NCBI RefSeq assembly: GCF_001908725.1
Contig: NZ_CP018725.1
Coordinates: 248,001-312,000, forward strand
DNA length: 64,000 bases
From: Xanthomonas vesicatoria ATCC 35937
GTDB lineage: Bacteria; Pseudomonadota; Gammaproteobacteria; Xanthomonadales; Xanthomonadaceae
Direction of reading: 5' to 3'
The translations under genes and the position numbers were made by a program. Under the pieces are notes generated by a model. The model saw only the letters and a program-made list of their open reading frames with translations, had not been told where the DNA came from and did no database searches. This document shows, in pieces, positions 1-64,000 of the stretch; the first letter of the stretch is position 1, and each line of letters starts with the position of its first letter.

Positions 1-1
1 C

Positions 2-1957
2 TACAGCCTGCGTCCGGGCAAGACCTACTACTGCAGCGAGGCGGAGGCCGCCGCGGCCGGCCTGCCGCCGGGCGGCTGGGGCTCGGACGACTGCACGGTG
101 CCCACGCCGCAGATCACCGGCAGCTACAACATCGAAAAATCGCAGTCGCAGACGGTGGACCTGGGCGGCGAATGGCGTGGCGATCAGGTGGACGTGGCGT
201 TCAAGGCCGGCCGCACCTGGGCCAAGGGCGGGCCGGAGCTGCAGTTTTCCCTGCCGATCAAGCCGCGCCTGCAGAACGCCGACGGCAGCTGGACCAACGG
301 CAACTTCGCCAGCGCCTGGGACCTGACCGGCACGCCGTCCATGACGTTCTCGCCGGAGCTGATGCAAAACCTGCGCGACGGCATCCTGCAGGTCGACCTC
401 GGCTCGACCGGCTCGTCGTGGACCCGCAACACCAATCAGCAGCAGTACGCACAGATCGATACCACCTGGCATTTCGACGGCGAGGTCTTCGACTCGCTGC
501 AGTTCGGCATCAAACGGCGCGACGGCGGCATCCACCGCAGTACCGGCAACAACTACTGGGTGTGCCCGGGCACCGATCCAAGCGACTACGACAACCGTTA
601 CTGGAACGGGCGCTGCAATGCCATTGCCACGCAGTTCTCGCCGGGCCTGCTGTTCGCGCAGGACAACCTGGCCGGTGGCGTCAACGCCAGCGCGTTCCCG
701 GCGATCAACTTCCCGGGCTACATCGGCTACTTGAACCAAACCTACGGCGCGATGCAGACCCGCAGCGAAGACAACTTCGTCTACAACGTCGACGAAGAGA
801 TCTATTCCAGCTACCTGCAGCTCAACTTCCACACCGAGCGGTTGCGCGGCAACGTCGGCGTGCGGGTGGCGCGCACCGGCCAGCGTGCCGAGTCCACCGA
901 CAAGGTGACCGCCTACAACGACTACTTCTTCGACGGCGCCGACGGCAATCCGCTGGCCTGCCAGCAGGGCGCCGCCACGCCCGGCGGCGCGCCGGCCGAT
1001 ACCTATTGCGGCACAGAAGGCTACTGGCGTTTGGCCGACAGCGTGCAACGCACCGAGTCGTTCGTGGTGAGCGGGCTGGACCGCAACTACACCGACGTGC
1101 TGCCGAGTTTCAACCTGGCCTACGACCTGACCGAAAACCTGTTGCTGCGCGCGGCAGCGTCGAAAGTAATCGCACGTCCCAGCTACAACGACATCGCCGC
1201 GCCTGGCAGCCTGGAGTTTTACAGCCCCGAGTACGTGGCCGACCGGCGCCTGACCGGCGGTGCCAGCGAGCAGGGCTGGTACGGCTCCGGCAGCAACAAG
1301 AACCTGGAGCCGTACAAGGCCAACCAGTTCGACCTGGGGCTGGAATGGTATTTCCTGCCGGGTTCGGTGGCGGGTGTGGGGCTGTTCCGCAAGAACGTGG
1401 AGAACTTCGCGGTCGACGTGATCAGCGACGTCAACATGATGGTCGACGGGCAACCGGTCACCGTGCAGAACTACAGCACCCAGGCCGGCGGCCAGGACGC
1501 GGTCTCGCAGGGTGTGGAGCTGTACGCGCAGCACACGCTGCCGTTCGGACTTGGTGTGCAGTTCAACTACACCTACAACGACGCCAGCAAGGCGGCGGTG
1601 CGGCTGGAAGACGGTACCGAGGCCGGCAAGACCTCCATGCCGGGCAGCGCCAAAAACCAGACCAACCTCACCGTCTTCTACGAAGCCGACAGCCTGCTGC
1701 TGCGCGCCTCGTACAACCGCCGCGGTGAGCTGGTGCAAGGCCTGGTCAACGGGCTGAACGTCTTTGAGGAGCCGTACTACCAGATCGATGTCAATGCGGC
1801 CTACAACATCACCCCGGCGCTCAGCCTCACCGCCTCGGTGCTGAACCTGACCAAGCAGGAGTCCCGCTCGCACCTGGGCGAGGACACCCGCGCCCGCTTC
1901 TATACCGGCGGCTACACGGGCCGGCTGGCGTACCTGGGGCTGACCTACAAGTTCTAG
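2..1957 (+). CDS. TonB-dependent receptor, 3' part
   Basis: Outer-membrane beta-barrel receptor for TonB-dependent uptake of a siderophore, carbohydrate or other ligand. The frame is open from base 2, so the signal peptide, TonB box and plug lie outside the window. What is seen is a long run of alternating aromatic/hydrophobic strands, a DVLPSFNLAYDLTENLLLRA segment typical of the barrel of large Xanthomonas receptors, and a C-terminus ending in aromatic Phe (LGLTYKF), the usual barrel-assembly signal. A GTG at base 98 opens an internal frame but is not the real start. A hairpin follows the stop. The substrate cannot be told from the sequence. The family call is firm. Confidence 0.9.
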   Translation, partial: YSLRPGKTYYCSEAEAAAAGLPPGGWGSDDCTVPTPQITGSYNIEKSQSQTVDLGGEWRGDQVDVAFKAGRTWAKGGPELQFSLPIKPRLQNADGSWTNGNFASAWDLTGTPSMTFSPELMQNLRDGILQVDLGSTGSSWTRNTNQQQYAQIDTTWHFDGEVFDSLQFGIKRRDGGIHRSTGNNYWVCPGTDPSDYDNRYWNGRCNAIATQFSPGLLFAQDNLAGGVNASAFPAINFPGYIGYLNQTYGAMQTRSEDNFVYNVDEEIYSSYLQLNFHTERLRGNVGVRVARTGQRAESTDKVTAYNDYFFDGADGNPLACQQGAATPGGAPADTYCGTEGYWRLADSVQRTESFVVSGLDRNYTDVLPSFNLAYDLTENLLLRAAASKVIARPSYNDIAAPGSLEFYSPEYVADRRLTGGASEQGWYGSGSNKNLEPYKANQFDLGLEWYFLPGSVAGVGLFRKNVENFAVDVISDVNMMVDGQPVTVQNYSTQAGGQDAVSQGVELYAQHTLPFGLGVQFNYTYNDASKAAVRLEDGTEAGKTSMPGSAKNQTNLTVFYEADSLLLRASYNRRGELVQGLVNGLNVFEEPYYQIDVNAAYNITPALSLTASVLNLTKQESRSHLGEDTRARFYTGGYTGRLAYLGLTYKF

Positions 1958-1970
1958 GCGCCAACGTTTA

Positions 1971-2003
1971 GCGCCCATGCCTGCCGCGTGGCGGTATGGG
2001 CGC
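1971..2003 (+). terminator. Hairpin after TonB receptor gene
   Basis: Perfect 8-bp stem GCGCCCAT / ATGGGCGC (1971-1978 and 1996-2003) with a 17-nt loop, starting 14 bases after the receptor stop codon. No clear T-run follows, so it may be an imperfect intrinsic terminator or simply a 3'-end-stabilising hairpin. Confidence 0.5.
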
Positions 2004-2012
2004 GACAGTAAA

Positions 2013-2036
2013 GAAGTGAACCTGGAACCGTTATTT
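2013..2036 (-). repeat. 24-bp inverted repeat, left copy
   Basis: The reverse complement of these 24 bases is identical to 10215-10238. The two copies face each other and bracket the 8.2-kb accessory block with the effector, SymE, IS and X-T4SS genes. The copies are the same except outside the 24 bases, where similarity stops abruptly. They could be recombination boundaries or dispersed short repeats. Confidence 0.75.
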
Positions 2037-2226
2037 GCAAGCGTTCCAGCTTGCGTGAGACCGGTTCCATCGGCCAGCGTCTGACCAACGCCTCGCGGCC
2101 GACGCGCAGTGTTGAGTAGAGCTTGGGGTCCAGCCGACATCCGTGTAAAAATGACTTGCAAAATCCAATTTTTCTCGTAAAAACATGACGTTGCCAGATA
2201 AAAGGCTTCCACCGGCTCCACTACCT

Positions 2227-2317
2227 GAGGGTCGGCAGGATTCATGTAAAAAGCTACCCCAAAGTGAGCTAACTTGCTGTCAGACAAGAACTTTTTCACA
2301 GATTCTTGCCGACCCTC
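2227..2317. repeat. Miniature inverted-repeat remnant
   Basis: Outer 11 bp are perfect inverted repeats, GAGGGTCGGCA at 2227-2237 against TGCCGACCCTC at 2307-2317. With a few mismatches the similarity continues inward about 27 bp (both sides then read roughly TGTNAAAAAG on their own strand). Only about 35 bp separate the two ends. This looks like an internally deleted insertion sequence or MITE lying 20 bp downstream of the effector gene. The rest of 2037-2337 holds no gene I can support. Confidence 0.5.
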
Positions 2318-2337
2318 TATCGCCGATGGTCAAATTG

Positions 2338-4797
2338 CTAGAACTTTTTCCACCACTTGCTTTTCTTTTTCTTCTGTTCGATGGGCCGTTCGGGAGCTTG
2401 CCTGACGCTGCTTTCTGCTGGAGCTTGCTCCGCTTGGGCAAGACGATCCCTGATGAGGCCGCGGTCTGGTTCGATATCACGCAGGTCTCTGCCGCCCGCG
2501 TAGTCGAAGGTGCCGTCGATCACCCTGTGAGCCAGCGTCTCTATTCCGGTCAGCACATGATCGCCGCAGGAATAACCGTCCGGCTGTATCGCGGTGGGCA
2601 TTTCCTGAGTTTGCTCATGATCAAGGCCAAGGTGGTAGGCCGCCATGTCGGCAAGGTAGCGTTGCTGGGGCTGCGTCTGTGCCATGGAATCGTAGTAGTA
2701 GGCTGCAACGGCGTCCTCGTTACGACGGTCGACGACGAGCAATGACCAGTGCGCGTTGGGCTGATTGATCGGCAGGAACACGATAGGTGGGGCTTCGTCT
2801 CCGACAAGAAGGCGCCGTGCGCGGGACTGCTGGTCTGGATCTGTGGAACTCAGCATGGCCACTACCTGTGAGTCGGCAAAGTGGAGTAAATGGGCATTGG
2901 GCTGTCCTCTCAATCGACGAGCGAGGTCGTCGGTGTAGGCGCGCAGATGTCCATCTTGCAGCCACGAAGTGGCCGTCACTGGAGGAAGCTCGGGGTCTGG
3001 GACGTCCTGGGGCGACGGCAGATTGTCCACATCGATCCTCTCGGGACTCATGGCCGAGTGCCCCACGGGAGTCTGCGTGCTGTAGTCCCAAAGCTCCTCT
3101 TCTTCCTGGGGGGTGTTGAGGTCGAATTCGCGATAACCATAGTTCTGCCTATAGTCCAAGGACTCGAGATCATCGAAGGTGGAACTCGATGCTTCGGGCT
3201 GGGCTGGCCATGCAGGATAGGAAGAACCCGCCGAAGTATCGGGATGCCATTCACCTGATGCGTTCTGCGGCCAACCGCCATAGGGGGTGGGCGGCAACTG
3301 CCAACCACCAGAGGGGGTGGGCGGCAATAGGGGCGAATAGGAAGAATCCGCCGGAGTATCGGGATGCCACTCACCTGATGCGTTCTGCGGCCAACCGCCA
3401 TGGGGGGTGGGTGGCAACTGCCAACCACCAGAGGGGGTGGGCGGCAATAGGGACGAATAGGAAGAATCCGCCGGAGTATCGGGATGCCACTCACCTGATG
3501 CGTTCTGCGGCCAACCGCCATAGGGGGTGGGCGGCAACTGCCAACCACCAGAGGGGGTGGGCGGCAATAGGGACGAATAGGAAGAATCAGCCGGAGCATC
3601 GGGATGCCACGTTTCTTCTGGCCGATGGAAGGCCTGAGTGGGACTGTATGGAGGCAGGTCCGGTTGTTGATAACGAAGTCTGAAATTGGCGCGAATTGCC
3701 GCCTGGATGCCTTCGGATGCTCCTGAAATCACGGCTTCACCCAGAGGAGTCAGTTCGCCGGTTTCCTGGTCGACCATTTCTTCCAGCCTTGCTTGTGATA
3801 AATATCCGCTTCTTGCGTCTTCGATACTGTACGCTCTATTGCTGAATTTTCTTGAAATTTCAAGGAGCAAATCTGGGTCTTGATGGAGGGTCCGGAATAC
3901 GCCTTTTAGAGGCTTGCTTTGAGCGGCCAAGGTCAGTTTGCGCCTCTCGCTTGCTAGAACAAATCTTTTCTTCTGATCTGGGGTGATGTATGGAAGGATG
4001 TTACGTAGCGTCTTGCCAAATGAGCCATCACCATGCAAGTAATTAGAGAATGCCACAGCCGGTGGCACTTTCCCTAATGCTTCATATATTGGTAGATATT
4101 CTATAATTTCGTTGATCTTGCGTTGGGCCACGTCTGTGGCTTCAGCTTTGGCTTTGGCCGTGGTTTCGGCTTCGGCTTTGGCTTTGGCCGTGGTTTTGGC
4201 CGTGGTTTTGGCTTTGGCCGTGGTTTTGGCTTTGGCCTTGGTTTCGGCTTTGGCTTTGTCTTTGGCTTGGGCAATGCGATCCAAGGCCCATTGGCTCAGC
4301 ACAATGTTTCGACTGCACTGCGTCTCCAGTCGGCTCAGCGCAATTTCTCGATATTCAGCATCCGCAGAATGCTCAATTCGTCTTATTATTTGATGTATGA
4401 CTTGGTCGCGTTGACCTTCATTCAATTCCTGAAGCATCTGCCTGCCACTTACATGTGACAGGCCACTGTCTGCCAAAAAGCGAGAAAAACCTGTAAATCT
4501 TCTTTGTAGCGCGCGCATGTCTTTGTTATCGCCATAGGCGCCGATTAGTTCTAATATTTCTGAGTAATCCGTATGGGTTTCGGAGGTCGACGCGGCTGCC
4601 CGCATCCGATGGACTGAGGCATCGGCATGCACTTGCGTGGAATTTCTTCGCGGGAGGGATTCAAGCAGCGGATGCATGTTATAACCCGCGCCGTGGTTTT
4701 CGCTGTGTTCTTCAGGGGGCGGAGAATTGCGGTGATCATCCGCCGCTTCCGTCATTTCGCGATATTTTTTATAGTCAAAATTAAATAGTGCGTCCAT
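2338..4797 (-). CDS. xopD: XopD-like type III effector, SUMO protease
   Basis: Predicted type III effector of 819 aa that would act in the plant nucleus to remove SUMO. The C-terminal C48 (Ulp1) protease domain (about 640-770) has all catalytic residues: H683 in NAHWSLLVVD, D703 in YYYDSMAQ, Q738 and C744 in QPDGYSCGDH. Upstream is a FDLNTP motif (558-563), close to the EAR repressor motif reported in XopD. Residues about 395-522 hold just over three 40-aa Pro/Trp/Gly-rich repeats (120-bp DNA repeats, 3231-3612). Residues about 179-222 are a Lys/Ala/Thr-rich minisatellite. The tail is lysine-rich (KKKKSKWWKKF). Base composition is poorer in GC than the flanks, suggesting transfer. The ATG at 4797 lies about 25 nt after the start site predicted from the hrp-type promoter. 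Repeat number and tail distinguish it from the described XopD, so this may be a variant family member. Confidence 0.85.
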   Translation of the reverse strand: MDALFNFDYKKYREMTEAADDHRNSPPPEEHSENHGAGYNMHPLLESLPRRNSTQVHADASVHRMRAAASTSETHTDYSEILELIGAYGDNKDMRALQRRFTGFSRFLADSGLSHVSGRQMLQELNEGQRDQVIHQIIRRIEHSADAEYREIALSRLETQCSRNIVLSQWALDRIAQAKDKAKAETKAKAKTTAKAKTTAKTTAKAKAEAETTAKAKAEATDVAQRKINEIIEYLPIYEALGKVPPAVAFSNYLHGDGSFGKTLRNILPYITPDQKKRFVLASERRKLTLAAQSKPLKGVFRTLHQDPDLLLEISRKFSNRAYSIEDARSGYLSQARLEEMVDQETGELTPLGEAVISGASEGIQAAIRANFRLRYQQPDLPPYSPTQAFHRPEETWHPDAPADSSYSSLLPPTPSGGWQLPPTPYGGWPQNASGEWHPDTPADSSYSSLLPPTPSGGWQLPPTPHGGWPQNASGEWHPDTPADSSYSPLLPPTPSGGWQLPPTPYGGWPQNASGEWHPDTSAGSSYPAWPAQPEASSSTFDDLESLDYRQNYGYREFDLNTPQEEEELWDYSTQTPVGHSAMSPERIDVDNLPSPQDVPDPELPPVTATSWLQDGHLRAYTDDLARRLRGQPNAHLLHFADSQVVAMLSSTDPDQQSRARRLLVGDEAPPIVFLPINQPNAHWSLLVVDRRNEDAVAAYYYDSMAQTQPQQRYLADMAAYHLGLDHEQTQEMPTAIQPDGYSCGDHVLTGIETLAHRVIDGTFDYAGGRDLRDIEPDRGLIRDRLAQAEQAPAESSVRQAPERPIEQKKKKSKWWKKF

Positions 4798-4827
4798 TAT
4801 TTAAAGTGAAAAGTCCGGTGGGGATTG

Positions 4828-4891
4828 ATACTATTGAACATTCCCGATGTAATTAAATCGCTAAAAGCGAATAGTTTTTCTCGGCAGCGAT
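4828..4891 (-). promoter_or_regulatory. Imperfect PIP box and -10 for xopD-like gene
   Basis: On the minus strand the sequence reads ATCGC (4891-4887), exactly 15 nt, then TTCGC (4871-4867). The plant-inducible promoter consensus bound by HrpX is TTCGC-N15-TTCGC, so there is one mismatch. A TAGTAT box fitting YANNNT occurs 33 nt further down (4833-4828), the spacing usual for HrpX-regulated promoters. Predicted transcription starts about 25 nt before the ATG. Confidence 0.75.
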
Positions 4892-4928
4892 CTTCCCGTG
4901 TCGCGGTCTGGCGTGAATCGCTGGCTGA

Positions 4929-5417
4929 TCACCCGCCTGCCGGCATTGCACCGGCTGCGATGGCGCTTTCGGGTTCTCCAACGGGGCGCGGTGGCAGCTG
5001 CTGCGCCAGAAGTTGTTCCAGCGTGCTCAGGCGCACCTTGGCCCGCAAGGTGTCCGCCTCGGCGCGTTTCCGGCGCTGACGCTCTTCGACCAACTCGGTC
5101 CGCGCCACAGCCAGTTCGGCGCGCACGCCTTCCAGCGAGTGGACATCTTGGGTCCAGCGCGCCTGCAGGGCTTGGTGCTTGGCGGCCGTCAGGCGCAGCG
5201 CGTCGTGCTCGTGTTGCTGGGCATCCGCCCGCTGGCGTGCCTGCGCCAGTTCACGCTCCAGGCGGGTCTGGCGTTCCAGCCACTGGCCGTTCTCCCGGTT
5301 GAGCTGCATCAGGTCGTGGTTCTTGGCGGTCAGCGCCTCGTTGGCCTGCCGCAGGGCGACCTGCAACTCCTGCACTTGGTGCGCGTGCCGACGCGACCGT
5401 GATTGGGTCAGGTGCAC
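4929..5417 (-). pseudogene. Coiled-coil protein remnant (KfrA-like)
   Basis: 162 residues almost entirely of alpha-helical coiled coil (many Gln, Glu, Arg, Ala; for example QVQELQVALRQANEAL and LERELAQARQRADAQ), ending AAGAMPAGG. This resembles the C-terminal half of KfrA-type plasmid/ICE DNA-binding coiled-coil proteins, but no N-terminal DNA-binding domain is present. Just upstream, another minus-strand frame (from 5529) encodes a plausible continuation, ending near QAERRRLIS, which points to a frameshift around 5410 in a 5'-truncated gene. Function, if any, is unknown; it reads as debris from a mobile element. Confidence 0.5.
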
Positions 5418-5568
5418 TTATCAGGCGACGGCGCTCGGCTTGCGTGTCCGTATGGAACTGCGCTAGCGGCGCGCACATCCGCGCGAGGCGCGCCAGCGTG
5501 TATTGACACGCCAGACCGCGTACTTGCAATCTAGGCCCAAGGAGCGTCGAAACTCCTCACGTAGCGGT

Positions 5569-5760
5569 ACCCACCTCCGTCAAACCGGTGGGTTTTTTGT
5601 GCCTGCATCCTGCAGGTACAAGCCGATGCAATGCCTGCGTCGGGAGGGCGGCTAATACAACACCCGCAAGGGGAATATGCCCGCCGGCTACGTGCGGTTT
5701 CGAACCTCCCGACATCCCGTCGCCGTTGGCGGCGGTTCTTGGGTTGTTCCAGGAGGGCGT
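5569..5760 (+). ncRNA. Structured leader with early terminator
   Basis: A terminator-like hairpin, ACCCACC (5569-5575) / GGTGGGT (5587-5593) followed by a T-run, sits about 170 nt upstream of the small operon. A second long-range stem follows: GTCGGGAGG (5639-5647) pairs with CCTCCCGAC (5705-5713), enclosing GC-rich smaller helices. The arrangement recalls the leader found ahead of phage P4-type ash/Icd-like genes, where early termination and short RNAs control expression. This is inference from layout; a short RNA or attenuator is likely. Confidence 0.45.
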
Positions 5761-5764
5761 TGCC

Positions 5765-6034
5765 ATGTCTACCGCACTATCCATACCGGCATCTATGCCG
5801 GTTGATCTGTTGCCAGCCTCTGCTCACCGCCTGCGGTGGGATATGGGCGATGTGCTGCGCAGGCTCGACGCAAGCACAGCTTTTGAGGAGGCGAGAGACC
5901 ATACCGCGCATCCGCTGAGTCGCCAGCCCGGTGTATTGCCGCACACCTCGCGCCGCCTGTCGGCACGCAGGGCTGTGCCATTGCAGCAGTACGTCGCTGC
6001 AACCATCACCCGCTATCACCCGGAGGCGCCATGA
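5765..6034 (+). CDS. Small protein coupled to SymE
   Basis: 89-aa basic protein of unknown function. The ATG at 5765 is preceded by a strong AGGAGG at 5751-5756, so the upstream in-frame codons belong to the leader. The stop overlaps the start of the next gene as ATGA (6031-6034), so the two are translationally coupled. Residues about 15-40 (LLPASAHRLRWDMGDVLRRL) look helical and amphipathic; there is no signal peptide or membrane segment. By position it could be an antitoxin or accessory factor for the SymE-like protein, but I recognise no domain. Confidence 0.6.
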   Translation: MSTALSIPASMPVDLLPASAHRLRWDMGDVLRRLDASTAFEEARDHTAHPLSRQPGVLPHTSRRLSARRAVPLQQYVAATITRYHPEAP

Positions 6035-6447
6035 CACGCCGCCGCCCACCCAAGGCATCTACCAGCGCACGGCCCACCCGCGCGCGTACACGCCCCGCGC
6101 CACCCAAGCGGGTGCAGTGGGTCGTGGTGGAACCCGACCGCACCAAGCTGCCACCGATGCTGCCGCCCGACCCGGACGCCTCGCCGCAAGGCCCCGGCAC
6201 GCTACGCGCACCCCGCCGCGCCCGCCGCCCGCGCCAATGCACCGTCAGCTACACCCATTACCCCGGCGCCCACGACCACGGCGGCGACCAGCACGTGCCC
6301 CACGTCCGCCTCAGCGGCCTATGGCTGGAACAACTGGGCTTTGCCATCGGCACCAAGCTGCGCATCACCGCCAGCGAAGGGCAGCTGCTGATGGAGGTGT
6401 TGCCGCCGGTAGAGGTGCCGGTCAAGCCGCGCAGCGTGCGGCGATGA
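6031..6447 (+). CDS. symE: SymE family toxin-like protein
   Basis: 138 aa. The C-terminal half (about 70-128) carries the SymE fold: TVSYTHYPG, then VPHVRLSGLWLEQLGFAIG, KLRITASEGQLLMEV, matching the AbrB-like swapped-hairpin family whose E. coli member is an SOS-induced, RNA-affecting toxin repressed by an antisense RNA. The N-terminal 65 residues are Pro/Arg-rich and disordered, as is common in Xanthomonas versions. The start overlaps the preceding small gene by 4 nt. The structured leader upstream may do the job of the E. coli antisense RNA. The family call is good; toxicity is not shown. Confidence 0.75.
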   Translation: MTRRRPPKASTSARPTRARTRPAPPKRVQWVVVEPDRTKLPPMLPPDPDASPQGPGTLRAPRRARRPRQCTVSYTHYPGAHDHGGDQHVPHVRLSGLWLEQLGFAIGTKLRITASEGQLLMEVLPPVEVPVKPRSVRR

Positions 6448-6533
6448 TGCGGCGGCTGCCAGACCCCTTGCGATTGACCTCGGTGCCGGATGCCACTAGC
6501 GTCCCAGCCACACCAGCGCACAACGGACGCTTC

Positions 6534-7151
6534 ATGATCGCGCGCCCTCTCTACGCCTTGCTCGCCACCCTCGCTCTGGGCGCGTGCGCCCACACGGCGG
6601 CCACCCCAGCCCCGGCAACCTTCACGGAGACATCTGCCACGCGTTCATACAACCCTGACGCTGTGCCGCCTGGTAAGCCCACTGCGGAGAATTTGCTTGG
6701 ACAGCTGCTTGCCTTGATCGAGGGCAGCCAGACCATCTACGACTTCACTCCCGAGCGTCTGAATTCGGCGATGGGGCAGGCGGTTCAGTTCGTGGAAGAC
6801 GATGAACGCCGATACCGCGCTTTTGGCCCGCTCACCAAAGAGTGGAGTTACGGCTTTGGTGTCGATGAAACCAAGCTCGATGGACGCTGGTTCGAATTTC
6901 GTTTTGATCGCAATGTGGCTGGCGCATCGCCCCCGATGACCGAGATCTGCGGCCTGGACTTCGACCGCTTCACCCAGCACCTGGAACAAATTGGATTCAC
7001 GCGCGAGCGCAACATCGTCGAGGACGGCCGCTGGATGAGTGACTTCTTCAGGCGCCCAGGCATGCGTGTAGAGGTCTTCCCACGAGGCGAGGCCGCGCAC
7101 CCGCAAGAGTTGGTGGCGCACAAATGCGTCGAATGGGTCTACATCCGATAA
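6534..7151 (+). CDS. Hypothetical lipoprotein
   Basis: 205 aa. The ATG at 6534 begins a typical lipoprotein signal peptide (MIARPLYALLATLALGAC; lipobox LGAC, lipidated Cys18). Upstream in-frame codons run through the symE region in another frame and are not part of the gene. The mature part has a Thr/Pro/Ala linker followed by a globular domain with TEICGLDFDRF and a C-terminal HKCVEWVYIR; two cysteines might form a disulfide. It is expected to be membrane-anchored facing the periplasm. No family recognised. The IS element starts 37 bp after its stop. Confidence 0.75.
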   Translation: MIARPLYALLATLALGACAHTAATPAPATFTETSATRSYNPDAVPPGKPTAENLLGQLLALIEGSQTIYDFTPERLNSAMGQAVQFVEDDERRYRAFGPLTKEWSYGFGVDETKLDGRWFEFRFDRNVAGASPPMTEICGLDFDRFTQHLEQIGFTRERNIVEDGRWMSDFFRRPGMRVEVFPRGEAAHPQELVAHKCVEWVYIR

Positions 7152-7270
7152 GCTGAGGTAGCGGACATGTCACTCAGCCCTGGAGTTGTGACCCACCCCC
7201 GAAAAACCGTGCCAACGTAAAGTAGAGACTTCGCCCCGCATGGGCCCCGTGGATCACGAGGAATCAGGCG

Positions 7271-7537
7271 ATGAAGAAGTCGCGTTTTACCGAAGAGCAG
7301 ATCGCGTACGCGCTCAAGCAGGTCGAGCTGGGGATGGCGGTTGGCGAGGTGTGCCGCAAGATGGGCATCGCCGAGGCGACGTTCTATGTGTGGCGCAAGA
7401 AATACGGTGGGCTTGGCCCCTCCGAACTGAAGCGCCTGCGCGTGCTGGAAGAGGAAAACCGCAAGCTCAAGCAGCTGGTTGCCGACCTGAGCCTGGACAT
7501 GGCGATGCTCCAGGAGGTGGTCACAAAAAAACTCTAA
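7271..7537 (+). CDS. IS3-family OrfA
   Basis: 88-aa transposase DNA-binding subunit. It has the N-terminal helix-turn-helix of IS3 OrfA (FTEEQIAYALKQVELG, then VCRKMGIAEATFYVWRKKYG) and a C-terminal leucine-zipper-like helix (LEEENRKLKQLVADL). The last codons contain an A7 run (7525-7531), the site where ribosomes would slip -1 to make the OrfAB fusion. It would bind the terminal repeats at 7189 and 8428. Confidence 0.92.
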   Translation: MKKSRFTEEQIAYALKQVELGMAVGEVCRKMGIAEATFYVWRKKYGGLGPSELKRLRVLEEENRKLKQLVADLSLDMAMLQEVVTKKL

Positions 7538-8403
7538 GGGCGCCACAGAAGCGCAGCTGGGTTGCCCGCTTGAGAGAGCGCTTCGGCGTGAGCGAACGAC
7601 GCGCATTGCGGATCGTGGCGATGTCGCGCTCGGCGTTTTCGTACAAGGCCAAGGCGCGCGACTGCAGCGCCATCCGCTTGCGGATGCGCCAGATCACGCA
7701 GACGCGCATCCACTATGGCTGCGAACGGGTGTTGGTGATGCTGCGGCGCGAAGGCTGGCGGGACAACCACAAGCGGGTGCATCGCATCTACAAGGAAGAA
7801 GGCCTGTCGTTGCGGCATTGTCGCCCGCGACGTAGTCGCAGTAGTCGTCGCCGGCAACCGATCAAGGTGGCCGCGGCGCCGAACACGCTGTGGGGCATGG
7901 ACTTCGTCAGTGACACGCTGTTCGATGGACGTCGCTTCCGGCTGCTGCCGGTGCTGGACCACTTCACGCATGAGTGCCTGGATATCGTCGTAAATCAGTC
8001 CTTGGGCGCTGACGATGTCGCCGACGCAGTGGCGCGGCTGGTCGCTCAACGAGGCAAGCCGGAAGCGATCAAAGTGGATAACGGCAGTGAGTTTGCCGGC
8101 AAGGTGATGGACCGCTGGGCCTATGAGAACGGCGTAGAGCTGGACTTTTCCCGACGTGGCACGCCGACGGACAACGCGATGGTGGAAAGCTTCAACGGCC
8201 GGCTGCGACAGGAGTGTCTGAACGAGCATTGGTTCTTGTCCCTAGCCGATGCACGGAGCAAAATCGAAGCGTGGCGGCGCTTCTATAACGAGGAGCGCCC
8301 CCACAGTGCACTGGCATAGAAAACCCCTGCGGAATTCGCCCGAGAACACGGGTCCCAAGCGAATTCCCTGGCGCCGAAAGAGGTCGAAATCTCTATCGAC
8401 TGA
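7525..8403 (+). pseudogene. IS3-family OrfB with premature stop
   Basis: Catalytic (DDE/rve) half of the transposase, in the -1 frame relative to orfA and reached by slippage at A7 (7525-7531). The DDE residues are visible: D in WGMDFVSD, D in KVDNGSEF, E in MVESFNGRLRQE. The frame meets TAG at 8317-8319, right after RPHSALA, where this family has Trp; one base change (TGG to TAG) explains it. Past the stop the frame continues 27 more residues, KTPAEFAREHG to EISID, to the expected TGA at 8401-8403. The missing tail is short, so loss of activity is likely but not certain. Confidence 0.85.
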
Positions 8404-8556
8404 TGGCCCTGCTATCGGGGGTGGGTCAGTTGTCAGGCCTCATAAAGCAATGCGTGCATAGGGCATTGGGGGTACTTGAGAGGCGTGCATGACACGATGA
8501 CATTGAAAAACTGTCAAAATTCCCCCTGTAGCACCAACACTTATTGGAGAAAGGCC

Positions 8557-9198
8557 GTGCGCCTTGCAAACGATCCAATGCGCTTTGCACTCACGGCATT
8601 GATTACCTGCCTGATCGCTGGCTGCAGCCTGCAACCGCCGCCTGCAAACGTGCCTATCGCAAAGGAGCAGATAGAGATGAGAACGGTCGTCCCGTTGGTA
8701 CGGAGTTTGACCCCACATGATCGTGGGCCTACAGAGCTGGAATTCGATGTGCCCGCACTGCCCGACGACGCGACTCCTCCCGTTTTCATCGGTGTGCGGA
8801 TCACCGGTGTCGATCCAACTGCCGTCTCCCAAAGTGCTGACAGGCTGATTAGCGCTGGTGTTTCGGCCGAGCTCCACTTGGAGCGTATTGAACCATTCGG
8901 TCCGGTCTCCGTGGAATTGCAGCGTAGTCAGCGTGTGGGAGTAGGTCAGCAGGCGTCCATTCCCTTGTCAGCTGATGGTATGGCTCCTGGTCTGTTCGCT
9001 TTTGATGCTGACGGTACGACGCTGCAAGACGCCGGTTTGTCTACTGAACAGACCGCGTCCAGGGAGTTGGCGTTCGGCTATAGCAATGCTGTCCAGCCAG
9101 GCCGTTATCGGCTCAAACTGCGCTTTGATCAGAACGCCGAGGCGCTGGTTGCGGCTAATGCTCAACTTCTTGTCGCTTACACCTACAAGGGAAAGTGA
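8557..9198 (+). CDS. Lipoprotein, probable X-T4SS immunity protein
   Basis: 213 aa with a lipoprotein signal (TALITCLIAGC; Cys23 lipidated). I chose GTG at 8557 because GGAGAAAGG lies just before it; ATG at 8578 would also keep the signal peptide. The mature protein is beta-rich (ELEFDVPALPD, VFIGVRITGVDP, RYRLKLRFD) and would face the periplasm. It lies 5 bp upstream of a broken effector with the X-T4SS secretion domain, the arrangement known for Xanthomonas X-Tfi/X-Tfe pairs in which a periplasmic lipoprotein protects the producer. The immunity role is inferred from position; the fold is not recognised. Confidence 0.6.
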   Translation: MRLANDPMRFALTALITCLIAGCSLQPPPANVPIAKEQIEMRTVVPLVRSLTPHDRGPTELEFDVPALPDDATPPVFIGVRITGVDPTAVSQSADRLISAGVSAELHLERIEPFGPVSVELQRSQRVGVGQQASIPLSADGMAPGLFAFDADGTTLQDAGLSTEQTASRELAFGYSNAVQPGRYRLKLRFDQNAEALVAANAQLLVAYTYKGK

Positions 9199-9203
9199 GG
9201 GGA

Positions 9204-10205
9204 ATGAGCATGGATGATCATGAAAAGCGCTATGCAGTCACTGTCTACGTCGCTGCCGCAGGTACGCCGTTGATGGCCGGAGGCACATCCTTCGGTGGCC
9301 ATATGTACTACTCGATTGACGACTGAACGACTGTCAAAAGTTATGGGTTCTCGCCCATCAAGCATGGCGAGGCTAGCGGGCCAGGAAAAGTTTCGTTCAA
9401 TGACGTCGATACCTACCAAAAACCATATTACTCACGCACGATGGAGATCGATAAGGCGCAGTATGAAAAGCTGGAGGCCTTCGGCGCGGCCCCTGCTAAG
9501 CACGGGTTCAATATGGAATATCACGGTGCTAAAAACAGTTGTATCGACTTCACATGGGATGCGCTCAATCACGCCGGACTGCACCGGAAGACAAAAGATG
9601 GAGTTGATAAAGGCTTTGAGGGGGATATCAGACCCGTAGAAAACGTAGATGATATCAAGAGCATTCCTGCTCCTGTGCCTAAAAGTGAGTTGAATAAGGA
9701 GCACAACAATCCGAAGCCCAAACAGGAACTTTGGCAAAAGGTGATTGGTGAGGCGCAGCCGCCCGGTGAGCAGGTATCTCCATTACAGGAAGTAACACAG
9801 CTCGCGAGAGTGCTGCCAACAGATCCGCTGCATCATCAAGCAGAAGAAGCCGTTCGCCGCCTTGAGCAAGGTCTCGGCCGCGAGTACGACGACAACAGCG
9901 CACGGCTGGCAGCAAGCAGCGCGTATTTAGCCAAAGAGAACGGGCTGTCGCGAATCGATCATGTTGTGCTGAGCGAGAACACCAAGTCCGTGCGACAGGG
10001 TGAGAACGTTTTCGTTGTGGAAGGCGCGTTGAACGACCCCGCCCACAAGATGGCGCATATGAAGACGAGTGATGCGATTGCGCAGCCCGTCGAGCAATCC
10101 TTTGCGCAATTACAGGCCTTGGGCGAAACTCAGCGCCAACAGCAATCCCAGCAGCAGGATCAACAGCGAGAGCAGTCGATTGCGCCTCAACACCGGATGG
10201 TGTGA
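9204..10205 (+). pseudogene. X-T4SS bacterial-killing effector, interrupted
   Basis: Reconstructed length 333 aa. Residues from about 205 on match the XVIPCD, the domain that sends toxins into the Xanthomonas anti-bacterial type IV secretion system: NGLSRIDHVVLSE, ENVFVVEGALNDPAHKMAHM, then a Gln-rich tail ending HRMV. The N-terminal part has SFGGHMYYSIDD (H33) and KNSCIDFTWDALNHAGL (C113), a His-then-Cys pattern seen in permuted NlpC/P60-like or papain-like hydrolases; the enzyme class is inferred. Codon 41 is TGA (9324-9326) where context suggests Trp, and the frame is open on both sides, so one point mutation inactivates it. Re-initiation at ATG 9441 would give 254 aa without H33. Confidence 0.8.
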
Positions 10206-10214
10206 GGGCTAGTG

Positions 10215-10238
10215 AAATAACGGTTCCAGGTTCACTTC
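10215..10238 (+). repeat. 24-bp inverted repeat, right copy
   Basis: Identical to the reverse complement of 2013-2036. It starts 9 bp after the stop of the broken X-T4SS effector, and core flagellar genes begin about 185 bp further on. A shared GCGCCCATGCCTGC (1971-1984 and about 10268-10281) lies near each copy, on the same strand in both places. Confidence 0.75.
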
Positions 10239-10320
10239 CACGGCAGCCTGACCTTCGCCAAGCCATCGCGCCCATGCCTGCGCGCGTAGCGACATAGATC
10301 GGCAGCGATGTTGGTAGTGA

Positions 10321-10355
10321 AACGACAACGGCCGCAGTACGCGGCCGTTGTCGTT
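10321..10355 (-). terminator. Strong hairpin after cheA
   Basis: Perfect 15-bp stem (10321-10335 against 10341-10355) with a 5-nt loop, 67 bp downstream of the cheA stop. There is no long T-run on either strand, but the stem is very stable. It most likely ends the flhF-to-cheA transcript and may also stop read-through from the accessory block. Confidence 0.65.
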
Positions 10356-10382
10356 AGATCAGGCAACCAGGATCGTCTTGAC

Positions 10383-10417
10383 GATTCCCGATTCCCGATT
10401 CCCGATTCCCGATTCCC
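10383..10417. repeat. Tandem heptamer GATTCCC x5
   Basis: Five perfect copies of the 7-bp unit GATTCCC between the hairpin and the cheA stop. A degenerate relative (GGGAATSGGGATTGGGGAAT-like) occurs near 20575 upstream of flhB. Such short runs vary in copy number between strains. Confidence 0.85.
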
Positions 10418-10422
10418 GAGAA

Positions 10423-12078
10423 TCAATGATCGCTGGAGCGCAATCCATCCACATCCAGGATCAGTGCCATGCGGCCATCGCCGATCAGGGTGGCGCCGGC
10501 GTAGCCGGGCAGGCCGCGTAATGCGCGGGGCAGGGGCTTGATCACCACTTCCTCGCGGCCGCGGACCTGGTCCACCACCAGGCCGAAGCGGGTTTCGCCG
10601 GCCTGCAGCAGCACCACGGTCAGTAGCGGCGGTTGTTCGGCGGGTACGCCCAGCCAGCGGCGCAGGTCGATCAGGGGCAGGGTGTGCGAGCGGCGGTCCA
10701 GTACGGCGCGGCCGTCGAACCAGCCCAGCGAGGTCTGCGGGGCGTGCAGCACTTCCACCACGCGGGCCAGCGGCAAGGCGTAGACCGCTTCGCCGGCCTG
10801 CACCAATAGCGTAGGCAGGATCGCCAGGGTCAGCGGCACGCGGATCATGAAGCGGCTGCCACGGCCCAGTTCGGACTGGATCTGGATCTGCCCGCTCAAC
10901 TCGCGGATGCGTGACTGCACCACGTCCATGCCAACGCCGCGGCCAGAGATATCGGTGACCTCGGCCTTGGTCGAGAAGCCCGGCATGAAGATCAGATGCA
11001 GACATTCGTCGGTGCTCAGACGTGCCGCCGCTTCGGCGTCGATCAGGCCCTTGCCGCGCGCGATTTCGCGCAGCCGCTCCGGGTCGATGCCGGCGCCATC
11101 GTCCTGGATTTCGATGCTGACGTAGTCGCCTTCCTGCTGCGCGGACAGGCGCACGTGGCCACTACGCGGTTTGCCGGTGGCTTCGCGCAGGGCCGGCGAT
11201 TCGATGCCATGGTCGATGGCGTTGCGCACCAGGTGCACCAGCGGGTCGGCCAGGGCTTCGACCAGATTACGATCGAGCTCGGTTTCGGCACCGATCAGTT
11301 CCAGCTCCACTTCCTTGGACAGCGTGCGCGCAACGTCGCGGGCCACCTTGGGGAAGCGCGCGAACACCTTGCTCACCGGCTGCATGCGGGTGCGCATGAC
11401 TGCGGTCTGCAGGCGGGCGGTGGCGATGTCCAGCGTGCTGACCGCGCGGTCGAGTTCTTCATCGCGCAGACGGGTACGCAAGGTCTTCAGACGATTGCGC
11501 GAGAGCACCAGTTCGCCGATCAGGTTGACGATGGCGTCCAGGCGCTTGGTGTCCACGCGCACGGTCTGCTCGGCTTCGGCACCGCCTTTGGCGGCACCTT
11601 TCGGTGCGGCCTTGGCGCCCGGTGCCGGCGCAGCATGGCCGTCGTCGTGCACTGGCGCAGCAGCGGCTGCCTTGGGCGCGGCCTTGACCGCTGGCGGGCC
11701 GCTCTTGGCGTCGAACTGCGCGATCAGCGACGCCGGTGCATGCGGCACGGGTTCGCCCGAACCCATCGCATCCAGCATGGCCTGCAGATAGTCCAGCGAT
11801 TGCTGCGCGGCATCGAAATGATGCGCCTGCAGCACCGCCTGGCCCGAGCGTGCCATGCCGAGGGTTTCTTCAGCGGCGTGGCACAGTTCCACCATGGGTT
11901 TGATCGCCAGAAAGCCGGCGCCGCCCTTGAGCGTGTGGAAGCCGCGGAACACCGCGTTGAGCTGGTCGGCTTCGTCTGGCGCCTGTTCCAGCGACACCAG
12001 CTGTTCGCCGAGGCGATCCAGGATTTCCTGGGCCTCGACGATGAAATCGGCAGCAATATCGTCTGGAACAGCACTCAT
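10423..12078 (-). CDS. cheA: Chemotaxis histidine kinase CheA
   Basis: 551-aa cytoplasmic kinase that passes phosphate from receptors to CheY. Domains in order: Hpt (1-110) with phospho-acceptor H48 in GFHTLKGGAGF; an Ala/Pro linker (about 125-165) without an obvious P2 domain; dimerisation (VRVDTKRLDAIVNLIGELV); HATPase with N-box LVRNAIDHGIE, G1 IQDDGAGID and G2 SGRGVGMDVV; and a C-terminal CheW-like domain. It lies 2 bp after cheZ as the last gene of the flhF-flhG-fliA-cheY-cheZ-cheA operon, so it is the core kinase tied to the polar flagellum. At 551 aa it is shorter than E. coli CheA, which fits loss of P2. Confidence 0.96.
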   Translation of the reverse strand: MSAVPDDIAADFIVEAQEILDRLGEQLVSLEQAPDEADQLNAVFRGFHTLKGGAGFLAIKPMVELCHAAEETLGMARSGQAVLQAHHFDAAQQSLDYLQAMLDAMGSGEPVPHAPASLIAQFDAKSGPPAVKAAPKAAAAAPVHDDGHAAPAPGAKAAPKGAAKGGAEAEQTVRVDTKRLDAIVNLIGELVLSRNRLKTLRTRLRDEELDRAVSTLDIATARLQTAVMRTRMQPVSKVFARFPKVARDVARTLSKEVELELIGAETELDRNLVEALADPLVHLVRNAIDHGIESPALREATGKPRSGHVRLSAQQEGDYVSIEIQDDGAGIDPERLREIARGKGLIDAEAAARLSTDECLHLIFMPGFSTKAEVTDISGRGVGMDVVQSRIRELSGQIQIQSELGRGSRFMIRVPLTLAILPTLLVQAGEAVYALPLARVVEVLHAPQTSLGWFDGRAVLDRRSHTLPLIDLRRWLGVPAEQPPLLTVVLLQAGETRFGLVVDQVRGREEVVIKPLPRALRGLPGYAGATLIGDGRMALILDVDGLRSSDH

Positions 12079-12080
12079 GG

Positions 12081-12707
12081 TTACAACCCCAATCCGGACA
12101 GCAAATCGTCGGCGTCGTCCTGCGACACCGCATGACGGTCCAGGCCCTTGACTGCAGGACCGGCAAGACCGCCGTCGTCTTTCTTCGGCTCGCTGCTCTT
12201 GGGCGGCAGGCCCAGCGCACCGAAGCCTTCATGCACGCGGCGCACGATCCCGGCCACACGCCGGATGATCTGCCCGCTGAGATCCTGGTAGCTCTGCGCC
12301 AGCGACAGCTCGGTCAGGTTGTGGCGCATCTTGTCCATCAGCGCGCCCTGGTCCTGATTGAGGCCGCCTTCGCGCAGCTGGTTGGCCAGCACGCGGCACT
12401 CTTCGACCAGATCCAGCGTGCGATGGCTGGCCTTTTCGGTCATTTCCACCACGTGATCCAGGCGCGAGCAGGCATCGTCCAGTTCGCCGGCTTCCTCAGG
12501 CACGGTGGGCAACTCGCCCAGCGCCTGGCCCAGTTCGCGCGCGAGCCGGCTCAGGCCCTGCATCATCGGACGGGTGCGCAAGGCGGCGAGATGATCCACC
12601 TCACGGCGCCAGGCAATTTCGTCGCCGCTTTCCAACGCATCGAGCGCGCCCTGCAGGCGGTCGATCAGCGCGGCGCGTTCTGCATTGGTATCGATGGTGG
12701 CGTCCAT
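12081..12707 (-). CDS. cheZ: CheY-P phosphatase CheZ
   Basis: 208 aa, mostly long helices. The catalytic motif is AQSYQDLSGQIIRRV (equivalent to the Asp and Gln of E. coli CheZ that drive CheY-P hydrolysis), and the C-terminal DDADDLLSGLGL tail is the CheY-binding helix. ATG at 12707 overlaps the cheY stop by one base (TGATG), giving coupled translation; the longer frame upstream lies inside cheY and is rejected. It returns flagellar switching to baseline. Confidence 0.95.
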   Translation of the reverse strand: MDATIDTNAERAALIDRLQGALDALESGDEIAWRREVDHLAALRTRPMMQGLSRLARELGQALGELPTVPEEAGELDDACSRLDHVVEMTEKASHRTLDLVEECRVLANQLREGGLNQDQGALMDKMRHNLTELSLAQSYQDLSGQIIRRVAGIVRRVHEGFGALGLPPKSSEPKKDDGGLAGPAVKGLDRHAVSQDDADDLLSGLGL

Positions 12708-13099
12708 CAGGCGGTCGCCGCCAGACGTTCGAACACCTTGCCCAGCTTTTCTTCCAGCGTCTGCGCGGTGAACGGCTTGATGATGTAGCCGTTCACGCCA
12801 CACTGCGCCGCTTCGATGATCTGCTCGCGCTTGGCTTCGGCGGTCACCATCATCACCGGCAGGTGCTTGAGCTTGGCGTCGGCGCGGATGTTGCGCAGCA
12901 GGTCGATGCCGGTCATGCCGGGCATGTTCCAGTCCGTCACCACGAAATCGAACGGGCCCGCACGCAACGCGGCCAGCGCGCTGTTGCCGTCTTCGGCCTC
13001 TGCGGTATTGGTGAAGCCGAGATCCGCCAACAGATTCTTGACGATACGTCGCATCGTCGAGAAGTCGTCCACGATCAGGATCCGCATGTTCTTATTCAC
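12707..13099 (-). CDS. cheY: Chemotaxis response regulator CheY
   Basis: 130-aa single receiver domain that binds the FliM switch when phosphorylated. Acid pocket D11/D12 (LIVDDFS), phospho-acceptor D56 (VVTDWNMPG), T86 (MVTAEAK) and K108 (IIKPF) are all present. The start is GTG at 13099, preceded by AGGAG with 6-nt spacing; ATG at codon 5 is the alternative. It lies between fliA and cheZ. Confidence 0.96.
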
Positions 13100-13134
13100 A
13101 TCAAGCTCCTAACGCTAAAAATTACGCGAAAAAA

Positions 13135-13902
13135 TTAGTCGTCGATTTCGACACCGGCATCAGCCAGTTCGAAGACTTTGAGGCGGCCGCGCAAACGCAC
13201 CACGGCCTGGCCATGGATCTGGCAGACGCGCGACTCGCTGACACCCAGCACGGCGCCGATTTCCTTCAGGTTCAATTCCTGTTCGTAGTACAGCGACAGC
13301 ACCAGCTGCTCGCGCTCGGGCAGCTGGCCGATGGCCTTGCCCAGCTCGCGGCCGAATTCGCCACGCTCCATCATCTGCTGCGGGTTGGGGCCACCTTTGG
13401 CGGTGGTATCCAGCTCGCCGTGATCTTCGATGCGCGATTCCAGGCTCAGCACCTGGCCGCGTGCGGCGTCTTCCATCAGCCGCAGGTAATCGGGCAGCGG
13501 CATTTCCATGGCTGCGGCCACTTCGGTGGCGGCGGCGGCGCGGCCGGTGTTCTGCTCGATCTTGCGTACTGCGGCGGCAGCGTCGCGGGCACGGCGGTGC
13601 ACCGAGCGCGGTACCCAGTCGCCACGGCGGATCTCGTCGATCATCGAGCCGCGGATACGGATCGAGGCATAGGTTTCGAACGAGGCGCCCTGGTCGGAGT
13701 CGTAACTGCGCGAGGCTTCGATCAGGCCGATCATGCCGGCCTGGATCAGGTCGTCCACTTCCACGCTGGCCGGCAGACGCGCCGCCAGATGGTGGGCGAT
13801 GCGGCGGACCAGGTCGGCGTGCTGGGTCACCACGTCGTTGGCGTTGTTGCGCTGCACGGCGCGGTACTGCGCGCTGGCCGTGGTTGCGGTAGCAGTGCTC
13901 AT
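13135..13902 (-). CDS. fliA: Flagellar sigma-28 factor FliA
   Basis: 255 aa. It directs RNA polymerase to late flagellar promoters such as those before fliC and fliD in this window. Region 2 (LVRRIAHHLAARLPASVEVDDLIQAG, then FETYASIRIRGSMIDEIRR) and region 4 with its helix-turn-helix (LNLKEIGAVLGVSESRVCQIH) are intact. ATG 13902 overlaps the flhG stop as ATGA. The gene is transcribed with flhF-flhG under the sigma-54 site at 16625, making it a class II gene. Confidence 0.97.
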   Translation of the reverse strand: MSTATATTASAQYRAVQRNNANDVVTQHADLVRRIAHHLAARLPASVEVDDLIQAGMIGLIEASRSYDSDQGASFETYASIRIRGSMIDEIRRGDWVPRSVHRRARDAAAAVRKIEQNTGRAAAATEVAAAMEMPLPDYLRLMEDAARGQVLSLESRIEDHGELDTTAKGGPNPQQMMERGEFGRELGKAIGQLPEREQLVLSLYYEQELNLKEIGAVLGVSESRVCQIHGQAVVRLRGRLKVFELADAGVEIDD

Positions 13903-14783
13903 GCGGCCACTCCCCGTTGAATGATGCGTTCGACAAAGAACTCGACGTTGCCGCGCGGCACGGTGGGGGCCTGCCAGCGCGAGGTACGGCGTGCGATTTC
14001 TGCAATGGCCTGCGCCGATGGGCTTGACGGGTAGGCCTTGATGACGGGTTGCTGACGCTGCACCGACAGGCGCAACCAGTCGTCCTGCGGCACGTGGCCG
14101 AGGTAGTTCAGCGACACATCGCCGAGGAACTTTTCGCAGACGCGCGAGAGCTTGTCGTACAGCAGGCGGCCTTCGTTGGGGTCGCGCACCATGTTGGCGA
14201 TGATCTGCAGGCGGTCCACGCCGCGTTCGCGGGAGAGCACCTTGATCAGCGCGTAGGCGTCGGTGATCGAGGCCGGCTCGTCGCAGACCACCACCACCGT
14301 GTCCTGCGCGGCCTGGCAGAAGGTCAGCACGCTGTCGGTGATGCCGGCGGCGGTGTCGATGACCATCACGTCCAGGTCGCGTTCCAGTTCGGAGAACACA
14401 TTGACCAGGCCGATGTGCTGGGCTGGGGCCAATTCGGCCATGTGACGGCGACCGGACGCGGCCGGCACTACCAGCACGCCGCCGGGACCTTCGATGATGA
14501 CTTCATCGAGCGTGCAGCGGCCGGCGATCAGGTCGGCCAGGGTGTACTTGGGCGACAGGCCCAGGACCACATCCAGGTTGGCCAGACCAAGGTCGGCGTC
14601 CAGCAGCAGCGTGCGTTTGCCCATGTCGGCAAGCGCCACGGCCAGGTTGGCGGAGATGTTGGTCTTGCCCACGCCGCCCTTGCCACCGGTCACGGCAATG
14701 GTGCGCACCGGGCCCAAAGGCTCGGGACGGGTCGCCGACAGGGGGAAGGCGTTGGTCAGCTTTGCGTATTCACGCGACTGCAT
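13899..14783 (-). CDS. flhG: MinD-like ATPase FlhG (FleN)
   Basis: 294 aa. ParA/MinD ATPase that limits polar flagella to one by opposing FlhF and restraining FleQ. The deviant Walker A TGGKGGVGKT (32-41), LLLDADLGLAN and MVIDTAAGI are visible. The start is ATG 14783 with GGAG 7 nt before it, 14 bp inside the end of flhF. The 25 codons further upstream (MPPVSFFVLKI...) lie in flhF and have no ribosome site. A basic N-terminus without the extended DQAxxLR motif is seen. Confidence 0.95.
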   Translation of the reverse strand: MQSREYAKLTNAFPLSATRPEPLGPVRTIAVTGGKGGVGKTNISANLAVALADMGKRTLLLDADLGLANLDVVLGLSPKYTLADLIAGRCTLDEVIIEGPGGVLVVPAASGRRHMAELAPAQHIGLVNVFSELERDLDVMVIDTAAGITDSVLTFCQAAQDTVVVVCDEPASITDAYALIKVLSRERGVDRLQIIANMVRDPNEGRLLYDKLSRVCEKFLGDVSLNYLGHVPQDDWLRLSVQRQQPVIKAYPSSPSAQAIAEIARRTSRWQAPTVPRGNVEFFVERIIQRGVAA

Positions 14784-16464
14784 GGTTGTGCTCCGGAGTA
14801 CAGGGCTTATCGGCAGCGCGCCGTAAATCTTCAAGACGAAGAACGAGACTGGCGGCATTGGCGCGGTGCAGGTCGTCGGGGACCCGCTGTCCGTCAGTCA
14901 CCCAGGTGATGGGCAGTTGGTGGTCGACCACCACCGACAAGGCGCTGCCGAAGCGGCCGGTCTCGTCGAGTTTGGTCAGCACCACGCCTTGGGGTTTGGC
15001 GTGGGCGAAGCGGCGCACGACCTCGTCGAGATCGGCGAAATGGGAGTTGGCGGGCAGCACCAGCAGCGAGGTGACCTGCTGGGCGGCGCGCAGCCAGTTC
15101 AGCTGGGCAGCCAGGGCGCGATCGCGCTGGCCCATGCCGGCGGTGTCGATCAGCACCAGCTTGTAGTCGCGCAGGCGGTCCAGCAGTTCGAGCAGGCTTT
15201 CGGCACTGTCGGCCTCGTGCACGGCGATACCGAGCTGGCGGCCATAGCTGTGCAGCTGCTCGCGGCCGCCGACGCGCAGGGTGTCGGTGGTGACCAGCGC
15301 CACGTCGCGCGGGGCGTGCTGGGCGGCGAAGCGCTGCGCCAGCTTGGCGATGGTGGTGGTCTTGCCGGCACCGGTCGGGCCGACCAGGGCGATCACGCCG
15401 CCGCGTTCCAGCGGGTCGACCGGGGCGACCGGCAGGCGCTTGGACAGCAGGCCCAGCATCAGCCCGCGGCCACGGTGCAATTCGGTATCGGCCGGGATCT
15501 GCATGGCGACATCGCGGGTCAGGCCGGCGTCGAAGCCGTAGTCGTCCATCAGTTCCAGGGCCTGTGCACGCACCGGAGAGCCACGCAGGCGCTCGTCGGT
15601 GAGGCGGTTCATTTCGCGCTCGATCATCTGGCGCATCAGCGCCAGCTCGCCGCGCAGCTGCTTGAGTTCTTCGTCGTTCTGCGGGATCGGCGCGGCGGCC
15701 ACCGGCACTGCGGCCAGCGCGGCGGGGGCCGGCGGGGCGACCACGATCGGCGGCAGCGCGGCCGGCGGCAGGATCTGCGGCAGCGCGTCGTCCAGGTCGA
15801 AGTCGGCCTCGTCGGCGAAGGCGTCGTCGTCCTGGTCCTGGGCGGCGTAGGCGGGCGCGCCCACCGCTGCGGCCACGACCGGGGTCGGCGCCTGGGCCGG
15901 CGCGGCCTGCACGGCCGGGCGCTGCGCCGGAGCGGTGGTCAAAAAGTCGGCGAACAGCTGTTCCGGGACCGCCGACAGCGCGTGTTCCTGGCGCTGTACG
16001 ACCGGCGCAGCCAGATCCTGCACGGCCGGCATCGGCGCCGCGCTGCGGATCGGGGTGGCGACCGGGGCCTGGCGCGGCACGCTGGCCGGCTGACGCAGGG
16101 CCATGGCGGCGATCATTTCTTCGGCGGCGCTGGCAACGCGCTGACGGTGGCTCATGCCCGCATCGGCGGCCGGCTTGAGCGGGGCGTGTACCGGTGCGGC
16201 AGGGCGGGCAGCGGCCTGCGCCGGCTGTGCCGGAGCCTGCTGCACGGGTGCCTGCTGCGGAGCGGTGTGGGTGACCGGCGCATCGGAGCGTGCGGTTTCC
16301 AGTGCACGCTGCACGAGTTCTTCGTCGTAGTTGCTGGCGGCGACGATCTCGATGCCTTCGGCGGTACGACGGTTGGACAGGATCACGGCATCCGGGCCGT
16401 GTTCCTCGCGCACCATGCGGAATGCGGTGCGCATGTCCGGGGCAACAAAGCGTTTGATCTTCAT
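14770..16464 (-). CDS. flhF: Flagellar SRP-like GTPase FlhF
   Basis: 564 aa. Places the flagellum at the cell pole. N-terminal B domain (MKIKRFVAPDMRTAFRMVRE...); a long Ala/Pro-rich linker (about 85-260); then the NG domain with G1 GPTGAGKT (362-369), DTAGMGQRD, and a TKLDETG motif for guanine recognition. Start ATG 16464 has GGAGG 8 nt before it; the longer open frame upstream is non-coding (706 aa would be unusually long). First gene of the flhF-flhG-fliA-cheYZA operon with a sigma-54 promoter 160 nt upstream. Confidence 0.96.
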   Translation of the reverse strand: MKIKRFVAPDMRTAFRMVREEHGPDAVILSNRRTAEGIEIVAASNYDEELVQRALETARSDAPVTHTAPQQAPVQQAPAQPAQAAARPAAPVHAPLKPAADAGMSHRQRVASAAEEMIAAMALRQPASVPRQAPVATPIRSAAPMPAVQDLAAPVVQRQEHALSAVPEQLFADFLTTAPAQRPAVQAAPAQAPTPVVAAAVGAPAYAAQDQDDDAFADEADFDLDDALPQILPPAALPPIVVAPPAPAALAAVPVAAAPIPQNDEELKQLRGELALMRQMIEREMNRLTDERLRGSPVRAQALELMDDYGFDAGLTRDVAMQIPADTELHRGRGLMLGLLSKRLPVAPVDPLERGGVIALVGPTGAGKTTTIAKLAQRFAAQHAPRDVALVTTDTLRVGGREQLHSYGRQLGIAVHEADSAESLLELLDRLRDYKLVLIDTAGMGQRDRALAAQLNWLRAAQQVTSLLVLPANSHFADLDEVVRRFAHAKPQGVVLTKLDETGRFGSALSVVVDHQLPITWVTDGQRVPDDLHRANAASLVLRLEDLRRAADKPCTPEHNHAVA

Positions 16465-16624
16465 GCCACGTGCCTCCAGGAACGGGACCCGCCGGACGCC
16501 GGACGGGTGCGCGATGAATGTGGGTGTGTTGCCAGCGTCATGAGTTGCCTGTCCCGTTCGTAGTTCCAAGTCCTGCCATCCGCCCCGCAGCGGTGGTGCT
16601 GTCTGCGGTCTCGCCAGAGCTAAT

Positions 16625-16640
16625 GCATGCGGTGTGCCAA
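16625..16640 (-). promoter_or_regulatory. Sigma-54 promoter of flhF operon
   Basis: Minus strand TTGGCACA, 4 nt, ATGC: the -24 GG and -12 GC are 10 nt apart as required, with only the -12 T replaced by A. The predicted start leaves a leader of about 150 nt to flhF. FleQ and RpoN2 in this window are the likely activators. Confidence 0.7.
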
Positions 16641-17014
16641 AACAGCGGTGCTGGGTTTTTGGCGAGTGGGTGCGGTGTGTGTGCGGAGGAGGCCGGGGAC
16701 TGATGCGAAGCCGGGATTGCTGCGCCAAGTCGATGTTCTGATTCGAGTTTTCGACGGCGTTGGGTGCCGATTCGAGGTCGTATCTGTGCTGGACGGCAGG
16801 GCAGATTGCGTGTCTTGGAGCGCGTTGGACGCCCGCGCGAACCGCGCGAACGTGGATTTCGTCACGCGTCCCTGGGTCGGTGACATGCAATCGATTGGGG
16901 GTGGCCGAGTGGCGGATTTCCGACGCCTGCAGTTGAGGGTTGGCGGCCGGCCGGCGGCGATTGCTGGAGGACGCAATGGAGGCTGTCCGGCTTTACCACA
17001 GGGCTGGTGCAGTC

Positions 17015-17079
17015 GTAGGGGCGCACCTGGGCGCAATGGGCTGTATGGGTGAAACCCTCGCGCCCGGGTGCGCTCCTCC
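17015..17079. repeat. REP-like hairpin unit, copy 1
   Basis: Imperfect inverted repeat beginning GTAGGGGCGCA and ending TGCGCTCCTCC, with CCCGGG/GGGCGC sub-stems. It belongs to the same family as 17200-17265, in the 834-bp gap between flhA and flhF. Apart from the two units and the sigma-54 site, the gap 16465-17298 has no gene I can support. Confidence 0.7.
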
Positions 17080-17199
17080 ACCAACGGTGCTGGTGACGTT
17101 GTCCAGTCCGATGTGTGCTGTCTTGCTGGTCTCTCGCATCCCTGTGGTTGACTCTTCTGGATCCAAGCTCCCGCGCGTTGTCGAATCACCCGGTACGTC

Positions 17200-17265
17200 G
17201 TAGGAGCGCAGCTGGGCGCGATGGGGCTATCCCGGTAAAACTGTCGCGCCCGGGTGCGCTCCTAC
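17200..17265. repeat. REP-like hairpin unit, copy 2
   Basis: Perfect 11-bp ends GTAGGAGCGCA / TGCGCTCCTAC enclosing about 44 nt. It lies 33 bp after the flhA stop, so it could also end or protect the flhBA transcript. Units like this are dispersed palindromes in Xanthomonas genomes. Confidence 0.75.
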
Positions 17266-17298
17266 GGAAGGGGTGTCGATGACGGTGCTGCGTTTGGC

Positions 17299-19392
17299 TC
17301 AGCTGATCGTGCCGACGAGCTTGAGGCGCTTGTCTTCCGGCACTTCGCTGTACGCCAGGACCGACAGGCTGGGGACGCTGTGGCGGACCAGGCGGGCCAG
17401 CGCGGCGCGGACCTGACCGGGCACCAGAACCACGGCCGGTTCGTTGCGGGCTTCCTGCTTGCCGACGCAATCGGCCAGGCTCTGGTGCAGGCGCTCGGCC
17501 AGGCCGGGCTCCAGTGCCACGCCGTTGCCGTGGGTGGATTCCTGCAACACGCGCTCCAGCTGCGGGGCCAGGGTGAACACCGGCAGTTCGGCGGACATGC
17601 CGGCGATCTCCTGCACGATGAAGCGGCCCAGCGAGGTACGCACCGCGGCGGTGAGGGTGGCCGGGTCCTGGCTGTGCGGGGCGTGTTCGACCAGCGCTTC
17701 GACGATCTTGCGCAGCTGGCGCACCGGGATGCGCTCGATCAGCAGGTTCTGCAGCACGCGCACCACCACCGACAGCGGCAGCGCCTTCGGGGTGAGGTCT
17801 TCCACCATCTTGGGCGCGGTCTTGGCCAGGGTGGCCAGCAACTGCTGTACTTCTTCGTGGCCGAGCAGCTCCGGGGCGTGCTCGCGGATCAGGTGCGACA
17901 GATGCGTGGCCACCACGGTGGCCGGGTCGACCACGGTGTAGCCCATCGATTCGGCATAGGAGCGCTGGTGCGGCTGGATCCAGGTGGCATCCAGGCCGAA
18001 CGCCGGGTCCTTGCCGGGAATGCCGTCCAGTTGGCCGAGCGCACCGCCCGGGTCCAGCGCCAGCTCGCGGTCGGGGTAGATCTCGGCGGTGGCCACCGGT
18101 ACGCCGTGCACCAGCAGGCGGTAGGCGTTGGCCGACAGCTCCAGGTTGTCGCGGATATGCACCGGCGGCACCAGGAAACCGATGTCCTGGGTGAGCTTGC
18201 GGCGCACTCCCTTGATGCGCGCCATCAATTCGCCGCCCTGGTGCTTGTCCACCAGCGGAATCAGCCGGTAGCCCACCTCCAGGCCCAGCGGATCGATCGG
18301 GCGCAGCTCGTCCCAGCTCAGTTCGGCGCTGGCCTGCGCGGCGGTGGCCGCAGCGGCCGCCTTGGGGTCGCTGGCGGGGTCGCCGGTCGGGGCGACCACC
18401 AGGCTGCGCTTGTACATTTTCCAGGCGATCACGCCCAGGATCAGGCCCAGCGTCAAAAACGCGACGTTCGGCATGCCCGGCACCAGGCCGACCAGGCCCA
18501 GGATGGCCGCTGCCACCGCCAGTGCGCGGTGCTGGCCGAACACCTGGCTGATCATCGCCCCGCGCATGTCCTGCGCCCGCGAGGCGCGGGTCACCAGCAA
18601 GGCCACCGAGGACGACACCAGCAAGGCCGGCAGCTGCGCCACCAGGCCGTCGCCGATCGACAGCAGGGTGTAGGTGGAGGCGGCATCCACGAAGCTCATG
18701 CCGTGCTGGAACATGCCGACGGCCATGCCGCCGACCAGGTTGATGAACAGGATCAGGATGGCGGCGATGGCGTCGCCGCGGATGAACTTGTTGGCACCGT
18801 CCATCGCACCGTAGAAGTCGGCTTCCTCGCGGACTTCCTCGCGGCGGGCCTTGGCTTCCTCGCGCGTCAGCAAACCGGCGTTGAGGTCGGCGTCGATGGC
18901 CATCTGCTTGCCGGGCATGGCGTCCAGGATGAAGCGCGCGGTCACTTCCGACACGCGCCCGGCACCCTTGGTGATGACCACGAAGTTGATGATGGTCAGG
19001 ATCGCGAACACCACGATACCCACGGCGTAGTTGCCGCCGATCACGAACTGGCCGAACGCCTCGATGACCTTGCCGGCCGCGGCGTGGCCGTCCTGGCCGT
19101 TGATCAGAATCACGCGGCTGGAGGCGACGTTCAGCGCCAGCCGCAGCATCGTGGTCATCAACAGCACGATGGGGAAAATGGTGAATTCCAGCGGGCGCTG
19201 CACATACACCACCGCCAGCAGCACCATCAGCGAGATGGCGATGTTGAAGGTGAACAGCGCGTCCAGCACCGGCGCGGCCAGCGGCACCATCAGCATGGCC
19301 AGCATGGCCATCAGGGCCAGCGGGGCGCCCAGGCCGTTGCGCAGCAACTCCATGACGCGGCGGGCGTTCATCGGGGCAGGTTGGGCGCTCAT
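17299..19392 (-). CDS. flhA: Flagellar export gate protein FlhA
   Basis: 697-aa inner-membrane protein, the ring of the flagellar type III export gate. The N-terminal third is transmembrane segments (LALMAMLAMLMVPLAAPVLDALF onward), with the family signature TTMLRLALNVASSRVILI. The cytoplasmic C-terminal domain (about 340-697) docks chaperone-substrate complexes such as FliS-FliC. ATG 19392 overlaps the flhB stop by 4 bp. Length matches the family. Confidence 0.97.
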   Translation of the reverse strand: MSAQPAPMNARRVMELLRNGLGAPLALMAMLAMLMVPLAAPVLDALFTFNIAISLMVLLAVVYVQRPLEFTIFPIVLLMTTMLRLALNVASSRVILINGQDGHAAAGKVIEAFGQFVIGGNYAVGIVVFAILTIINFVVITKGAGRVSEVTARFILDAMPGKQMAIDADLNAGLLTREEAKARREEVREEADFYGAMDGANKFIRGDAIAAILILFINLVGGMAVGMFQHGMSFVDAASTYTLLSIGDGLVAQLPALLVSSSVALLVTRASRAQDMRGAMISQVFGQHRALAVAAAILGLVGLVPGMPNVAFLTLGLILGVIAWKMYKRSLVVAPTGDPASDPKAAAAATAAQASAELSWDELRPIDPLGLEVGYRLIPLVDKHQGGELMARIKGVRRKLTQDIGFLVPPVHIRDNLELSANAYRLLVHGVPVATAEIYPDRELALDPGGALGQLDGIPGKDPAFGLDATWIQPHQRSYAESMGYTVVDPATVVATHLSHLIREHAPELLGHEEVQQLLATLAKTAPKMVEDLTPKALPLSVVVRVLQNLLIERIPVRQLRKIVEALVEHAPHSQDPATLTAAVRTSLGRFIVQEIAGMSAELPVFTLAPQLERVLQESTHGNGVALEPGLAERLHQSLADCVGKQEARNEPAVVLVPGQVRAALARLVRHSVPSLSVLAYSEVPEDKRLKLVGTIS

Positions 19393-20519
19393 GCGCTGGC
19401 CCCCTTGCCGAACTCATCCACCTCGAGCGAGGGCAGTTCCGGCATCGGGCCGCCGTTCCACCCGCGCAACTGGTAGACGTAGGACAGGACCTGGGCCACG
19501 ACCGAATAGAGTCTCACGGGAATTTCCTTGCCGATTTGGGCTTCCCTATACAAGGCGCGTGCCAAAGGTGGGGCGGTGACGATCGCCACCCGGTGCTGTT
19601 CGCAGGTTTCGCGGATGCGGAAGGCCATTTCGTCCACGCCCTTGGCCACCACGATCGGGGCGCGCATCTTGCCGCCTTCGTACTTGAGCGCCACCGCGTA
19701 GTGGGTCGGGTTCATCAGCACCACGTCGGCCTTGGGCACCGCTTCCATCATCTGCCGCTGCGACATCTGCATCTGCATCTGGCGGATGCGGCCCTTCACC
19801 TCCGGGCTGCCCTCGCTTTCCTTCATCTCGCGCTTGATCTCCTCGCGCGTCATCTTCAGCTTCCGCAGCCAGTTCCACTTCTGGTACGGCGCGTCGATGG
19901 CCGCCAGCAGCACCAAGGCGCCTGCGGTGTAGAACAGCAGGCTCTTGGTGAAGTCCAGGCCGTTGCCCACCGCCTGTTCCAGCGGCTGGTTCACCAGCGC
20001 GCGCAGGCCGGGCAGGCTCTTGGAGATGCACAGCCAGGCGGCCAGGCCGACGAACAGCAGGCGCAGCACCGACTTGACCAGCTCGGCCAGGCTGTTGCTG
20101 CCCCACATGCGCTTGATCCCGTTCATCGGGTTGAGCTTGGTGAGGTCGGGCATGATCGCCTTGCTGGAGAAATGCAGGCCGCTCATCATCAGCGGCCCGG
20201 CCAGCCCGGCCAGCAGGCACACGCCGATCAGCGGCAGCATCACCCACAGCAACTGCAGCAGCAGGTCGCCGAAATGGCCGAACAGGGCCATCGGGTGTTC
20301 GCGCATCCTGGGGTCGGGGCTGAGTGCGGTCTTCATCCAGACCGCCGCGCCATCGCCGATGCCGCCGGCCAGCGCCATCAATCCGAACACGCCGGCGCCA
20401 AACACCGCGGCGGTGGACAGCTCACGCGATTGCGGGAAGTTGCCCTGCTCGCGGGCCTCGCGCAGGCGTTTTTCGGTGGGAAGCTCTGTACGCTCGCCGC
20501 CGTCGTCGGACTCGGACAT
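19389..20519 (-). CDS. flhB: Flagellar export switch protein FlhB
   Basis: 376 aa. Membrane export component that switches substrate class from hook to filament. N-terminal SESDDGGERTELPTEKRLREA motif, four transmembrane segments, then the self-cleaving NPTH at residues 270-273 (VVLMNPTHYAVALKY). First gene of flhBA, with a sigma-54-like site about 34 bp upstream. The remaining upstream gap to 20858 contains only short GGGAAT-type repeats. Confidence 0.97.
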   Translation of the reverse strand: MSESDDGGERTELPTEKRLREAREQGNFPQSRELSTAAVFGAGVFGLMALAGGIGDGAAVWMKTALSPDPRMREHPMALFGHFGDLLLQLLWVMLPLIGVCLLAGLAGPLMMSGLHFSSKAIMPDLTKLNPMNGIKRMWGSNSLAELVKSVLRLLFVGLAAWLCISKSLPGLRALVNQPLEQAVGNGLDFTKSLLFYTAGALVLLAAIDAPYQKWNWLRKLKMTREEIKREMKESEGSPEVKGRIRQMQMQMSQRQMMEAVPKADVVLMNPTHYAVALKYEGGKMRAPIVVAKGVDEMAFRIRETCEQHRVAIVTAPPLARALYREAQIGKEIPVRLYSVVAQVLSYVYQLRGWNGGPMPELPSLEVDEFGKGASA

Positions 20520-20552
20520 GGAGGTGCCGGTGGGGGATTAGCCCGGTCTGAT

Positions 20553-20566
20553 GCAAGTTGTGTTCC
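20553..20566 (-). promoter_or_regulatory. Probable sigma-54 promoter of flhBA
   Basis: Minus strand AGGAACA, CAAC, TTGCA: -24 GG and -12 GC are 10 nt apart and TTGCA is perfect, but the -24 element departs from TGGCAC at two bases. Position 34 bp before the ATG is right for a short leader. Confidence 0.55.
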
Positions 20567-20858
20567 TTAAACGGGAATGGGGAATCGGGATTGGGGAATC
20601 GCAACAGCGGGTGGCTGGGCGGGGGGCGATGTGGGGCAGGGAGGGATAGGGGGCGATAGGGCGCGTCGGTCGCCGATATCTGACGATCAGCGACTGCTCG
20701 GCAAGCGGCCGTGGTACCTCTGCCGTCATGCGGCCGGGGGGGGCATATGGCCGGGATCGTGTGAACCAAACCACGAACACCGCGTGGCGCGTCGAGACGC
20801 GTTTGCTCAAGGACCCAGCGACCCGGTGCGCGCGTGCTGCGCGCACGTAACGCGGTGA

Positions 20859-23800
20859 TCAAGCCGCCGAAATCTCGACTTCCTCCGGCTCGATGCGGTT
20901 GCGGCCGTGGCCCTTGGCCCGATACAAGGCCTCGTCTGCACGCGCCAGCAAGGTGGCGGCGGTGTCGCCGATGCGAAACCATGCCACGCCGACCGAGCAG
21001 GTCACCTGCAGCGGTCGCACGGCACCCACGTCGTAGGGTGGCAGACTGATCGCTTCGTGGATGGCGCGCAGCCGGTGCTGGCTCTGTCGTGTCATGCCTG
21101 GCAGCAGCAACAGCAGTTCTTCGCCACCGTAGCGGCCTACCTTGTCCGAATCGCGCAGGCAGGCGGTGAGCCGTGCGCCGACCTTGGCCAGCACCGCGTC
21201 GCCGACCAGATGGCCATGTTCGTCGTTGACCTGTTTGAAGTGGTCCAGGTCGATCAGCACCACCGCCAACGGGTGCTCGGCGTGCGCGCAGTGCTGCAGC
21301 TCTTCGGTCATGGCATCGAGAATGCCGGAGCGGTTGAGAAGGCCAGTGAGCGCGTCATGGCTGGCCTTCAAGGCCAATGCTGCGCGGGCGCTTTCCAGAT
21401 CGCGTTTTTCGTGTTCCAGCTGATAGGTGCGTTCGGCCACCAGCTCGGCCAGCATGCGTTCGCGCGCCACCAGATGACGGTGTCGCCAGCTCCACAGCCC
21501 GATCAGCAGGCCGCCGCCGATCAAGACATACAACGCAATCGCCGGCGGACTGCGCCACCACAGCGGCGCCACTGCGAACGGCAGATCCACCACCGGCGAA
21601 GCGGTGCGCCGATAGCGGTCCAGCAGTTGCACCTGCAGGCGGAAATGCCCGGACGGCAGCGGCGGTTGATCGATCGACAGATCGTCGCTTTCGATCCATT
21701 CGTTGTGCAGGCCGAGCACGCGATAACGCACGGTCAACCGGCTGGGGTCGTCGTAGACCTCCATCGTCGACAGCTCGATATGCAGCGGTGTGTCGCTCCA
21801 GCCCAGCAGTTGCCCGGCGCGGATCGGTACGCCGCCGCGGCTGAGGCTGTCGATGCGCACGCTGGGCTGGCGCTCGTCGAACAGGCGCGCCGGGTCTTGC
21901 AGATGGCTGACGCCGCGCGAGGTGCCGATCCACACCGAGCCGTCCGGATCTTCGTAGAACGCGGCTTCGGAGACATCGTCCCAGAGCAGGCCTTGCGACT
22001 GCGACAGATGCGCCCAGCGCTCACCGTTATAGACATCCACGCCGCGCGCGTGGCCCACCCAGACCCGGCCCAGGCTGTCGCTATGCATCAGGTACACGCC
22101 CACGTCGCGCAGCGCTTCGTCGCTGATCGCCTGCAGGTCCAGGCCATCGGCGAGCAACATGCCGTGCCACAGGCCGGGGCGATAGAACGCCAGCAACACT
22201 TCGCCGCTGTCGCTGATGTGGAACTTGCTGATCCATGGGTCGGCGTCGCCGCCGTTGACCTTCACCTTCACCTTGGACCAGCGCTCGCCCTGCAACCGGA
22301 ATAGCCCATTGGCGCTGGACACCCACAGCGTGCCGTCGGCGGTCTGCTGGATATCGGTGTAGGCGATCGTTGGCATGCCGGCGACAGGCTGCAAGGTGCC
22401 GCCGTCCAACGGACGCTCGATCACGAACAGGCCACCGAGCGTGAGAATCCACAGGCGACCCTGGCGATCGAGATGCAGGCGCCGGCCGGTACGCGGAAGT
22501 TTGCCGATCTCGGCGCTGCGGCCATCGGGCCAGTTGCGGCGCACGAAGCCAGCAGAATTCAGTGTCCACACGCTGTTGTCGGCGCTACGCGCCAAGCCCA
22601 CGATCTGGATGCCCGATTGCGCCAGCGCCGGGACAAACCGCTCGTCCGGCCGGGCCTGACGTCCCACGCCGTGCTCGTTGCCGACCAGCAGCGCATTTTG
22701 TCCATCGCGTGCGATGGACCAGGTGGGTGCGGCCGGCATGCCTTGCGAGGCGTCCCAGTTTTCGATCCATTCGTAGCCGGCCCAGCGCACCAGGCCTTCG
22801 CCGTCCACGGTCATCCAGACGTCGCCATCGCGGTCCACCACGATGGCATCGCTGCTGCCCGGCGGCAGTCCGTTCTCCGTGCCGAAGCTGCGCCAGGCGC
22901 CGTTTTCCCAGCGCGCCAGGCCGTCGTTGCGACGCACTAGTACGCGCCCTTCGCGGTCCATCACCAAGGGCGCCTGCTGCCCGATCGTGCTGCTGTCGAG
23001 CAGCGGCAACGGCCGCACACTGAAATGGCTCGCGCCCGGCGCGCGGTAGAGCAGGGTGCCGGCACCGCGCACCCACAGACCGCCGTCATGGTCGCGCAAC
23101 ACGCTGTACCAGCGATCGACCGGTACGCCCTCGTCGGGGCCGTACACCGTCACCTGGTGCCGCGCATCGATGGCGCACAGCTTGTGCGCGCAGCCGACCC
23201 AGAGCGTGTCGCCGTCCACCGATAAACTGAGGACTTTGGAAAGCTCGGGCACCCGCACCCGCGTGGCGGTGTCCAGCAGATATTGGCTATGCCAGCGGCC
23301 ATTGCCGCGTGCGTGCAGCAGTTCCAGATCGCCGCCGTTGGCAATCACCGTGCCCCATGAAAGGCTGGCAAGCCGCACACCCTCCTGCAGGTGTTCGGCT
23401 TCATCGCGCGCGAGTTTGCGAAAGCCATGCTCGTCGCCGATGAACAGCGCCTGGAAGCCGGCAACCCACACACGCCCATCGGGCGCTTGGCTGATTGCGG
23501 TAATCGGCTCGTTGCGCAGTCCGTCCAGCATCACTTGCTGGAAAATGCGGCCGTTGTAGCGATACAGGCCGCTCTCGGTACACACCCACATCAAGGTGGT
23601 AGGGGTCTGCAACAGGCAGGTGCCGGCAAGCCCGAGCAGGCCCTGATCGTGGGCATAGCGGCGGATGCTGGCGCTCTGTGCGCTGGCCAGATTGGCAAAC
23701 GACAGCAACGCCAGCAGCAACATCGCAGTAAACGATGCGCCTCGGCCTGACGACCTCCATTGGCGGTGCAAAAACCCCACGGGCGTTGCAATCTCCCACG

Positions 23801-23864
23801 CATCGGTGCGTGCGGTCCGCGCCCTCGCGCGGGTGACGCACGCTTGCCATTGGCAGCCCCCCAT
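20859..23864 (-). CDS. Periplasmic-sensor diguanylate cyclase 1
   Basis: Up to 1001 aa. After a signal segment (AMLLLALLSFANLASAQ, about 48-63) come many beta-propeller (Reg_prop) repeats such as DGRVWVAG and GSVWIGTSRGVSHL, a Y_Y_Y domain, one transmembrane helix (AIALYVLIGGGLLIGLW), a coiled coil and a GGDEF domain. The active site is GGEEL (about residue 913) and an RDSD inhibitory site lies five residues before it, so the protein should make c-di-GMP under feedback control. Start is uncertain: ATG 23864 or ATG 23723 (MLLLALL). It is paralogous to the next gene. Products of c-di-GMP would act on FleQ and the PilZ-like protein encoded nearby. Confidence 0.92.
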   Translation of the reverse strand: MGGCQWQACVTRARARTARTDAWEIATPVGFLHRQWRSSGRGASFTAMLLLALLSFANLASAQSASIRRYAHDQGLLGLAGTCLLQTPTTLMWVCTESGLYRYNGRIFQQVMLDGLRNEPITAISQAPDGRVWVAGFQALFIGDEHGFRKLARDEAEHLQEGVRLASLSWGTVIANGGDLELLHARGNGRWHSQYLLDTATRVRVPELSKVLSLSVDGDTLWVGCAHKLCAIDARHQVTVYGPDEGVPVDRWYSVLRDHDGGLWVRGAGTLLYRAPGASHFSVRPLPLLDSSTIGQQAPLVMDREGRVLVRRNDGLARWENGAWRSFGTENGLPPGSSDAIVVDRDGDVWMTVDGEGLVRWAGYEWIENWDASQGMPAAPTWSIARDGQNALLVGNEHGVGRQARPDERFVPALAQSGIQIVGLARSADNSVWTLNSAGFVRRNWPDGRSAEIGKLPRTGRRLHLDRQGRLWILTLGGLFVIERPLDGGTLQPVAGMPTIAYTDIQQTADGTLWVSSANGLFRLQGERWSKVKVKVNGGDADPWISKFHISDSGEVLLAFYRPGLWHGMLLADGLDLQAISDEALRDVGVYLMHSDSLGRVWVGHARGVDVYNGERWAHLSQSQGLLWDDVSEAAFYEDPDGSVWIGTSRGVSHLQDPARLFDERQPSVRIDSLSRGGVPIRAGQLLGWSDTPLHIELSTMEVYDDPSRLTVRYRVLGLHNEWIESDDLSIDQPPLPSGHFRLQVQLLDRYRRTASPVVDLPFAVAPLWWRSPPAIALYVLIGGGLLIGLWSWRHRHLVARERMLAELVAERTYQLEHEKRDLESARAALALKASHDALTGLLNRSGILDAMTEELQHCAHAEHPLAVVLIDLDHFKQVNDEHGHLVGDAVLAKVGARLTACLRDSDKVGRYGGEELLLLLPGMTRQSQHRLRAIHEAISLPPYDVGAVRPLQVTCSVGVAWFRIGDTAATLLARADEALYRAKGHGRNRIEPEEVEISAA

Positions 23865-23884
23865 AGCAGGCCGCGATATATCGA

Positions 23885-23912
23885 CTAGCGGCTGCTCACG
23901 CGTTTTACTTTA
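23885..23912 (-). promoter_or_regulatory. Weak sigma-28-like site
   Basis: Minus strand TAAA, 16 nt, GCCGCTAG, 21 bp before the first diguanylate cyclase start. The -35 is perfect but the spacer is one base too long and the -10 has two mismatches to GCCGATAA. It is a candidate only. Confidence 0.25.
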
Positions 23913-24283
23913 GGACAACACTCTTATCAGCGGGTCACTGTCAGACAGGCGCGACCGCTACGCGCTGCCACTGTGCGGGATGCGTCCACGGTAGTGGAAC
24001 GCCATGAACGGGTTGATGATCGCGCGAGCGTATCTGCCGCCATGCATGACGCGGCGATCGCACCCAGCGAACACGACGGCTGCGCATGCCGGCGCCAGAT
24101 CGACCGAGATCGCGGTCAACGTGTCTGATCGCTCCGATGAAATGCTGGCTGCGGCCGCCATTACGTTCGCCATTGCAGGTTTTTGCGACGCGGTGGCGGA
24201 ATGGATGCTGGCAGCTCTGCCGTACACTCCGATGCATCTGTCGGCGATGGCGCGCGATCAGGGCGTCCTGCTGATCGCCGCGC
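23913..24283. other. Non-coding gap between the two cyclase genes
   Basis: About 370 bp with GC-rich composition. Short open frames exist on both strands, but none has a convincing ribosome site, codon pattern or recognisable domain. No repeat or hairpin terminator stands out. Confidence 0.5.
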
Positions 24284-27250
24284 TCAGTCGGCGCAGTTCT
24301 CGGGTCCCGCAGGCATGGCCAGGTCGCTGGCATCGTAGTAGATGCGATTGCGGCCGCTGCGCTTGGCGCTGTACAGAGCGGTATCGGCGCGCGCCAACAG
24401 TTGCTCGAGGGTTTCTCCAGGCGCAAACCAGGCCACCCCGATCGAGCAGGTGACGTGCAACCAGCCGCCATCGATCGGGTAATCGCCGCAGATGCCGCGA
24501 TGCAGTGCGTCCAGCCGGTGGGTGGCTTCGTGCGTCAGCCCCGGCAGCAGCGCCAGCAATTCTTCGCCGCCATAGCGGCCGATACGGTCGTCGCCACGTA
24601 CCAGCGTATCCAAGCGGCGACCGACCCCGGCCAGTACAGCATCGCCGGCCAGATGCCCGTGCTGATCGTTGACCAGCTTGAAGTGATCCAGATCGATCAA
24701 GACCACCGCCAGCGGCCGCGCTGTGGCGTCGGCGTTGCGCAACATGTCGCGCAACGCGGCAAGGATGCCGGCGCGGTTGAGCAGGCCGGTGAGTTCGTCG
24801 TGGGTGGCCTTCAGTGCAAGTTCGGAACGCGCCGATTCCAGATCCCGCTTGTCCTGTTCCAGCTCGGCTGTGCGCTCGGCAACCAGTTGCTCCAGCTCGC
24901 GCTTGCGCCGCAGCAGTTTGGCCGTGCGCCAGCGCAGCAGTGCAATCACCGCTGCGATCGCCAGCAGCACATACGCGATCAAGGCAGGAATGCCGCGCCA
25001 CCACGGTGGACGCAGCACGAAGGCGAACCGGGTGATCGGACTGGTACTACGCTGGCCCGCGTCCACTGCCTGCACCTCCAGCGCATAGCGGCCAGGCGGC
25101 AGCAGCGGATAGGTGATATGGCTGAGCGAGGTGCTGGTCCAGCTGGCCTGGTGGCCTTCCACGCGGTAGCGGAAGCTGATGCGGTCCTGGCCGCCTTCGG
25201 CGCCGGGCGTGCTCAGATCCACGTCAAGCGGAACCTGCGACCAGGGGACCTGTGCACCGGGTGCAAGGGTTTGTTCGCCGCGCCGCACGCGCAGCACATC
25301 CACCCGTAACGGTGGCGATGCGAACACGCGTGATGGAGCGATCAGATGGGTCAGTCCGCGGCTGCTGCCGAGCCAGACGCTGCCATCGATGTCTTCAAAC
25401 AACGCATTGGCAGACACGTCGTCCCACAACAGGCCCTCGCTGCGCGTGGCGCGCGACCAGTGGCCATGATCCAGCAGGTCCAGGCCCTGGCTGCTGCCCA
25501 GCCACAAACGTCCCTTGCTGTCGTGACGGAGGATGAAAGGCATCACGCGCGAGACCAGCGTGTCGTTGACTGCAGTCAGCGTGACGACTGCATCGTCTTG
25601 CACGTTGCCGTGCCAAAGCCCGGTATCGCGCAGCGAAAGCCACAGCTGGCCGTCGTCGGAAAAATCCATCAGAAAGTAATCGTGGCTGGGCAGGTTGCCG
25701 TGCACCTGGACCTGCCGCCAGCGACCATCTTTTTCCTGGCGATACAGTCCTTCGCGGGTACTGGCCCATAGCCGGCCCTGACGGTCCAGATCGACATCGC
25801 CGACGAACGCCGCCGGCACTGCCTCTTCGCGCCTGGCCTGCAGCGGTGCCTCCGGTGCGATGGAGTACAGGCCGCGCGGGGTGGTGACCCAGAGCACCCC
25901 GTCCGGGCCGAACAACAGCTTGTTAGTTGGCAGGTCGAGCTGCATGACGTCGAAGGTCTTGCCCGTTTGCGGGTCGCGTCGGGCGAGGGCGCCGGAGGAG
26001 CGCGCCACCCAGGCCGCGCCATCCTTGGGCGACAACGCGATGGAGACCGATTGCAGCAACGGCTCGCCGTTGGCCAGTGTCCACGGTTGCATGCGCCCGG
26101 TGCGCGGATCCAGCACATTGGAGCCGGCATCGCCGCCTACCAGCAGCTCACCGCTAGGCAGTCGCTGGATGGCCCAGGTGGGCGATTCGGCCAGGCCCTG
26201 GCTTTCGTCCCAATGCTCGATGTTGCCGTAGCCCAACCAGCGCTGCACCCCCAGCCCGCGCGTGCCGATCCACAGCTGGCCGGTACTCTGCATCATCAAC
26301 GGGCCCACCATCGGGCTGATTGACAGCCTCTGGTCATGCCCGAAGTAGCGCCACTGATCGCCTTCCCAGCGCACCATTCCACGGTCCGAGCGCGTAATCA
26401 GGCGGCCCTGCGCATCCTCCGACAAGGTGGTTGCACCGGACAACGTGTCAAAACTGGTGCCGGCCGGCGGTGCATGGTTACGGAAGACGCGTTCGCCTTG
26501 CGCACGCGACATCACCATGCCGCCACCGCGCAACCACAGATCACCGCGATGATCGCGGAACACCGCGCGCCATTGCCGTTCCGGCACACCGTCGGCATCG
26601 CCCAACTGGGTGATGCGGCCGTTGGCATCGATGCGGCAAACGCGTTTTCCGCAACTGGCCCACAACGCGGTGCCATCGGCAAGCAAGGCTTTTCCTGCGG
26701 GAAGGGTGGTGCCGTCATCCAGGCGCAACGGCAGCGCACGGACGGTCCATCCGGTTTGCTTGCCAGGCACCAGGTGCAGCAACTGGTTTTCGCTGACCAC
26801 CACCACGCCGCCTGCGTAAGGGGCGATGACATTGCCGCTGTCGGCACGGATCGGCAGGCCATCCTGCAACACCGCGCTGAAGGTCGTGCCATTGCGCACG
26901 AATACGCCGTTGGCGCTGGCCACCCATAAGCGTCCGCGCGCGTCCAGCGTCAACGCACGGATGTAGCGCGCGTCCAGGCCGCTGTCCCTGCCAACCGGAA
27001 TGAATTGTTCGCGTTCGAAGCGATGCAGTGCCAGTTCGGTGCCGACCCAGACCACGCCCTGGCGGTCCTCGAGCAGGCTGTTGACGGTCATTCCCTGCAG
27101 GCCGTCGGCCTGCGCGTAATCGCGAAAGCTATAGGTTTGTGCCCATCCATTGCCTGCGATCAGCCATCCGAGCAGACAGAACACTGCCAGACGGCGCAGC
27201 GCAGTGCCGCGCTTGCCAGGTAGAAAGAACAGCGCAGACACGTTCGACAT
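24284..27250 (-). CDS. Periplasmic-sensor diguanylate cyclase 2
   Basis: 988 aa from ATG 27250 (MSNVSALFFLPGKRG...), with a signal anchor LAVFCLLGWLIAGNGWAQ. Same layout as the neighbouring cyclase: propeller repeats (QGVVWVGTELALHRF, GRLWASTREGLYR), Y_Y_Y domain, transmembrane helix (ALIAYVLLAIAAVIALL), coiled coil, GGDEF with GGEEL at about residue 894 and RGDD inhibitory site. The start follows the fliR stop by 90 bp of upstream sequence on the same strand, so it may be read through from fliLMNOPQR. The ligand seen by the propeller is unknown. The pair looks like a tandem duplication that has diverged. Confidence 0.93.
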   Translation of the reverse strand: MSNVSALFFLPGKRGTALRRLAVFCLLGWLIAGNGWAQTYSFRDYAQADGLQGMTVNSLLEDRQGVVWVGTELALHRFEREQFIPVGRDSGLDARYIRALTLDARGRLWVASANGVFVRNGTTFSAVLQDGLPIRADSGNVIAPYAGGVVVVSENQLLHLVPGKQTGWTVRALPLRLDDGTTLPAGKALLADGTALWASCGKRVCRIDANGRITQLGDADGVPERQWRAVFRDHRGDLWLRGGGMVMSRAQGERVFRNHAPPAGTSFDTLSGATTLSEDAQGRLITRSDRGMVRWEGDQWRYFGHDQRLSISPMVGPLMMQSTGQLWIGTRGLGVQRWLGYGNIEHWDESQGLAESPTWAIQRLPSGELLVGGDAGSNVLDPRTGRMQPWTLANGEPLLQSVSIALSPKDGAAWVARSSGALARRDPQTGKTFDVMQLDLPTNKLLFGPDGVLWVTTPRGLYSIAPEAPLQARREEAVPAAFVGDVDLDRQGRLWASTREGLYRQEKDGRWRQVQVHGNLPSHDYFLMDFSDDGQLWLSLRDTGLWHGNVQDDAVVTLTAVNDTLVSRVMPFILRHDSKGRLWLGSSQGLDLLDHGHWSRATRSEGLLWDDVSANALFEDIDGSVWLGSSRGLTHLIAPSRVFASPPLRVDVLRVRRGEQTLAPGAQVPWSQVPLDVDLSTPGAEGGQDRISFRYRVEGHQASWTSTSLSHITYPLLPPGRYALEVQAVDAGQRSTSPITRFAFVLRPPWWRGIPALIAYVLLAIAAVIALLRWRTAKLLRRKRELEQLVAERTAELEQDKRDLESARSELALKATHDELTGLLNRAGILAALRDMLRNADATARPLAVVLIDLDHFKLVNDQHGHLAGDAVLAGVGRRLDTLVRGDDRIGRYGGEELLALLPGLTHEATHRLDALHRGICGDYPIDGGWLHVTCSIGVAWFAPGETLEQLLARADTALYSAKRSGRNRIYYDASDLAMPAGPENCAD

Positions 27251-27339
27251 CGGTTCCCGCAAGAGTGGCGTGCGATTGAACGGACCAATCGTCCTCAGCG
27301 TTGACGGCGACTGGCTGCAAAACTTGAGCGGCCGCAACC

Positions 27340-28131
27340 CTAGCCTGTCAGTTCTCTGGCGGAGTCGAAGGCGGTATCGAACATGCGCTGCACGGGTGGC
27401 GCAAACTCGCTTGCAAAGCTGGACAGCAGGAACAGCCCCAGCAGGACCGTCAGCGGCAAGCCAAGTTGCATCGGATTCAACGCCGGCGCCGCCTTGGCCA
27501 ACGCGCCAAAGGCCAGATTGACCGCCAGCATCGCCACCATCATCGGCAGGGCCAAGGTCAGCCCGCCGCGCATGATCTGCAGGAACAAGGTAGGCGCCAC
27601 CTCCGCAAACGCGCGGGCGTCGGGAATGGCCGTGCCGATCGGCAGCGCCTTGTAGCTGTCCACCAGCAGCGAGATCACTGCCAGGTGACCGTTAGCGGCA
27701 AAGAACAGCAAGCCGAAGCCGATGTAGAACCACTGCGCGATCACGCCGGAGGTCACCCCGCGCATCGGGTCGGACATCTGCGCAAACGACAGGCCGGTGG
27801 ACTGGGACACCAACTCACCGGCCAGCGCGCCGGCCTCGAAGATCAACTTCAGCATGAAGCCCATGCTGGCGCCCACCGCCAGCTCGCGTGCGATGCTCAG
27901 TACCGCCTGCGCGGTGAAGCCATCCCACTCGGGCACCGGCGGCAGGATCGGCGCCAGCACCATCGACAAGGTCCCGGCCAGCATCACCCGCACCCGCCCG
28001 GGCACCGCACGCGTGCCGATCAACGGCATCGCCGTCAGCAGCGCACCGGTGCGCAGCATGGTCCACATGATCGCCCCGACCATCGCAAACGCGCGCTGGC
28101 CGTCGATCACCATCTGGGTAGCGGAATCCAT
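27340..28131 (-). CDS. fliR: Flagellar export protein FliR
   Basis: 263 aa, hydrophobic throughout with about six membrane segments (MLRTGALLTAMPLIGTRAVP, GFGLLFFAANGHLAVISLLV). It forms the export-gate core with FliP and FliQ. Start ATG 28131 is 13 bp after the fliQ stop. Last core gene of fliLMNOPQR; the two diguanylate cyclases follow on the same strand. Confidence 0.95.
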   Translation of the reverse strand: MDSATQMVIDGQRAFAMVGAIMWTMLRTGALLTAMPLIGTRAVPGRVRVMLAGTLSMVLAPILPPVPEWDGFTAQAVLSIARELAVGASMGFMLKLIFEAGALAGELVSQSTGLSFAQMSDPMRGVTSGVIAQWFYIGFGLLFFAANGHLAVISLLVDSYKALPIGTAIPDARAFAEVAPTLFLQIMRGGLTLALPMMVAMLAVNLAFGALAKAAPALNPMQLGLPLTVLLGLFLLSSFASEFAPPVQRMFDTAFDSARELTG

Positions 28132-28144
28132 CCGGTCTGGTCCG

Positions 28145-28414
28145 CTAACCGATCAGGTGCGGAATGCGCTGGAACAGCGCAATGGTGAACTCCACCAGAT
28201 GCCCCAGCAGCATGCTGCCGGTGGCAAATAGCGTCGCGGTCAATGCGACCGCCTTGGCCACGAAGCCGATGGTGGGTTCGTTCAATTGGGTCGCGGCCTG
28301 CACCACACCGATGACGACACCGACGATCAGCACCGCCAGCAACATCGGTCCGGCAATCCACAGGACGGTGACCAGGCCACCACGTAATTCAGTCAGGGCG
28401 ATTTCAGGGCTCAT
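28145..28414 (-). CDS. fliQ: Flagellar export protein FliQ
   Basis: 89 aa with two transmembrane helices (VLWIAGPMLLAVLIVGVVIG and ALTATLFATGSMLLGHLVEF), family length. Start ATG 28414 (MSPEIALTELRGG). Unlike the usual close packing, 1,077 bp of repeat-rich DNA separate it from fliP, so expression from the upstream promoter must cross a large palindrome. Confidence 0.95.
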   Translation of the reverse strand: MSPEIALTELRGGLVTVLWIAGPMLLAVLIVGVVIGVVQAATQLNEPTIGFVAKAVALTATLFATGSMLLGHLVEFTIALFQRIPHLIG

Positions 28415-28548
28415 GGGCGGTGGTGATGCAAGTCGGGTGCCAAAGGGGCGGGGATGGGGGGATTCGGGATTTGGGATTCGTTGTTTGGCTGGCGGCTTTT
28501 TGTAGAGGGTGACCTTTGTTTCGCCCTGCGGTGAGCATTGCCATAACA

Positions 28549-28606
<58 letters not shown>

Positions 28607-28632
28607 GCTCTTGCTTTGCTGTTGGCTTTAAG

Positions 28633-29221
28633 GGCCCCCATACCGCAGCGGCAATTCGGGTAGATACAACCCGCAGGGCGGCGCGCATGGAAGCGCGACG
28701 TTTTTGTAAGGGACATGGATGTCCCTTACAAAAATTTCTACCCGGATTGCGGACCTGGAGCGCGCAGCGCGGAAGGCGCGAGGACGGGGTGTGTTTCTTT
28801 GGTTACTTTGGTCAGCCTGCGGCTGCCGTAGAGCGCTTCTTGCACAAGCAAAGAAAGTGACTCGTTCCCCGAAGGGGAGCGAAAGCTCTGCACTTGCTTG
28901 GCTTGCAGCTTGCAGCTTGCAGCTTGCAGCTTGATTTTCTTGGTGTGAATCAGACAAATCAACGGCTTTCACGCCCTACGGGCGCGAGTCACTTTTCTTT
29001 GCTTGTGCAAGAAGCGCTCTACGGCAGCCGCAGGCTGACCAAAGTAACCAAAAGAAAGCACACCCCGTCCTCGCGCCCTCCGCGCCTGCGGCGCTGCGGG
29101 TGCGCAAGTCCGGCGGAAATTTTTGTAAGGGACATCCCTGTCCCTTACAAAAACGTCGCGCATCCATGCGCGCCGCCCTACGGGTTGTATCTGCCGGCCT
29201 TGCCGCTGCGGTATGGGGCCC
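28633..29221. repeat. Long inverted repeat between fliP and fliQ
   Basis: The arms 28633-28864 and 28985-29221 are about 90 percent identical as inverted copies. The 120-bp centre contains a 7-bp tandem repeat (GCTTGCA, 28901-28933). Each arm carries its own 15-bp palindrome TTTTTGTAAGGGACA / TGTCCCTTACAAAAA (28701-28734 and 29120-29153). No transposase or clear target duplication was seen. It is either a MITE-like element or two head-to-head copies of a shorter repeat. The flanks 28415-28548 and 29222-29491 hold no supported gene. Confidence 0.9.
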
Positions 29222-29491
29222 CGGACGAGCAAAGGGCACAGAGCGAAAGCACAGGAGCAAGCAACAGCAAAAGCGCAGATCCGGGAGCTAGAACCGAGAA
29301 GCGAAAGCCAAGATTTCGGAGGTGCGAGGTGAGCGGATACGAGGAGGGGCTGGGCCATAAAGCCGACGTCCATTAGCACCATCTGCCGAACTCAACCAGC
29401 CGCAAATACTACTTAAATGGGAATGTGGCTCAGCTGGATACCAATGACAGTGCCAGCCACATCGATCACGCGCACAGCACGCCATCCACAC

Positions 29492-30334
29492 CTACGACGC
29501 GTTGAAGCTCGCGGCCAGCGTCCCCACCACCAACACCCACCCATCCACCAGGATGAACAACAGGATCTTGAACGGCGCGGAGATCAACATCGGCGACAGC
29601 ATCATCATGCCCATCGACATCAACACGCTCGCCACCACCAGATCGATGATCACGAACGGAATGAAGATCAAGAACCCGATCTCGAATGCCGTCTTCAGCT
29701 CGCTGGTGACAAACGACGCCACCAGCACCGGGAACGGCACCGCGTCCGGGCCGGCGTATTTCCCGTCGCCGGCCATGCCTGCGAAGGTCATCAGGTCGGT
29801 CTCGCGGATCTGCGCCAGCATGAAGGCGCGCAGCGGCTGCGTGGTCAGCGTCCAGGCGGTGGAGAAATCGATCTGGTTGTTGAGGTACGGCTGCAGGCCG
29901 GCGCCCCACATCTTTTGCCACACCGGCATCATCACCAGTGCGGTGAGGAACATCGCCAGGCCCAGCAGCACCTGATTGGAGGGGGTCTGGCCAGTGCCCA
30001 ACGCCTGGCGCAGCAGGCCCAGTACGATGGTGATGCGGGTAAAGGCGGTCAGCACCAGCAGCATCGACGGCAGCAGGGTAATCGCCGTCATCAGCAGCAA
30101 GGTCTGCAGCGGCAGGCTCACCGGCTGGTCGCCGATGCGGCCCACGCTGACGTTCGGCAGGTTTGGCAGTTGATTGGAGCCGGGCGGCACGGCAGGGGTG
30201 GCGGCGGGCGCGGCGGCCTGGGCCATCGACGGCAGTGCGGCGGGCGTGGCGGCGGCCAACATCGGGCAGCTCATCACCAGCAGGATCAAGATCAGGCGCA
30301 GGCTGCGCCCCCAGCGATTCCAACAACTAAACAT
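29492..30334 (-). CDS. fliP: Flagellar export protein FliP
   Basis: 280 aa. Cleavable signal region (LRLILILLVMSCPMLAAA), then the family signature TAFTRITIVLGLLRQALG and C-terminal helices (FIPFVIIDLVVASVLMSMGM). It forms the pentameric core of the export gate. ATG 30334 is one base after the fliO stop codon. Confidence 0.95.
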   Translation of the reverse strand: MFSCWNRWGRSLRLILILLVMSCPMLAAATPAALPSMAQAAAPAATPAVPPGSNQLPNLPNVSVGRIGDQPVSLPLQTLLLMTAITLLPSMLLVLTAFTRITIVLGLLRQALGTGQTPSNQVLLGLAMFLTALVMMPVWQKMWGAGLQPYLNNQIDFSTAWTLTTQPLRAFMLAQIRETDLMTFAGMAGDGKYAGPDAVPFPVLVASFVTSELKTAFEIGFLIFIPFVIIDLVVASVLMSMGMMMLSPMLISAPFKILLFILVDGWVLVVGTLAASFNAS

Positions 30335-30335
30335 G

Positions 30336-30743
30336 TCACGGGTCCTTGCGCAGCTTCTGAGCGAGCAGCTGGGCGAAATTGGGGAGTTGCTTGAAATTGG
30401 GCAGGGTGGGTGCGGGCGTGGGCGGCAGCGGTTCGGGCAAGGTGTGCAAGGTGCTGATGCCGCCGGCGGTGACGCCCAGCAGCAATTGCTGGCCATTCAC
30501 CTCCACCACCACCACACGTTCCTTGGCACCCACCGCCAGGCTGGTCACTACGCGCAGGCCTTCGCTGTTGCGAAAACCACTGCCGGGCATGCGCTTGAGC
30601 AACCAGCCCAGGCCGACGATCAGCGCGAGCACCAACAGCAATGCAAAGACCGCGCCAAACAGGCTGGGCGAAGACGGCGCCTGCGCGCCGACCTGGGTGG
30701 CCTTGGCCGCGACGGGCGCGGCGGCAGCCAGCAGGCCGATCAC
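30336..30743 (-). CDS. fliO: Flagellar export accessory FliO
   Basis: 135 aa with one transmembrane helix (LFGAVFALLLVLALIVGLGWLL) and the cytoplasmic FliO domain (RVVTSLAVGAKERVVVVEVNGQQLLLGVT). It helps FliP assemble. The start is GTG 30743, overlapping the fliN stop as GTGA. Confidence 0.92.
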   Translation of the reverse strand: MIGLLAAAAPVAAKATQVGAQAPSSPSLFGAVFALLLVLALIVGLGWLLKRMPGSGFRNSEGLRVVTSLAVGAKERVVVVEVNGQQLLLGVTAGGISTLHTLPEPLPPTPAPTLPNFKQLPNFAQLLAQKLRKDP

Positions 30744-31078
30744 CGCAGCCTCCGGATCCGTTCGCTGGGGCTCACCACGTCGGTCAGGCGGATGCCGAAG
30801 CGGTCGTTGATCACCACGACTTCGCCGTGCGCGATCAGGGTGCCGTTGACGTACACGTCCAGCGGTTCGCCTGCGCCGCGCTCCAGCTCCACCACCGAGC
30901 CCTGGTTGAGCTGCAGCAGGTTGCGGATCGGAATGCGGGCGCGGCCCACCTCCAGCGACAGCGTCACCGGAACGTCCAGGATGACGTCCAGGTTGAGGTC
31001 GGCGGCATTCTGGTCGTGCTCGGCCTGCAGGTTGTCAAAGGTGGCGGGCGCGGCGTCGAGGATGTCGGAGTTCATCAT
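30740..31078 (-). CDS. fliN: Flagellar switch protein FliN
   Basis: 112 aa. The C-terminal SpoA domain (LDVILDVPVTLSLEVGRARI, LLQLNQGSVVEL, LIAHGEVVVINDRFGIRLTD) forms the bottom of the C-ring. ATG 31078 overlaps the fliM stop. A long frame covering 31897-30740 is an out-of-frame extension and is rejected. Confidence 0.95.
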   Translation of the reverse strand: MMNSDILDAAPATFDNLQAEHDQNAADLNLDVILDVPVTLSLEVGRARIPIRNLLQLNQGSVVELERGAGEPLDVYVNGTLIAHGEVVVINDRFGIRLTDVVSPSERIRRLR

Positions 31079-32088
31079 TTGCTTGGGTCCTGGGAGGGAA
31101 CGGCACGCGGGGCTTGCACGCCGGGCGGGCGGACGGCGGTGATCTTCACGGCGTTGTTGCCGTTGGAAACGCCGAATTCGCCGGTGAACATCGGGATTTC
31201 TTCCACGCACAGCGGTACCTGTGCGGGCAGATCGATCGGCAGGATGTCGCCGACCTTCAGGCCGGTGAGCTGGCGCAGGCTCATGCGTTTGCTGGCCAGC
31301 ACGCTCGACAGCGTCACTTCGGCGGTATTGAGCTGCTCGCGCAGCATCACGTTCCAGGAGTCGTCGCGGTCGTTGCGGTCGCTCTGGATGCCGGCATCGA
31401 GCAGTTCGCGGATCGGCTCCAGCATCGAATACGGCAGGGTGATGTGGATCTCGCCGCCGCCGCCTTCCAGCTCTACATGGAACCGGCACACCACCACGTA
31501 CTCGCGCGGGGTGACGATGTTGGCGAAGTGCGGGTTGATCTCCGAGTTGATGTATTCGAAGTCCACCTCCATCACCGGCGCCCAGGCTTCCTTCAGATCG
31601 GCAAAGGTCTGCTTGAGCATCAGCTGGATCACGCGCATTTCGGTGGCGGTGAACTCGCGGCCTTCGATGCGGGTGTGGAAGCGGCCGTCGCCACCGAAGA
31701 AGTTGTCTACCACGGTGAACACCAGCGTGGGTTCGAACACGATCAGGCCGGTGCCACGCAGCGGTTTGAAGCGGATCAGGTTGAGGTTGGTCGGCACATA
31801 CAGCGAGTGCATGTACTCGTTGAACTTGACCAGGTCGATGCCGCGCACCGACAGGTCGGCCGAGCGCCGGATCAGGTTGAACAGGCCGATGCGCCACAGC
31901 CGCGCAAAGCGCTCGTTGACCATCTCCAGGGTCGGCATGCGCCCACGGATGATGCGGTCCTGGCTGGACAGATCGTATTGACGCGCCTCGCCGGGTAGCG
32001 GCTCCGGCTCGGTATTGACCGCACCGGAATCCACGCCATGCAACAGGGCATCGATCTCGTCCTGGGAAAGCAGATCACTGACGCTCAT
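31075..32088 (-). CDS. fliM: Flagellar switch protein FliM
   Basis: 337 aa. The N-terminal CheY-P binding motif LSQDEIDALLHG (7-18) is intact, followed by the CheC-like middle domain and a C-terminal SpoA domain (GDILPIDLPAQVPLCVEEIP). It sets rotation direction through CheY encoded at 12707. Starts 9 bp after the fliL stop. Confidence 0.96.
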   Translation of the reverse strand: MSVSDLLSQDEIDALLHGVDSGAVNTEPEPLPGEARQYDLSSQDRIIRGRMPTLEMVNERFARLWRIGLFNLIRRSADLSVRGIDLVKFNEYMHSLYVPTNLNLIRFKPLRGTGLIVFEPTLVFTVVDNFFGGDGRFHTRIEGREFTATEMRVIQLMLKQTFADLKEAWAPVMEVDFEYINSEINPHFANIVTPREYVVVCRFHVELEGGGGEIHITLPYSMLEPIRELLDAGIQSDRNDRDDSWNVMLREQLNTAEVTLSSVLASKRMSLRQLTGLKVGDILPIDLPAQVPLCVEEIPMFTGEFGVSNGNNAVKITAVRPPGVQAPRAVPSQDPSK

Positions 32089-32097
32089 GGGCAGGCC

Positions 32098-32616
32098 TTA
32101 CTGGGTAACGAAACTGGTGAACAGCAGTTCTTCGACGCATTTCTTGCCGGTTTCGCTGGTCATGACCTTTTGCGCTTCGGTCAGCGCGGCTTTCTGCAGC
32201 TTCTGCTTGCCGGCAAGATCGGCCACGTCGGCAGCCTTGGTCTGCGACAGCAGCATCAGCAGATGCGCGCGGATGGCCGGCGCGTTTTCGGTGATGAGCT
32301 TGAGTTCTTCCGGGTCGCGGGTGACCAGCTGCACTTCGACCTGCAGGTACTGCGGGCCGTCGCCGGGGTCGGCCAGGTTGACCACGATCGCCGGGTCCAT
32401 CGGAAAGTACTGCGCGGGCTTGGGCACTTCGGCCACCTTGGGCGCGTCGTGCTTGCCGCCTTTTTCATCGCCCTTATGGCCGAGGAAGAACCACGCGCCG
32501 CCGCCGGCCGCGGCCAGCACGACCACGCCAATGGCAATCAACAGAAGAGGCTTTTTGCCGCCTTTCTTCTTTTCGTCTTTCTCGTCGGTCTTTTCAGGTT
32601 TCTTGGCCGCTGCCAC
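32098..32616 (-). CDS. fliL: Flagellar stator-associated protein FliL
   Basis: 172 aa. Lys/Glu-rich cytoplasmic start (EKTDEKDEKKKGGKKP), one transmembrane helix (LLLIAIGVVVLAAAGGGAWFF), then the periplasmic SPFH-like domain ending VEELLFTSFVTQ. GTG 32616 is the start because GGAG lies 7 nt before it and the sigma-54 promoter lies inside the longer open frame. First gene of fliLMNOPQR. Confidence 0.93.
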   Translation of the reverse strand: MAAAKKPEKTDEKDEKKKGGKKPLLLIAIGVVVLAAAGGGAWFFLGHKGDEKGGKHDAPKVAEVPKPAQYFPMDPAIVVNLADPGDGPQYLQVEVQLVTRDPEELKLITENAPAIRAHLLMLLSQTKAADVADLAGKQKLQKAALTEAQKVMTSETGKKCVEELLFTSFVTQ

Positions 32617-32649
32617 GTTCTGCTCCAGGGGAAGGCTTATCCCATGGAT

Positions 32650-32665
32650 GCAATCGGCATGCCAA
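32650..32665 (-). promoter_or_regulatory. Sigma-54 promoter of fliL operon
   Basis: Minus strand TTGGCATG, CCGA, TTGC followed by AT: nearly the full -24/-12 consensus with correct spacing. It sits between the fliK terminator and the fliL start, with a predicted leader of about 22 nt. Confidence 0.85.
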
Positions 32666-32704
32666 AACCGCGACGGTTTCCTGGCGCGACGCGCGCGCTG
32701 ATGC

Positions 32705-32738
32705 AAAAACCCCCGCAAGCCTTGCGCTGCGCGGGGGT
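32705..32738 (-). terminator. Intrinsic terminator after fliK
   Basis: Minus strand stem ACCCCCGC / GCGGGGGT (32738-32731 with 32716-32709) followed by a T-run (32708-32705). It ends the fliE-to-fliK operon 68 bp after the fliK stop and separates it from fliL. Confidence 0.85.
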
Positions 32739-32805
32739 GCGGGTAATCGCAACGTCGGCGCGACGTGCGTTTTTTACGCGGGGCTGGCCGCCCCGGCGCG
32801 GCGGC

Positions 32806-34080
32806 TCAGGCGTAGGCGTCCAGCAATCCACGCTGGCGTAACACCACCGACGGAATTCCGACGGGCGGGCTATCGTCCAGAGTGAGGCCGTTGCCGTCGC
32901 GCCCACTGCCGTTGCGGTTGCCGGTCTGGCCTTGCTGTTGCTGACCAACATCGGCCTGGCCGAGCTGGAAGCCGTTCTGGCCGAGCATTTCGCGTAGCCG
33001 CGGCAGACTCTGTTCCAGGGCCTGACGGGTGTCGGCGTTGGCAGCGGTAAAGCTGGCGTTGACCTTGTCGCCTTCCAGGTGCAAACGCACTTCCACCGGA
33101 CCCATCTCGTTCGGGGTGACCTTGATGTGCGCGTGGCCGATCTTCTGGTCGGCAAGCCAGCTCAGACGGGCGCCGATGGCATCGTCGAAGGTGTCGCTGC
33201 CCATCTCCGGGGTCGGGGTAGGCGAGGCGGCGAAGATCGGCGCCGGGTCCTGCAGGCGGGTGAGCGTGGGCGCGGCGGTGGGCAGCACGAACGCCGGTGC
33301 ATCCGGGGCGTCCGGTGCGGTGCCGTCGTCGGCCGGGTCCAAAGCCTTGACCGCCATGCTCATCAGCGCAGCGGCCTGCGCGTCGCCGCTCACTGCAGTG
33401 GTCGAGGTGGGCTTGGCGACTGCAGCAGCCGGCGCGAGCGCACCCAGGCTGGGCAGGGCAGTTACGCCGGTTGCGGCGGCAGTGGTGGCGGGTGCGGTGG
33501 CGTCGGTCGGCACGGCGGTCGCGGTCGGCGTGGCGCCGGCGGCACTGGCCATACTGGCGGCGAGCGCTGCGGCAGCCGCAGCCAGGGCATCGCCGCCCGG
33601 GACTGCCTGGGCCAGCAGGCTCATGCCAAAACCGCCCAGGCCCGCGGGCGGCCAGCCGGCTTCAGTGGTCACGGTGGTATCGGCGGGCGCGTCCTTGCTG
33701 TCCTTGCTGGCAGTTGCGTCTTTTCCGGTCGCGGTGGTGGTACTGCTGTCCTTGGCCGCCGGCTCCTTGGCGGGCTGTGCAGCCTTGGCATCGCCGTCCT
33801 GGGCGCGCGGGCGCTTGGTCGCATCACCGGGCGCGTCATCGCCCTGTTCGTCGTCGGCGCGGTTCTTGTCGGGCTGGCTGGATTTCGCAGCGGGCGGCTT
33901 GGCCGGCACGCGCTCGGGCGCCTGCGGCGGGGCGTGGTTGGGCGTGTTGGCCGGATTGAGCATGCGCGCGAACTGGTCCTGCGCCGGGTCCTGCTCCGTC
34001 GATGGGTCGCTGTAGCTGGACTTCTTGCCGGTGCTGGCAAGCGCGCCGAGGCCGGCGGCAAACGCGGACAGGGGGTTCAT
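32806..34080 (-). CDS. fliK: Flagellar hook-length control FliK
   Basis: 424 aa. Long Ala/Pro/Thr/Asp-rich disordered N-terminal ruler (about 1-290), then the conserved Flg_hook domain with KVTPNEMGPVEVRLHLEGDKV and REMLGQNGFQLGQADVG. The domain contacts FlhB at its NPTH site. ATG 34080 overlaps the fliJ stop as ATGA. Last gene before the terminator. Confidence 0.93.
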   Translation of the reverse strand: MNPLSAFAAGLGALASTGKKSSYSDPSTEQDPAQDQFARMLNPANTPNHAPPQAPERVPAKPPAAKSSQPDKNRADDEQGDDAPGDATKRPRAQDGDAKAAQPAKEPAAKDSSTTTATGKDATASKDSKDAPADTTVTTEAGWPPAGLGGFGMSLLAQAVPGGDALAAAAAALAASMASAAGATPTATAVPTDATAPATTAAATGVTALPSLGALAPAAAVAKPTSTTAVSGDAQAAALMSMAVKALDPADDGTAPDAPDAPAFVLPTAAPTLTRLQDPAPIFAASPTPTPEMGSDTFDDAIGARLSWLADQKIGHAHIKVTPNEMGPVEVRLHLEGDKVNASFTAANADTRQALEQSLPRLREMLGQNGFQLGQADVGQQQQGQTGNRNGSGRDGNGLTLDDSPPVGIPSVVLRQRGLLDAYA

Positions 34081-34532
34081 GCGGATTCTCCGTGAGTGTC
34101 TTCGGCCCGCGCCAGGCGCGAGCGGCGTGCGCCCAGATCGTCCATCTCGCGCTGGTCGCGACGTTCGATCACCTTGTTTTCCTGGGCGCGGTAGCTGGCG
34201 GCCAGTTGCTCCAGTACCTGCTTCTCGCGGCTGGCCAGCAGCAGGCGGGTGCGCTCGGATTCGACCTTGGCGATGTTGCTTTCCACGGTCTGGGCCTGCT
34301 GCAGCACGGCGCTATCGAGCCGGTCCAGGAAGGCGCGGCGGTTGCTCAGCGCTACCGCACTGGTGCCGGCCATATGACTATTGGCGTATTCCTCGGCGTA
34401 GCGGCGCAGTTCTTCCAGGCGCGACTGGTGGGTCTCCAACACGCGCTGGCGCTCGGCCAGATCGCGGGCGACCTTGTCTTCCTGTTCCTGCGCCCGCCGC
34501 AGCAGGGGATCGATTCGCTTGGACTGCATCAT
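34077..34532 (-). CDS. fliJ: Flagellar export chaperone FliJ
   Basis: 151-aa antiparallel coiled coil (RRAQEQEDKVARDLAERQRV to RAQENKVIERRDQREMDDL), the stalk that fits inside the FliI hexamer. Starts with two Met codons; 3 bp after the fliI stop. Confidence 0.92.
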   Translation of the reverse strand: MMQSKRIDPLLRRAQEQEDKVARDLAERQRVLETHQSRLEELRRYAEEYANSHMAGTSAVALSNRRAFLDRLDSAVLQQAQTVESNIAKVESERTRLLLASREKQVLEQLAASYRAQENKVIERRDQREMDDLGARRSRLARAEDTHGESA

Positions 34533-34535
34533 GGA

Positions 34536-35912
34536 TTAGTTCTCGGGTTCCACCAGTTGCTGCAGCGCGGACAGGCTGTCGCTCAGCAGCGAGGCCTTGT
34601 GCACGTCCTGGCCAAGGAATTCGACGATTTCCGGCCAACGCGCCAATGCTTCGTCGGTGGCCGGGTCGCTGCCGCGCTGGTAGGCGCCGATGGCGATCAG
34701 GTCGCGGTTGGCGGTGTAGGCGGAGAGCAGCCGCTTGAGCTTGCGGATACGCAGGCGCCAGGGTTCGTCGGCGATGTCCTGCACCACGCGGCTGACCGAC
34801 GATTCCAGGTCGATCGCCGGGTACAGGCCGCTGTCGGCAACCCGACGCGACAACAGGATGTGGCCGTCCAGGATGGCGCGGGCAGCATCGGCGATCGGGT
34901 CCTGCGGGTCGTCGCCTTCGGTCAGCACGGTGTAGAAGGCGGTGATCGAGCCGCGGCCCTTGGCGCCGTTGCCGGCCCGTTCCACTAGTGCCGGCAATTT
35001 GGCGAACACCGATGGCGGGTAGCCGCGGGTGGTGGGCGGCTCGCCCACCGACAGGCCGATCTCGCGCTGCGCCTGCGCAAAGCGGGTCAGCGAGTCCATC
35101 AGCAACAACACGTTCAAGCCCTGGTCGCGGAACCATTCGGCAATGGCGGTGGCGCGGTAGGCACCGTGCAGACGCGCCAGCGGCGGGCGGTCGGCCGGGG
35201 CGGCCACGACGACTGCGCGGCGCAGGCCTTCTTCGCCCAGGGTGGTTTCGACAAAGTCGCGTACTTCGCGGCCACGTTCGCCGATCAGCCCGACCACGAT
35301 GACGTCGGCCGAAGTGAAGCGGGTCATCATGCCCAGCAGCGTCGACTTACCGACACCGGAGCCGGCGAACAGGCCCACGCGCTGGCCGCGGCCGATCGGC
35401 AGCATCGCGTTGATCGCACGCACGCCCACATCCAGCGAGGTAGTGATGGGCTCGCGCGCCAGCGGATTGATCGACATGCCGGCCATGCTGACGCTGCCTT
35501 CGCCGCGAATCGGGCCTTTGCCGTCCAGCGGGGTGCCATCGCTGTCGATGACGCGGCCGAGAAGGCCTTCGCCCACCTCCACACCACCGCGGCGCCGCGA
35601 GGGCACCACGCGGGCATTCGGCAACAGGCCGTGCAGTTCGGCGCTGGGCATCAGATAGGTGCGTTCGCCGGCAAAGCCGACCACTTCGGCATCCACCCAG
35701 CCGCCATCGACTTCGACCTTGCAGGTGGCGCCCATCGGCGCTTCGCAGCCGGTGGCTTCCAGGGTCAGGCCGACGGCGCGGCGCAGGATCCCTTCGCGGA
35801 TCAGGGTGCGGCCGGCGGTGGGTTCCAGGCCAAGCGTCCCCAGACGGGTGGCCAGGCGCAGATTACGTGCATCCAGCCAATCGGCCGGGGTGGCGCCGAA
35901 CAGGGCGCTCAT
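34536..35912 (-). CDS. fliI: Flagellar export ATPase FliI
   Basis: 458 aa, F1-beta-like ATPase that powers delivery of substrates to the gate. Walker A GSGVGKST at 184-191, Walker B VLLLMDSLTRFAQ, and the TSD-like GSITAFYTVLTEGDD loop are seen. ATG 35912 overlaps the fliH stop as ATGA. Confidence 0.97.
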   Translation of the reverse strand: MSALFGATPADWLDARNLRLATRLGTLGLEPTAGRTLIREGILRRAVGLTLEATGCEAPMGATCKVEVDGGWVDAEVVGFAGERTYLMPSAELHGLLPNARVVPSRRRGGVEVGEGLLGRVIDSDGTPLDGKGPIRGEGSVSMAGMSINPLAREPITTSLDVGVRAINAMLPIGRGQRVGLFAGSGVGKSTLLGMMTRFTSADVIVVGLIGERGREVRDFVETTLGEEGLRRAVVVAAPADRPPLARLHGAYRATAIAEWFRDQGLNVLLLMDSLTRFAQAQREIGLSVGEPPTTRGYPPSVFAKLPALVERAGNGAKGRGSITAFYTVLTEGDDPQDPIADAARAILDGHILLSRRVADSGLYPAIDLESSVSRVVQDIADEPWRLRIRKLKRLLSAYTANRDLIAIGAYQRGSDPATDEALARWPEIVEFLGQDVHKASLLSDSLSALQQLVEPEN

Positions 35913-36529
35913 AGGCCAGCTCCGGATTTGCGCATGACGGTCTCCAGCGCGGCCCGCAGGCGCGCTTCCAGCGTGCCGTCCACACGCACGCTCTCGGCAT
36001 GCACGCGCAGGTCGCCGCGGCTCAGGCTCATGTCCGGGGCCACGCGGGTGGTGCTGCTCGGTGCCAGGTGCGGCAGCAGCGCGGTGATGTCGTCCGGGTG
36101 CAGGCGCACTTCGACCTCGCGGCCGGCACCGCCGACCGCATCCACGGCCTCGCCGACCAGGTCGGCCAGCAGTTGCGGTTCCACCTGGTAGGCACGCCCG
36201 ACCAGCTGGCCGGCGATGCGCACGGCCAGATCGCCAAGCGCGCCGACCACTTCATTTTCCAGCCGCGCCAGCGGGCGGGTGAAGTTGTCCAGGATGCCGT
36301 CGATCTGCGCGGTCAGGCGGCGCACTTCGGACTGGCCCTGGGCAAAGCCTTCGGCATGGCCGCGGGCAAAGCCTTCCTGCTGGGCGGCGTCTTCGATGGC
36401 CTGGATCTCTTCCAGGGTCGGCGGGCGCAGCACCGGCTCGTACACGGCCGGTTCGTCGAACTCCGGCTCCGGCGCGGCCAGGGCCATGTGCAGGTCGGGG
36501 GCCAGCCAGCGGGTGACCACGTCGTTCAT
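35909..36529 (-). CDS. fliH: Flagellar export regulator FliH
   Basis: 206 aa. Acidic N-terminus, a helix with GxxxG-like spacing (EGFARGHAEGFAQGQSEV) typical of FliH, and a C-terminal domain (VGRAYQVEPQLLADLVGEAV) that binds FliI. Overlaps fliG by 4 bp. Confidence 0.93.
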   Translation of the reverse strand: MNDVVTRWLAPDLHMALAAPEPEFDEPAVYEPVLRPPTLEEIQAIEDAAQQEGFARGHAEGFAQGQSEVRRLTAQIDGILDNFTRPLARLENEVVGALGDLAVRIAGQLVGRAYQVEPQLLADLVGEAVDAVGGAGREVEVRLHPDDITALLPHLAPSSTTRVAPDMSLSRGDLRVHAESVRVDGTLEARLRAALETVMRKSGAGL

Positions 36530-37536
36530 ACCATGGCCTCCGCACCGGCGCCGCCGAGGCTGATGGCGCCTTCGTCAGCCAGGCGGCGGACGATGGTGAG
36601 GATTTCCTTCTGCGCCGCTTCCACATCGGCCAGGCGCACCGGGCCGCGCGCTTCCATGTCCTCGATCAGGATTTCGGCCGCGCGCTGGGACATGTTGCGG
36701 GTGATCTTCTCGCGCACCTTGGTGTCGGCGCCGCGCAGGGCCAGGCCCAGGCGCTCGCCGGAGACTTCGCGCAGCAGCGTCTGCAGGCCGCGGTCGTCCA
36801 GGTCCACCAGGTTGTCGAACACGAACATCAGGTCCTGGATCTTGGTGGCCAGGTCGGCGTCGATCTTGCTGATTTCGCCCAGCACGCCTTGATCGGCGCC
36901 GGTGTCCAGGAAGTTGAGGATGTTGGCCGCCACCTTGATGCCGCCCACGTTGGACGACTTCAGGTTCTGGTTGCCGGCAAATTGACGCTCCATGATGTCG
37001 TTGAGTTCGCTCAACGCATTGGGTGGAATGCCGTCCAGGGTGGCGATGCGCAGCAGCACGTCGGCACGGGTGCGCTCGGGCAGGTTCTTCAGCGCTTCGG
37101 CGGCCTGGTCGCTGTCCAGATGCGCCATGACGATGGCGATGATCTGCGGGTGCTCGTTACGCACCAGGTCGGCGACCGCGCGCGGGTCCATCCACTTGAG
37201 GGTGTCCAGGCCGGTGGTGTTGCGGCCCAGCAGGATGCGGTCGATCAATCCGCCGGCCTTGTCGGCGCCCAGCGCCTGGATCAGCACGTTGCGGATGTAG
37301 TCGTCGGCGCCCACGCCCAGCGAGGTCTTGCCCGCCAGTTCGCCGTTGAAGTCGTCCATGACCTTCTCGACCTGATCGCGCGAGATGGCGGTCATGGTGG
37401 CCATGGCGATGCCGATCTTCTGCACCTCCTTGGGGTCCATATGCTTGAGCACTTCGGCCGCGTCGCTTTCCCCCAGCGACAGCAACAGCACGGCGGCGCG
37501 CTGCACTCCGGTCATCGGTTGTGTATCAGGCTTCAC
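36526..37536 (-). CDS. fliG: Flagellar switch protein FliG
   Basis: 336 aa, the C-ring subunit that touches the stator. Three armadillo-like domains; EHPQIIAIVMAHLDSDQAAEAL in the middle and the charged C-terminal helix (DIEDMEARGPVRLADVEAAQ region) for torque are present. The start lies 11 bp inside fliF. Confidence 0.96.
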   Translation of the reverse strand: MKPDTQPMTGVQRAAVLLLSLGESDAAEVLKHMDPKEVQKIGIAMATMTAISRDQVEKVMDDFNGELAGKTSLGVGADDYIRNVLIQALGADKAGGLIDRILLGRNTTGLDTLKWMDPRAVADLVRNEHPQIIAIVMAHLDSDQAAEALKNLPERTRADVLLRIATLDGIPPNALSELNDIMERQFAGNQNLKSSNVGGIKVAANILNFLDTGADQGVLGEISKIDADLATKIQDLMFVFDNLVDLDDRGLQTLLREVSGERLGLALRGADTKVREKITRNMSQRAAEILIEDMEARGPVRLADVEAAQKEILTIVRRLADEGAISLGGAGAEAMV

Positions 37537-39250
37537 TGGCGACCCATCCCTTCACGACTTGTGCGACACGTTTTGAATCGGCTTTGACGGCCTCGCGAGC
37601 CACGCGCATGCGCTCTTCGTAGGCATCCGGCAGGGCGATCGGGGTCTTCTTTTCCTGACCGATCTGCGCGGTGTCGTCTTCCAGGCCGGGCATCAGGTCA
37701 TTGTCTTCGTTGACCATCCGCACGTCGGCGCTCTGCGGAGTGCCATCGTTGCCAGCCCCGCGTTCTTTGTCCTTGACCGCGGTCACGCCGGTGAGTTGAC
37801 GCAAGGTGGGGCGCACTACGCCGAACAGCAGCGCCAGCACCACTACCGCGCCGACCAGCAGGCGCAGACCGTTCTGCACGCGCGGGTCTTCCCACCACTT
37901 CGGGCCTTCCTCGCCCGCCACCGCTTCCCGCACAAACGGGGCATTCATCACCGACACCGTGTCGCCACGTGCCGCGTCGAAGCCCACCGCCTGCTTGACC
38001 AGTCCCTCGATGCGGGTAAGCTCGGCGGCGGTGAGCGGCTGCTCGACCATCTTGCCCTTGGCACCGGGGCGCGGGACGTTGTCCAGCAGCACCGCCACCG
38101 ACACCCGCTTGATGCGGCCGGCCGGCTGACGGGTGTGTTGCAAGGTTCGGTCCAATTCGTAATTGCGGGTGGCGCTCTTGGAACTTTCGGTTGGCGCGGC
38201 CGGGGCAGCGGCCTGGCCGTTAGCCGCGGCCGGAGTGCCCGGTGCACCGGCGACGGCCGGGGCGGGCGGTTGCCCGGGGCTGTTGCTGGTGGCGCCCGGA
38301 GGACCCTGCGGGCCGGTGGCGCTGGTGCTGCTGTCGCTGACCTGCTCGCTGCGCAGCTTGGCCGGCTCGCCGTTATAGAGTTCGCGGGCTTCTTCCACCA
38401 CCGAGAAGTCCATGTCCACGCTGACTTCCGGGTTGACCCGGCCGGGGCCGGTCATCGGTTCCAGCAGCTCGCGGATGCGCTGGTTGTAGGAGCTTTCCTG
38501 GCGACGCACCTGTTCGAACTGCGCGGCGTGCTGGGCGGCATCGCTGTTGGGGTCGGCGATGGAGAGCATGCGGCCGCTCTGGTCGACCACGGTCACACGC
38601 TCCGGGGTCATGTCGGGGATGCTGGACGCCACCAGGTTGACGATGGCATCGACCTGATTGCGCTCTAGCCCCTGGCCGCCACGCAGCTCCAGCACCACCG
38701 AGGCGCTGGCCACATCGCGCTGGCGGGTGAACGCGCTGGGTTTGGGAATGGCCAGATGCACACGTGCCTCGCGCACCGGGCGCAGGGTGCCGATCGTGCG
38801 CGAGAGTTCGGTTTCCAGCGCGTGCTGGTAGCGGGCGTTTTCCACGAACTGGCTGACGCCGAAGCCCGGGTCCTTTTCCATCAGCTCAAAACCGCCGCCG
38901 GTCTCTTTGCCGGTCAGGCCGGAGCCGGCCAGCTTCAGGCGGGCGTCGTACAGGCGGTCTTGCGGAACCGAGATGGCGCCGGTGCCCTGGTCGATCTTGA
39001 ACGGGATCTGCGCGGTGCGCAGTAGGTCGGCCGCCTCGGCGTTTCCCTTCTCGTCCAGGCCGGTGTACAGCGACTGGTAGCCGGGCTTCTGCGACCAGAA
39101 GAACACCGCCAGGCCGGCACCCACCGCCAGGGCGATCATCGCCATCATGGTCAGCTTGCGGGTGATCTGCAGGCTGCGGACACGGTCGAACCACTGGCCC
39201 GCCTTTTCGGCGTTCTGGTTCATGTTTTCTTTGGTGATCGCGAGAGCCAT
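37526..39250 (-). CDS. fliF: Flagellar MS-ring protein FliF
   Basis: 574 aa. Two transmembrane helices (MMAMIALAVGAGLAVFFW near 35-52 and LLVGAVVVLALLFGVVRP near 465) bracket the periplasmic ring-building domains. A Pro/Gly/Ala-rich loop (about 310-355) precedes the second helix. The C-terminal tail DSKRVAQVVKGWVASEA is the FliG-binding helix. Starts 13 bp after the fliE stop. Confidence 0.97.
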   Translation of the reverse strand: MALAITKENMNQNAEKAGQWFDRVRSLQITRKLTMMAMIALAVGAGLAVFFWSQKPGYQSLYTGLDEKGNAEAADLLRTAQIPFKIDQGTGAISVPQDRLYDARLKLAGSGLTGKETGGGFELMEKDPGFGVSQFVENARYQHALETELSRTIGTLRPVREARVHLAIPKPSAFTRQRDVASASVVLELRGGQGLERNQVDAIVNLVASSIPDMTPERVTVVDQSGRMLSIADPNSDAAQHAAQFEQVRRQESSYNQRIRELLEPMTGPGRVNPEVSVDMDFSVVEEARELYNGEPAKLRSEQVSDSSTSATGPQGPPGATSNSPGQPPAPAVAGAPGTPAAANGQAAAPAAPTESSKSATRNYELDRTLQHTRQPAGRIKRVSVAVLLDNVPRPGAKGKMVEQPLTAAELTRIEGLVKQAVGFDAARGDTVSVMNAPFVREAVAGEEGPKWWEDPRVQNGLRLLVGAVVVLALLFGVVRPTLRQLTGVTAVKDKERGAGNDGTPQSADVRMVNEDNDLMPGLEDDTAQIGQEKKTPIALPDAYEERMRVAREAVKADSKRVAQVVKGWVASEA

Positions 39251-39263
39251 GTGTCGTCAACCT

Positions 39264-39635
39264 TTACAGCGGCATGTTCATGACGTCCTGATAAGCCTGG
39301 ACGAGACGGTTGCGGACTTCCACGGTGGCGCGGAAGGCCACCTGGGACTGCTGGGAGGCGACCATGACCCGGGCCAGATCGGCATTGGGGTCGCCCATTT
39401 CGAATGCTTTGGATAGTGCGCCGGCTTTCTGCTGGGCCTCGTTGACGCCGCCGATGGCGCCGCGCAAGGTCTCGCTGAAGCTGGGCGCCTGGGTGGCCGG
39501 CGTTCCCTGTGCGCCTGCCAGCCCCTGGATCTGATTACCGCGCGCCGCATCGGCCACCGCACCCATGGGGCCTTGGCCCATCTGCGTCTGGTAGCTGCGG
39601 ATCTGCGAAAGAATCGAGGTAACGGAGTCGCTCAT
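39264..39635 (-). CDS. fliE: Flagellar MS-ring/rod adaptor FliE
   Basis: 123 aa from ATG 39635 (MSDSVTSILSQIRSYQTQMG); the upstream in-frame codons overlap the promoter. Helical C-terminus (VRNRLVQAYQDVMNMPL) matches FliE. First gene of fliEFGHIJK, with a sigma-54 promoter 35 bp before it. Confidence 0.94.
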   Translation of the reverse strand: MSDSVTSILSQIRSYQTQMGQGPMGAVADAARGNQIQGLAGAQGTPATQAPSFSETLRGAIGGVNEAQQKAGALSKAFEMGDPNADLARVMVASQQSQVAFRATVEVRNRLVQAYQDVMNMPL

Positions 39636-39669
39636 GGGTGCGGTCAGCCAGGGAGGCATTCACACCGAT

Positions 39670-39685
39670 GCAAGCGGCGTGCCGA
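39670..39685 (-). promoter_or_regulatory. Sigma-54 promoter of fliE operon
   Basis: Minus strand CGGCACG, CCGC, TTGCA: full -24/-12 match except C for T at the first base. Predicted leader of about 23 nt. Confidence 0.85.
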
Positions 39686-39975
39686 AATCGCGCCGGGATT
39701 CCGGCACCGGGGGCAGGGAGGGGCTGGCGCTGGGTTGCGGGCTGGTCCGCGGCCGCAATCTCTTGGCGGGAGTCTAGAATCGAGCCCCGCGTGGTTGGCG
39801 AAGCTGGCGCTTTATGCGAACCGATTCGGTGGGCAGGCGCGGCTCTGCTCAACCAGTCTGTGTAGCAAGACGTGGGCCTGTCTGGCGGAGAGCGACGGAT
39901 CTGCAGCCCGGCTGCAGGGTCCTTGCCCCCCAATCCCTCACGGGACACGCTGCTAGTAGGTCCCTGTCAGCTCCG

Positions 39976-40180
39976 TGGCGGCATCCATGCCGCCAAGGGT
40001 CCCGCGACGGAGAGCGGGCAAGGACCGGTCGCGTTGATCGGTGCCCAGGGTTTGGGCAACGCAACCAGCAGCCCCGGAGCTGCGCGACGCGGCGGTTCGT
40101 CCTTAGCGAAAACACCAGCCAACGGCCTGGTGCGATGTCCTCACCGCTCGCGGGACCGTTGGCGGCATGGATGCCGCCAT
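39976..40180. repeat. Pair of palindromes upstream of fliE
   Basis: Two short palindromes built on GGCGGCAT-NN-ATGCCGCC-like cores (39976-39995 and 40159-40180) about 160 bp apart. The surrounding GTCCCGCGA/TCGCGGGAC strings also pair, so 39960-40220 could fold into a larger structure. The whole gap 39690-40401 has no gene I can support. Confidence 0.55.
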
Positions 40181-40401
40181 CGAGCCCCCAGGGACGGATT
40201 CACGGCGTGTCCCGCGAGCGGCGAGGGCAGCGCGCCCTCGACCGAGTTGGCTTTTGACACTCTCAACTAACTCGGCTTCCCCCTCTAGATAGATCGCGCT
40301 AAGAACCGATGTCTCTACACCTGTGAGCCATTTGAATCGGGCCGACTACGCGTGATACGGGTGTGCGCATCAGTGTTCGAGCACATCGCGCGGCTGGGTG
40401 A

Positions 40402-43400
40402 TCAGTCCGGCAGCCATGCCTCCCGCCAGCGCTCCAGATTGCTGCCGCTCAACATCCAGTCGCGTCGCACCACCTCGCGCAAGGCCGCCCCCTTGGCGCG
40501 TGCTGCGTCCAGGTCGGCCAAATGCTCGCGGATGGCGCCGATCCAGTCGCGGTAACGGTTCTTCACCAGTGTCACCGGCAGGGTGCCCTGGTAGCAGCGC
40601 ACGTCGCTGGCGATCACCGGATAGCCGCATGCACCGTACTCCAGGAGGCGCAGATTGCTCTTGCACTCGTTAAACAGGTTCTGCTCTACCGGCGCCAGTG
40701 CCAGATCCAGGTCCAGCGCCGCCAGCGCGGCGGGGTACTGGTCGATCGGCACGCCCGGCTGGAACTGGTGGATGTGCTGGCGCAGTGCGAACGGGTACAT
40801 CCCCATGAACACCCATTCCACCTCGCCAGCGAGCTCTTTCACTACGTCGGCAATCAATTCCAGGTCGCCGGTATGGCTGGCGCCCCCAGCCCAGCCGATC
40901 CGCGGCTTGCCACCCTGGCGTTCGGCTCGCGCAGGCAGATGTTCCCACCAATGTGGCGGCAGGCGGTTTTCGGCCACCCGAATATCGCTATGCAGCCCGG
41001 CAAACGCCTCGGCCAGTGCAGGGGTGGAGACCACGAAGCGGTCCACCATGCCCAGCCCGCGCCGCACGGTCTTGAGAATGTCCTTGGGCATGTGTTCGCG
41101 ATGGGCATTCTTCAGTGGCAGATTAGGCAGGTAATCGTCCAGCTCGTAGACCTTGAACGCGCGCGACAACGCCTTCATCCGCCGCATCGCCTCCAGCCGC
41201 GCCTCGCCGACCTGCCGTTGCAGGATCACCACGTCGGGATCCTGGCGCGCCAGTTCGGCGATCTCCAGATAGCCGTTGAACAGCACACCCTCGGCCAGCC
41301 CGGCCTCGCGCAGCGCGCGCAGCGGCTGGATCACCCGGTAGTGGCCACAGCCTTCGATATCGGCCGGCAGTGCGATCACGCTCGGCAGTGGCCGCCACGA
41401 CTGCAACGGCCGCCAGCTGGCGCGCGGGTCGGCCAGCGTGAAGCCGGCGCCCGGGTCCAGCGAGAAACCCGGGTTGTAGGCCGGGTCGTTGGCCATCACC
41501 GGTAACCAACGCGCGTACATCGCCTCTTCGTCGAGGGCCGTGGCGGTGGTGGCATCGGGCGGGTCGATCAACAACTGCGCGCGCGCGGCAAACACATTCA
41601 AGTACCCGGCCTGGTGCAGGCGCAGGCACAGGTCGACATCGCTCCACTGCGCCAATGCCGGCTCCAGCGCAAAGCCGCCTGCGTCGATAAATAGCTGACG
41701 CGGCAGCATCAGACACTCGCCACTCAAGGCGGTGTAGTTCTGGTCCAGCTGCAGGCGCTGCAGATAGCCGGATTCGTCGAATGCACTGCCTTCGAACGCG
41801 CGCGCTACCGGTGCCCCCAGGCCCAGCAACAGACCGGCGTGGTGCACGGTGCCGTCGCTGCGTAACAGCTTGCCGGCCACCGCGCCCACTTCCGGGCGGA
41901 GCGCGTGGTTGAGCAGTTGCTCCAACCAATCGGCCTTCATCACCGCAGCGCCGGCCGACAGCCACAGCAGCACGTCCCCACGTGCATGCTCGGCGGCCGC
42001 GTTGCAGACCGCCTCGCGTACAGGCTCCGCGGCAAAGCGCAGCACGCGGATCTGCTGCATGCCCAGCGCATCGATGCCGGCCAGCCACGCGCGCAGGTCC
42101 GGGGCGGTGCTGTCGCGGTCCAGCAGCAGTACCTCGTAATGCGGGTAGGCGGTGTTGGCCAGGATGCTTTCCAGACAGCGCTGCACCTGCGGCAAACGGC
42201 CATCGACCAGCACCAGGATGCTGACCAGCGGCTGCTGGGCATGCTGGTACTCCACTGCATGCCGTCCGGGGCCGGCGCTGTGCACGCGTGCATCCGCATA
42301 CCCGCGCGCGGCCAAGTGGCGGGCGATGGCACGTTGCTCGTCCGCATCGGTTTGCCGTGTCTGTGCTGCGGCCACCAACAATGGCTCGGCGATGTGCTGC
42401 ACACAGGCCAGGCCGTAACGCTCGACTAGGCCAAGCTGATAGCCGAGTTCGAAGGCCTGCCCAAGGTCTGCCGGAAAACCGCCGTCGGCCACCAGGCCGC
42501 TGCGGCGGAACAGCCAGTGCCGCGACAGCGTGGACGGCGCGCTCAGCAGTACATCCAGATACAGCGCCGGCCGCAGCGCCAGCCCAAGCTGCGCGGTGTC
42601 CAGCGCAACCACTTCGTCCGCATAGACGGCCTGGCACTGCTCGGGCAGCCCGATCATGCCCAATGCCAGCATCGTCAGGCCACTGACGGTAAAGATGCTG
42701 CCGGCCTCCACCAGTACCACCCACTCGACATCCTGTTGCCCTGCAATGGCCTGGTTGAGCGCGGCCACCAGGCCCGCCTCGCCAATCAGTAGCCCACGCT
42801 CGCCGTGGTCGTCCAGCTGGTGCGGTGCGCTGCTGACCACCCAGGTCTGCTGATTCCGATAGCAGGCCACTGCATCGATGCTGGCCCGTGTTGCGGCGAC
42901 TGCGGCGGCGTCCCCATCGCGGTCGATCAGCATCACCGCAATCCGTGGCCCTCCGGCATGTGCCTGCAGGCGCGCATCGATCAACGCGCGCTGCACATCG
43001 CTGGGGTGGCGCACGCCCAGCCAAGTGGCCGGCGAGACCTGCTCGGCCATGCCGGCGCTGCGCATCAGCGCATTGACCAGATCCACCGACTTGAACACCC
43101 GCGCCTTGTGCGGACTGAGCGGCGCAACCCGCACCTGACGATTGTCGCCGCTCTCACGCCGCCAGCCGAGCTGCCGGATGCCCTGGCGCAGGTCCTCATG
43201 GCCCTGATCGCCGACCCCGACCTGATCGCGGCCGGCCTGGCTGAACTGCGCGCTGGACACACGGAAGTGCGTCAGCGGGCTGGCCAGAAACGCCAGGTTG
43301 CCGTGGCGCAGCAGCTTCACATAGATCGCCAGATCGCCGACCCAGTGGATCGGTTTGCCGTTCAACATCATCAGCTCATTGCCCAGCGCCAGCAGCTCGG

Positions 43401-43944
43401 CGCGGCGTGCCAGCACGCAGCTGGGCTCGCCAATGAAGTTGATGGCGTGGTCGGCCAGGAACGACACCAGCTCAGGCCCGTCGATCAGCACGTCTTCGTT
43501 GAAAGGAAAGCTGGTGGCCAGGATATCCGGCAACGGCGCGCCATCGTCGTCGATGCGCAACCGCCGCGAGGACGCCATTGCCGTGCCCGGGTTGCGCTCG
43601 ATCGCTTCCACCAATTGCGCAATGCAATCGGGCTCCAGCACATCGTCGTCGTGCAGAAACTTGATGTACTCGCCGTGCGCCAGCCCAATGCCTTTGATGG
43701 TGCTGCCGAGTTCGCCGAGGCGCGTCGCGTTGCGGGAGTAGCGGATCGGGAAGGGAGCAGACGCCAAGCGCAGCGCCAGCAGGGACTCGATCGCGCCATC
43801 GCCATTGTCGTCGCAGATCACCAGCTCCAGCGCCGGGTAGGTCTGCGCCAGCACACTGTCCAGCGCCTGCGCGAAATAGCGCGGCTTGAAGGTCGGCATG
43901 ACAATGCTGACGAGGGCAGTCGAAGGTAGGGGAGCGTCAGGCAT
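40402..43944 (-). CDS. Three-module glycosyltransferase
   Basis: 1180 aa from ATG 43944; a TTG at 43986 would add 14 residues; neither has a clear ribosome site. Module 1 (about 1-290) is GT2: ALVSIVMPTFKPRYF, LVICDDNGDG, KFLHDDDVLEPD. Module 2 (about 560-830) is a second GT2-like fold: LVSILVLVDGRLPQVQ, LLLDRDST. Module 3 (about 880-1180) is GT4-like: GCGHYRVIQPLRAL, RIGWAGGASHTGDL, ESGN-type NECKSNLRLLEYGACGYPV. No membrane segments. Lies between the flagellin-sugar genes and fliE; large multi-domain transferases in this place glycosylate flagellin in pseudomonads and xanthomonads. Flagellin as acceptor is inferred. Confidence 0.85.
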   Translation of the reverse strand: MPDAPLPSTALVSIVMPTFKPRYFAQALDSVLAQTYPALELVICDDNGDGAIESLLALRLASAPFPIRYSRNATRLGELGSTIKGIGLAHGEYIKFLHDDDVLEPDCIAQLVEAIERNPGTAMASSRRLRIDDDGAPLPDILATSFPFNEDVLIDGPELVSFLADHAINFIGEPSCVLARRAELLALGNELMMLNGKPIHWVGDLAIYVKLLRHGNLAFLASPLTHFRVSSAQFSQAGRDQVGVGDQGHEDLRQGIRQLGWRRESGDNRQVRVAPLSPHKARVFKSVDLVNALMRSAGMAEQVSPATWLGVRHPSDVQRALIDARLQAHAGGPRIAVMLIDRDGDAAAVAATRASIDAVACYRNQQTWVVSSAPHQLDDHGERGLLIGEAGLVAALNQAIAGQQDVEWVVLVEAGSIFTVSGLTMLALGMIGLPEQCQAVYADEVVALDTAQLGLALRPALYLDVLLSAPSTLSRHWLFRRSGLVADGGFPADLGQAFELGYQLGLVERYGLACVQHIAEPLLVAAAQTRQTDADEQRAIARHLAARGYADARVHSAGPGRHAVEYQHAQQPLVSILVLVDGRLPQVQRCLESILANTAYPHYEVLLLDRDSTAPDLRAWLAGIDALGMQQIRVLRFAAEPVREAVCNAAAEHARGDVLLWLSAGAAVMKADWLEQLLNHALRPEVGAVAGKLLRSDGTVHHAGLLLGLGAPVARAFEGSAFDESGYLQRLQLDQNYTALSGECLMLPRQLFIDAGGFALEPALAQWSDVDLCLRLHQAGYLNVFAARAQLLIDPPDATTATALDEEAMYARWLPVMANDPAYNPGFSLDPGAGFTLADPRASWRPLQSWRPLPSVIALPADIEGCGHYRVIQPLRALREAGLAEGVLFNGYLEIAELARQDPDVVILQRQVGEARLEAMRRMKALSRAFKVYELDDYLPNLPLKNAHREHMPKDILKTVRRGLGMVDRFVVSTPALAEAFAGLHSDIRVAENRLPPHWWEHLPARAERQGGKPRIGWAGGASHTGDLELIADVVKELAGEVEWVFMGMYPFALRQHIHQFQPGVPIDQYPAALAALDLDLALAPVEQNLFNECKSNLRLLEYGACGYPVIASDVRCYQGTLPVTLVKNRYRDWIGAIREHLADLDAARAKGAALREVVRRDWMLSGSNLERWREAWLPD

Positions 43945-44042
43945 CGGCGTGATGAAGGCAGTGGCGAGTAGGGTTATGGCGGTCAAACTGTAGGGGCAAC
44001 AAAGTGCTGGGGTTCGCTAGCGTCGACGTGGCAAACTTGTAG

Positions 44043-44597
44043 TCAGACGTCCGCAGCGTCGATTTGCCTTAGATCGGTGGCAGCCTCTCGCCGCGCAATC
44101 AAATTCAGGTGCCACGGCTCGCTGTCCTGGCCTTCCAGCAGTCTTTGCACGTCGGTGAAGCCGATATCGGTGAGGAGGGATATCAGAGATTCCTCGGTAT
44201 AACCCCACCGATGCGCATCTTCCCTACTGCCTCCGCGTGCCTCGTCGCGCCAACCCCAGAACCCGGCAAATGCATGCAAGTTCTGGTCCTCAAGGGAGCT
44301 GCACTCCAAGCCGAGGAGTTGGCGCGCATGGAATGCGATGTCGGGGACAATCACATGCAGCATGCCCGCAGGTGCAAGTAGCTCGTGCCAGTGCTTCAAT
44401 GTGGCACGCGCATCGTTTGGATCGAGATGTTCCAACATGTGCCGGGAATAGATCTCTACAACGCTACCGACAGGCGAGATCGTGATCGCACCAGCATCAC
44501 AAACGTGGTCGGTAGCCTCAGTCTGCCTTGAGTCAATGTTGAGGTAGCCATCCAGTCGTCTAGAAGCACACCCGACGTGTAGCTTGAGCTCGTTCAT
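44043..44597 (-). CDS. SAM-dependent methyltransferase, small
   Basis: 184 aa. Class I methyltransferase pieces: KLHVGCASRRLDGYLNID, SRHMLEHLDPND, LAPAGMLHVIVPD. This matches the 'predicted SAM-dependent methyltransferase' type common in polysaccharide clusters. Start overlaps the previous gene as ATGA, so the two are one translational unit. Substrate unknown; a sugar hydroxyl is likely. Lower GC than the flagellar genes. Confidence 0.8.
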   Translation of the reverse strand: MNELKLHVGCASRRLDGYLNIDSRQTEATDHVCDAGAITISPVGSVVEIYSRHMLEHLDPNDARATLKHWHELLAPAGMLHVIVPDIAFHARQLLGLECSSLEDQNLHAFAGFWGWRDEARGGSREDAHRWGYTEESLISLLTDIGFTDVQRLLEGQDSEPWHLNLIARREAATDLRQIDAADV

Positions 44598-45388
44598 AGG
44601 TTGGTCACTGCACAGACGACATGAGTGACGTTCTCGTGCCGGATCGAAATATCGTAGATGCGATAGTCAGGAGATTGTTGTCTGAAGAGATACAGCCAAA
44701 CGTCTGGCGGAAAGATTGAGACATGGCTATGGCCGTCGTCGTAGCAAGCGATGACATGAAAATTGAATCGAGCTGTCCGGTGCAAGGAGCGTGTTAACTC
44801 TGCTAGCTCATGGGTCTGGATATGCTCGAGAACATCGGCAGAACAATTGAGGTCAACATGCTCCAAGGTGGAACTGGTCAGATCCTGTTGAGAGAATTCA
44901 ATGTTGTCGCCTTCTGGAAAGTCCGGCGACCTTGCCCAATCCAAGCCAATAACGCGAGGTACTGACTTTGCTATTTCGGCGACGAAGGCGCCATTTCCGC
45001 AGCCAACCTCGCGCACGTTCGTGAACCGACGTTTGCCAAGAAATTTGGTATATGGCATAAGCCAGTTATTGCGTTGAAACAGTGGGTTTTTTTCATGCAA
45101 TTTTTGGTAGTACGCCGCATCCAATACCTTGTCTGCGTATGCGGCAGGAGCGCTGTTTTCGCTCAGTGCGTGTCCGATCGAAGTGTAGGTCGCTGCTAAC
45201 CTTGTATAGAGCGAAATGGAAAGTTCCTTTTGAAGCGCAGCGTCTTTTGAAGTTCCGCCCTTTATTCCTTCGTTCGTAGATACGCTGCCGCTCTCAATCG
45301 TGCTTTCGATCTGTTCAAGACGTTGATTAACCAGTCCTCCCCCCGATCGGGTGAATGCCTCAACCGGAAAGCTGCGTTCCCAGAGCAT
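44594..45388 (-). CDS. SAM-dependent methyltransferase
   Basis: 264 aa. N-terminal about 110 residues helical and unassigned, then class I motifs: VREVGCGNGAFVAEIAK (motif I), VIGLDWARSPDF, NCSADVLEHIQ. It closes with a beta-rich tail. 18 bp after the preceding gene. Probably modifies the glycan or its lipid-linked precursor. AT-richer than its surroundings. Confidence 0.8.
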   Translation of the reverse strand: MLWERSFPVEAFTRSGGGLVNQRLEQIESTIESGSVSTNEGIKGGTSKDAALQKELSISLYTRLAATYTSIGHALSENSAPAAYADKVLDAAYYQKLHEKNPLFQRNNWLMPYTKFLGKRRFTNVREVGCGNGAFVAEIAKSVPRVIGLDWARSPDFPEGDNIEFSQQDLTSSTLEHVDLNCSADVLEHIQTHELAELTRSLHRTARFNFHVIACYDDGHSHVSIFPPDVWLYLFRQQSPDYRIYDISIRHENVTHVVCAVTNL

Positions 45389-45406
45389 GACTTTGGAATA
45401 GTCCCA

Positions 45407-46465
45407 CTAATGATCGAATGTTTCGCGGGCATGGTGATGTGCCACCGCGGGCAAAGCGGGGAGGCGTGGCGCTGCCCGCTCCGGGCATAATAACTGGTGC
45501 CAGAAGGCCGGCGAAAGCAATGTCTGGAAATGAATCTGCTGGTAGATCTGTGTATCGTCATGTCGTTGCTGGTTAAGCGGAACGAATGGTTTAAAAAGCG
45601 TGTGTGCAGTTTTTCCGAACCATTCGGCTTCTTGTAAAAGGCCTGACGAAATGCCAACCAGCTCTACATCCTCACGCGTACCGAGAATCTGGTAAGCATT
45701 GTGCAGGCAGCGGATTGGGGATTGGCCAGTGATTCGCTGTAGAGTTGCCATTTCGGCGCTCGCGGCGCCTTCAGCCATGGGATGCGCTTTGTACATGAGG
45801 CGCCGGCCCTCGCATAGCGTCCTCAACTGCTCAGAAAAGTCCGCGCATTGCAATACATGCCCGCTTGGAGCGATCAATGAAGCATCGTATGGCGCCTGAC
45901 CGACGAAGACGATGCCGCCGTCAAGTGGTGTAAAGGAATATGCGCGCTCGTCGTGCAGGCGACGTCGATGCATTCGCACGTTTGCTGCAAGTGTCGCGGC
46001 CTCGAGACGTAGTTCCTCCGAGCTAACGGCATGCATGGTCAAACGCTTGGTCGCCAACTGCTGCGAACTATACAGCGCCACGTACAGATCACGCGCGAAG
46101 CGAAGCGGCGAGACACGGATATCGAGAAAAGGGATGTTCGCCTGAACGCAGAAATCCATCAGCCACGGCGGCATCTCAAGCGAAATTAATAGGTCGCATG
46201 GCGGCAAGTGCTGCCTCAAATATTCTGCAGCCGCTTGCGGCAGCTGGTAGTAGTGCTTAGACCAAGAGCCAGAATCCGCAAATGCGAGGTTGTGAAAAGA
46301 ATCCAGATCAAAGCCATGGTGGTGGCAGTATTCGCTATCGAGTGCAAAGCCGATCTCGATTCCTGAGCCCTGTAAAATGGGTTCTCTGATCAGATCGAAA
46401 AAAGCTTCCGGAAAGACTCGCGTATCTCTCAGTAAATCTGGAACCAGAATGATGTTGGTGGTCAT
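45407..46465 (-). CDS. Unidentified glycan-cluster protein
   Basis: 352 aa, no signal peptide or membrane span. Two Rossmann-like halves are suggested: NIILVPDLLRDTRVFP with DLLISLEMPPWLMDF, and GGIVFVGQAPYDASLI with RRLMYKAHPMAEG. The YKAHP motif recalls the Y-x-x-HP seen in CMP/UDP-dependent capsule transferases (KpsC/KpsS-like), so a glycosyltransferase is possible; this is weak. Low GC. Preceded by 185 bp with no gene, so it may have its own promoter and mark a block boundary. Confidence 0.55.
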   Translation of the reverse strand: MTTNIILVPDLLRDTRVFPEAFFDLIREPILQGSGIEIGFALDSEYCHHHGFDLDSFHNLAFADSGSWSKHYYQLPQAAAEYLRQHLPPCDLLISLEMPPWLMDFCVQANIPFLDIRVSPLRFARDLYVALYSSQQLATKRLTMHAVSSEELRLEAATLAANVRMHRRRLHDERAYSFTPLDGGIVFVGQAPYDASLIAPSGHVLQCADFSEQLRTLCEGRRLMYKAHPMAEGAASAEMATLQRITGQSPIRCLHNAYQILGTREDVELVGISSGLLQEAEWFGKTAHTLFKPFVPLNQQRHDDTQIYQQIHFQTLLSPAFWHQLLCPERAAPRLPALPAVAHHHARETFDH

Positions 46466-46650
46466 CTTAATGTGTATCCAATACAGGAATTCTGACTGTC
46501 TGAAATAAAGAATAGTTTCGTGGAAGAGTACGGCCCTATGCTTTTAAGAAATTTCTGATATTTCTGGGAACTCGGGAAGGGTCGAATTGAAATTTTTTTG
46601 CGGGCGTCGGTCATCGCTCCACCCTTTCCAATTCATGAAGTTTCTCAGGC

Positions 46651-48174
46651 TCACATCGCCCAGGGCGGCGGTGCGGCACCGGCGACGGGCGATGCATACA
46701 AAACGAGGTCGTAGTAGTGGCCAGGAGAGTGCTGGCGTAGGCGGAAGTGATAGCCTTCCACCAATCTGTCCAGTTGTTCCACGATATCCAGTAAGTCCTG
46801 GGCGTAGTGGTAGACACAAATAGCCATACGGGGGCGCTGGGTCCGGATCAGGTGAGATGCGCCCTCTAGTGCCCTGGCTTCGAACCCTTCGATGTCCAAC
46901 TTCAGTAGCGTCAGCTTTTCCAGTTCATCGTCCAGGCGCGTAGTCGCCACGGAGATGCCGCCGTTCGGCGATACATGGCTGGAAACGGTGCCCGTCTCCT
47001 CAAAGCGCAGCGTCGCATGTTCGTTAGAGATGGCTTTTTTGATGGCCTTGAAATTGTGCGGGGGAATTGGGAGAGCACTCGCGATGCCCTCCAATGTCTG
47101 GAAGTTGATGCTATCGGGTTCAAAGGCGGTGATGCTTTCGTAGCGATAGCGGGACGCGTCGATAAATTTATGCACGACTGGGCCCTGGAAGGCACCGCCA
47201 TCGCAGAAATGTTCACTCTGGCCGAGCTGGAATGTGCTGCTATCAGCATATTCTGAAAAGTACTCGTTGATCGGCGTAGCCCAGCAGTCCAACAGGAAGC
47301 TGGAATCGTAGGTCACGCGGAACAACAGGTTGCTGTAGAGCGTAAAGACGCTTAAATCATCGTCCAGTCGATCTGCAAACCGCAGAAATTCGTCTAGGCG
47401 CAGAAGCGTCCGCTGACGGTATACCTGGGCAGGCTCGTATACGGCGAGCAGTCCGCAGTGAGCAACCGCCATGCAGGCATCTACCCTTTCAATGCCTGCT
47501 TGATCGCAGAGCTTGCGGGCCAAGCCCGATTCCTTCGGGCTGTAAGAAAAATCGATGGCTAACGCCTGGGAATGCTGGGCCGCTTGCTCGATGAACTGGC
47601 GCGAACTCCAACGCGGAACCCCATGAACGGTGTCGCTGTCGCTTGGCTGATCATCAACGGCGGCAATGATATGGCTGGAGCGCTGGACGATCTGTGGGCC
47701 ATAAATGTTGCCAAGGCCCGAGCGCGGTTGGAGCAAAAAAAGGGGGCGCTGCTCGAAATGTGGGATCAGCGGTTCCAAAGAAGGCGCCACGCTCAGTTGC
47801 TCAATGCCCGCGCTGGTGCAGATGTCGTGTGCAAACGCCCGTCCGCGCGGGCTGCAAGCGAAATCGATAGCGATCGCATCGGCATATTGCCCAGCCTTGG
47901 CAAGAAACTCCTGACTGCTCCAGCGCGGCGCGCCGTGGATGTGGTCCAGGTGGGTGTTTTGGTCATCAATTGCGGCAACAACATGGCGCAGGTCAGCAAC
48001 GACCCTGGGACCATGCACCATACCGATATAAGACTCGGGAGCGACGAGGAATACCGGGCGGTTGGCAATCGCGGGTAGGCGCGCAATGACATCCTCAAGC
48101 GCAGGGCGCTCTTGCTCCGCAATACGCAGAATTTGTTCGCGAAGCTGCTCGTTTCTTGAGTTCATGAACGTCAT
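46651..48174 (-). CDS. FkbM methyltransferase with duplicated N-domain
   Basis: 507 aa from ATG 48174, which overlaps the upstream stop as ATGA. C-terminal about 210 residues are an FkbM O-methyltransferase: SITAFEPDSINFQTLEG, LLKLDIEGFEARALEGA, RMAICVYHYAQDL. The N-terminal half contains two about 90-residue copies of one module: RPVFLVAPESYIGMVHGP with HGAPRWSSQEFL, and RPLFLLQPRSGLGNIYGP with HGVPRWSSRQFI; each ends IAIDF(A/S)(C/Y)SP. The modules look like alpha/beta units and carry no family I know. The fusion suggests substrate channelling or binding of the sugar intermediate before methylation. Confidence 0.8.
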   Translation of the reverse strand: MTFMNSRNEQLREQILRIAEQERPALEDVIARLPAIANRPVFLVAPESYIGMVHGPRVVADLRHVVAAIDDQNTHLDHIHGAPRWSSQEFLAKAGQYADAIAIDFACSPRGRAFAHDICTSAGIEQLSVAPSLEPLIPHFEQRPLFLLQPRSGLGNIYGPQIVQRSSHIIAAVDDQPSDSDTVHGVPRWSSRQFIEQAAQHSQALAIDFSYSPKESGLARKLCDQAGIERVDACMAVAHCGLLAVYEPAQVYRQRTLLRLDEFLRFADRLDDDLSVFTLYSNLLFRVTYDSSFLLDCWATPINEYFSEYADSSTFQLGQSEHFCDGGAFQGPVVHKFIDASRYRYESITAFEPDSINFQTLEGIASALPIPPHNFKAIKKAISNEHATLRFEETGTVSSHVSPNGGISVATTRLDDELEKLTLLKLDIEGFEARALEGASHLIRTQRPRMAICVYHYAQDLLDIVEQLDRLVEGYHFRLRQHSPGHYYDLVLYASPVAGAAPPPWAM

Positions 48175-48794
48175 GTCCCGTAAGTATGAATGGGGCTGTC
48201 GTAGCGGGCGTTGAAATAGGTCTTCGCAGGCACGTCCTCGCAGTAGGCACGCGGCCAGCCAAGTTCGCAGCTTCGCCCCACCTTGACGCCCTCCCGCACA
48301 ATGGCGCCGGTCCGCAGGATGCTGTTGCCGCCGATCTCGACGCCCGCGCCGATTTGCACACCATTCTCTATCCAGCATGAAGATTTGACGCGGCATGCCG
48401 GTCCGAGGTGCGCGCCGGCATGGATGACGGTGTTGTAGTCGATCCTGCACCCGTGCCCGACGACCGCATTGGCACCCACGAATGCGTTAAGCCCGATGAC
48501 CGTGTCAGATCCGATGGCTGCGCTGGCATGGATGAAGGGCTCCAGCTTGAAGCCACGTTGCAGCGCTGCCTGCATCAGTTCTGTGCGCTTGAAGTTGCCG
48601 AGGCGTTCGTCAAATGCCACGAACATGGCCCCGTCACTTGGATTCAGTCCATCCAGTATGCGGAAATCGAATTCGTGTTTCTCGTCTTGCGGGACATCGA
48701 TCTTGATGACCGCCTCATCCTGACGCGCCTGTTTCCAGCCATGAAAAGCCAGGTCGAGGTAGTCGCTGCTGCCGATGATCCACCTAGATTTCAT
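48171..48794 (-). CDS. NeuD/PglD-like sugar acyltransferase 1
   Basis: 207 aa. Short N-terminal Rossmann-like part (KSRWIIGSSDYLDLAFHGW), then a left-handed beta-helix of hexapeptide repeats (IGSDTVIGLNAFVGANAVVG, IDYNTVIHAGAHLG, VQIGAGVEIGGNS). This is the trimeric sugar N-acyltransferase type that acylates a 4-amino-sugar nucleotide. The first 11 bp overlap the Rieske gene. With the second acyltransferase at 49942, two acylation steps are implied. Confidence 0.82.
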   Translation of the reverse strand: MKSRWIIGSSDYLDLAFHGWKQARQDEAVIKIDVPQDEKHEFDFRILDGLNPSDGAMFVAFDERLGNFKRTELMQAALQRGFKLEPFIHASAAIGSDTVIGLNAFVGANAVVGHGCRIDYNTVIHAGAHLGPACRVKSSCWIENGVQIGAGVEIGGNSILRTGAIVREGVKVGRSCELGWPRAYCEDVPAKTYFNARYDSPIHTYGT

Positions 48795-49929
48795 GGTCGG
48801 TCTCCATCAGCGTCGTGTACCAGCGCTCGACCAGGCGATTCATGGATTCATAGGCTCCCTGGATGGGCAGAGGCGCGTCTGTGTGCAATGCCGCCTGTAC
48901 CCGCTCCATGATGTCCACGTCTTCGCCCACCACCACCTTGCTGCCGTGCATCTGTGCCAGTAGCACTTGGCTGGAAGAACCGTAAGGCTGTTTCTTGCGT
49001 GCGCTAAACCAATAGATTTCCAGGTCGGTTGTGTCCGGCCCAACGGGGATATGGTGCTCCAGGGTGAAGGAATAACCGCCGTTGCCACTGGCGATATGCA
49101 GGTTTGGGAAGGCCAGCCAGTTGAAGTAGGCATCCTGCTTGCCCCAGCGTTCCACTTTATCGTGCCAGTGGAAGTGCTTGAGGTTAGGTATAGGTGCTTC
49201 CGCGCCACCGAAACTGAAGCGGCGCATCTCGCGCCTCAAGGCAGAGGGCGATGTGCCCTGCAAGGCCTCCATGGACTCCTTGGCTTGTTCCTCGTTCACC
49301 TGCGGAACGAAGCTGACGCTCTTGGCCAGGGTCTTGGGGTGGACGAAGCGCGGGTGATTGGCATCCCGAAGATTTTCGTAAGCGAGTTTCCAGTTGTACC
49401 GGCCACGCCATGTGGTCACCATGACCTCAGTGTCGTAGGCGTTGGAACTACTTTCCAGCAAGGCGATGAAGTCAGGCGAAAACTGCTCCTCAATCGGCAT
49501 CGGGTTGGGGGCGAGGTTGACGAACAGCAGATTTCCCATCTCACGCAAGGCGAACTCCCGCAATTTCAGACTACGTCGTTCGTCCTCGCCGAAGCCATAA
49601 AAGGCATCGCATTCGGGGATACTCTCTACCCGGCCGTCGGCATCGTACTTCCATGCATGGTAGGGGCAGACGAGCGGACGCCTTCCCACTGCGGTGGTCT
49701 GCAGCAGTGCGCTGCGGTGCAGGCAGACGTTCTCGAATGCGCGCAGCCGGCCCTGGAAATTCTGGATCAGCACCGGAATGCCGGCGAGCCTGCGGGTGAT
49801 GAAGCAGTTGTTATCAGGCACCAGCATCTTGAGGCCGGCAAACAGCCAAGCCTTGCGGAAGATCTTGCGCTGTTCGCGGGCGAAGATGTCCGTCGACAGG
49901 TAGTAGCTGGGGTGCATTCGCGATCGCAT
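48784..49929 (-). CDS. Rieske non-heme iron oxygenase, alpha subunit
   Basis: 381 aa. Rieske [2Fe-2S] ligands CLH and CPYH are present (NVCLHRSALLQ ... VCPYHAWKYD, residues about 70-91). The mononuclear iron site DANHPRFVH (D, H, H) and a C-terminal catalytic domain follow. Enzymes of this family hydroxylate, demethylate or desaturate small molecules using a separate reductase, which is not encoded nearby. Within a sugar-acyl operon the likely target is the acyl chain or the deoxysugar; that is inference. Start ATG 49929; ATG at codon 5 is possible. Confidence 0.88.
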   Translation of the reverse strand: MRSRMHPSYYLSTDIFAREQRKIFRKAWLFAGLKMLVPDNNCFITRRLAGIPVLIQNFQGRLRAFENVCLHRSALLQTTAVGRRPLVCPYHAWKYDADGRVESIPECDAFYGFGEDERRSLKLREFALREMGNLLFVNLAPNPMPIEEQFSPDFIALLESSSNAYDTEVMVTTWRGRYNWKLAYENLRDANHPRFVHPKTLAKSVSFVPQVNEEQAKESMEALQGTSPSALRREMRRFSFGGAEAPIPNLKHFHWHDKVERWGKQDAYFNWLAFPNLHIASGNGGYSFTLEHHIPVGPDTTDLEIYWFSARKKQPYGSSSQVLLAQMHGSKVVVGEDVDIMERVQAALHTDAPLPIQGAYESMNRLVERWYTTLMETDHEI

Positions 49930-49941
49930 CGGCGCGGCTTC

Positions 49942-50607
49942 TCAAGAATCCTTGTGGTAAATGACCCTGGCCGGGTTGCCAAACACGCTGGCGCCGGCCG
50001 GCACGTCCTTGACCACGACTGCACCGGCGCCGACCACAGCGCCGTCGCCGATGTGGATGCCGGGCAGGATGGTAGCGTGGGGGTGGATCGCTACCTCATT
50101 GCCAATCACCACGCCGCCGCCGATGAAAACGAAGCTGCCGATCTGCACGTAGTCGCCGATGCTGACCTCGTGCGCGATGATCGAGGTAGAGAGCACGGTG
50201 ACGAATTCGCCGAGCCGGCTGCCGGAGCCGATGGAGACGCGCGAATCGAACACGCTGCCCCGGCCTATGTAACCGGCAGCTGCTTCGCGCGAGGGGGGAG
50301 GATGGAACACAATGAAGTCGGCGCCCTTTTCGATAAGCGCCTGGGCATAGTGCCGCCTCGCCGCGGGGTTGCCGATTGCGCAGATGAAGATGTCGCCTTC
50401 CACCGGTTGGTAGGTTGCAGGGTCGCCGACGATCGGCCAGCGCGATGTGCCCTGCAAATGCGTGCGATCATCCAGGAAACCCTTGATATCCCATTCGACA
50501 CCATGCGCCGGGTCCTGGTGATACGCCAGCGACGCGATGTCTCGTGCGAAGCCACCCGCGCCAACGATCAGCAGGTGATAGGGCGGAGTGGATGCATCGG
50601 CTGTCAT
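49942..50607 (-). CDS. NeuD/PglD-like sugar acyltransferase 2
   Basis: 221 aa from ATG 50607 (ATGA overlap with the previous gene). N-terminal dinucleotide-type domain YHLLIVGAGGFARDIAS, then hexapeptide repeats (GRGSVFDSRVSIGSGSRLG, VQIGSFVFIGGGVVIGNEV, IHIGDGAVVGAGAVVVKDV). The complete PglD layout suggests transfer of an acyl group to the amino sugar made by the aminotransferase at 53475. Donor may be acetyl-CoA or the ACP-bound chain made here. Confidence 0.88.
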   Translation of the reverse strand: MTADASTPPYHLLIVGAGGFARDIASLAYHQDPAHGVEWDIKGFLDDRTHLQGTSRWPIVGDPATYQPVEGDIFICAIGNPAARRHYAQALIEKGADFIVFHPPPSREAAAGYIGRGSVFDSRVSIGSGSRLGEFVTVLSTSIIAHEVSIGDYVQIGSFVFIGGGVVIGNEVAIHPHATILPGIHIGDGAVVGAGAVVVKDVPAGASVFGNPARVIYHKDS

Positions 50608-51383
50608 ACGAATTCCACACCTCCATCCATGCTGAAGGCCTGTCCGGTTACCTTGCTGCTCGCATCGGACAGAAAATACAGGCACGCCATCGCCACGTCC
50701 TCCGGCTGGCCGATGCCGAGCGGGTAGCGCTTGCGGCTTTCTTCGAACCAGGCCTTGTCTTCGTTGATCAGCGATGTCTCGACCAAACCGGGGCACAGTG
50801 CATTTGCACGAATCTTGCGGCGCGCCAATTCCAGCGCCAGCGGGCGCAAGGTTCCGATCAGAGCGGCCTTTGATCCTGCATACGGACCGACACCGACGGT
50901 ACCCGTGAGCGCGGCGATGGACGACAGAAAGATCACCGAAGCGCCGAGCCGCAGTGACTGGCGTGCCAATAAGTGCCTGGTCAACATCACTGGTGCGAGA
51001 TAATTGATGTCCATGACCTCGCGCAAAAACTTTTCGCTGACCAATTTCATGGGCGCAAGCCCACGAATGCCGGCGCTATGAACTACGCCGTCAAGTTGCC
51101 CGCAGGTAGTGGCCAACTGCTGCAACACGGTTGCGTCGCTCAAGTCGCCAACGAACAGGCAATGGCCTTCGCCATGCAGCGACGCCAGCACGGTGCGCAG
51201 GCGCTGTTCGTCACGTCCGGCAACGACCATTCGCGCACCTGCACCGGCACAGGCCCGTGCAACGGCCTCGCCAATGCCTTTGGACGCGCCGGTAACCAGA
51301 ATTGTCTTGCCGGCCAGCCCAAACAAGGTGTGCAGCAGCACTGAGGTGGCGTCCGTGGAATGCATGGTGGTCTGGCTGCTCAT
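50604..51383 (-). CDS. Short-chain reductase 2 (FabG-like)
   Basis: 259 aa. NAD(P) motif TGASKGIG, catalytic S (FLSSIAALTG) and YxxxK (YAGSKAAL), structural N (DINYLAPVML). The C-terminal SKVTGQAFSMDGGVEFV fits FabG-like reductases. Both ends overlap neighbours by 4 bp. Likely reduces the 3-ketoacyl-ACP made by the KAS III-like enzyme; a sugar dehydrogenase role cannot be excluded. Confidence 0.88.
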   Translation of the reverse strand: MSSQTTMHSTDATSVLLHTLFGLAGKTILVTGASKGIGEAVARACAGAGARMVVAGRDEQRLRTVLASLHGEGHCLFVGDLSDATVLQQLATTCGQLDGVVHSAGIRGLAPMKLVSEKFLREVMDINYLAPVMLTRHLLARQSLRLGASVIFLSSIAALTGTVGVGPYAGSKAALIGTLRPLALELARRKIRANALCPGLVETSLINEDKAWFEESRKRYPLGIGQPEDVAMACLYFLSDASSKVTGQAFSMDGGVEFV

Positions 51384-52147
51384 AGGCGAATCGGCAAGGA
51401 AATGCCACCGTCGATGGTCAAGGTGCTTCGTGTGATCCAGCGGCTCGCGGCAGACAACAGATATGCCACGCCGTTTGCAACGTCGTTTGGGTCGATGCGT
51501 CCAAGTGGTGTCAGTCCGATCTTGTCGTCCATGTCCGCAGCGACGCCCAACTTTTTCAGCATCGGCGTGTCGACATAGCCGGGCGCAATGCAGTTTGCGC
51601 GGATGCCGTGCTTGGCTTGCTCAAGCGCGAGCGTGCGCACAGCTGCCTCCAATGCGGCCTTGGATGCGGCGTAGCCGGCAGCGGCCTGTGGTGCGGCGCG
51701 TGCAGAGAGCGCAGACACGTAGACCAGCGATGCGCCTTCGGCCAGCCGCCGTTTGAAAAGCAATTGCTGCGTCAAGGTGATCGGTGCCAGATAATTGATC
51801 GACAGCATGTGCTGCAGATGTTTTTCTGCCGCCATCCGGAATGGCACAAGTGCAGCGACGCCTGCGCATGAGGCAACGCCGTGATAGCGCTCGGATGCCC
51901 CCAATAAGCGGACCCGGGTCTGCTCGTCGGTCAGGTCGCCCGCGATGACGCTGTGACCACTCCCAGCCAAGTCGGCAGCTACATCTTCCAAACGTTGCAT
52001 GTCGCGGCCATTGAGCACGACAGTGGCGCCTAACCGGGCGCATAACGTAGCAACTGCTGCGCCGATACCCGAGGACGCACCCGTGACCAAGATTGTTTTA
52101 TCGATCAGCCCGAATGCATCGGTTGTTGCGATTGAAGCCATGCTCAT
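51380..52147 (-). CDS. Short-chain reductase 1
   Basis: 255 aa from ATG 52147, overlapping the KAS III stop as ATGA. TGASSGIG, N in SINYLAPITL, S in YVSALSARA and YAASKAAL are present. It is a paralogue of the next gene (same length and the same NYLAP phrase), so the operon carries two divergent reductases, possibly one for the acyl chain and one for the sugar ring. Confidence 0.88.
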   Translation of the reverse strand: MSMASIATTDAFGLIDKTILVTGASSGIGAAVATLCARLGATVVLNGRDMQRLEDVAADLAGSGHSVIAGDLTDEQTRVRLLGASERYHGVASCAGVAALVPFRMAAEKHLQHMLSINYLAPITLTQQLLFKRRLAEGASLVYVSALSARAAPQAAAGYAASKAALEAAVRTLALEQAKHGIRANCIAPGYVDTPMLKKLGVAADMDDKIGLTPLGRIDPNDVANGVAYLLSAASRWITRSTLTIDGGISLPIRL

Positions 52148-53184
52148 GACTCGATCAGACCTGGAAACACTGCACCATCGATCTCCACCAGACAGGTACC
52201 CCACGACAGCCCGATGCCGAAGCCACACAGCAGCACGCGCTTGGGTCCTGATTCCAGTTCCTTGTTGATGCGTGCGGTCATCGTTACCGGCAGCGATGCG
52301 CCACTAGTGTTGCCGAAATCGCGCAACGTGGAGGGCACCTTTTCCAACGGCAGGCCAAGCTTCTTGCGGATGGTCTCGTTGATCATGCGATTGGCCTGGT
52401 GGAAGACGAAGTAATCCACCTCGTCCTTGGACATGCCGGTGTAGTCGAGTAGCTTCTGTACCGCAGGCGGAATGCGTTGGGTTGAAAAGCTCAGCACTGC
52501 CACGCCATCCAGTTGCAGGTCTACACCACGCTTCCACGCACCGTCTGGCTCATCGCGATACGGCACCAAGTGCTGCATGCCGACCGGCTCCCGATGCCCG
52601 CCCACTGGCAGGATGATCGCCCTGTAGCCGCTGCCATCGCTGTTGAGGTCGAAATGCATCGGCGGTGCGTCTGCACTGAATTCCAGCGCGGTAGCGGTAC
52701 CGGAGTCGGAGAAGATCGGGTCTTCCAGGTTTGCGCTGCGGTCGCCCACCAGCAGCAGGCCCTTCTTGACGCCGCCGGCGGCGATCATCGAGCCGAGCAG
52801 GTTGATGCCGAACGGGTAGGCCGAGCAGCCCAGGTTGACGTCGAACGCCACCGTGGCATGCGACAGGCCGAGCCGGTCCTGCAGGATGATGGCGGTGGCT
52901 GGAATCGGATAGTCCGGCGATTGCGTCACCACGATCAGTGCATCGATCTCTTCGCGCTTCCACTGCAGCTTTTCCAGCAGCACTTCCGTCGCATCGAAGG
53001 CCATGTCGGAGAAGCACTGCCACTCCGAGGCCATGCGCCGCGTCTCGATGCCGATGTTGCGCACCAGGCGCTCGCGCTCGGAACGGATCTGCGGCCGGCA
53101 ATCGGTGAGATTGGACACGACCCGCTTCGGCACGCAGGTCGCCATGCCGGCAAAGCGGACGTTGTGCAGCGTGGAGGTCGGCAT
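52144..53184 (-). CDS. 3-oxoacyl-ACP synthase III-like enzyme
   Basis: 346 aa. FabH fold with the catalytic triad: C120 (DVNLGCSAYPFG), His in YFVFHQANRMI and Asn in DFGNTSGASLP. It would condense acetyl- (or longer) CoA with malonyl-ACP to a 3-ketoacyl chain on the dedicated ACP encoded one base upstream. Pseudomonas syringae flagellin-sugar clusters contain a similar enzyme (called VioT). It does not look like the housekeeping FabH. Confidence 0.9.
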   Translation of the reverse strand: MPTSTLHNVRFAGMATCVPKRVVSNLTDCRPQIRSERERLVRNIGIETRRMASEWQCFSDMAFDATEVLLEKLQWKREEIDALIVVTQSPDYPIPATAIILQDRLGLSHATVAFDVNLGCSAYPFGINLLGSMIAAGGVKKGLLLVGDRSANLEDPIFSDSGTATALEFSADAPPMHFDLNSDGSGYRAIILPVGGHREPVGMQHLVPYRDEPDGAWKRGVDLQLDGVAVLSFSTQRIPPAVQKLLDYTGMSKDEVDYFVFHQANRMINETIRKKLGLPLEKVPSTLRDFGNTSGASLPVTMTARINKELESGPKRVLLCGFGIGLSWGTCLVEIDGAVFPGLIES

Positions 53185-53185
53185 G

Positions 53186-53410
53186 TTACGCCTCGGTCAG
53201 TTTATAGAGATCGCCCACAGTGATTGCAGTGGTCAAGTCATCGCCGGTGATGGTCTTGCTGTATTCCATGTCGAACATGACGATCACGCCCAGCGCGGCC
53301 AGCGAATCCCACTCCGGCAATTCCAGCAGCACGGTGTCCAACGTGACCTCCACCGGTTCCTGGAAGTCGGTGGCGGAGAGGAAGTTCTCGATAAATGTTG
53401 CCTGGGTCAT
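53186..53410 (-). CDS. Dedicated acyl carrier protein
   Basis: 74 aa, acidic, helical. Phosphopantetheine Ser36 in PEWDSLAALGVIVMFD matches the DSL motif. It carries the chain built by the KAS III-like enzyme and reductase until an acyltransferase moves it to the amino sugar. Coupled tightly to the synthase gene; 64 bp after the aminotransferase stop. Confidence 0.88.
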   Translation of the reverse strand: MTQATFIENFLSATDFQEPVEVTLDTVLLELPEWDSLAALGVIVMFDMEYSKTITGDDLTTAITVGDLYKLTEA

Positions 53411-53474
53411 ACGATCTCGCCTGGTTGCCTGTTGAAGAGATGGGAGTCTGAAGTGCAGATGCAGCGTGTTGCGA

Positions 53475-54584
53475 TCATGTTGCCTGTGCGCCGGCGATCA
53501 GGTCGGCGATGCTGTCGACCTGATCGCTGTGCAAGCCGGGAAAGATCGGTAGGCACAACACCTGCGCCGCCACCGAACGCGCCACCGGCAGCCATGCCGG
53601 CGCCGACGAGGGCAGGGCGCGATACATCGGGAAATCGCTGATCAATGGATAGAAATAACGTCGTACCAGAATGCCGTGCTCGCGCATCAATTGGTATAGC
53701 GCATCGCGCGCCAGCGGGTAGTCGTCCTGCACCAGGATCGGAAAATACGCATGATTGGCGCTGGAATGCTGCGGTGCTGCGACGCAGCGGATGCCGCGCA
53801 CCTCGCTCAATCGTTGCCGGTACTGCGCATCGATGGCGCTGCGTTGCGCAATGGCCTCGTCGATGTGCTTGAGCTGCAACAGGCCGAACGCTGCGCTGAT
53901 CTCGTTCATCTTGCCGTTGATGCCCGGCGCCACCACCGTGGTTTCGTCGACGAAGCCGAAATTCTTCAGATGCCCGATGCGTTGATAGGTCCTTTCGTCC
54001 GGGCACACGATGGCGCCGCCCTCGAAGGTGTTGAACACCTTGGTGGCATGAAAGCTCAACACGCTGAGGTCGCCGTGGCGCAGGATGGAGCCGCCGTCAT
54101 CGCGTACGCCAAACGCATGCGCCGCGTCGTAGATCACCTTGAGGTTGTAGATGTCGGCGATGCGCGTGATGGCAGTGGTATCGCACGCGGTGCCATAGCA
54201 GTGCACCGGCATGATCGCGGTGGTCTGCGGGGTGATGGCCGCTTCGATCTTGGACGGATCCATGTTGAGGGTCACCGGGTCGATATCCACGAACACCGGG
54301 GTGATGCTTTTCCACAGCAGCGAATGCGCCGTGGCCACGAACGAGTAGGGCGTGGTGATCACTTCGCCGGTGATGCGCAGCGCCTGCAAGGCGGTGATCA
54401 ACGCGGTGGTGCCATTGGTCAGCAGGGCCAGGTGCGGCACGCCCAGGTAGTCGCACAGCGCCTGCTCGAGCGCACGGTGCATCTCGCCCCCGTTGCTGAC
54501 GATGCGACTGGTCCAGATCCGTTCCAGATACGGCAGAAAGTCTTCCAGCGGCGGCAGCAGCGGACTGGTGACGGGGATGGGCAT
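53475..54584 (-). CDS. Sugar-nucleotide aminotransferase (VioA-like)
   Basis: 369 aa from ATG 54584, with GAGG 7 nt upstream; the TTG at 54587 is rejected. DegT/DnrJ/EryC1 PLP enzyme: LTNGTTALITALQAL, VIYDAAHAFG (Asp that holds the pyridine ring) and the PLP lysine K182 in SFHATKVFNTFEGG. It installs the amino group on a 4-keto- or 3-keto-6-deoxyhexose nucleotide such as dTDP-4-amino-4,6-dideoxyglucose (viosamine). First gene of the sigma-54 glycan operon. Confidence 0.9.
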   Translation of the reverse strand: MPIPVTSPLLPPLEDFLPYLERIWTSRIVSNGGEMHRALEQALCDYLGVPHLALLTNGTTALITALQALRITGEVITTPYSFVATAHSLLWKSITPVFVDIDPVTLNMDPSKIEAAITPQTTAIMPVHCYGTACDTTAITRIADIYNLKVIYDAAHAFGVRDDGGSILRHGDLSVLSFHATKVFNTFEGGAIVCPDERTYQRIGHLKNFGFVDETTVVAPGINGKMNEISAAFGLLQLKHIDEAIAQRSAIDAQYRQRLSEVRGIRCVAAPQHSSANHAYFPILVQDDYPLARDALYQLMREHGILVRRYFYPLISDFPMYRALPSSAPAWLPVARSVAAQVLCLPIFPGLHSDQVDSIADLIAGAQAT

Positions 54585-54659
54585 CAATGCCTCGCTGGGA
54601 CGGGTGAATGTCGGGATTCCGCCGCAGCCGATGGCTGCGGTCGGTCTACTCCGGAGGAA

Positions 54660-54674
54660 GCAAGCGCTATGCCA
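54660..54674 (-). promoter_or_regulatory. Sigma-54 promoter of glycan operon
   Basis: Minus strand TGGCATA, GCGC, TTGCT: fits TGGCAYR-N4-TTGCW exactly. It lies in the short gap between fleQ and the aminotransferase, with a predicted leader of about 64 nt. This ties sugar synthesis to the flagellar regulon. Confidence 0.82.
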
Positions 54675-54701
54675 GCGGGCGCTGGCGGAGCCGTGGCCGG
54701 C

Positions 54702-56178
<1,477 letters not shown>

Positions 56179-56186
<8 letters not shown>

Positions 56187-56562
56187 TCCTGGCTCCTTCC
56201 GTCAGGCCCTCCAGGATTGGCATGACTTCCTGGATATAGGACAGCTTGCTGACAAAATTGTCAGCACCCGCGCGAAGAGCGTGTTCACGATGCTCGGCAT
56301 CGTCGAAGTGGCTCGCGATGACAATATACGGCGGATCATCCTGTGTCTTGATCAGACGCGTGGCCTGCAGGCCGCCCATCTCGGGCATGGCCAGATCCAT
56401 CAGTACGACATTGGGGCGCAGCGACTCAGAGCGCTCGATCGCTTCCAGCCCATTGGCGGCACTGCCCACGATGTTGAGCCACTCCACTTTGCGAAAATGA
56501 CGCATCGCAGCGTTGATGAAGCCCTCGTGGTCGTCGACCAGCAGCACGGTGAGTTTGCTCAT
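56179..56562 (-). CDS. Stand-alone receiver between rpoN2 and fleQ
   Basis: 127 aa. LLVDDHEG acid pair, phospho-acceptor D56 (VVLMDLAMPEMGG), conserved I/V-A-S (IVIASHFDD) and K in FVSKLS. There is no output domain, so it works by protein contact. Its place between rpoN2 and fleQ suggests that it tunes sigma-54 activation. No histidine kinase is near. Gene identity beyond 'receiver' not known to me. Confidence 0.88.
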
Positions 56563-56570
56563 AGTAGTCC

Positions 56571-57974
56571 TTATCCCGCTCGCGCAAGCAGCGGTTTGTT
56601 AGTGCGGCGGCGCTCGCGGGCCGGGGCGATGTCCAGTTGTTCGCGGTACTTGGCCACGGTCCGGCGCGCAATATTAACGCCCTGACGCGACAACAGGCCG
56701 GCGATGGCTTCGTCGGCCAGCGGGCGACCCGCCGGCTCGCTCTCGATCAAACGACGCACCATGGCCTTGACGGCCTGGCCGGAGACGCTGGCGCCTTCCA
56801 ACCGCACGGCGAAGAAATGTTTGAGTTCGAAGGTGCCGCGCGGGGTTTGCAGGTATTTGCCGGTGGTGATGCGCGAAATGGTGGATTCGTGCATGCCGAT
56901 CTCGTCGGCGATTTCCTTCAGCGTCAGCGGTGCCATCGCTTCTTCGCCGCGCGCCAGGAAAGCAGCCTGGCGTTCGACGATCGCACGCGTGGCGCGCAGC
57001 AAGGTTTCGTAGCGCATCGACAGGCCGCGGGTCAGCCAGCGCGCTTCCTGCAGCATGTCACGCAGCGGCTGGGCGGCGTCGCCGGCCTCGGCCAGTGCGC
57101 GTTCGTGCACCGGGTTGATGCTGACGCGATGGGTGGTCGCCGGATTCAACGCCACGCGCCAGCTGCCGTCGGCATGCCAGGCGAGCACATCCGGAATCAC
57201 GCTGGCGTTGCTTTCCTGCAGCAGGTCGTCGCCCGGGCGCGGCTGCAGCGACAGGATCAGTCGCACCGCTTCCCGCGCATCGTCCACTTCGGCATCGTGC
57301 GCACGCGCCAGCAGCGCGTAATCGTGGCTGGCCAGCATATCCAGATCGCCGGCCAGGATGCGCGCGGCCAGATGGCGGGCCGGGACGCGGCCGGGCAGGG
57401 CGTTCAACTGGGCTTGCAGGCACTCGCGCAGGTCGCAGGCGGCGAGGCCGGCCGGGTCGCCGTGCAGCAGGCGTTGGCGGATCGCTTCCACTGCCTCGAC
57501 GGTCATACCCAAGCGCGTGGCGCCGAGCCGCTGCAGCGTCGACAGCGCCTCGGTCAGATACCCGGCATCGTCGGTCTGCTCCAACCAGAACGCGGCGGCC
57601 CCCAATGCGGCCTCGTCCAGGTCCAGCGCCAGTTCGCGCAGGATGCGCACATGCGGGTCGGTGGACTCGCCGGCGGCCACGCGCTGCATGCGATCGTCGT
57701 CGCCATCGTTCCAGCTGCTGCTCTGCACGTCCCACATCGTGCTTTCCGGCAACTCGTCAAACGCGGCGATATCGCTGGCGCCATCGTCGTTGGTAGTGGC
57801 CTCGTCCCCGTTATCGGCCAGCTCTTCCAACTCCAGCAACGGATTGGTTTCCAGGGCGCGACGGATTTCCAGTTCCAACTGCATGCCGTCCAATTGCAAC
57901 AGACGGATCGACTGCAGCAGCTGCGGGGTAAGGTGCAGTTGCTGGCCAAGCTGGGCGGAAATGGTCGTCTTCAT
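56571..57974 (-). CDS. rpoN2: RNA polymerase sigma-54 factor RpoN2
   Basis: 467 aa. Region I (TISAQLGQQLHLTPQLLQSIRLLQL), acidic region II (about 55-110), core-binding region III and the RpoN box ARRTVAKYR near the C-terminus. Start ATG 57974 (MKTT). Xanthomonas has two rpoN genes; this one, inside the flagellar cluster, is the flagellar copy. It should drive the five -24/-12 promoters listed here with FleQ. Confidence 0.95.
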   Translation of the reverse strand: MKTTISAQLGQQLHLTPQLLQSIRLLQLDGMQLELEIRRALETNPLLELEELADNGDEATTNDDGASDIAAFDELPESTMWDVQSSSWNDGDDDRMQRVAAGESTDPHVRILRELALDLDEAALGAAAFWLEQTDDAGYLTEALSTLQRLGATRLGMTVEAVEAIRQRLLHGDPAGLAACDLRECLQAQLNALPGRVPARHLAARILAGDLDMLASHDYALLARAHDAEVDDAREAVRLILSLQPRPGDDLLQESNASVIPDVLAWHADGSWRVALNPATTHRVSINPVHERALAEAGDAAQPLRDMLQEARWLTRGLSMRYETLLRATRAIVERQAAFLARGEEAMAPLTLKEIADEIGMHESTISRITTGKYLQTPRGTFELKHFFAVRLEGASVSGQAVKAMVRRLIESEPAGRPLADEAIAGLLSRQGVNIARRTVAKYREQLDIAPARERRRTNKPLLARAG

Positions 57975-58080
57975 GGAAGCGCTTCCGAAGGGCACTGCGT
58001 GCAGCAGCGATGGAACGCATCTTGCAGGACAAAGCGACGGGTTTCTAATCAGGGAGTCAGGTGAGGTGACTGATGATTTT

Positions 58081-58108
58081 CCTGACAGCCTGTCAGGAGG
58101 CTCCTGAC
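58081..58108. promoter_or_regulatory. Overlapping palindromes before rpoN2
   Basis: Two perfect 17-bp palindromes share their middle: CCTGACAG-C-CTGTCAGG (58081-58097) and GTCAGGAG-G-CTCCTGAC (58092-58108). The RNA could form either hairpin but not both, or the DNA could bind a dimeric regulator twice. It lies 107 bp before the rpoN2 start and about 120 bp after the LuxR-type regulator stop. Confidence 0.5.
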
Positions 58109-58227
58109 ATCATAGGCGGGCTCAAGCGTGCCAGCCGGAATTCCGTCACAGTTTTCGTTGCAGCGGCCCTGCGCGGGCCACGCCTGTGTTTCGAATCACC
58201 GATCACGGCGATTGCAGCGGCAATCGC

Positions 58228-58860
58228 TCAGACCAGTTCGTTGTGATGCTTGGCGGCCAGCAAGACCAAGTCGTTGGCGCGGCGGCAGCCCAGCGACTCC
58301 ATCATGCGCGCACGATGGGTTTCGACCGTCTTTACACTGATACCCAGATCGGCAGCGATTTCCTTATTGCTCTGTCCACGGCCGATTTCGCGCAGGATTT
58401 CGCGCTGACGTGGGGACAGGGCCGCGATGCCGACGGGTTTTTCGCGGCCCAGCATCGGCGCGATCATCTTGGACGAAATCTGCGGGCTCAAGAACACCTG
58501 GCCAGCAGCGGCGGCGCGCAGCGCCAGTTCCAGCTCCAGCGGCGCAGCGTCCTTGACCACGAAACCGACTGCACCACGATCGAGCGCATCGCGCACGTGC
58601 ACCGGGTCGTCGTGCATCGACATCATCACCACATGTGTGCGTGGCGCAGCGCGCAGCACGTCGGTCATGGCATCTAGGCCGCTGCGGCCGGGCAGGGACA
58701 AGTCCATCAGCACCAGATCCGGTCGATGCAGGGATGTCATGTCCAGGGCTTGTTGCGCGTTGCTGGCCTCACCGACGACATCGATGCCGGCGAAGGTTTG
58801 CAGCAGCCTGGACAGGCCTGCACGGACAAGGGTGTGATCGTCGACGATGATGACTCGCAC
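58228..58860 (-). CDS. LuxR-type response regulator
   Basis: 210 aa. Receiver with DD at 7-8 (IIVDDHTLVRAG), phospho-acceptor D53 (LVLMDLSLPG) and K in FVVKDAA; C-terminal LuxR helix-turn-helix (LSPRQREILREIGRGQSNKEIAADLGIS, VETHRARMMESLGC). NarL/FixJ type. The start is uncertain: GTG 58860 gives the family N-terminus; ATG 58920 would add 20 residues. Its kinase and targets are not visible here. Confidence 0.87.
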   Translation of the reverse strand: MRVIIVDDHTLVRAGLSRLLQTFAGIDVVGEASNAQQALDMTSLHRPDLVLMDLSLPGRSGLDAMTDVLRAAPRTHVVMMSMHDDPVHVRDALDRGAVGFVVKDAAPLELELALRAAAAGQVFLSPQISSKMIAPMLGREKPVGIAALSPRQREILREIGRGQSNKEIAADLGISVKTVETHRARMMESLGCRRANDLVLLAAKHHNELV

Positions 58861-58929
58861 GGCGCAGAAGAGACCTTTTTCGGTATAGGGCACCTTAGCC
58901 GACCCGGCGCCTGACGCCAACCATTGGTA

Positions 58930-59496
58930 TTAGCGTTGGCGACGGGCGTCTGCGATCTGACGGCGGTGCAAACGAAACAGATGACGTTCCAGGGCGTCCT
59001 GCAAACCTGGCGACAGCGGCCCGAACCGCAGCCATAGCCACTGATCGTGACCGTCGCTGGCACTTGCCAGCACCGCGGCGGGAAGCTGTACCAATTCAGG
59101 AAGCCAGTCGGACGGCTGCAGGCAAACGTTGCCGGTGGTGCCAGGTGCGTGGCTGGTTGCGCAGTTCAAGCGGATGCCGCGGACCGACCAATGCACCACG
59201 TTCTGGATCAGGCCGCTGTCGCCCTGGCGGACCAGGCGGCCGATCAGTGCCAGCATCAGATCGAGCTTGGCATCCATGCGTTGCACCAGCAGCGGCAGGT
59301 CGCCGCGGTCTTCGCTGGTTTCTTCGCTACGCAGGTCTTCGACCTGTCCCAGGCTGCGCAGCAGTGTTTCCGCGGCGCTGTGCGAGCCCGCATCGGCACC
59401 GGCGTGGAACCCGGCAGGCAGGCGCAGTTCGCAACTGAGCGTGTCGGCAAACAGCTCGGCATCGGCAGATGGCGCGAGTGTGCCGAACGCGGTCAT
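58930..59496 (-). CDS. PilZ-like protein of flagellar cluster
   Basis: 188 aa. Central part (SGLIQNVVHWSVRGIRLNCA) has the SxxG turn of PilZ domains, followed by beta strands (WLWLRFGPLSPGLQDALERHL). The N-terminal RxxxR c-di-GMP motif is not clear, so it may be an atypical PilZ that binds proteins instead. ATG 59496 shares one base with the preceding stop. Position suggests motility control by c-di-GMP signals. Confidence 0.65.
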   Translation of the reverse strand: MTAFGTLAPSADAELFADTLSCELRLPAGFHAGADAGSHSAAETLLRSLGQVEDLRSEETSEDRGDLPLLVQRMDAKLDLMLALIGRLVRQGDSGLIQNVVHWSVRGIRLNCATSHAPGTTGNVCLQPSDWLPELVQLPAAVLASASDGHDQWLWLRFGPLSPGLQDALERHLFRLHRRQIADARRQR

Positions 59497-59789
59497 CAGA
59501 TCCGTCCGACCCGGGCGTAGGCGAGGCTGGCCGACGACGAGGTGCGCTGGGCGCGGATCAGATCCAGCAGCTTGCGGCGACGATCGAGCATCATCCGCAT
59601 CAAATCCTGTTGCATCGTCTGCAAGGTCTGCAGCGCGTCGCGGTCCTGGCTCAGATCCACGTGCTGCGCATACTCGCGCAGGTGCAGGTCGTGGTTGTCG
59701 AGCAGGAACGGCATCGCCTCGAAATCCTCTTGCGCCATGGCAAGGCGGAGGTCGGCAATTTCGGCTTGAAGGCTTTGCGCGCTATGCAT
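59496..59789 (-). CDS. Small protein in FliT position
   Basis: 97-aa helical protein (SLQAEIADLRLAMAQEDFEA, LQTLQTMQQDLMRMMLDRRR), starting 8 bp after the fliS stop. FliT-type export chaperones occupy this place in other species and share the size and helical content, but sequence similarity is too low for a symbol. ATG 59789 is preferred over the longer frame. Confidence 0.7.
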   Translation of the reverse strand: MHSAQSLQAEIADLRLAMAQEDFEAMPFLLDNHDLHLREYAQHVDLSQDRDALQTLQTMQQDLMRMMLDRRRKLLDLIRAQRTSSSASLAYARVGRI

Positions 59790-59797
59790 GGCTGAAC

Positions 59798-60211
59798 TCA
59801 GGAAACCGCAGCGAGGCCGCGTTGTTCGAGGGGGATGGAGTTCCACGCCGAATCGATTTCGCTGAGCAGATCCAGCGCTTCGGTCAACGCGGTGTCGTCG
59901 TTGTGCAGATTGGCTGCGGTCAGACGTTGCATGACGTAGTCGTACAGGGCCGACAGGTTACCAGCGATCTCGCCGCCGGCTTCGTGATCGAGCGAACCGT
60001 TCAAGTGACCGACGATCGCGCAGGCCTCGCCAATGGCCTTGCCCTTGCGCGCCTGGTCGCCCTGCGCCAGGCAGGCCTGGGCCAGACGGATGCGCTGGCA
60101 GGCACCGGCAAACAGCAGCGACACCAGCTTGTGCGGGTCGGCTTCGGTCACGCTGGTGGACACGCCGACCTTGCGGTATTGCTCGGCGTACTGACGATTG
60201 GAACCGTACAT
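59798..60211 (-). CDS. fliS: Flagellin export chaperone FliS
   Basis: 137 aa from ATG 60211 (MYGSNRQYAEQYRKV; GAGGAG before it). Four-helix FliS fold: VTEADPHKLVSLLFAGACQRI and NLSALYDYVMQRLTAANLHND are the conserved parts that clamp the flagellin C-terminus. The upstream in-frame codons are leader. Confidence 0.95.
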   Translation of the reverse strand: MYGSNRQYAEQYRKVGVSTSVTEADPHKLVSLLFAGACQRIRLAQACLAQGDQARKGKAIGEACAIVGHLNGSLDHEAGGEIAGNLSALYDYVMQRLTAANLHNDDTALTEALDLLSEIDSAWNSIPLEQRGLAAVS

Positions 60212-60315
60212 GGATGACTCCTCAATGGGCTGACCTTCGCGGGTCCCGGAGCGCTGTGCTCCTGCGACGACGCTCCTGCCGGAAGGCAAGGCCGAAATCA
60301 CGATAGGCCCTTCTT

Positions 60316-60343
60316 GTATCGGCAAGACCCTTGCAGGACTTGA
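60316..60343 (-). promoter_or_regulatory. Candidate sigma-28 promoter of fliS
   Basis: Minus strand TCAA, 16 nt, GCCGATAC. The -10 is the same as that of the fliD promoter; the -35 and spacer each depart by one from TAAA-N15. It lies between the fliD stop and the fliS start. Confidence 0.5.
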
Positions 60344-60361
60344 GGATCTGCATCACGGAAA

Positions 60362-61687
60362 TCAGCCTGTGAGCAGGCTGCTAAGCGAGCTGGTGCTGCC
60401 CTGCAGCTTGCTGATCATGGCTTCCATCGCGCTGAACTGGGCGGTGTAGCGGTCGCTGAGTTTTTCCATGCGCGCATCGAGGTCGTCCAGGTCCGACTCG
60501 TAGCCCTTGATGGTCTTGTTCAAGCTGTCCGAGCGCAAGGTCAACGTGCCGTTGTTGGCGTTGACGTTGCTGTCCAGCAGCTTGGTCATGCCGGCGCCAA
60601 ACTTGCTGTCCTTGCCGAGCACCTCGGCGGCAGCGCCGCCGTCGGAGGCGATGGCGGTGTCGAACTTGGCGCCGTCGAAGCTCATCACGCCATCCTTGTC
60701 GATGGTCAGGCCCAGCGCCTTGAGCTCGTTGACGTTGCCGCTGACCTGGCCACGCAACTGCTGCTGCAGGCCACGCACCAGCGCATCGCCGGTCAGTGCC
60801 GAGGCGGTCTTGGTGACCGTGTCGTACGCGCTGCTCTTGGCCAGCAAGGTATTGGCGGTGTTATAGGCGGCGGCGAAGGCGGTGAGATTGCCCTTCAGGC
60901 CGCTGGTGTCGGCGGCGATCCCCAGGTTGAACTTGGTGCCTTCGGCGGCCTTGGTCAGGTTGAGCACCACGCCCGGCACGATGTCGCTGATCGTGTTGGA
61001 ACTGGAAGTGCGCTCGAAGCCATCCACGCGCACCAGCGCATCGGCAGCGGCCACCTGCTGTGTCATGCCGCCGGTGACACCGGCGCCGAAGGTGAGGCTG
61101 CTCAGGCTGGGGTCGCTGGCGCTGATGGTCAACGCGCCCTTGGTGCCTGGATCCACTGCATTGAAGACCAGATGCTGGCCATCGTTGGCGGTCACCACGC
61201 TGGCCGTGACGCCCTTGCCGCCAGCAGCCTTGTTGATGGCGGCAGCGATGTCGGTGAGCTTGTCGGTGCCGCTGATGTCGACGGTGACGCTGTTGTCGCC
61301 GTAGCCGATCGTCAGCGTGCCGCTGCCGACCGTGGCATCGGCGGTGAACGCGCCGGAGGCCAGTTTTTGCGAAGTCGCCAGCGAGACCACTTCCACCGAA
61401 TAGTTACCGGGCGCGGCCGAGCTGGTGGTGGTGGCGGTGAAACCGGCATCGGTCGGCACCGTGGCCTTGTAGGCGTTGGTGTCGGCGCTGATGACGACCT
61501 TGTCCAGCGCAGACTTGAGCGTGGTCATGCTGCTCTTGATCTGGCTGATGGCCGACAGTTGGGTGGTCGCTGCGGTGCCGGCCTTGTTGATGCGCGCCTG
61601 CTCCGGATCCCGCTGACGGGATACCAGGGTGGACACCACGGTGGGGATATCCAGTCCTGAAGCAGAAGTACTGATCAACGATGCCAT
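60362..61687 (-). CDS. fliD: Filament cap protein FliD
   Basis: 441 aa. N-terminal MASLISTSASGLDIPTVVSTL and C-terminal MEKLSDRYTAQFSAMEAMIS are the conserved coiled-coil D0 parts; the middle is Ala/Thr/Asp-rich. ATG 61687 has GAGGAA upstream; the 13 codons before it are rejected. The cap folds flagellin at the filament tip. Own sigma-28 promoter. Confidence 0.95.
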   Translation of the reverse strand: MASLISTSASGLDIPTVVSTLVSRQRDPEQARINKAGTAATTQLSAISQIKSSMTTLKSALDKVVISADTNAYKATVPTDAGFTATTTSSAAPGNYSVEVVSLATSQKLASGAFTADATVGSGTLTIGYGDNSVTVDISGTDKLTDIAAAINKAAGGKGVTASVVTANDGQHLVFNAVDPGTKGALTISASDPSLSSLTFGAGVTGGMTQQVAAADALVRVDGFERTSSSNTISDIVPGVVLNLTKAAEGTKFNLGIAADTSGLKGNLTAFAAAYNTANTLLAKSSAYDTVTKTASALTGDALVRGLQQQLRGQVSGNVNELKALGLTIDKDGVMSFDGAKFDTAIASDGGAAAEVLGKDSKFGAGMTKLLDSNVNANNGTLTLRSDSLNKTIKGYESDLDDLDARMEKLSDRYTAQFSAMEAMISKLQGSTSSLSSLLTG

Positions 61688-61741
61688 GTTGCATTCCTCG
61701 TCTGGGCATCCGGACAGCGGATGCATGGGATCACAAGACGG

Positions 61742-61768
61742 GTATCGGCCGCATCCGGGAGGACTTTA
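61742..61768 (-). promoter_or_regulatory. Sigma-28 promoter of fliD
   Basis: Minus strand TAAA (61768-61765), 15 nt, GCCGATAC (61749-61742): a perfect FliA-type promoter apart from the last base. It starts between the fliC terminator and fliD. Confidence 0.85.
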
Positions 61769-61857
61769 GTGGCGCCGACGCGTCTTGCTGACCTCCAACC
61801 GATGCAACTTGCATGCCGGCCGTGCCAATCGACCGGCGTCAAAAAAACCGCACCCAC

Positions 61858-61884
61858 AAAAAAGCCCCTCCGAAGAGGGGCTTT
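61858..61884 (-). terminator. Intrinsic terminator of fliC
   Basis: Minus strand AAAGCCCCTC / GAGGGGCTTT, a 10-bp stem with a TTCG loop (61884-61861), followed by T residues. It lies 38 bp after the fliC stop. Confidence 0.92.
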
Positions 61885-61922
61885 CGATTTGCTGCAACGC
61901 TTTGCTGGATGACTGCGGCAAG

Positions 61923-63122
61923 TTACTGCAGCAGGCTCAGCACGTTCTGCGGAACCGACTTGGCCTGGGCCAGCATCGCGGTACCAGCCTGCTGCAGGAT
62001 CTGCGTGCGGGTCAGCTCTGCGGTGGTCTTGGCGTAGTCCGTATCCGCGATGCGGCTACGTGATGCGGACAGGTTCTCCGAGGTCGCGCTCAAGTTGGCG
62101 ATGGTGGAGGTGAAGCGTTTCTGCACCGCACCCATGTCGGCGCGCGAGGAGTTGACCGTGGTCAATGCCTTGTCGACGATTTCAAGGGCCTTCTGCGCGC
62201 CGGAGAACGTGGAGATATCCAGGCTGCCCAGGGTCGAAGCGGTCGAGCCGGACGCGGCCGAGGCGGTGGTGATGCCGGCGCCGACGGTGATGCCAGCGGC
62301 GCTGGAGGTACCGGCCGACAGCGAGGTGAAGTCCTGGCCAGCCTTCAGCGATTCGATCTGCAGCGTACCGTCGGTCTTGATCGAGGCATACATGCCGGTC
62401 TGGTCCAGCTTGTCGTTGATCGCCGCGGCCACCTTCTTGTTCACGTCAGCCGCAGTGTCGCCGGCACCGACCTTGACGTCGGCGATGGTGACGCTCTTGG
62501 CCGAGCCGCTGGCGTCATTGAACGACAGGCTGATGCCGCTGACCGAACCCGAGGCGGTGGCGGTGCCGCTCACACCGGCGCCGGAGACGGCGGCAGCGAA
62601 GCTGGCCTTGCCCAGCGAATCGATGTTGGCGTCGGCGATGCTGTTGATGCCGATGGTCTGGCCAGCATCGGCACCGACCTGGAACAGCGCGCCGCTGAAC
62701 GAGCCGTCGAGCAGCTTGGTGCCGTTGAAGCTGGTCTGATTGGCGACGCGGTCGATTTCGCTGGTCAGCTGCTTGACTTCGGAGTTCAGCGCTTCGCGGT
62801 CGGTGGACGAGTTGGTCGCATTTGCCGACTGCACCGACAGCTCGCGGATACGCTGCAGGTTGTTGCCGATTTCCTGCATCGCGCCTTCAGCGGTCTGGGA
62901 CAGCGAGATGCCGTCGTTGGCGTTGCGCGAGGCGACGTCCAGGCCACGGATCTGAGTCGTGAAGCGCTCGGCGATTGCGCCGCCGGCCGCATCGACCGAG
63001 AAGCTGGTGATGCGCTTGCCCGAGGACAGCTGCTGGATGCTCAGCGCCAGGCTGGAGCTGTTGGTGTTGAGGTTACGCTGAGCGTTCAGCGACATTACGT
63101 TGGTGTTGATTACCTGTGCCAT
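61923..63122 (-). CDS. fliC: Flagellin FliC
   Basis: 399 aa from ATG 63122 ([18 protein letters not shown]). Conserved D0/D1 ends ([24 protein letters not shown] is antisense and ignored; C-terminal [20 protein letters not shown]) enclose a Ser/Thr/Ala/Gly-rich variable part (about 170-300), the expected place of O-glycosylation. The plant-recognised flg22 stretch is residues 30-51, [19 protein letters not shown]..., with Val at position 43. There is no upstream second flagellin. Sigma-28 promoter at 63218. Confidence 0.97.
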
Positions 63123-63217
63123 TTTGATTTCTCCTAAGCGATTTTTCCGGCAAGGGGGACTTGCCCGGAGCCTCCGCAGGGGGGCCATCAAGTTGGCCGT
63201 TGCCGCTGCTGAGATGA

Positions 63218-63244
63218 ATAACGGCGTTGCGTCGGGAACCTTTA
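63218..63244 (-). promoter_or_regulatory. Sigma-28 promoter of fliC
   Basis: Minus strand TAAA (63244-63241), 15 nt, GCCGTTAT (63225-63218). This fits the FliA consensus TAAA-N15-GCCGWTAA except the last base, and leaves a leader of about 90 nt. The rest of 63123-63440 shows no gene. Confidence 0.88.
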
Positions 63245-63440
63245 GCGAAATTCAGTATTTTTTACTGTTTTTCTGCGTAAGGACGAAAAGCGTAAGCGTT
63301 GTGTATCAAGGGGTTTGGTTTATTCGGCAGCACCCCGCCAATCTTTAGCGTTGGTATAACTCTTCGAAAAATAAACTCCGTCCGCCTGCGCAAGTGCCCG
63401 CACGCAGGAGCGAAGAAAACCCAGTTTTCCTGCGGCAAAA

Positions 63441-64000
63441 TCAGCGGATCAGGTTGAACAACGACGACGACTGCATCTGCTGAAAAATCGTTTGAGCGGC
63501 CTGCAACGAGGCCTTCTCGAGTTGGTACTGCCCAATGGCCGAGGCGTAATCCAGATCGCGGATCGACGACAGGGTGGTCTTGAGCGTGACTTCGTTGGAT
63601 TCGAGCAAGGAGTTGGCATTGTCGATGGCCGACAGCTGCGCGCCGCCTGAGGCGCGCGCGTCGATCATCTTCGACGAGGCCTGAGCAATGTCGCGCATGG
63701 ACGTCTGCAGCGTATTGATCATCGTGGCCTTCTGCGGCTGTGTCAGGGCGTCGGAATTGAGCGCGCCGACCAGATCGTCGATGGTGGAAAACACATCCTT
63801 GGTGGTGGATGCGCCAATCTGGAAACTGTCGCCCACTGCCGGTGCGCCACTGATGCGCATGCGCAGGCCGGCCGCCGTGATGTCTGCGCCATCTTTATAG
63901 GTGCCGGTGCTGACCACTGCATTGGTGCTGTCGCGCACTTCATAGGTGTTGGCGGCGGTGAATTGCACGCTGTAGCTGCTGCCGTTCCAACTGCCAGTGC
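63441..64000 (-). CDS. flgL: Hook-filament junction protein FlgL, 3' part
   Basis: The last about 186 codons are inside the window; the 5' end lies beyond 64000. Typical FlgL C-terminus: VTLKTTLSSIRDLDYASAIGQYQLEKASLQAAQTIF is the conserved D0 helix (cited in part), ending SLFNLIR. A middle segment VGDSFQIGASTTKDVFSTID matches HAP3. It joins hook to FliC filament. The next gene upstream in such clusters is flgK. Confidence 0.93.
   Translation of the reverse strand, partial: TGSWNGSSYSVQFTAANTYEVRDSTNAVVSTGTYKDGADITAAGLRMRISGAPAVGDSFQIGASTTKDVFSTIDDLVGALNSDALTQPQKATMINTLQTSMRDIAQASSKMIDARASGGAQLSAIDNANSLLESNEVTLKTTLSSIRDLDYASAIGQYQLEKASLQAAQTIFQQMQSSSLFNLIR

What the first reader, a model, noticed from the sequence alone, without database searches (positions are those of the whole stretch)
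46651..54674. Flagellar sigma-54 operon that builds its own acyl chain for an amino sugar
Nine tightly overlapping genes encode an aminotransferase, a private ACP, a KAS III-like synthase, two reductases, two NeuD/PglD-type acyltransferases, a Rieske oxygenase and an FkbM methyltransferase, led by an exact sigma-54 promoter and next to fleQ. Seen directly: motifs, overlaps, promoter. Known: P. syringae flagellin carries a 3-hydroxybutanoyl-type modified viosamine made by related aminotransferase, synthase and reductase genes. Inferred: here the chain is made on an ACP, reduced, moved to the sugar, then oxidised and methylated, giving a glycan not yet described.
Basis: partly seen in the sequence, partly recalled or inferred. 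Interest (0 to 1): 0.75.

Follow-up and report, generated by a model that had tools for sequence, protein, structure and literature searches.

The report
Flagellin sugar-coat operon of Xanthomonas
This is one Xanthomonas bacterium's version of an already studied operon thought to build an acyl-tipped amino sugar for the flagellum; the newer points are that its middle genes appear to be swapped between species and that a gene next door resembles an enzyme that attaches an acidic eight-carbon sugar.

Summary
The nine genes are real, with intact motifs, in the stated order. They are not a new system: the same gene classes in the same place are the gigX flagellin-glycosylation island of X. oryzae pv. 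oryzae (2018; known to me through reviews and recall), and the ACP/KAS III/reductase route to an acylated amino sugar was proposed for the P. syringae viosamine island in 2011. The sigma-54 site is not exact (2 mismatches), but 25 of 27 Xanthomonas loci have it. Two things go beyond the finding. (1) The aminotransferase-ACP-KAS head is conserved, but the reductase/reductase/acyltransferase cassette comes in three allele types whose distribution over the flanking-gene tree is no better than shuffled (9 changes against 9.9). The junction lies inside the KAS gene. Twelve middle architectures occur in 18 Xanthomonas loci. (2) Downstream, a protein without Pfam match is by fold and profile a relative of GT140, a retaining Kdo transferase family founded in January 2026, with its catalytic residues conserved; in this window that gene is cut short by an in-frame stop. 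Best reading: a modular locus that diversifies the flagellin glycan. Glycan structure and all enzyme steps here are inferred.

The parts
54659..54675 (-). sigma-54 (-24/-12) promoter-like site CTGGCATAGCGCTTGCT
   Evidence: 2 mismatches to consensus; TGGCAY-N5-TTGCTT kept at -81 to -94 in 25 of 27 Xanthomonas loci
53475..54587 (-). DegT-family sugar aminotransferase (VioA/DesI-like); gigX1 counterpart
   Evidence: PF01041 E 2e-98; best NCBIfam DesI, below cut-off; best PDB hit 2po3
53186..53410 (-). acyl carrier protein, 74 aa, DSL motif
   Evidence: no Pfam/NCBIfam match; DSL motif; counterpart XCV2012 called acyl carrier protein in print
52144..53184 (-). KAS III-like 3-oxoacyl-ACP synthase; exchange junction near 52650
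   Evidence: PF08541/PF08545; C120/H262/N292; junction
51380..52147 (-). SDR reductase 1, cassette type I (start taken at the ATG that overlaps the KAS stop; searches used 51380-52144)
   Evidence: PF13561 E 1e-41; type I vs II vs III
50604..51383 (-). SDR reductase 2, cassette type I
   Evidence: PF13561 E 2e-46
49942..50607 (-). NeuD/PglD/VioB-type N-acyltransferase, cassette type I
   Evidence: TIGR03570 over cut-off; best PDB hit VioB 7txp
48784..49929 (-). Rieske non-haem iron oxygenase, type I
   Evidence: PF00355 + PF00848; 89-92% identity in the 16 best hits
48171..48794 (-). second hexapeptide acyltransferase
   Evidence: PF00132; NeuD_NnaD below cut-off
46651..48165 (-). FkbM-family methyltransferase with duplicated N-terminal segment
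   Evidence: TIGR01444 over cut-off; repeat 43% identical
45407..46465 (-). GT140-related (KrkA-like retaining Kdo transferase) domain, cut short by a stop
44594..45388 (-). methyltransferase domain; in one frame with the GT140 domain in L007
   Evidence: PF08241; fused 623-aa frame in L007
44043..44597 (-). small SAM methyltransferase-like protein
   Evidence: PF13489
40402..43986 (-). 1194-aa glycosyltransferase (VioT-size), likely transfers sugar to the flagellin glycan
   Evidence: PF00535 E 3e-32, two stretches
54702..56186 (-). fleQ, sigma-54 activator (neighbour, likely regulator)
   Evidence: ORF; same order in 27 Xanthomonas loci
61923..63191 (-). fliC flagellin (presumed substrate)
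   Evidence: PF00669 and PF00700

Best explanation
The locus is a gigX-type flagellin glycosylation operon, read from a sigma-54/FleQ promoter. dTDP-4-keto-6-deoxyglucose (RmlA/RmlB encoded elsewhere) is aminated to dTDP-viosamine by the aminotransferase. KAS III and the private ACP make a short 3-oxoacyl chain, one or both SDRs reduce it, and the NeuD/VioB-like enzyme moves it to the 4-amino group. The Rieske enzyme hydroxylates the acyl group or sugar, the second hexapeptide enzyme acylates, FkbM O-methylates, and the 1194-aa glycosyltransferase caps flagellin glycans. The head (aminotransferase-ACP-KAS 5' half) is conserved in the genus, while the reductase/acyltransferase, oxygenase and methyltransferase/GT140 modules are exchanged between species by crossover in shared genes, so related species carry different caps. 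Shown in relatives (literature): flagellin glycosylation by gigX; the mVio structure and genes in P. syringae. Shown here: gene content, conserved promoter site, mosaic. Inferred: every enzyme step, the order of steps and the product.
For: Families and motifs. Best PDB hits: VioB for the acyltransferase and 2po3, recalled as DesI, for the aminotransferase. RmlB and RmlA over cut-off at C1:2.04 Mb. gigX in reviews. Vio pathway. The same classes in order, XCV2000-2013, in print for X. euvesicatoria; X. oryzae PXO99A has aminotransferase, ACP, KAS and GT as '1' and reductases, acetyltransferase and Rieske as '1*' (meaning of '*' not seen). The X. campestris gene next to fleQ is named vioA, nucleotide sugar transaminase (PMC7280030). 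Promoter site in 25 of 27 loci. Order KAS-SDR-NeuD-Rieske in 28 of 28 Xanthomonas loci. Mosaic: cassette labels need 9 changes on the flank tree, shuffled mean 9.9, as low in 63 of 200; KAS 5' half 10 changes against 9.3, KAS 3' half 4 against 9.3, 0 of 500 as low (type II against the rest); identity step near 52650. In Pseudomonas dryadis the module follows a flagellin gene.
Against: The gigX paper itself was not held, and no X. oryzae locus could be compared gene by gene. NCBIfam equivalogs for the aminotransferase score below cut-off, so viosamine is not proven. The module is not universal: 4 of 35 Xanthomonas genomes lack the KAS, and the 2013 table has '0' for KAS, ACP, reductases and Rieske in X. 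campestris ATCC 33913. It is not always flagellar: in two Oxalicibacterium loci the aminotransferase at that place is only 28% identical, and four ORFs upstream in L028 match no flagellar family. The KAS 5'-half tree is poorly resolved (4 of 25 branches starred), so its random-looking label count is weak evidence. No single KAS residue tracks cassette type. Type I is not uniform: L005 has SDR1 81% and NeuD 61% identical to the window. The Rieske type alone is somewhat clustered on the tree (5 changes against 7.1, 19 of 500 as low, L005 left out).
Confidence: 0.8

Rival explanations
1. The operon modifies LPS or another surface glycan and only happens to lie among flagellar genes.
For: Similar enzymes occur in LPS loci (general knowledge); in Oxalicibacterium L028 the ORFs upstream of the module match no flagellar family.
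Against: fleQ stands next to it in 27 of 27 Xanthomonas loci that reach that flank, conserved sigma-54 site, gigX flagellin data in reviews.
Confidence: 0.06
2. Flagellin is the target, but the sugar is another 4-amino-4,6-dideoxyhexose or the acyl chain is not a 3-hydroxyacyl group (for example longer, branched or further oxidised).
For: Aminotransferase and acyltransferase scores do not fix the sugar; two SDRs and a Rieske enzyme are more than the P. syringae list holds; SDR1 alleles are 46-49% identical between types I and II.
Against: Closest solved relatives are VioB and the 2po3 aminotransferase; the P. syringae island makes the 3-hydroxybutanoyl form.
Confidence: 0.35
3. The cassette mosaic reflects old duplicated alleles lost at random, not exchange between species.
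For: L005 carries both Rieske types.
Against: At least 8 label changes are forced on well supported branches; the step lies inside a single KAS gene; none of the 28 Xanthomonas loci shows two SDR cassettes in the stretch held.
Confidence: 0.15

Closest known systems
gigX flagellin glycosylation island, X. oryzae pv. oryzae (Yu et al. 2018, doi 10.1111/mpp.12543; paper not held, abstract recalled, seen through passages of two reviews)
   Same: Gene classes and order as recalled: transaminase, ACP, 3-oxoacyl-ACP synthase, reductase, dehydrogenase, acetyltransferase, ring-hydroxylating dioxygenase, hypothetical, methyltransferase, glycosyltransferase; RpoN2/FleQ control
   Different: Against the recalled list the window has three extra ORFs (cut-short GT140 relative and two methyltransferase-like proteins) before the glycosyltransferase; X. 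oryzae KAS is 90% identical; the other X. oryzae genes were not compared here
Viosamine island of Pseudomonas syringae (PMC3927599; abstract, passages and section 2.3 seen)
   Same: Aminotransferase, acyltransferase, ACP, 3-oxoacyl-ACP synthase III, reductase, methyltransferase, 1173-aa glycosyltransferase
   Different: Seven ORFs between gs and hk; its Table 1 lists one reductase and no Rieske enzyme, second hexapeptide protein or GT140-like protein
Flagellin glycosylation islands of Enterobacteriaceae (PMC4875605; passages seen)
   Same: Variable, horizontally exchanged islands; some types with ACP, FabG and other chain genes
   Different: Other gene sets; the words Rieske and dioxygenase do not occur in its text
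KrkA of E. coli K13, founder of GT140 (PMC12887879; abstract and passages seen)
   Same: Fold, QxxxD nucleophile motif, general-base Glu and active-site His in the window's 352-aa protein
   Different: KrkA builds capsule with a ribosyltransferase partner; the window's copy is cut short and lies in a flagellar operon

Membership tests
gigX-type flagellin glycosylation island | Aminotransferase-ACP-KAS III-two SDRs-acyltransferase-Rieske-...-glycosyltransferase next to fleQ | tested here: met
   order of gigX recalled, partly confirmed
gigX-type flagellin glycosylation island | sigma-54/FleQ-controlled transcription | tested here: inconclusive
   conserved promoter-like site; no expression data
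gigX-type flagellin glycosylation island | loss of flagellin glycan mass in mutants | not testable with these tools
   needs mass spectrometry
P. syringae viosamine island | vioA, vioS, vioR, acp, vioB, vioM, vioT gene set making mVio | tested here: inconclusive
   same classes present, but no direct comparison with the vio proteins was made and sugar identity is unproven
GT140 | KrkA-like fold and QxxxD nucleophile with general-base Glu | tested here: met
GT140 as a working enzyme in this strain | whole domain, with the C-terminal loop that holds the Kdo-contacting Trp in KrkA | tested here: not met
   the window's frame ends before the part aligned to KrkA residues 346-359; the copies in three other Xanthomonas genomes have no stop inside. 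I therefore call it a GT140 relative cut short, not a working member
GT140 | Kdo transfer with retention | not testable with these tools
   needs an assay

The most novel reading that the evidence does not exclude
Xanthomonas diversifies its flagellin cap as O-antigen loci do: a fixed viosamine-ACP-KAS head feeds interchangeable acyl, oxygenase, methyl and ulosonic-acid modules, exchanged between species by crossover inside shared genes (KAS III; FkbM). Some lineages thereby add Kdo or a Kdo-like acid to the flagellin glycan, through GT140 enzymes (4 of 35 genomes, one of them cut short) or through a module with its own CMP-Kdo synthetase-like gene.
Probability: 0.45. Interest if true: 0.65.

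Novelty: new variant of a known kind. Interest (0 to 1): 0.45.

Why it matters
Flagellin is a main signal by which plants detect bacteria, and its glycans are thought to shield it (PMC8364246, passages). If close relatives differ mainly in a swapped acyl/oxygenase/methyl cassette, the glycan coat is a fast-changing trait in the genus, like O-antigen, and the cassettes predict which structures to look for. The GT140 link gives a testable function to a family named in January 2026 whose founder is a capsule enzyme, in a flagellar setting that its paper does not mention ('flagell' 0 times in its main text).

Tried and rejected
An idea that KAS specificity residues co-vary with the reductase cassette was tested and dropped: no KAS site shares more than 0.45 bits with cassette type, although residues 201-220 are the variable hot spot (mean entropy 0.92 against 0.01-0.42 in the other blocks).

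The downstream flank as a second control was uninformative: the GT 3'-half tree has 12 rows and 2 starred branches of 9; 2 changes against 3.6, 32 of 500 as low.

A first fold of the 352-aa protein without an alignment was useless (pLDDT 36.7); the second, on 51 rows, was good. No convincing PDB relative was found for the 424-aa protein c23 (best E 0.033).

Sigma-70 promoters: none found in 39000-56300 (4.1 expected); terminator-like sites no more than in shuffles (11 against 12.7), so transcript ends are unknown. No tRNA in the window.

In print or not: the searches, and the passages I then opened, showed nothing on cassette exchange in the Xanthomonas island; none of them asked for recombination inside the KAS gene or for GT140 in flagellar loci, so absence is not established. 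A 2013 table already shows these genes as variable ones, without comment in the passages I saw.
Full report
WHAT IS THERE. The window is part of a 5.35-Mb Xanthomonas genome; genus by nearest relatives, species not determined. Four of eight junctions overlap, the rest are 1-64 bases apart. Expected active-site motifs (recalled) are present. The ACP-sized protein has no family match; it is called ACP by size, DSL motif, place, and the printed name of its counterpart XCV2012.

PROMOTER. The site at 54659-54675(-) reads CTGGCATAGCGCTTGCT. It is not exact: two mismatches to the 17-base consensus, and such sites are common by chance (22 found in the window against 9.7 expected). Its conservation is the evidence: TGGCAY-N5-TTGCTT lies 81-94 bases upstream of the aminotransferase frame in 25 of 27 Xanthomonas loci in which that gene was found; L034 differs at one more base and L036 has no such site. 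Of the four non-Xanthomonas loci scanned, none has it at that place; the other four were not scanned.

THE OPERON IS LONGER. After a 185-base gap of 41.6% GC come a 352-aa protein, two methyltransferase-like proteins and a 1194-aa protein with two family-2 glycosyltransferase stretches. GC falls from 66% (fleQ) through 57% (FkbM) to 50-57% and returns to 67% in the glycosyltransferase. That all are one transcript is inferred.

KNOWN SYSTEM. X. oryzae gigX1-10 are RpoN2/FleQ-regulated (PMC8657755, passages) and determine flagellin glycosylation by MALDI-TOF (PMC6859632, passages). The source paper was not held; its gene list is recalled: transaminase, ACP, 3-oxoacyl-ACP synthase, reductase, dehydrogenase, acetyltransferase, ring-hydroxylating dioxygenase, hypothetical protein, methyltransferase, glycosyltransferase. 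A 2013 table (PMC3826837, passages) prints a like order for X. euvesicatoria 85-10 (XCV2000 glycosyltransferase to XCV2013 aminotransferase, next to fleQ XCV2014). By its columns (header) X. oryzae PXO99A has '1' for aminotransferase, ACP, synthase and glycosyltransferase and '1*' for reductases, acetyltransferase and Rieske; I did not see what '*' means. X. campestris ATCC 33913 has '0' for synthase, ACP, reductases, acetyltransferase and Rieske. The X. campestris gene by fleQ is named vioA, nucleotide sugar transaminase (PMC7280030, passages). The idea that the acyl chain is made on an ACP, reduced and moved to viosamine is from P. syringae (PMC3927599; vioS, vioR, acp, vioB; abstract, passages and one section). 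So the core claim of the finding is right in kind but not new.

SUGAR SUPPLY. RmlB and RmlA are encoded over their cut-offs at C1:2,041,794 and C1:2,040,818, so dTDP-4-keto-6-deoxyglucose should be available.

RELATED LOCI. One scan of named genomes gave 36 loci: 28 Xanthomonas and 8 others. KAS, SDR, NeuD and Rieske follow in this order in 28 of 28 Xanthomonas loci (L039 has only part of KAS). In the held genomes of the genus, 27 of 35 have a KAS over its whole length at 89% identity or more to the X. oryzae protein, 3 have one at 71%, 1 a partial one at 92%, and 4 only KAS proteins near 30%.

MOSAIC. The SDR1-SDR2-NeuD cassette occurs as type I (window and 10 loci), type II (17 loci; SDR1 46-49% identical to the window's) and type III (L006). 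Type II goes with Rieske type I in 17 of 17; type I goes with Rieske I (3 of 11, the window among them), Rieske II (7 of 11) or both (L005). On a tree of 28 rows from the fleQ-side flank (window and 27 loci, L039 left out; 13 of 25 inner branches starred) the cassette label needs 9 changes, shuffled mean 9.9, as low in 63 of 200; starred branches alone force 8. With types I and II only it is 8 against 8.8, as low in 181 of 500. Of the window's four nearest relatives one is type I and three type II. In L019, L020, L023 and L014 identity to the window is 88-99% (83% at one place in L023) through aminotransferase, ACP and KAS 5' half, falls to 63-76% near 52512, and is 43-68% in the first reductase, while the more distant L013 and L027, with the same cassette type, stay at 74-97% throughout. 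L005, also type I, falls to 61-79% there: type I has sub-alleles. Splitting KAS: label changes are 10 on the 5'-half tree (shuffled 9.3) and 4 on the 3'-half tree (shuffled 9.3; 0 of 500 as low), type II against the rest. The 5'-half tree is weakly resolved (4 of 25 starred). I read this as crossover inside KAS. A second sign: in L007 the last third of the FkbM gene (92% identical over 31%) stands just before the GT140 gene while the genes before it differ. Rieske type alone is partly clustered on the tree (5 changes against 7.1, 19 of 500 as low, L005 left out; 4 against 4.7, 146 of 500, in the main clade). With a 55% identity threshold, 18 Xanthomonas loci in which the end glycosyltransferase is in view (window included) show 12 middle architectures, NeuD sub-alleles counted; 11 Xanthomonas loci are not in this count, because the stretch held ends too early or that glycosyltransferase is under 55% (L015, L016, L018). 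Related modules occur in Pseudomonas (in L029 right after a flagellin gene), Oxalicibacterium, Burkholderia and Pseudacidovorax.

VERDICT. Real, well described in kind, member of the gigX/viosamine class of islands by gene content; new points are the cassette exchange with a junction inside KAS and the GT140 relative. I score interest 0.45: the nine-gene claim alone would be lower.

Noticed in passing
46651-48165 (-): The FkbM protein carries a duplicated segment of about 100 residues (residues 21-124 and 128-228, 43% identical) before the methyltransferase domain; role unknown.
   Followed up: partly
45407-46465 and 44594-45388 (-): A GT140-related (KrkA-like Kdo transferase) domain is parted from its methyltransferase half by an in-frame stop; intact fused relatives exist.
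   Followed up: yes
L005:13237-16185: Xanthomonas sp. 3793 carries both Rieske types in one operon, as if caught between two states.
   Followed up: partly
L039:10001-10645: X. arboricola pv. juglandis CFBP 2528 holds only the 3' part of KAS (residues 132-346), with different genes upstream; possible deletion of the fleQ-aminotransferase-ACP stretch.
   Followed up: no
52144-53184 (-), residues 201-220: KAS III hot spot of amino-acid variation among 27 Xanthomonas rows (mean entropy 0.92 against 0.01-0.42 in the other blocks), not explained by cassette type.
   Followed up: partly
related protein P0086: A KAS III 84% identical to the window's is labelled Pseudomonas aeruginosa (599 member sequences); it may belong to the a-type flagellin island (recalled, not tested).
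   Followed up: no
L028 and L030: In Oxalicibacterium the module, with a GT140 homologue at 42-43%, has only a distant (28%) aminotransferase in place, and four ORFs upstream in L028 match no flagellar family.
   Followed up: partly
L031:16749-18020 and its cluster c23: A 424-aa protein with no Pfam or NCBIfam match and no convincing PDB match lies before the CMP-Kdo synthetase-like gene in 8 of 36 loci.
   Followed up: partly
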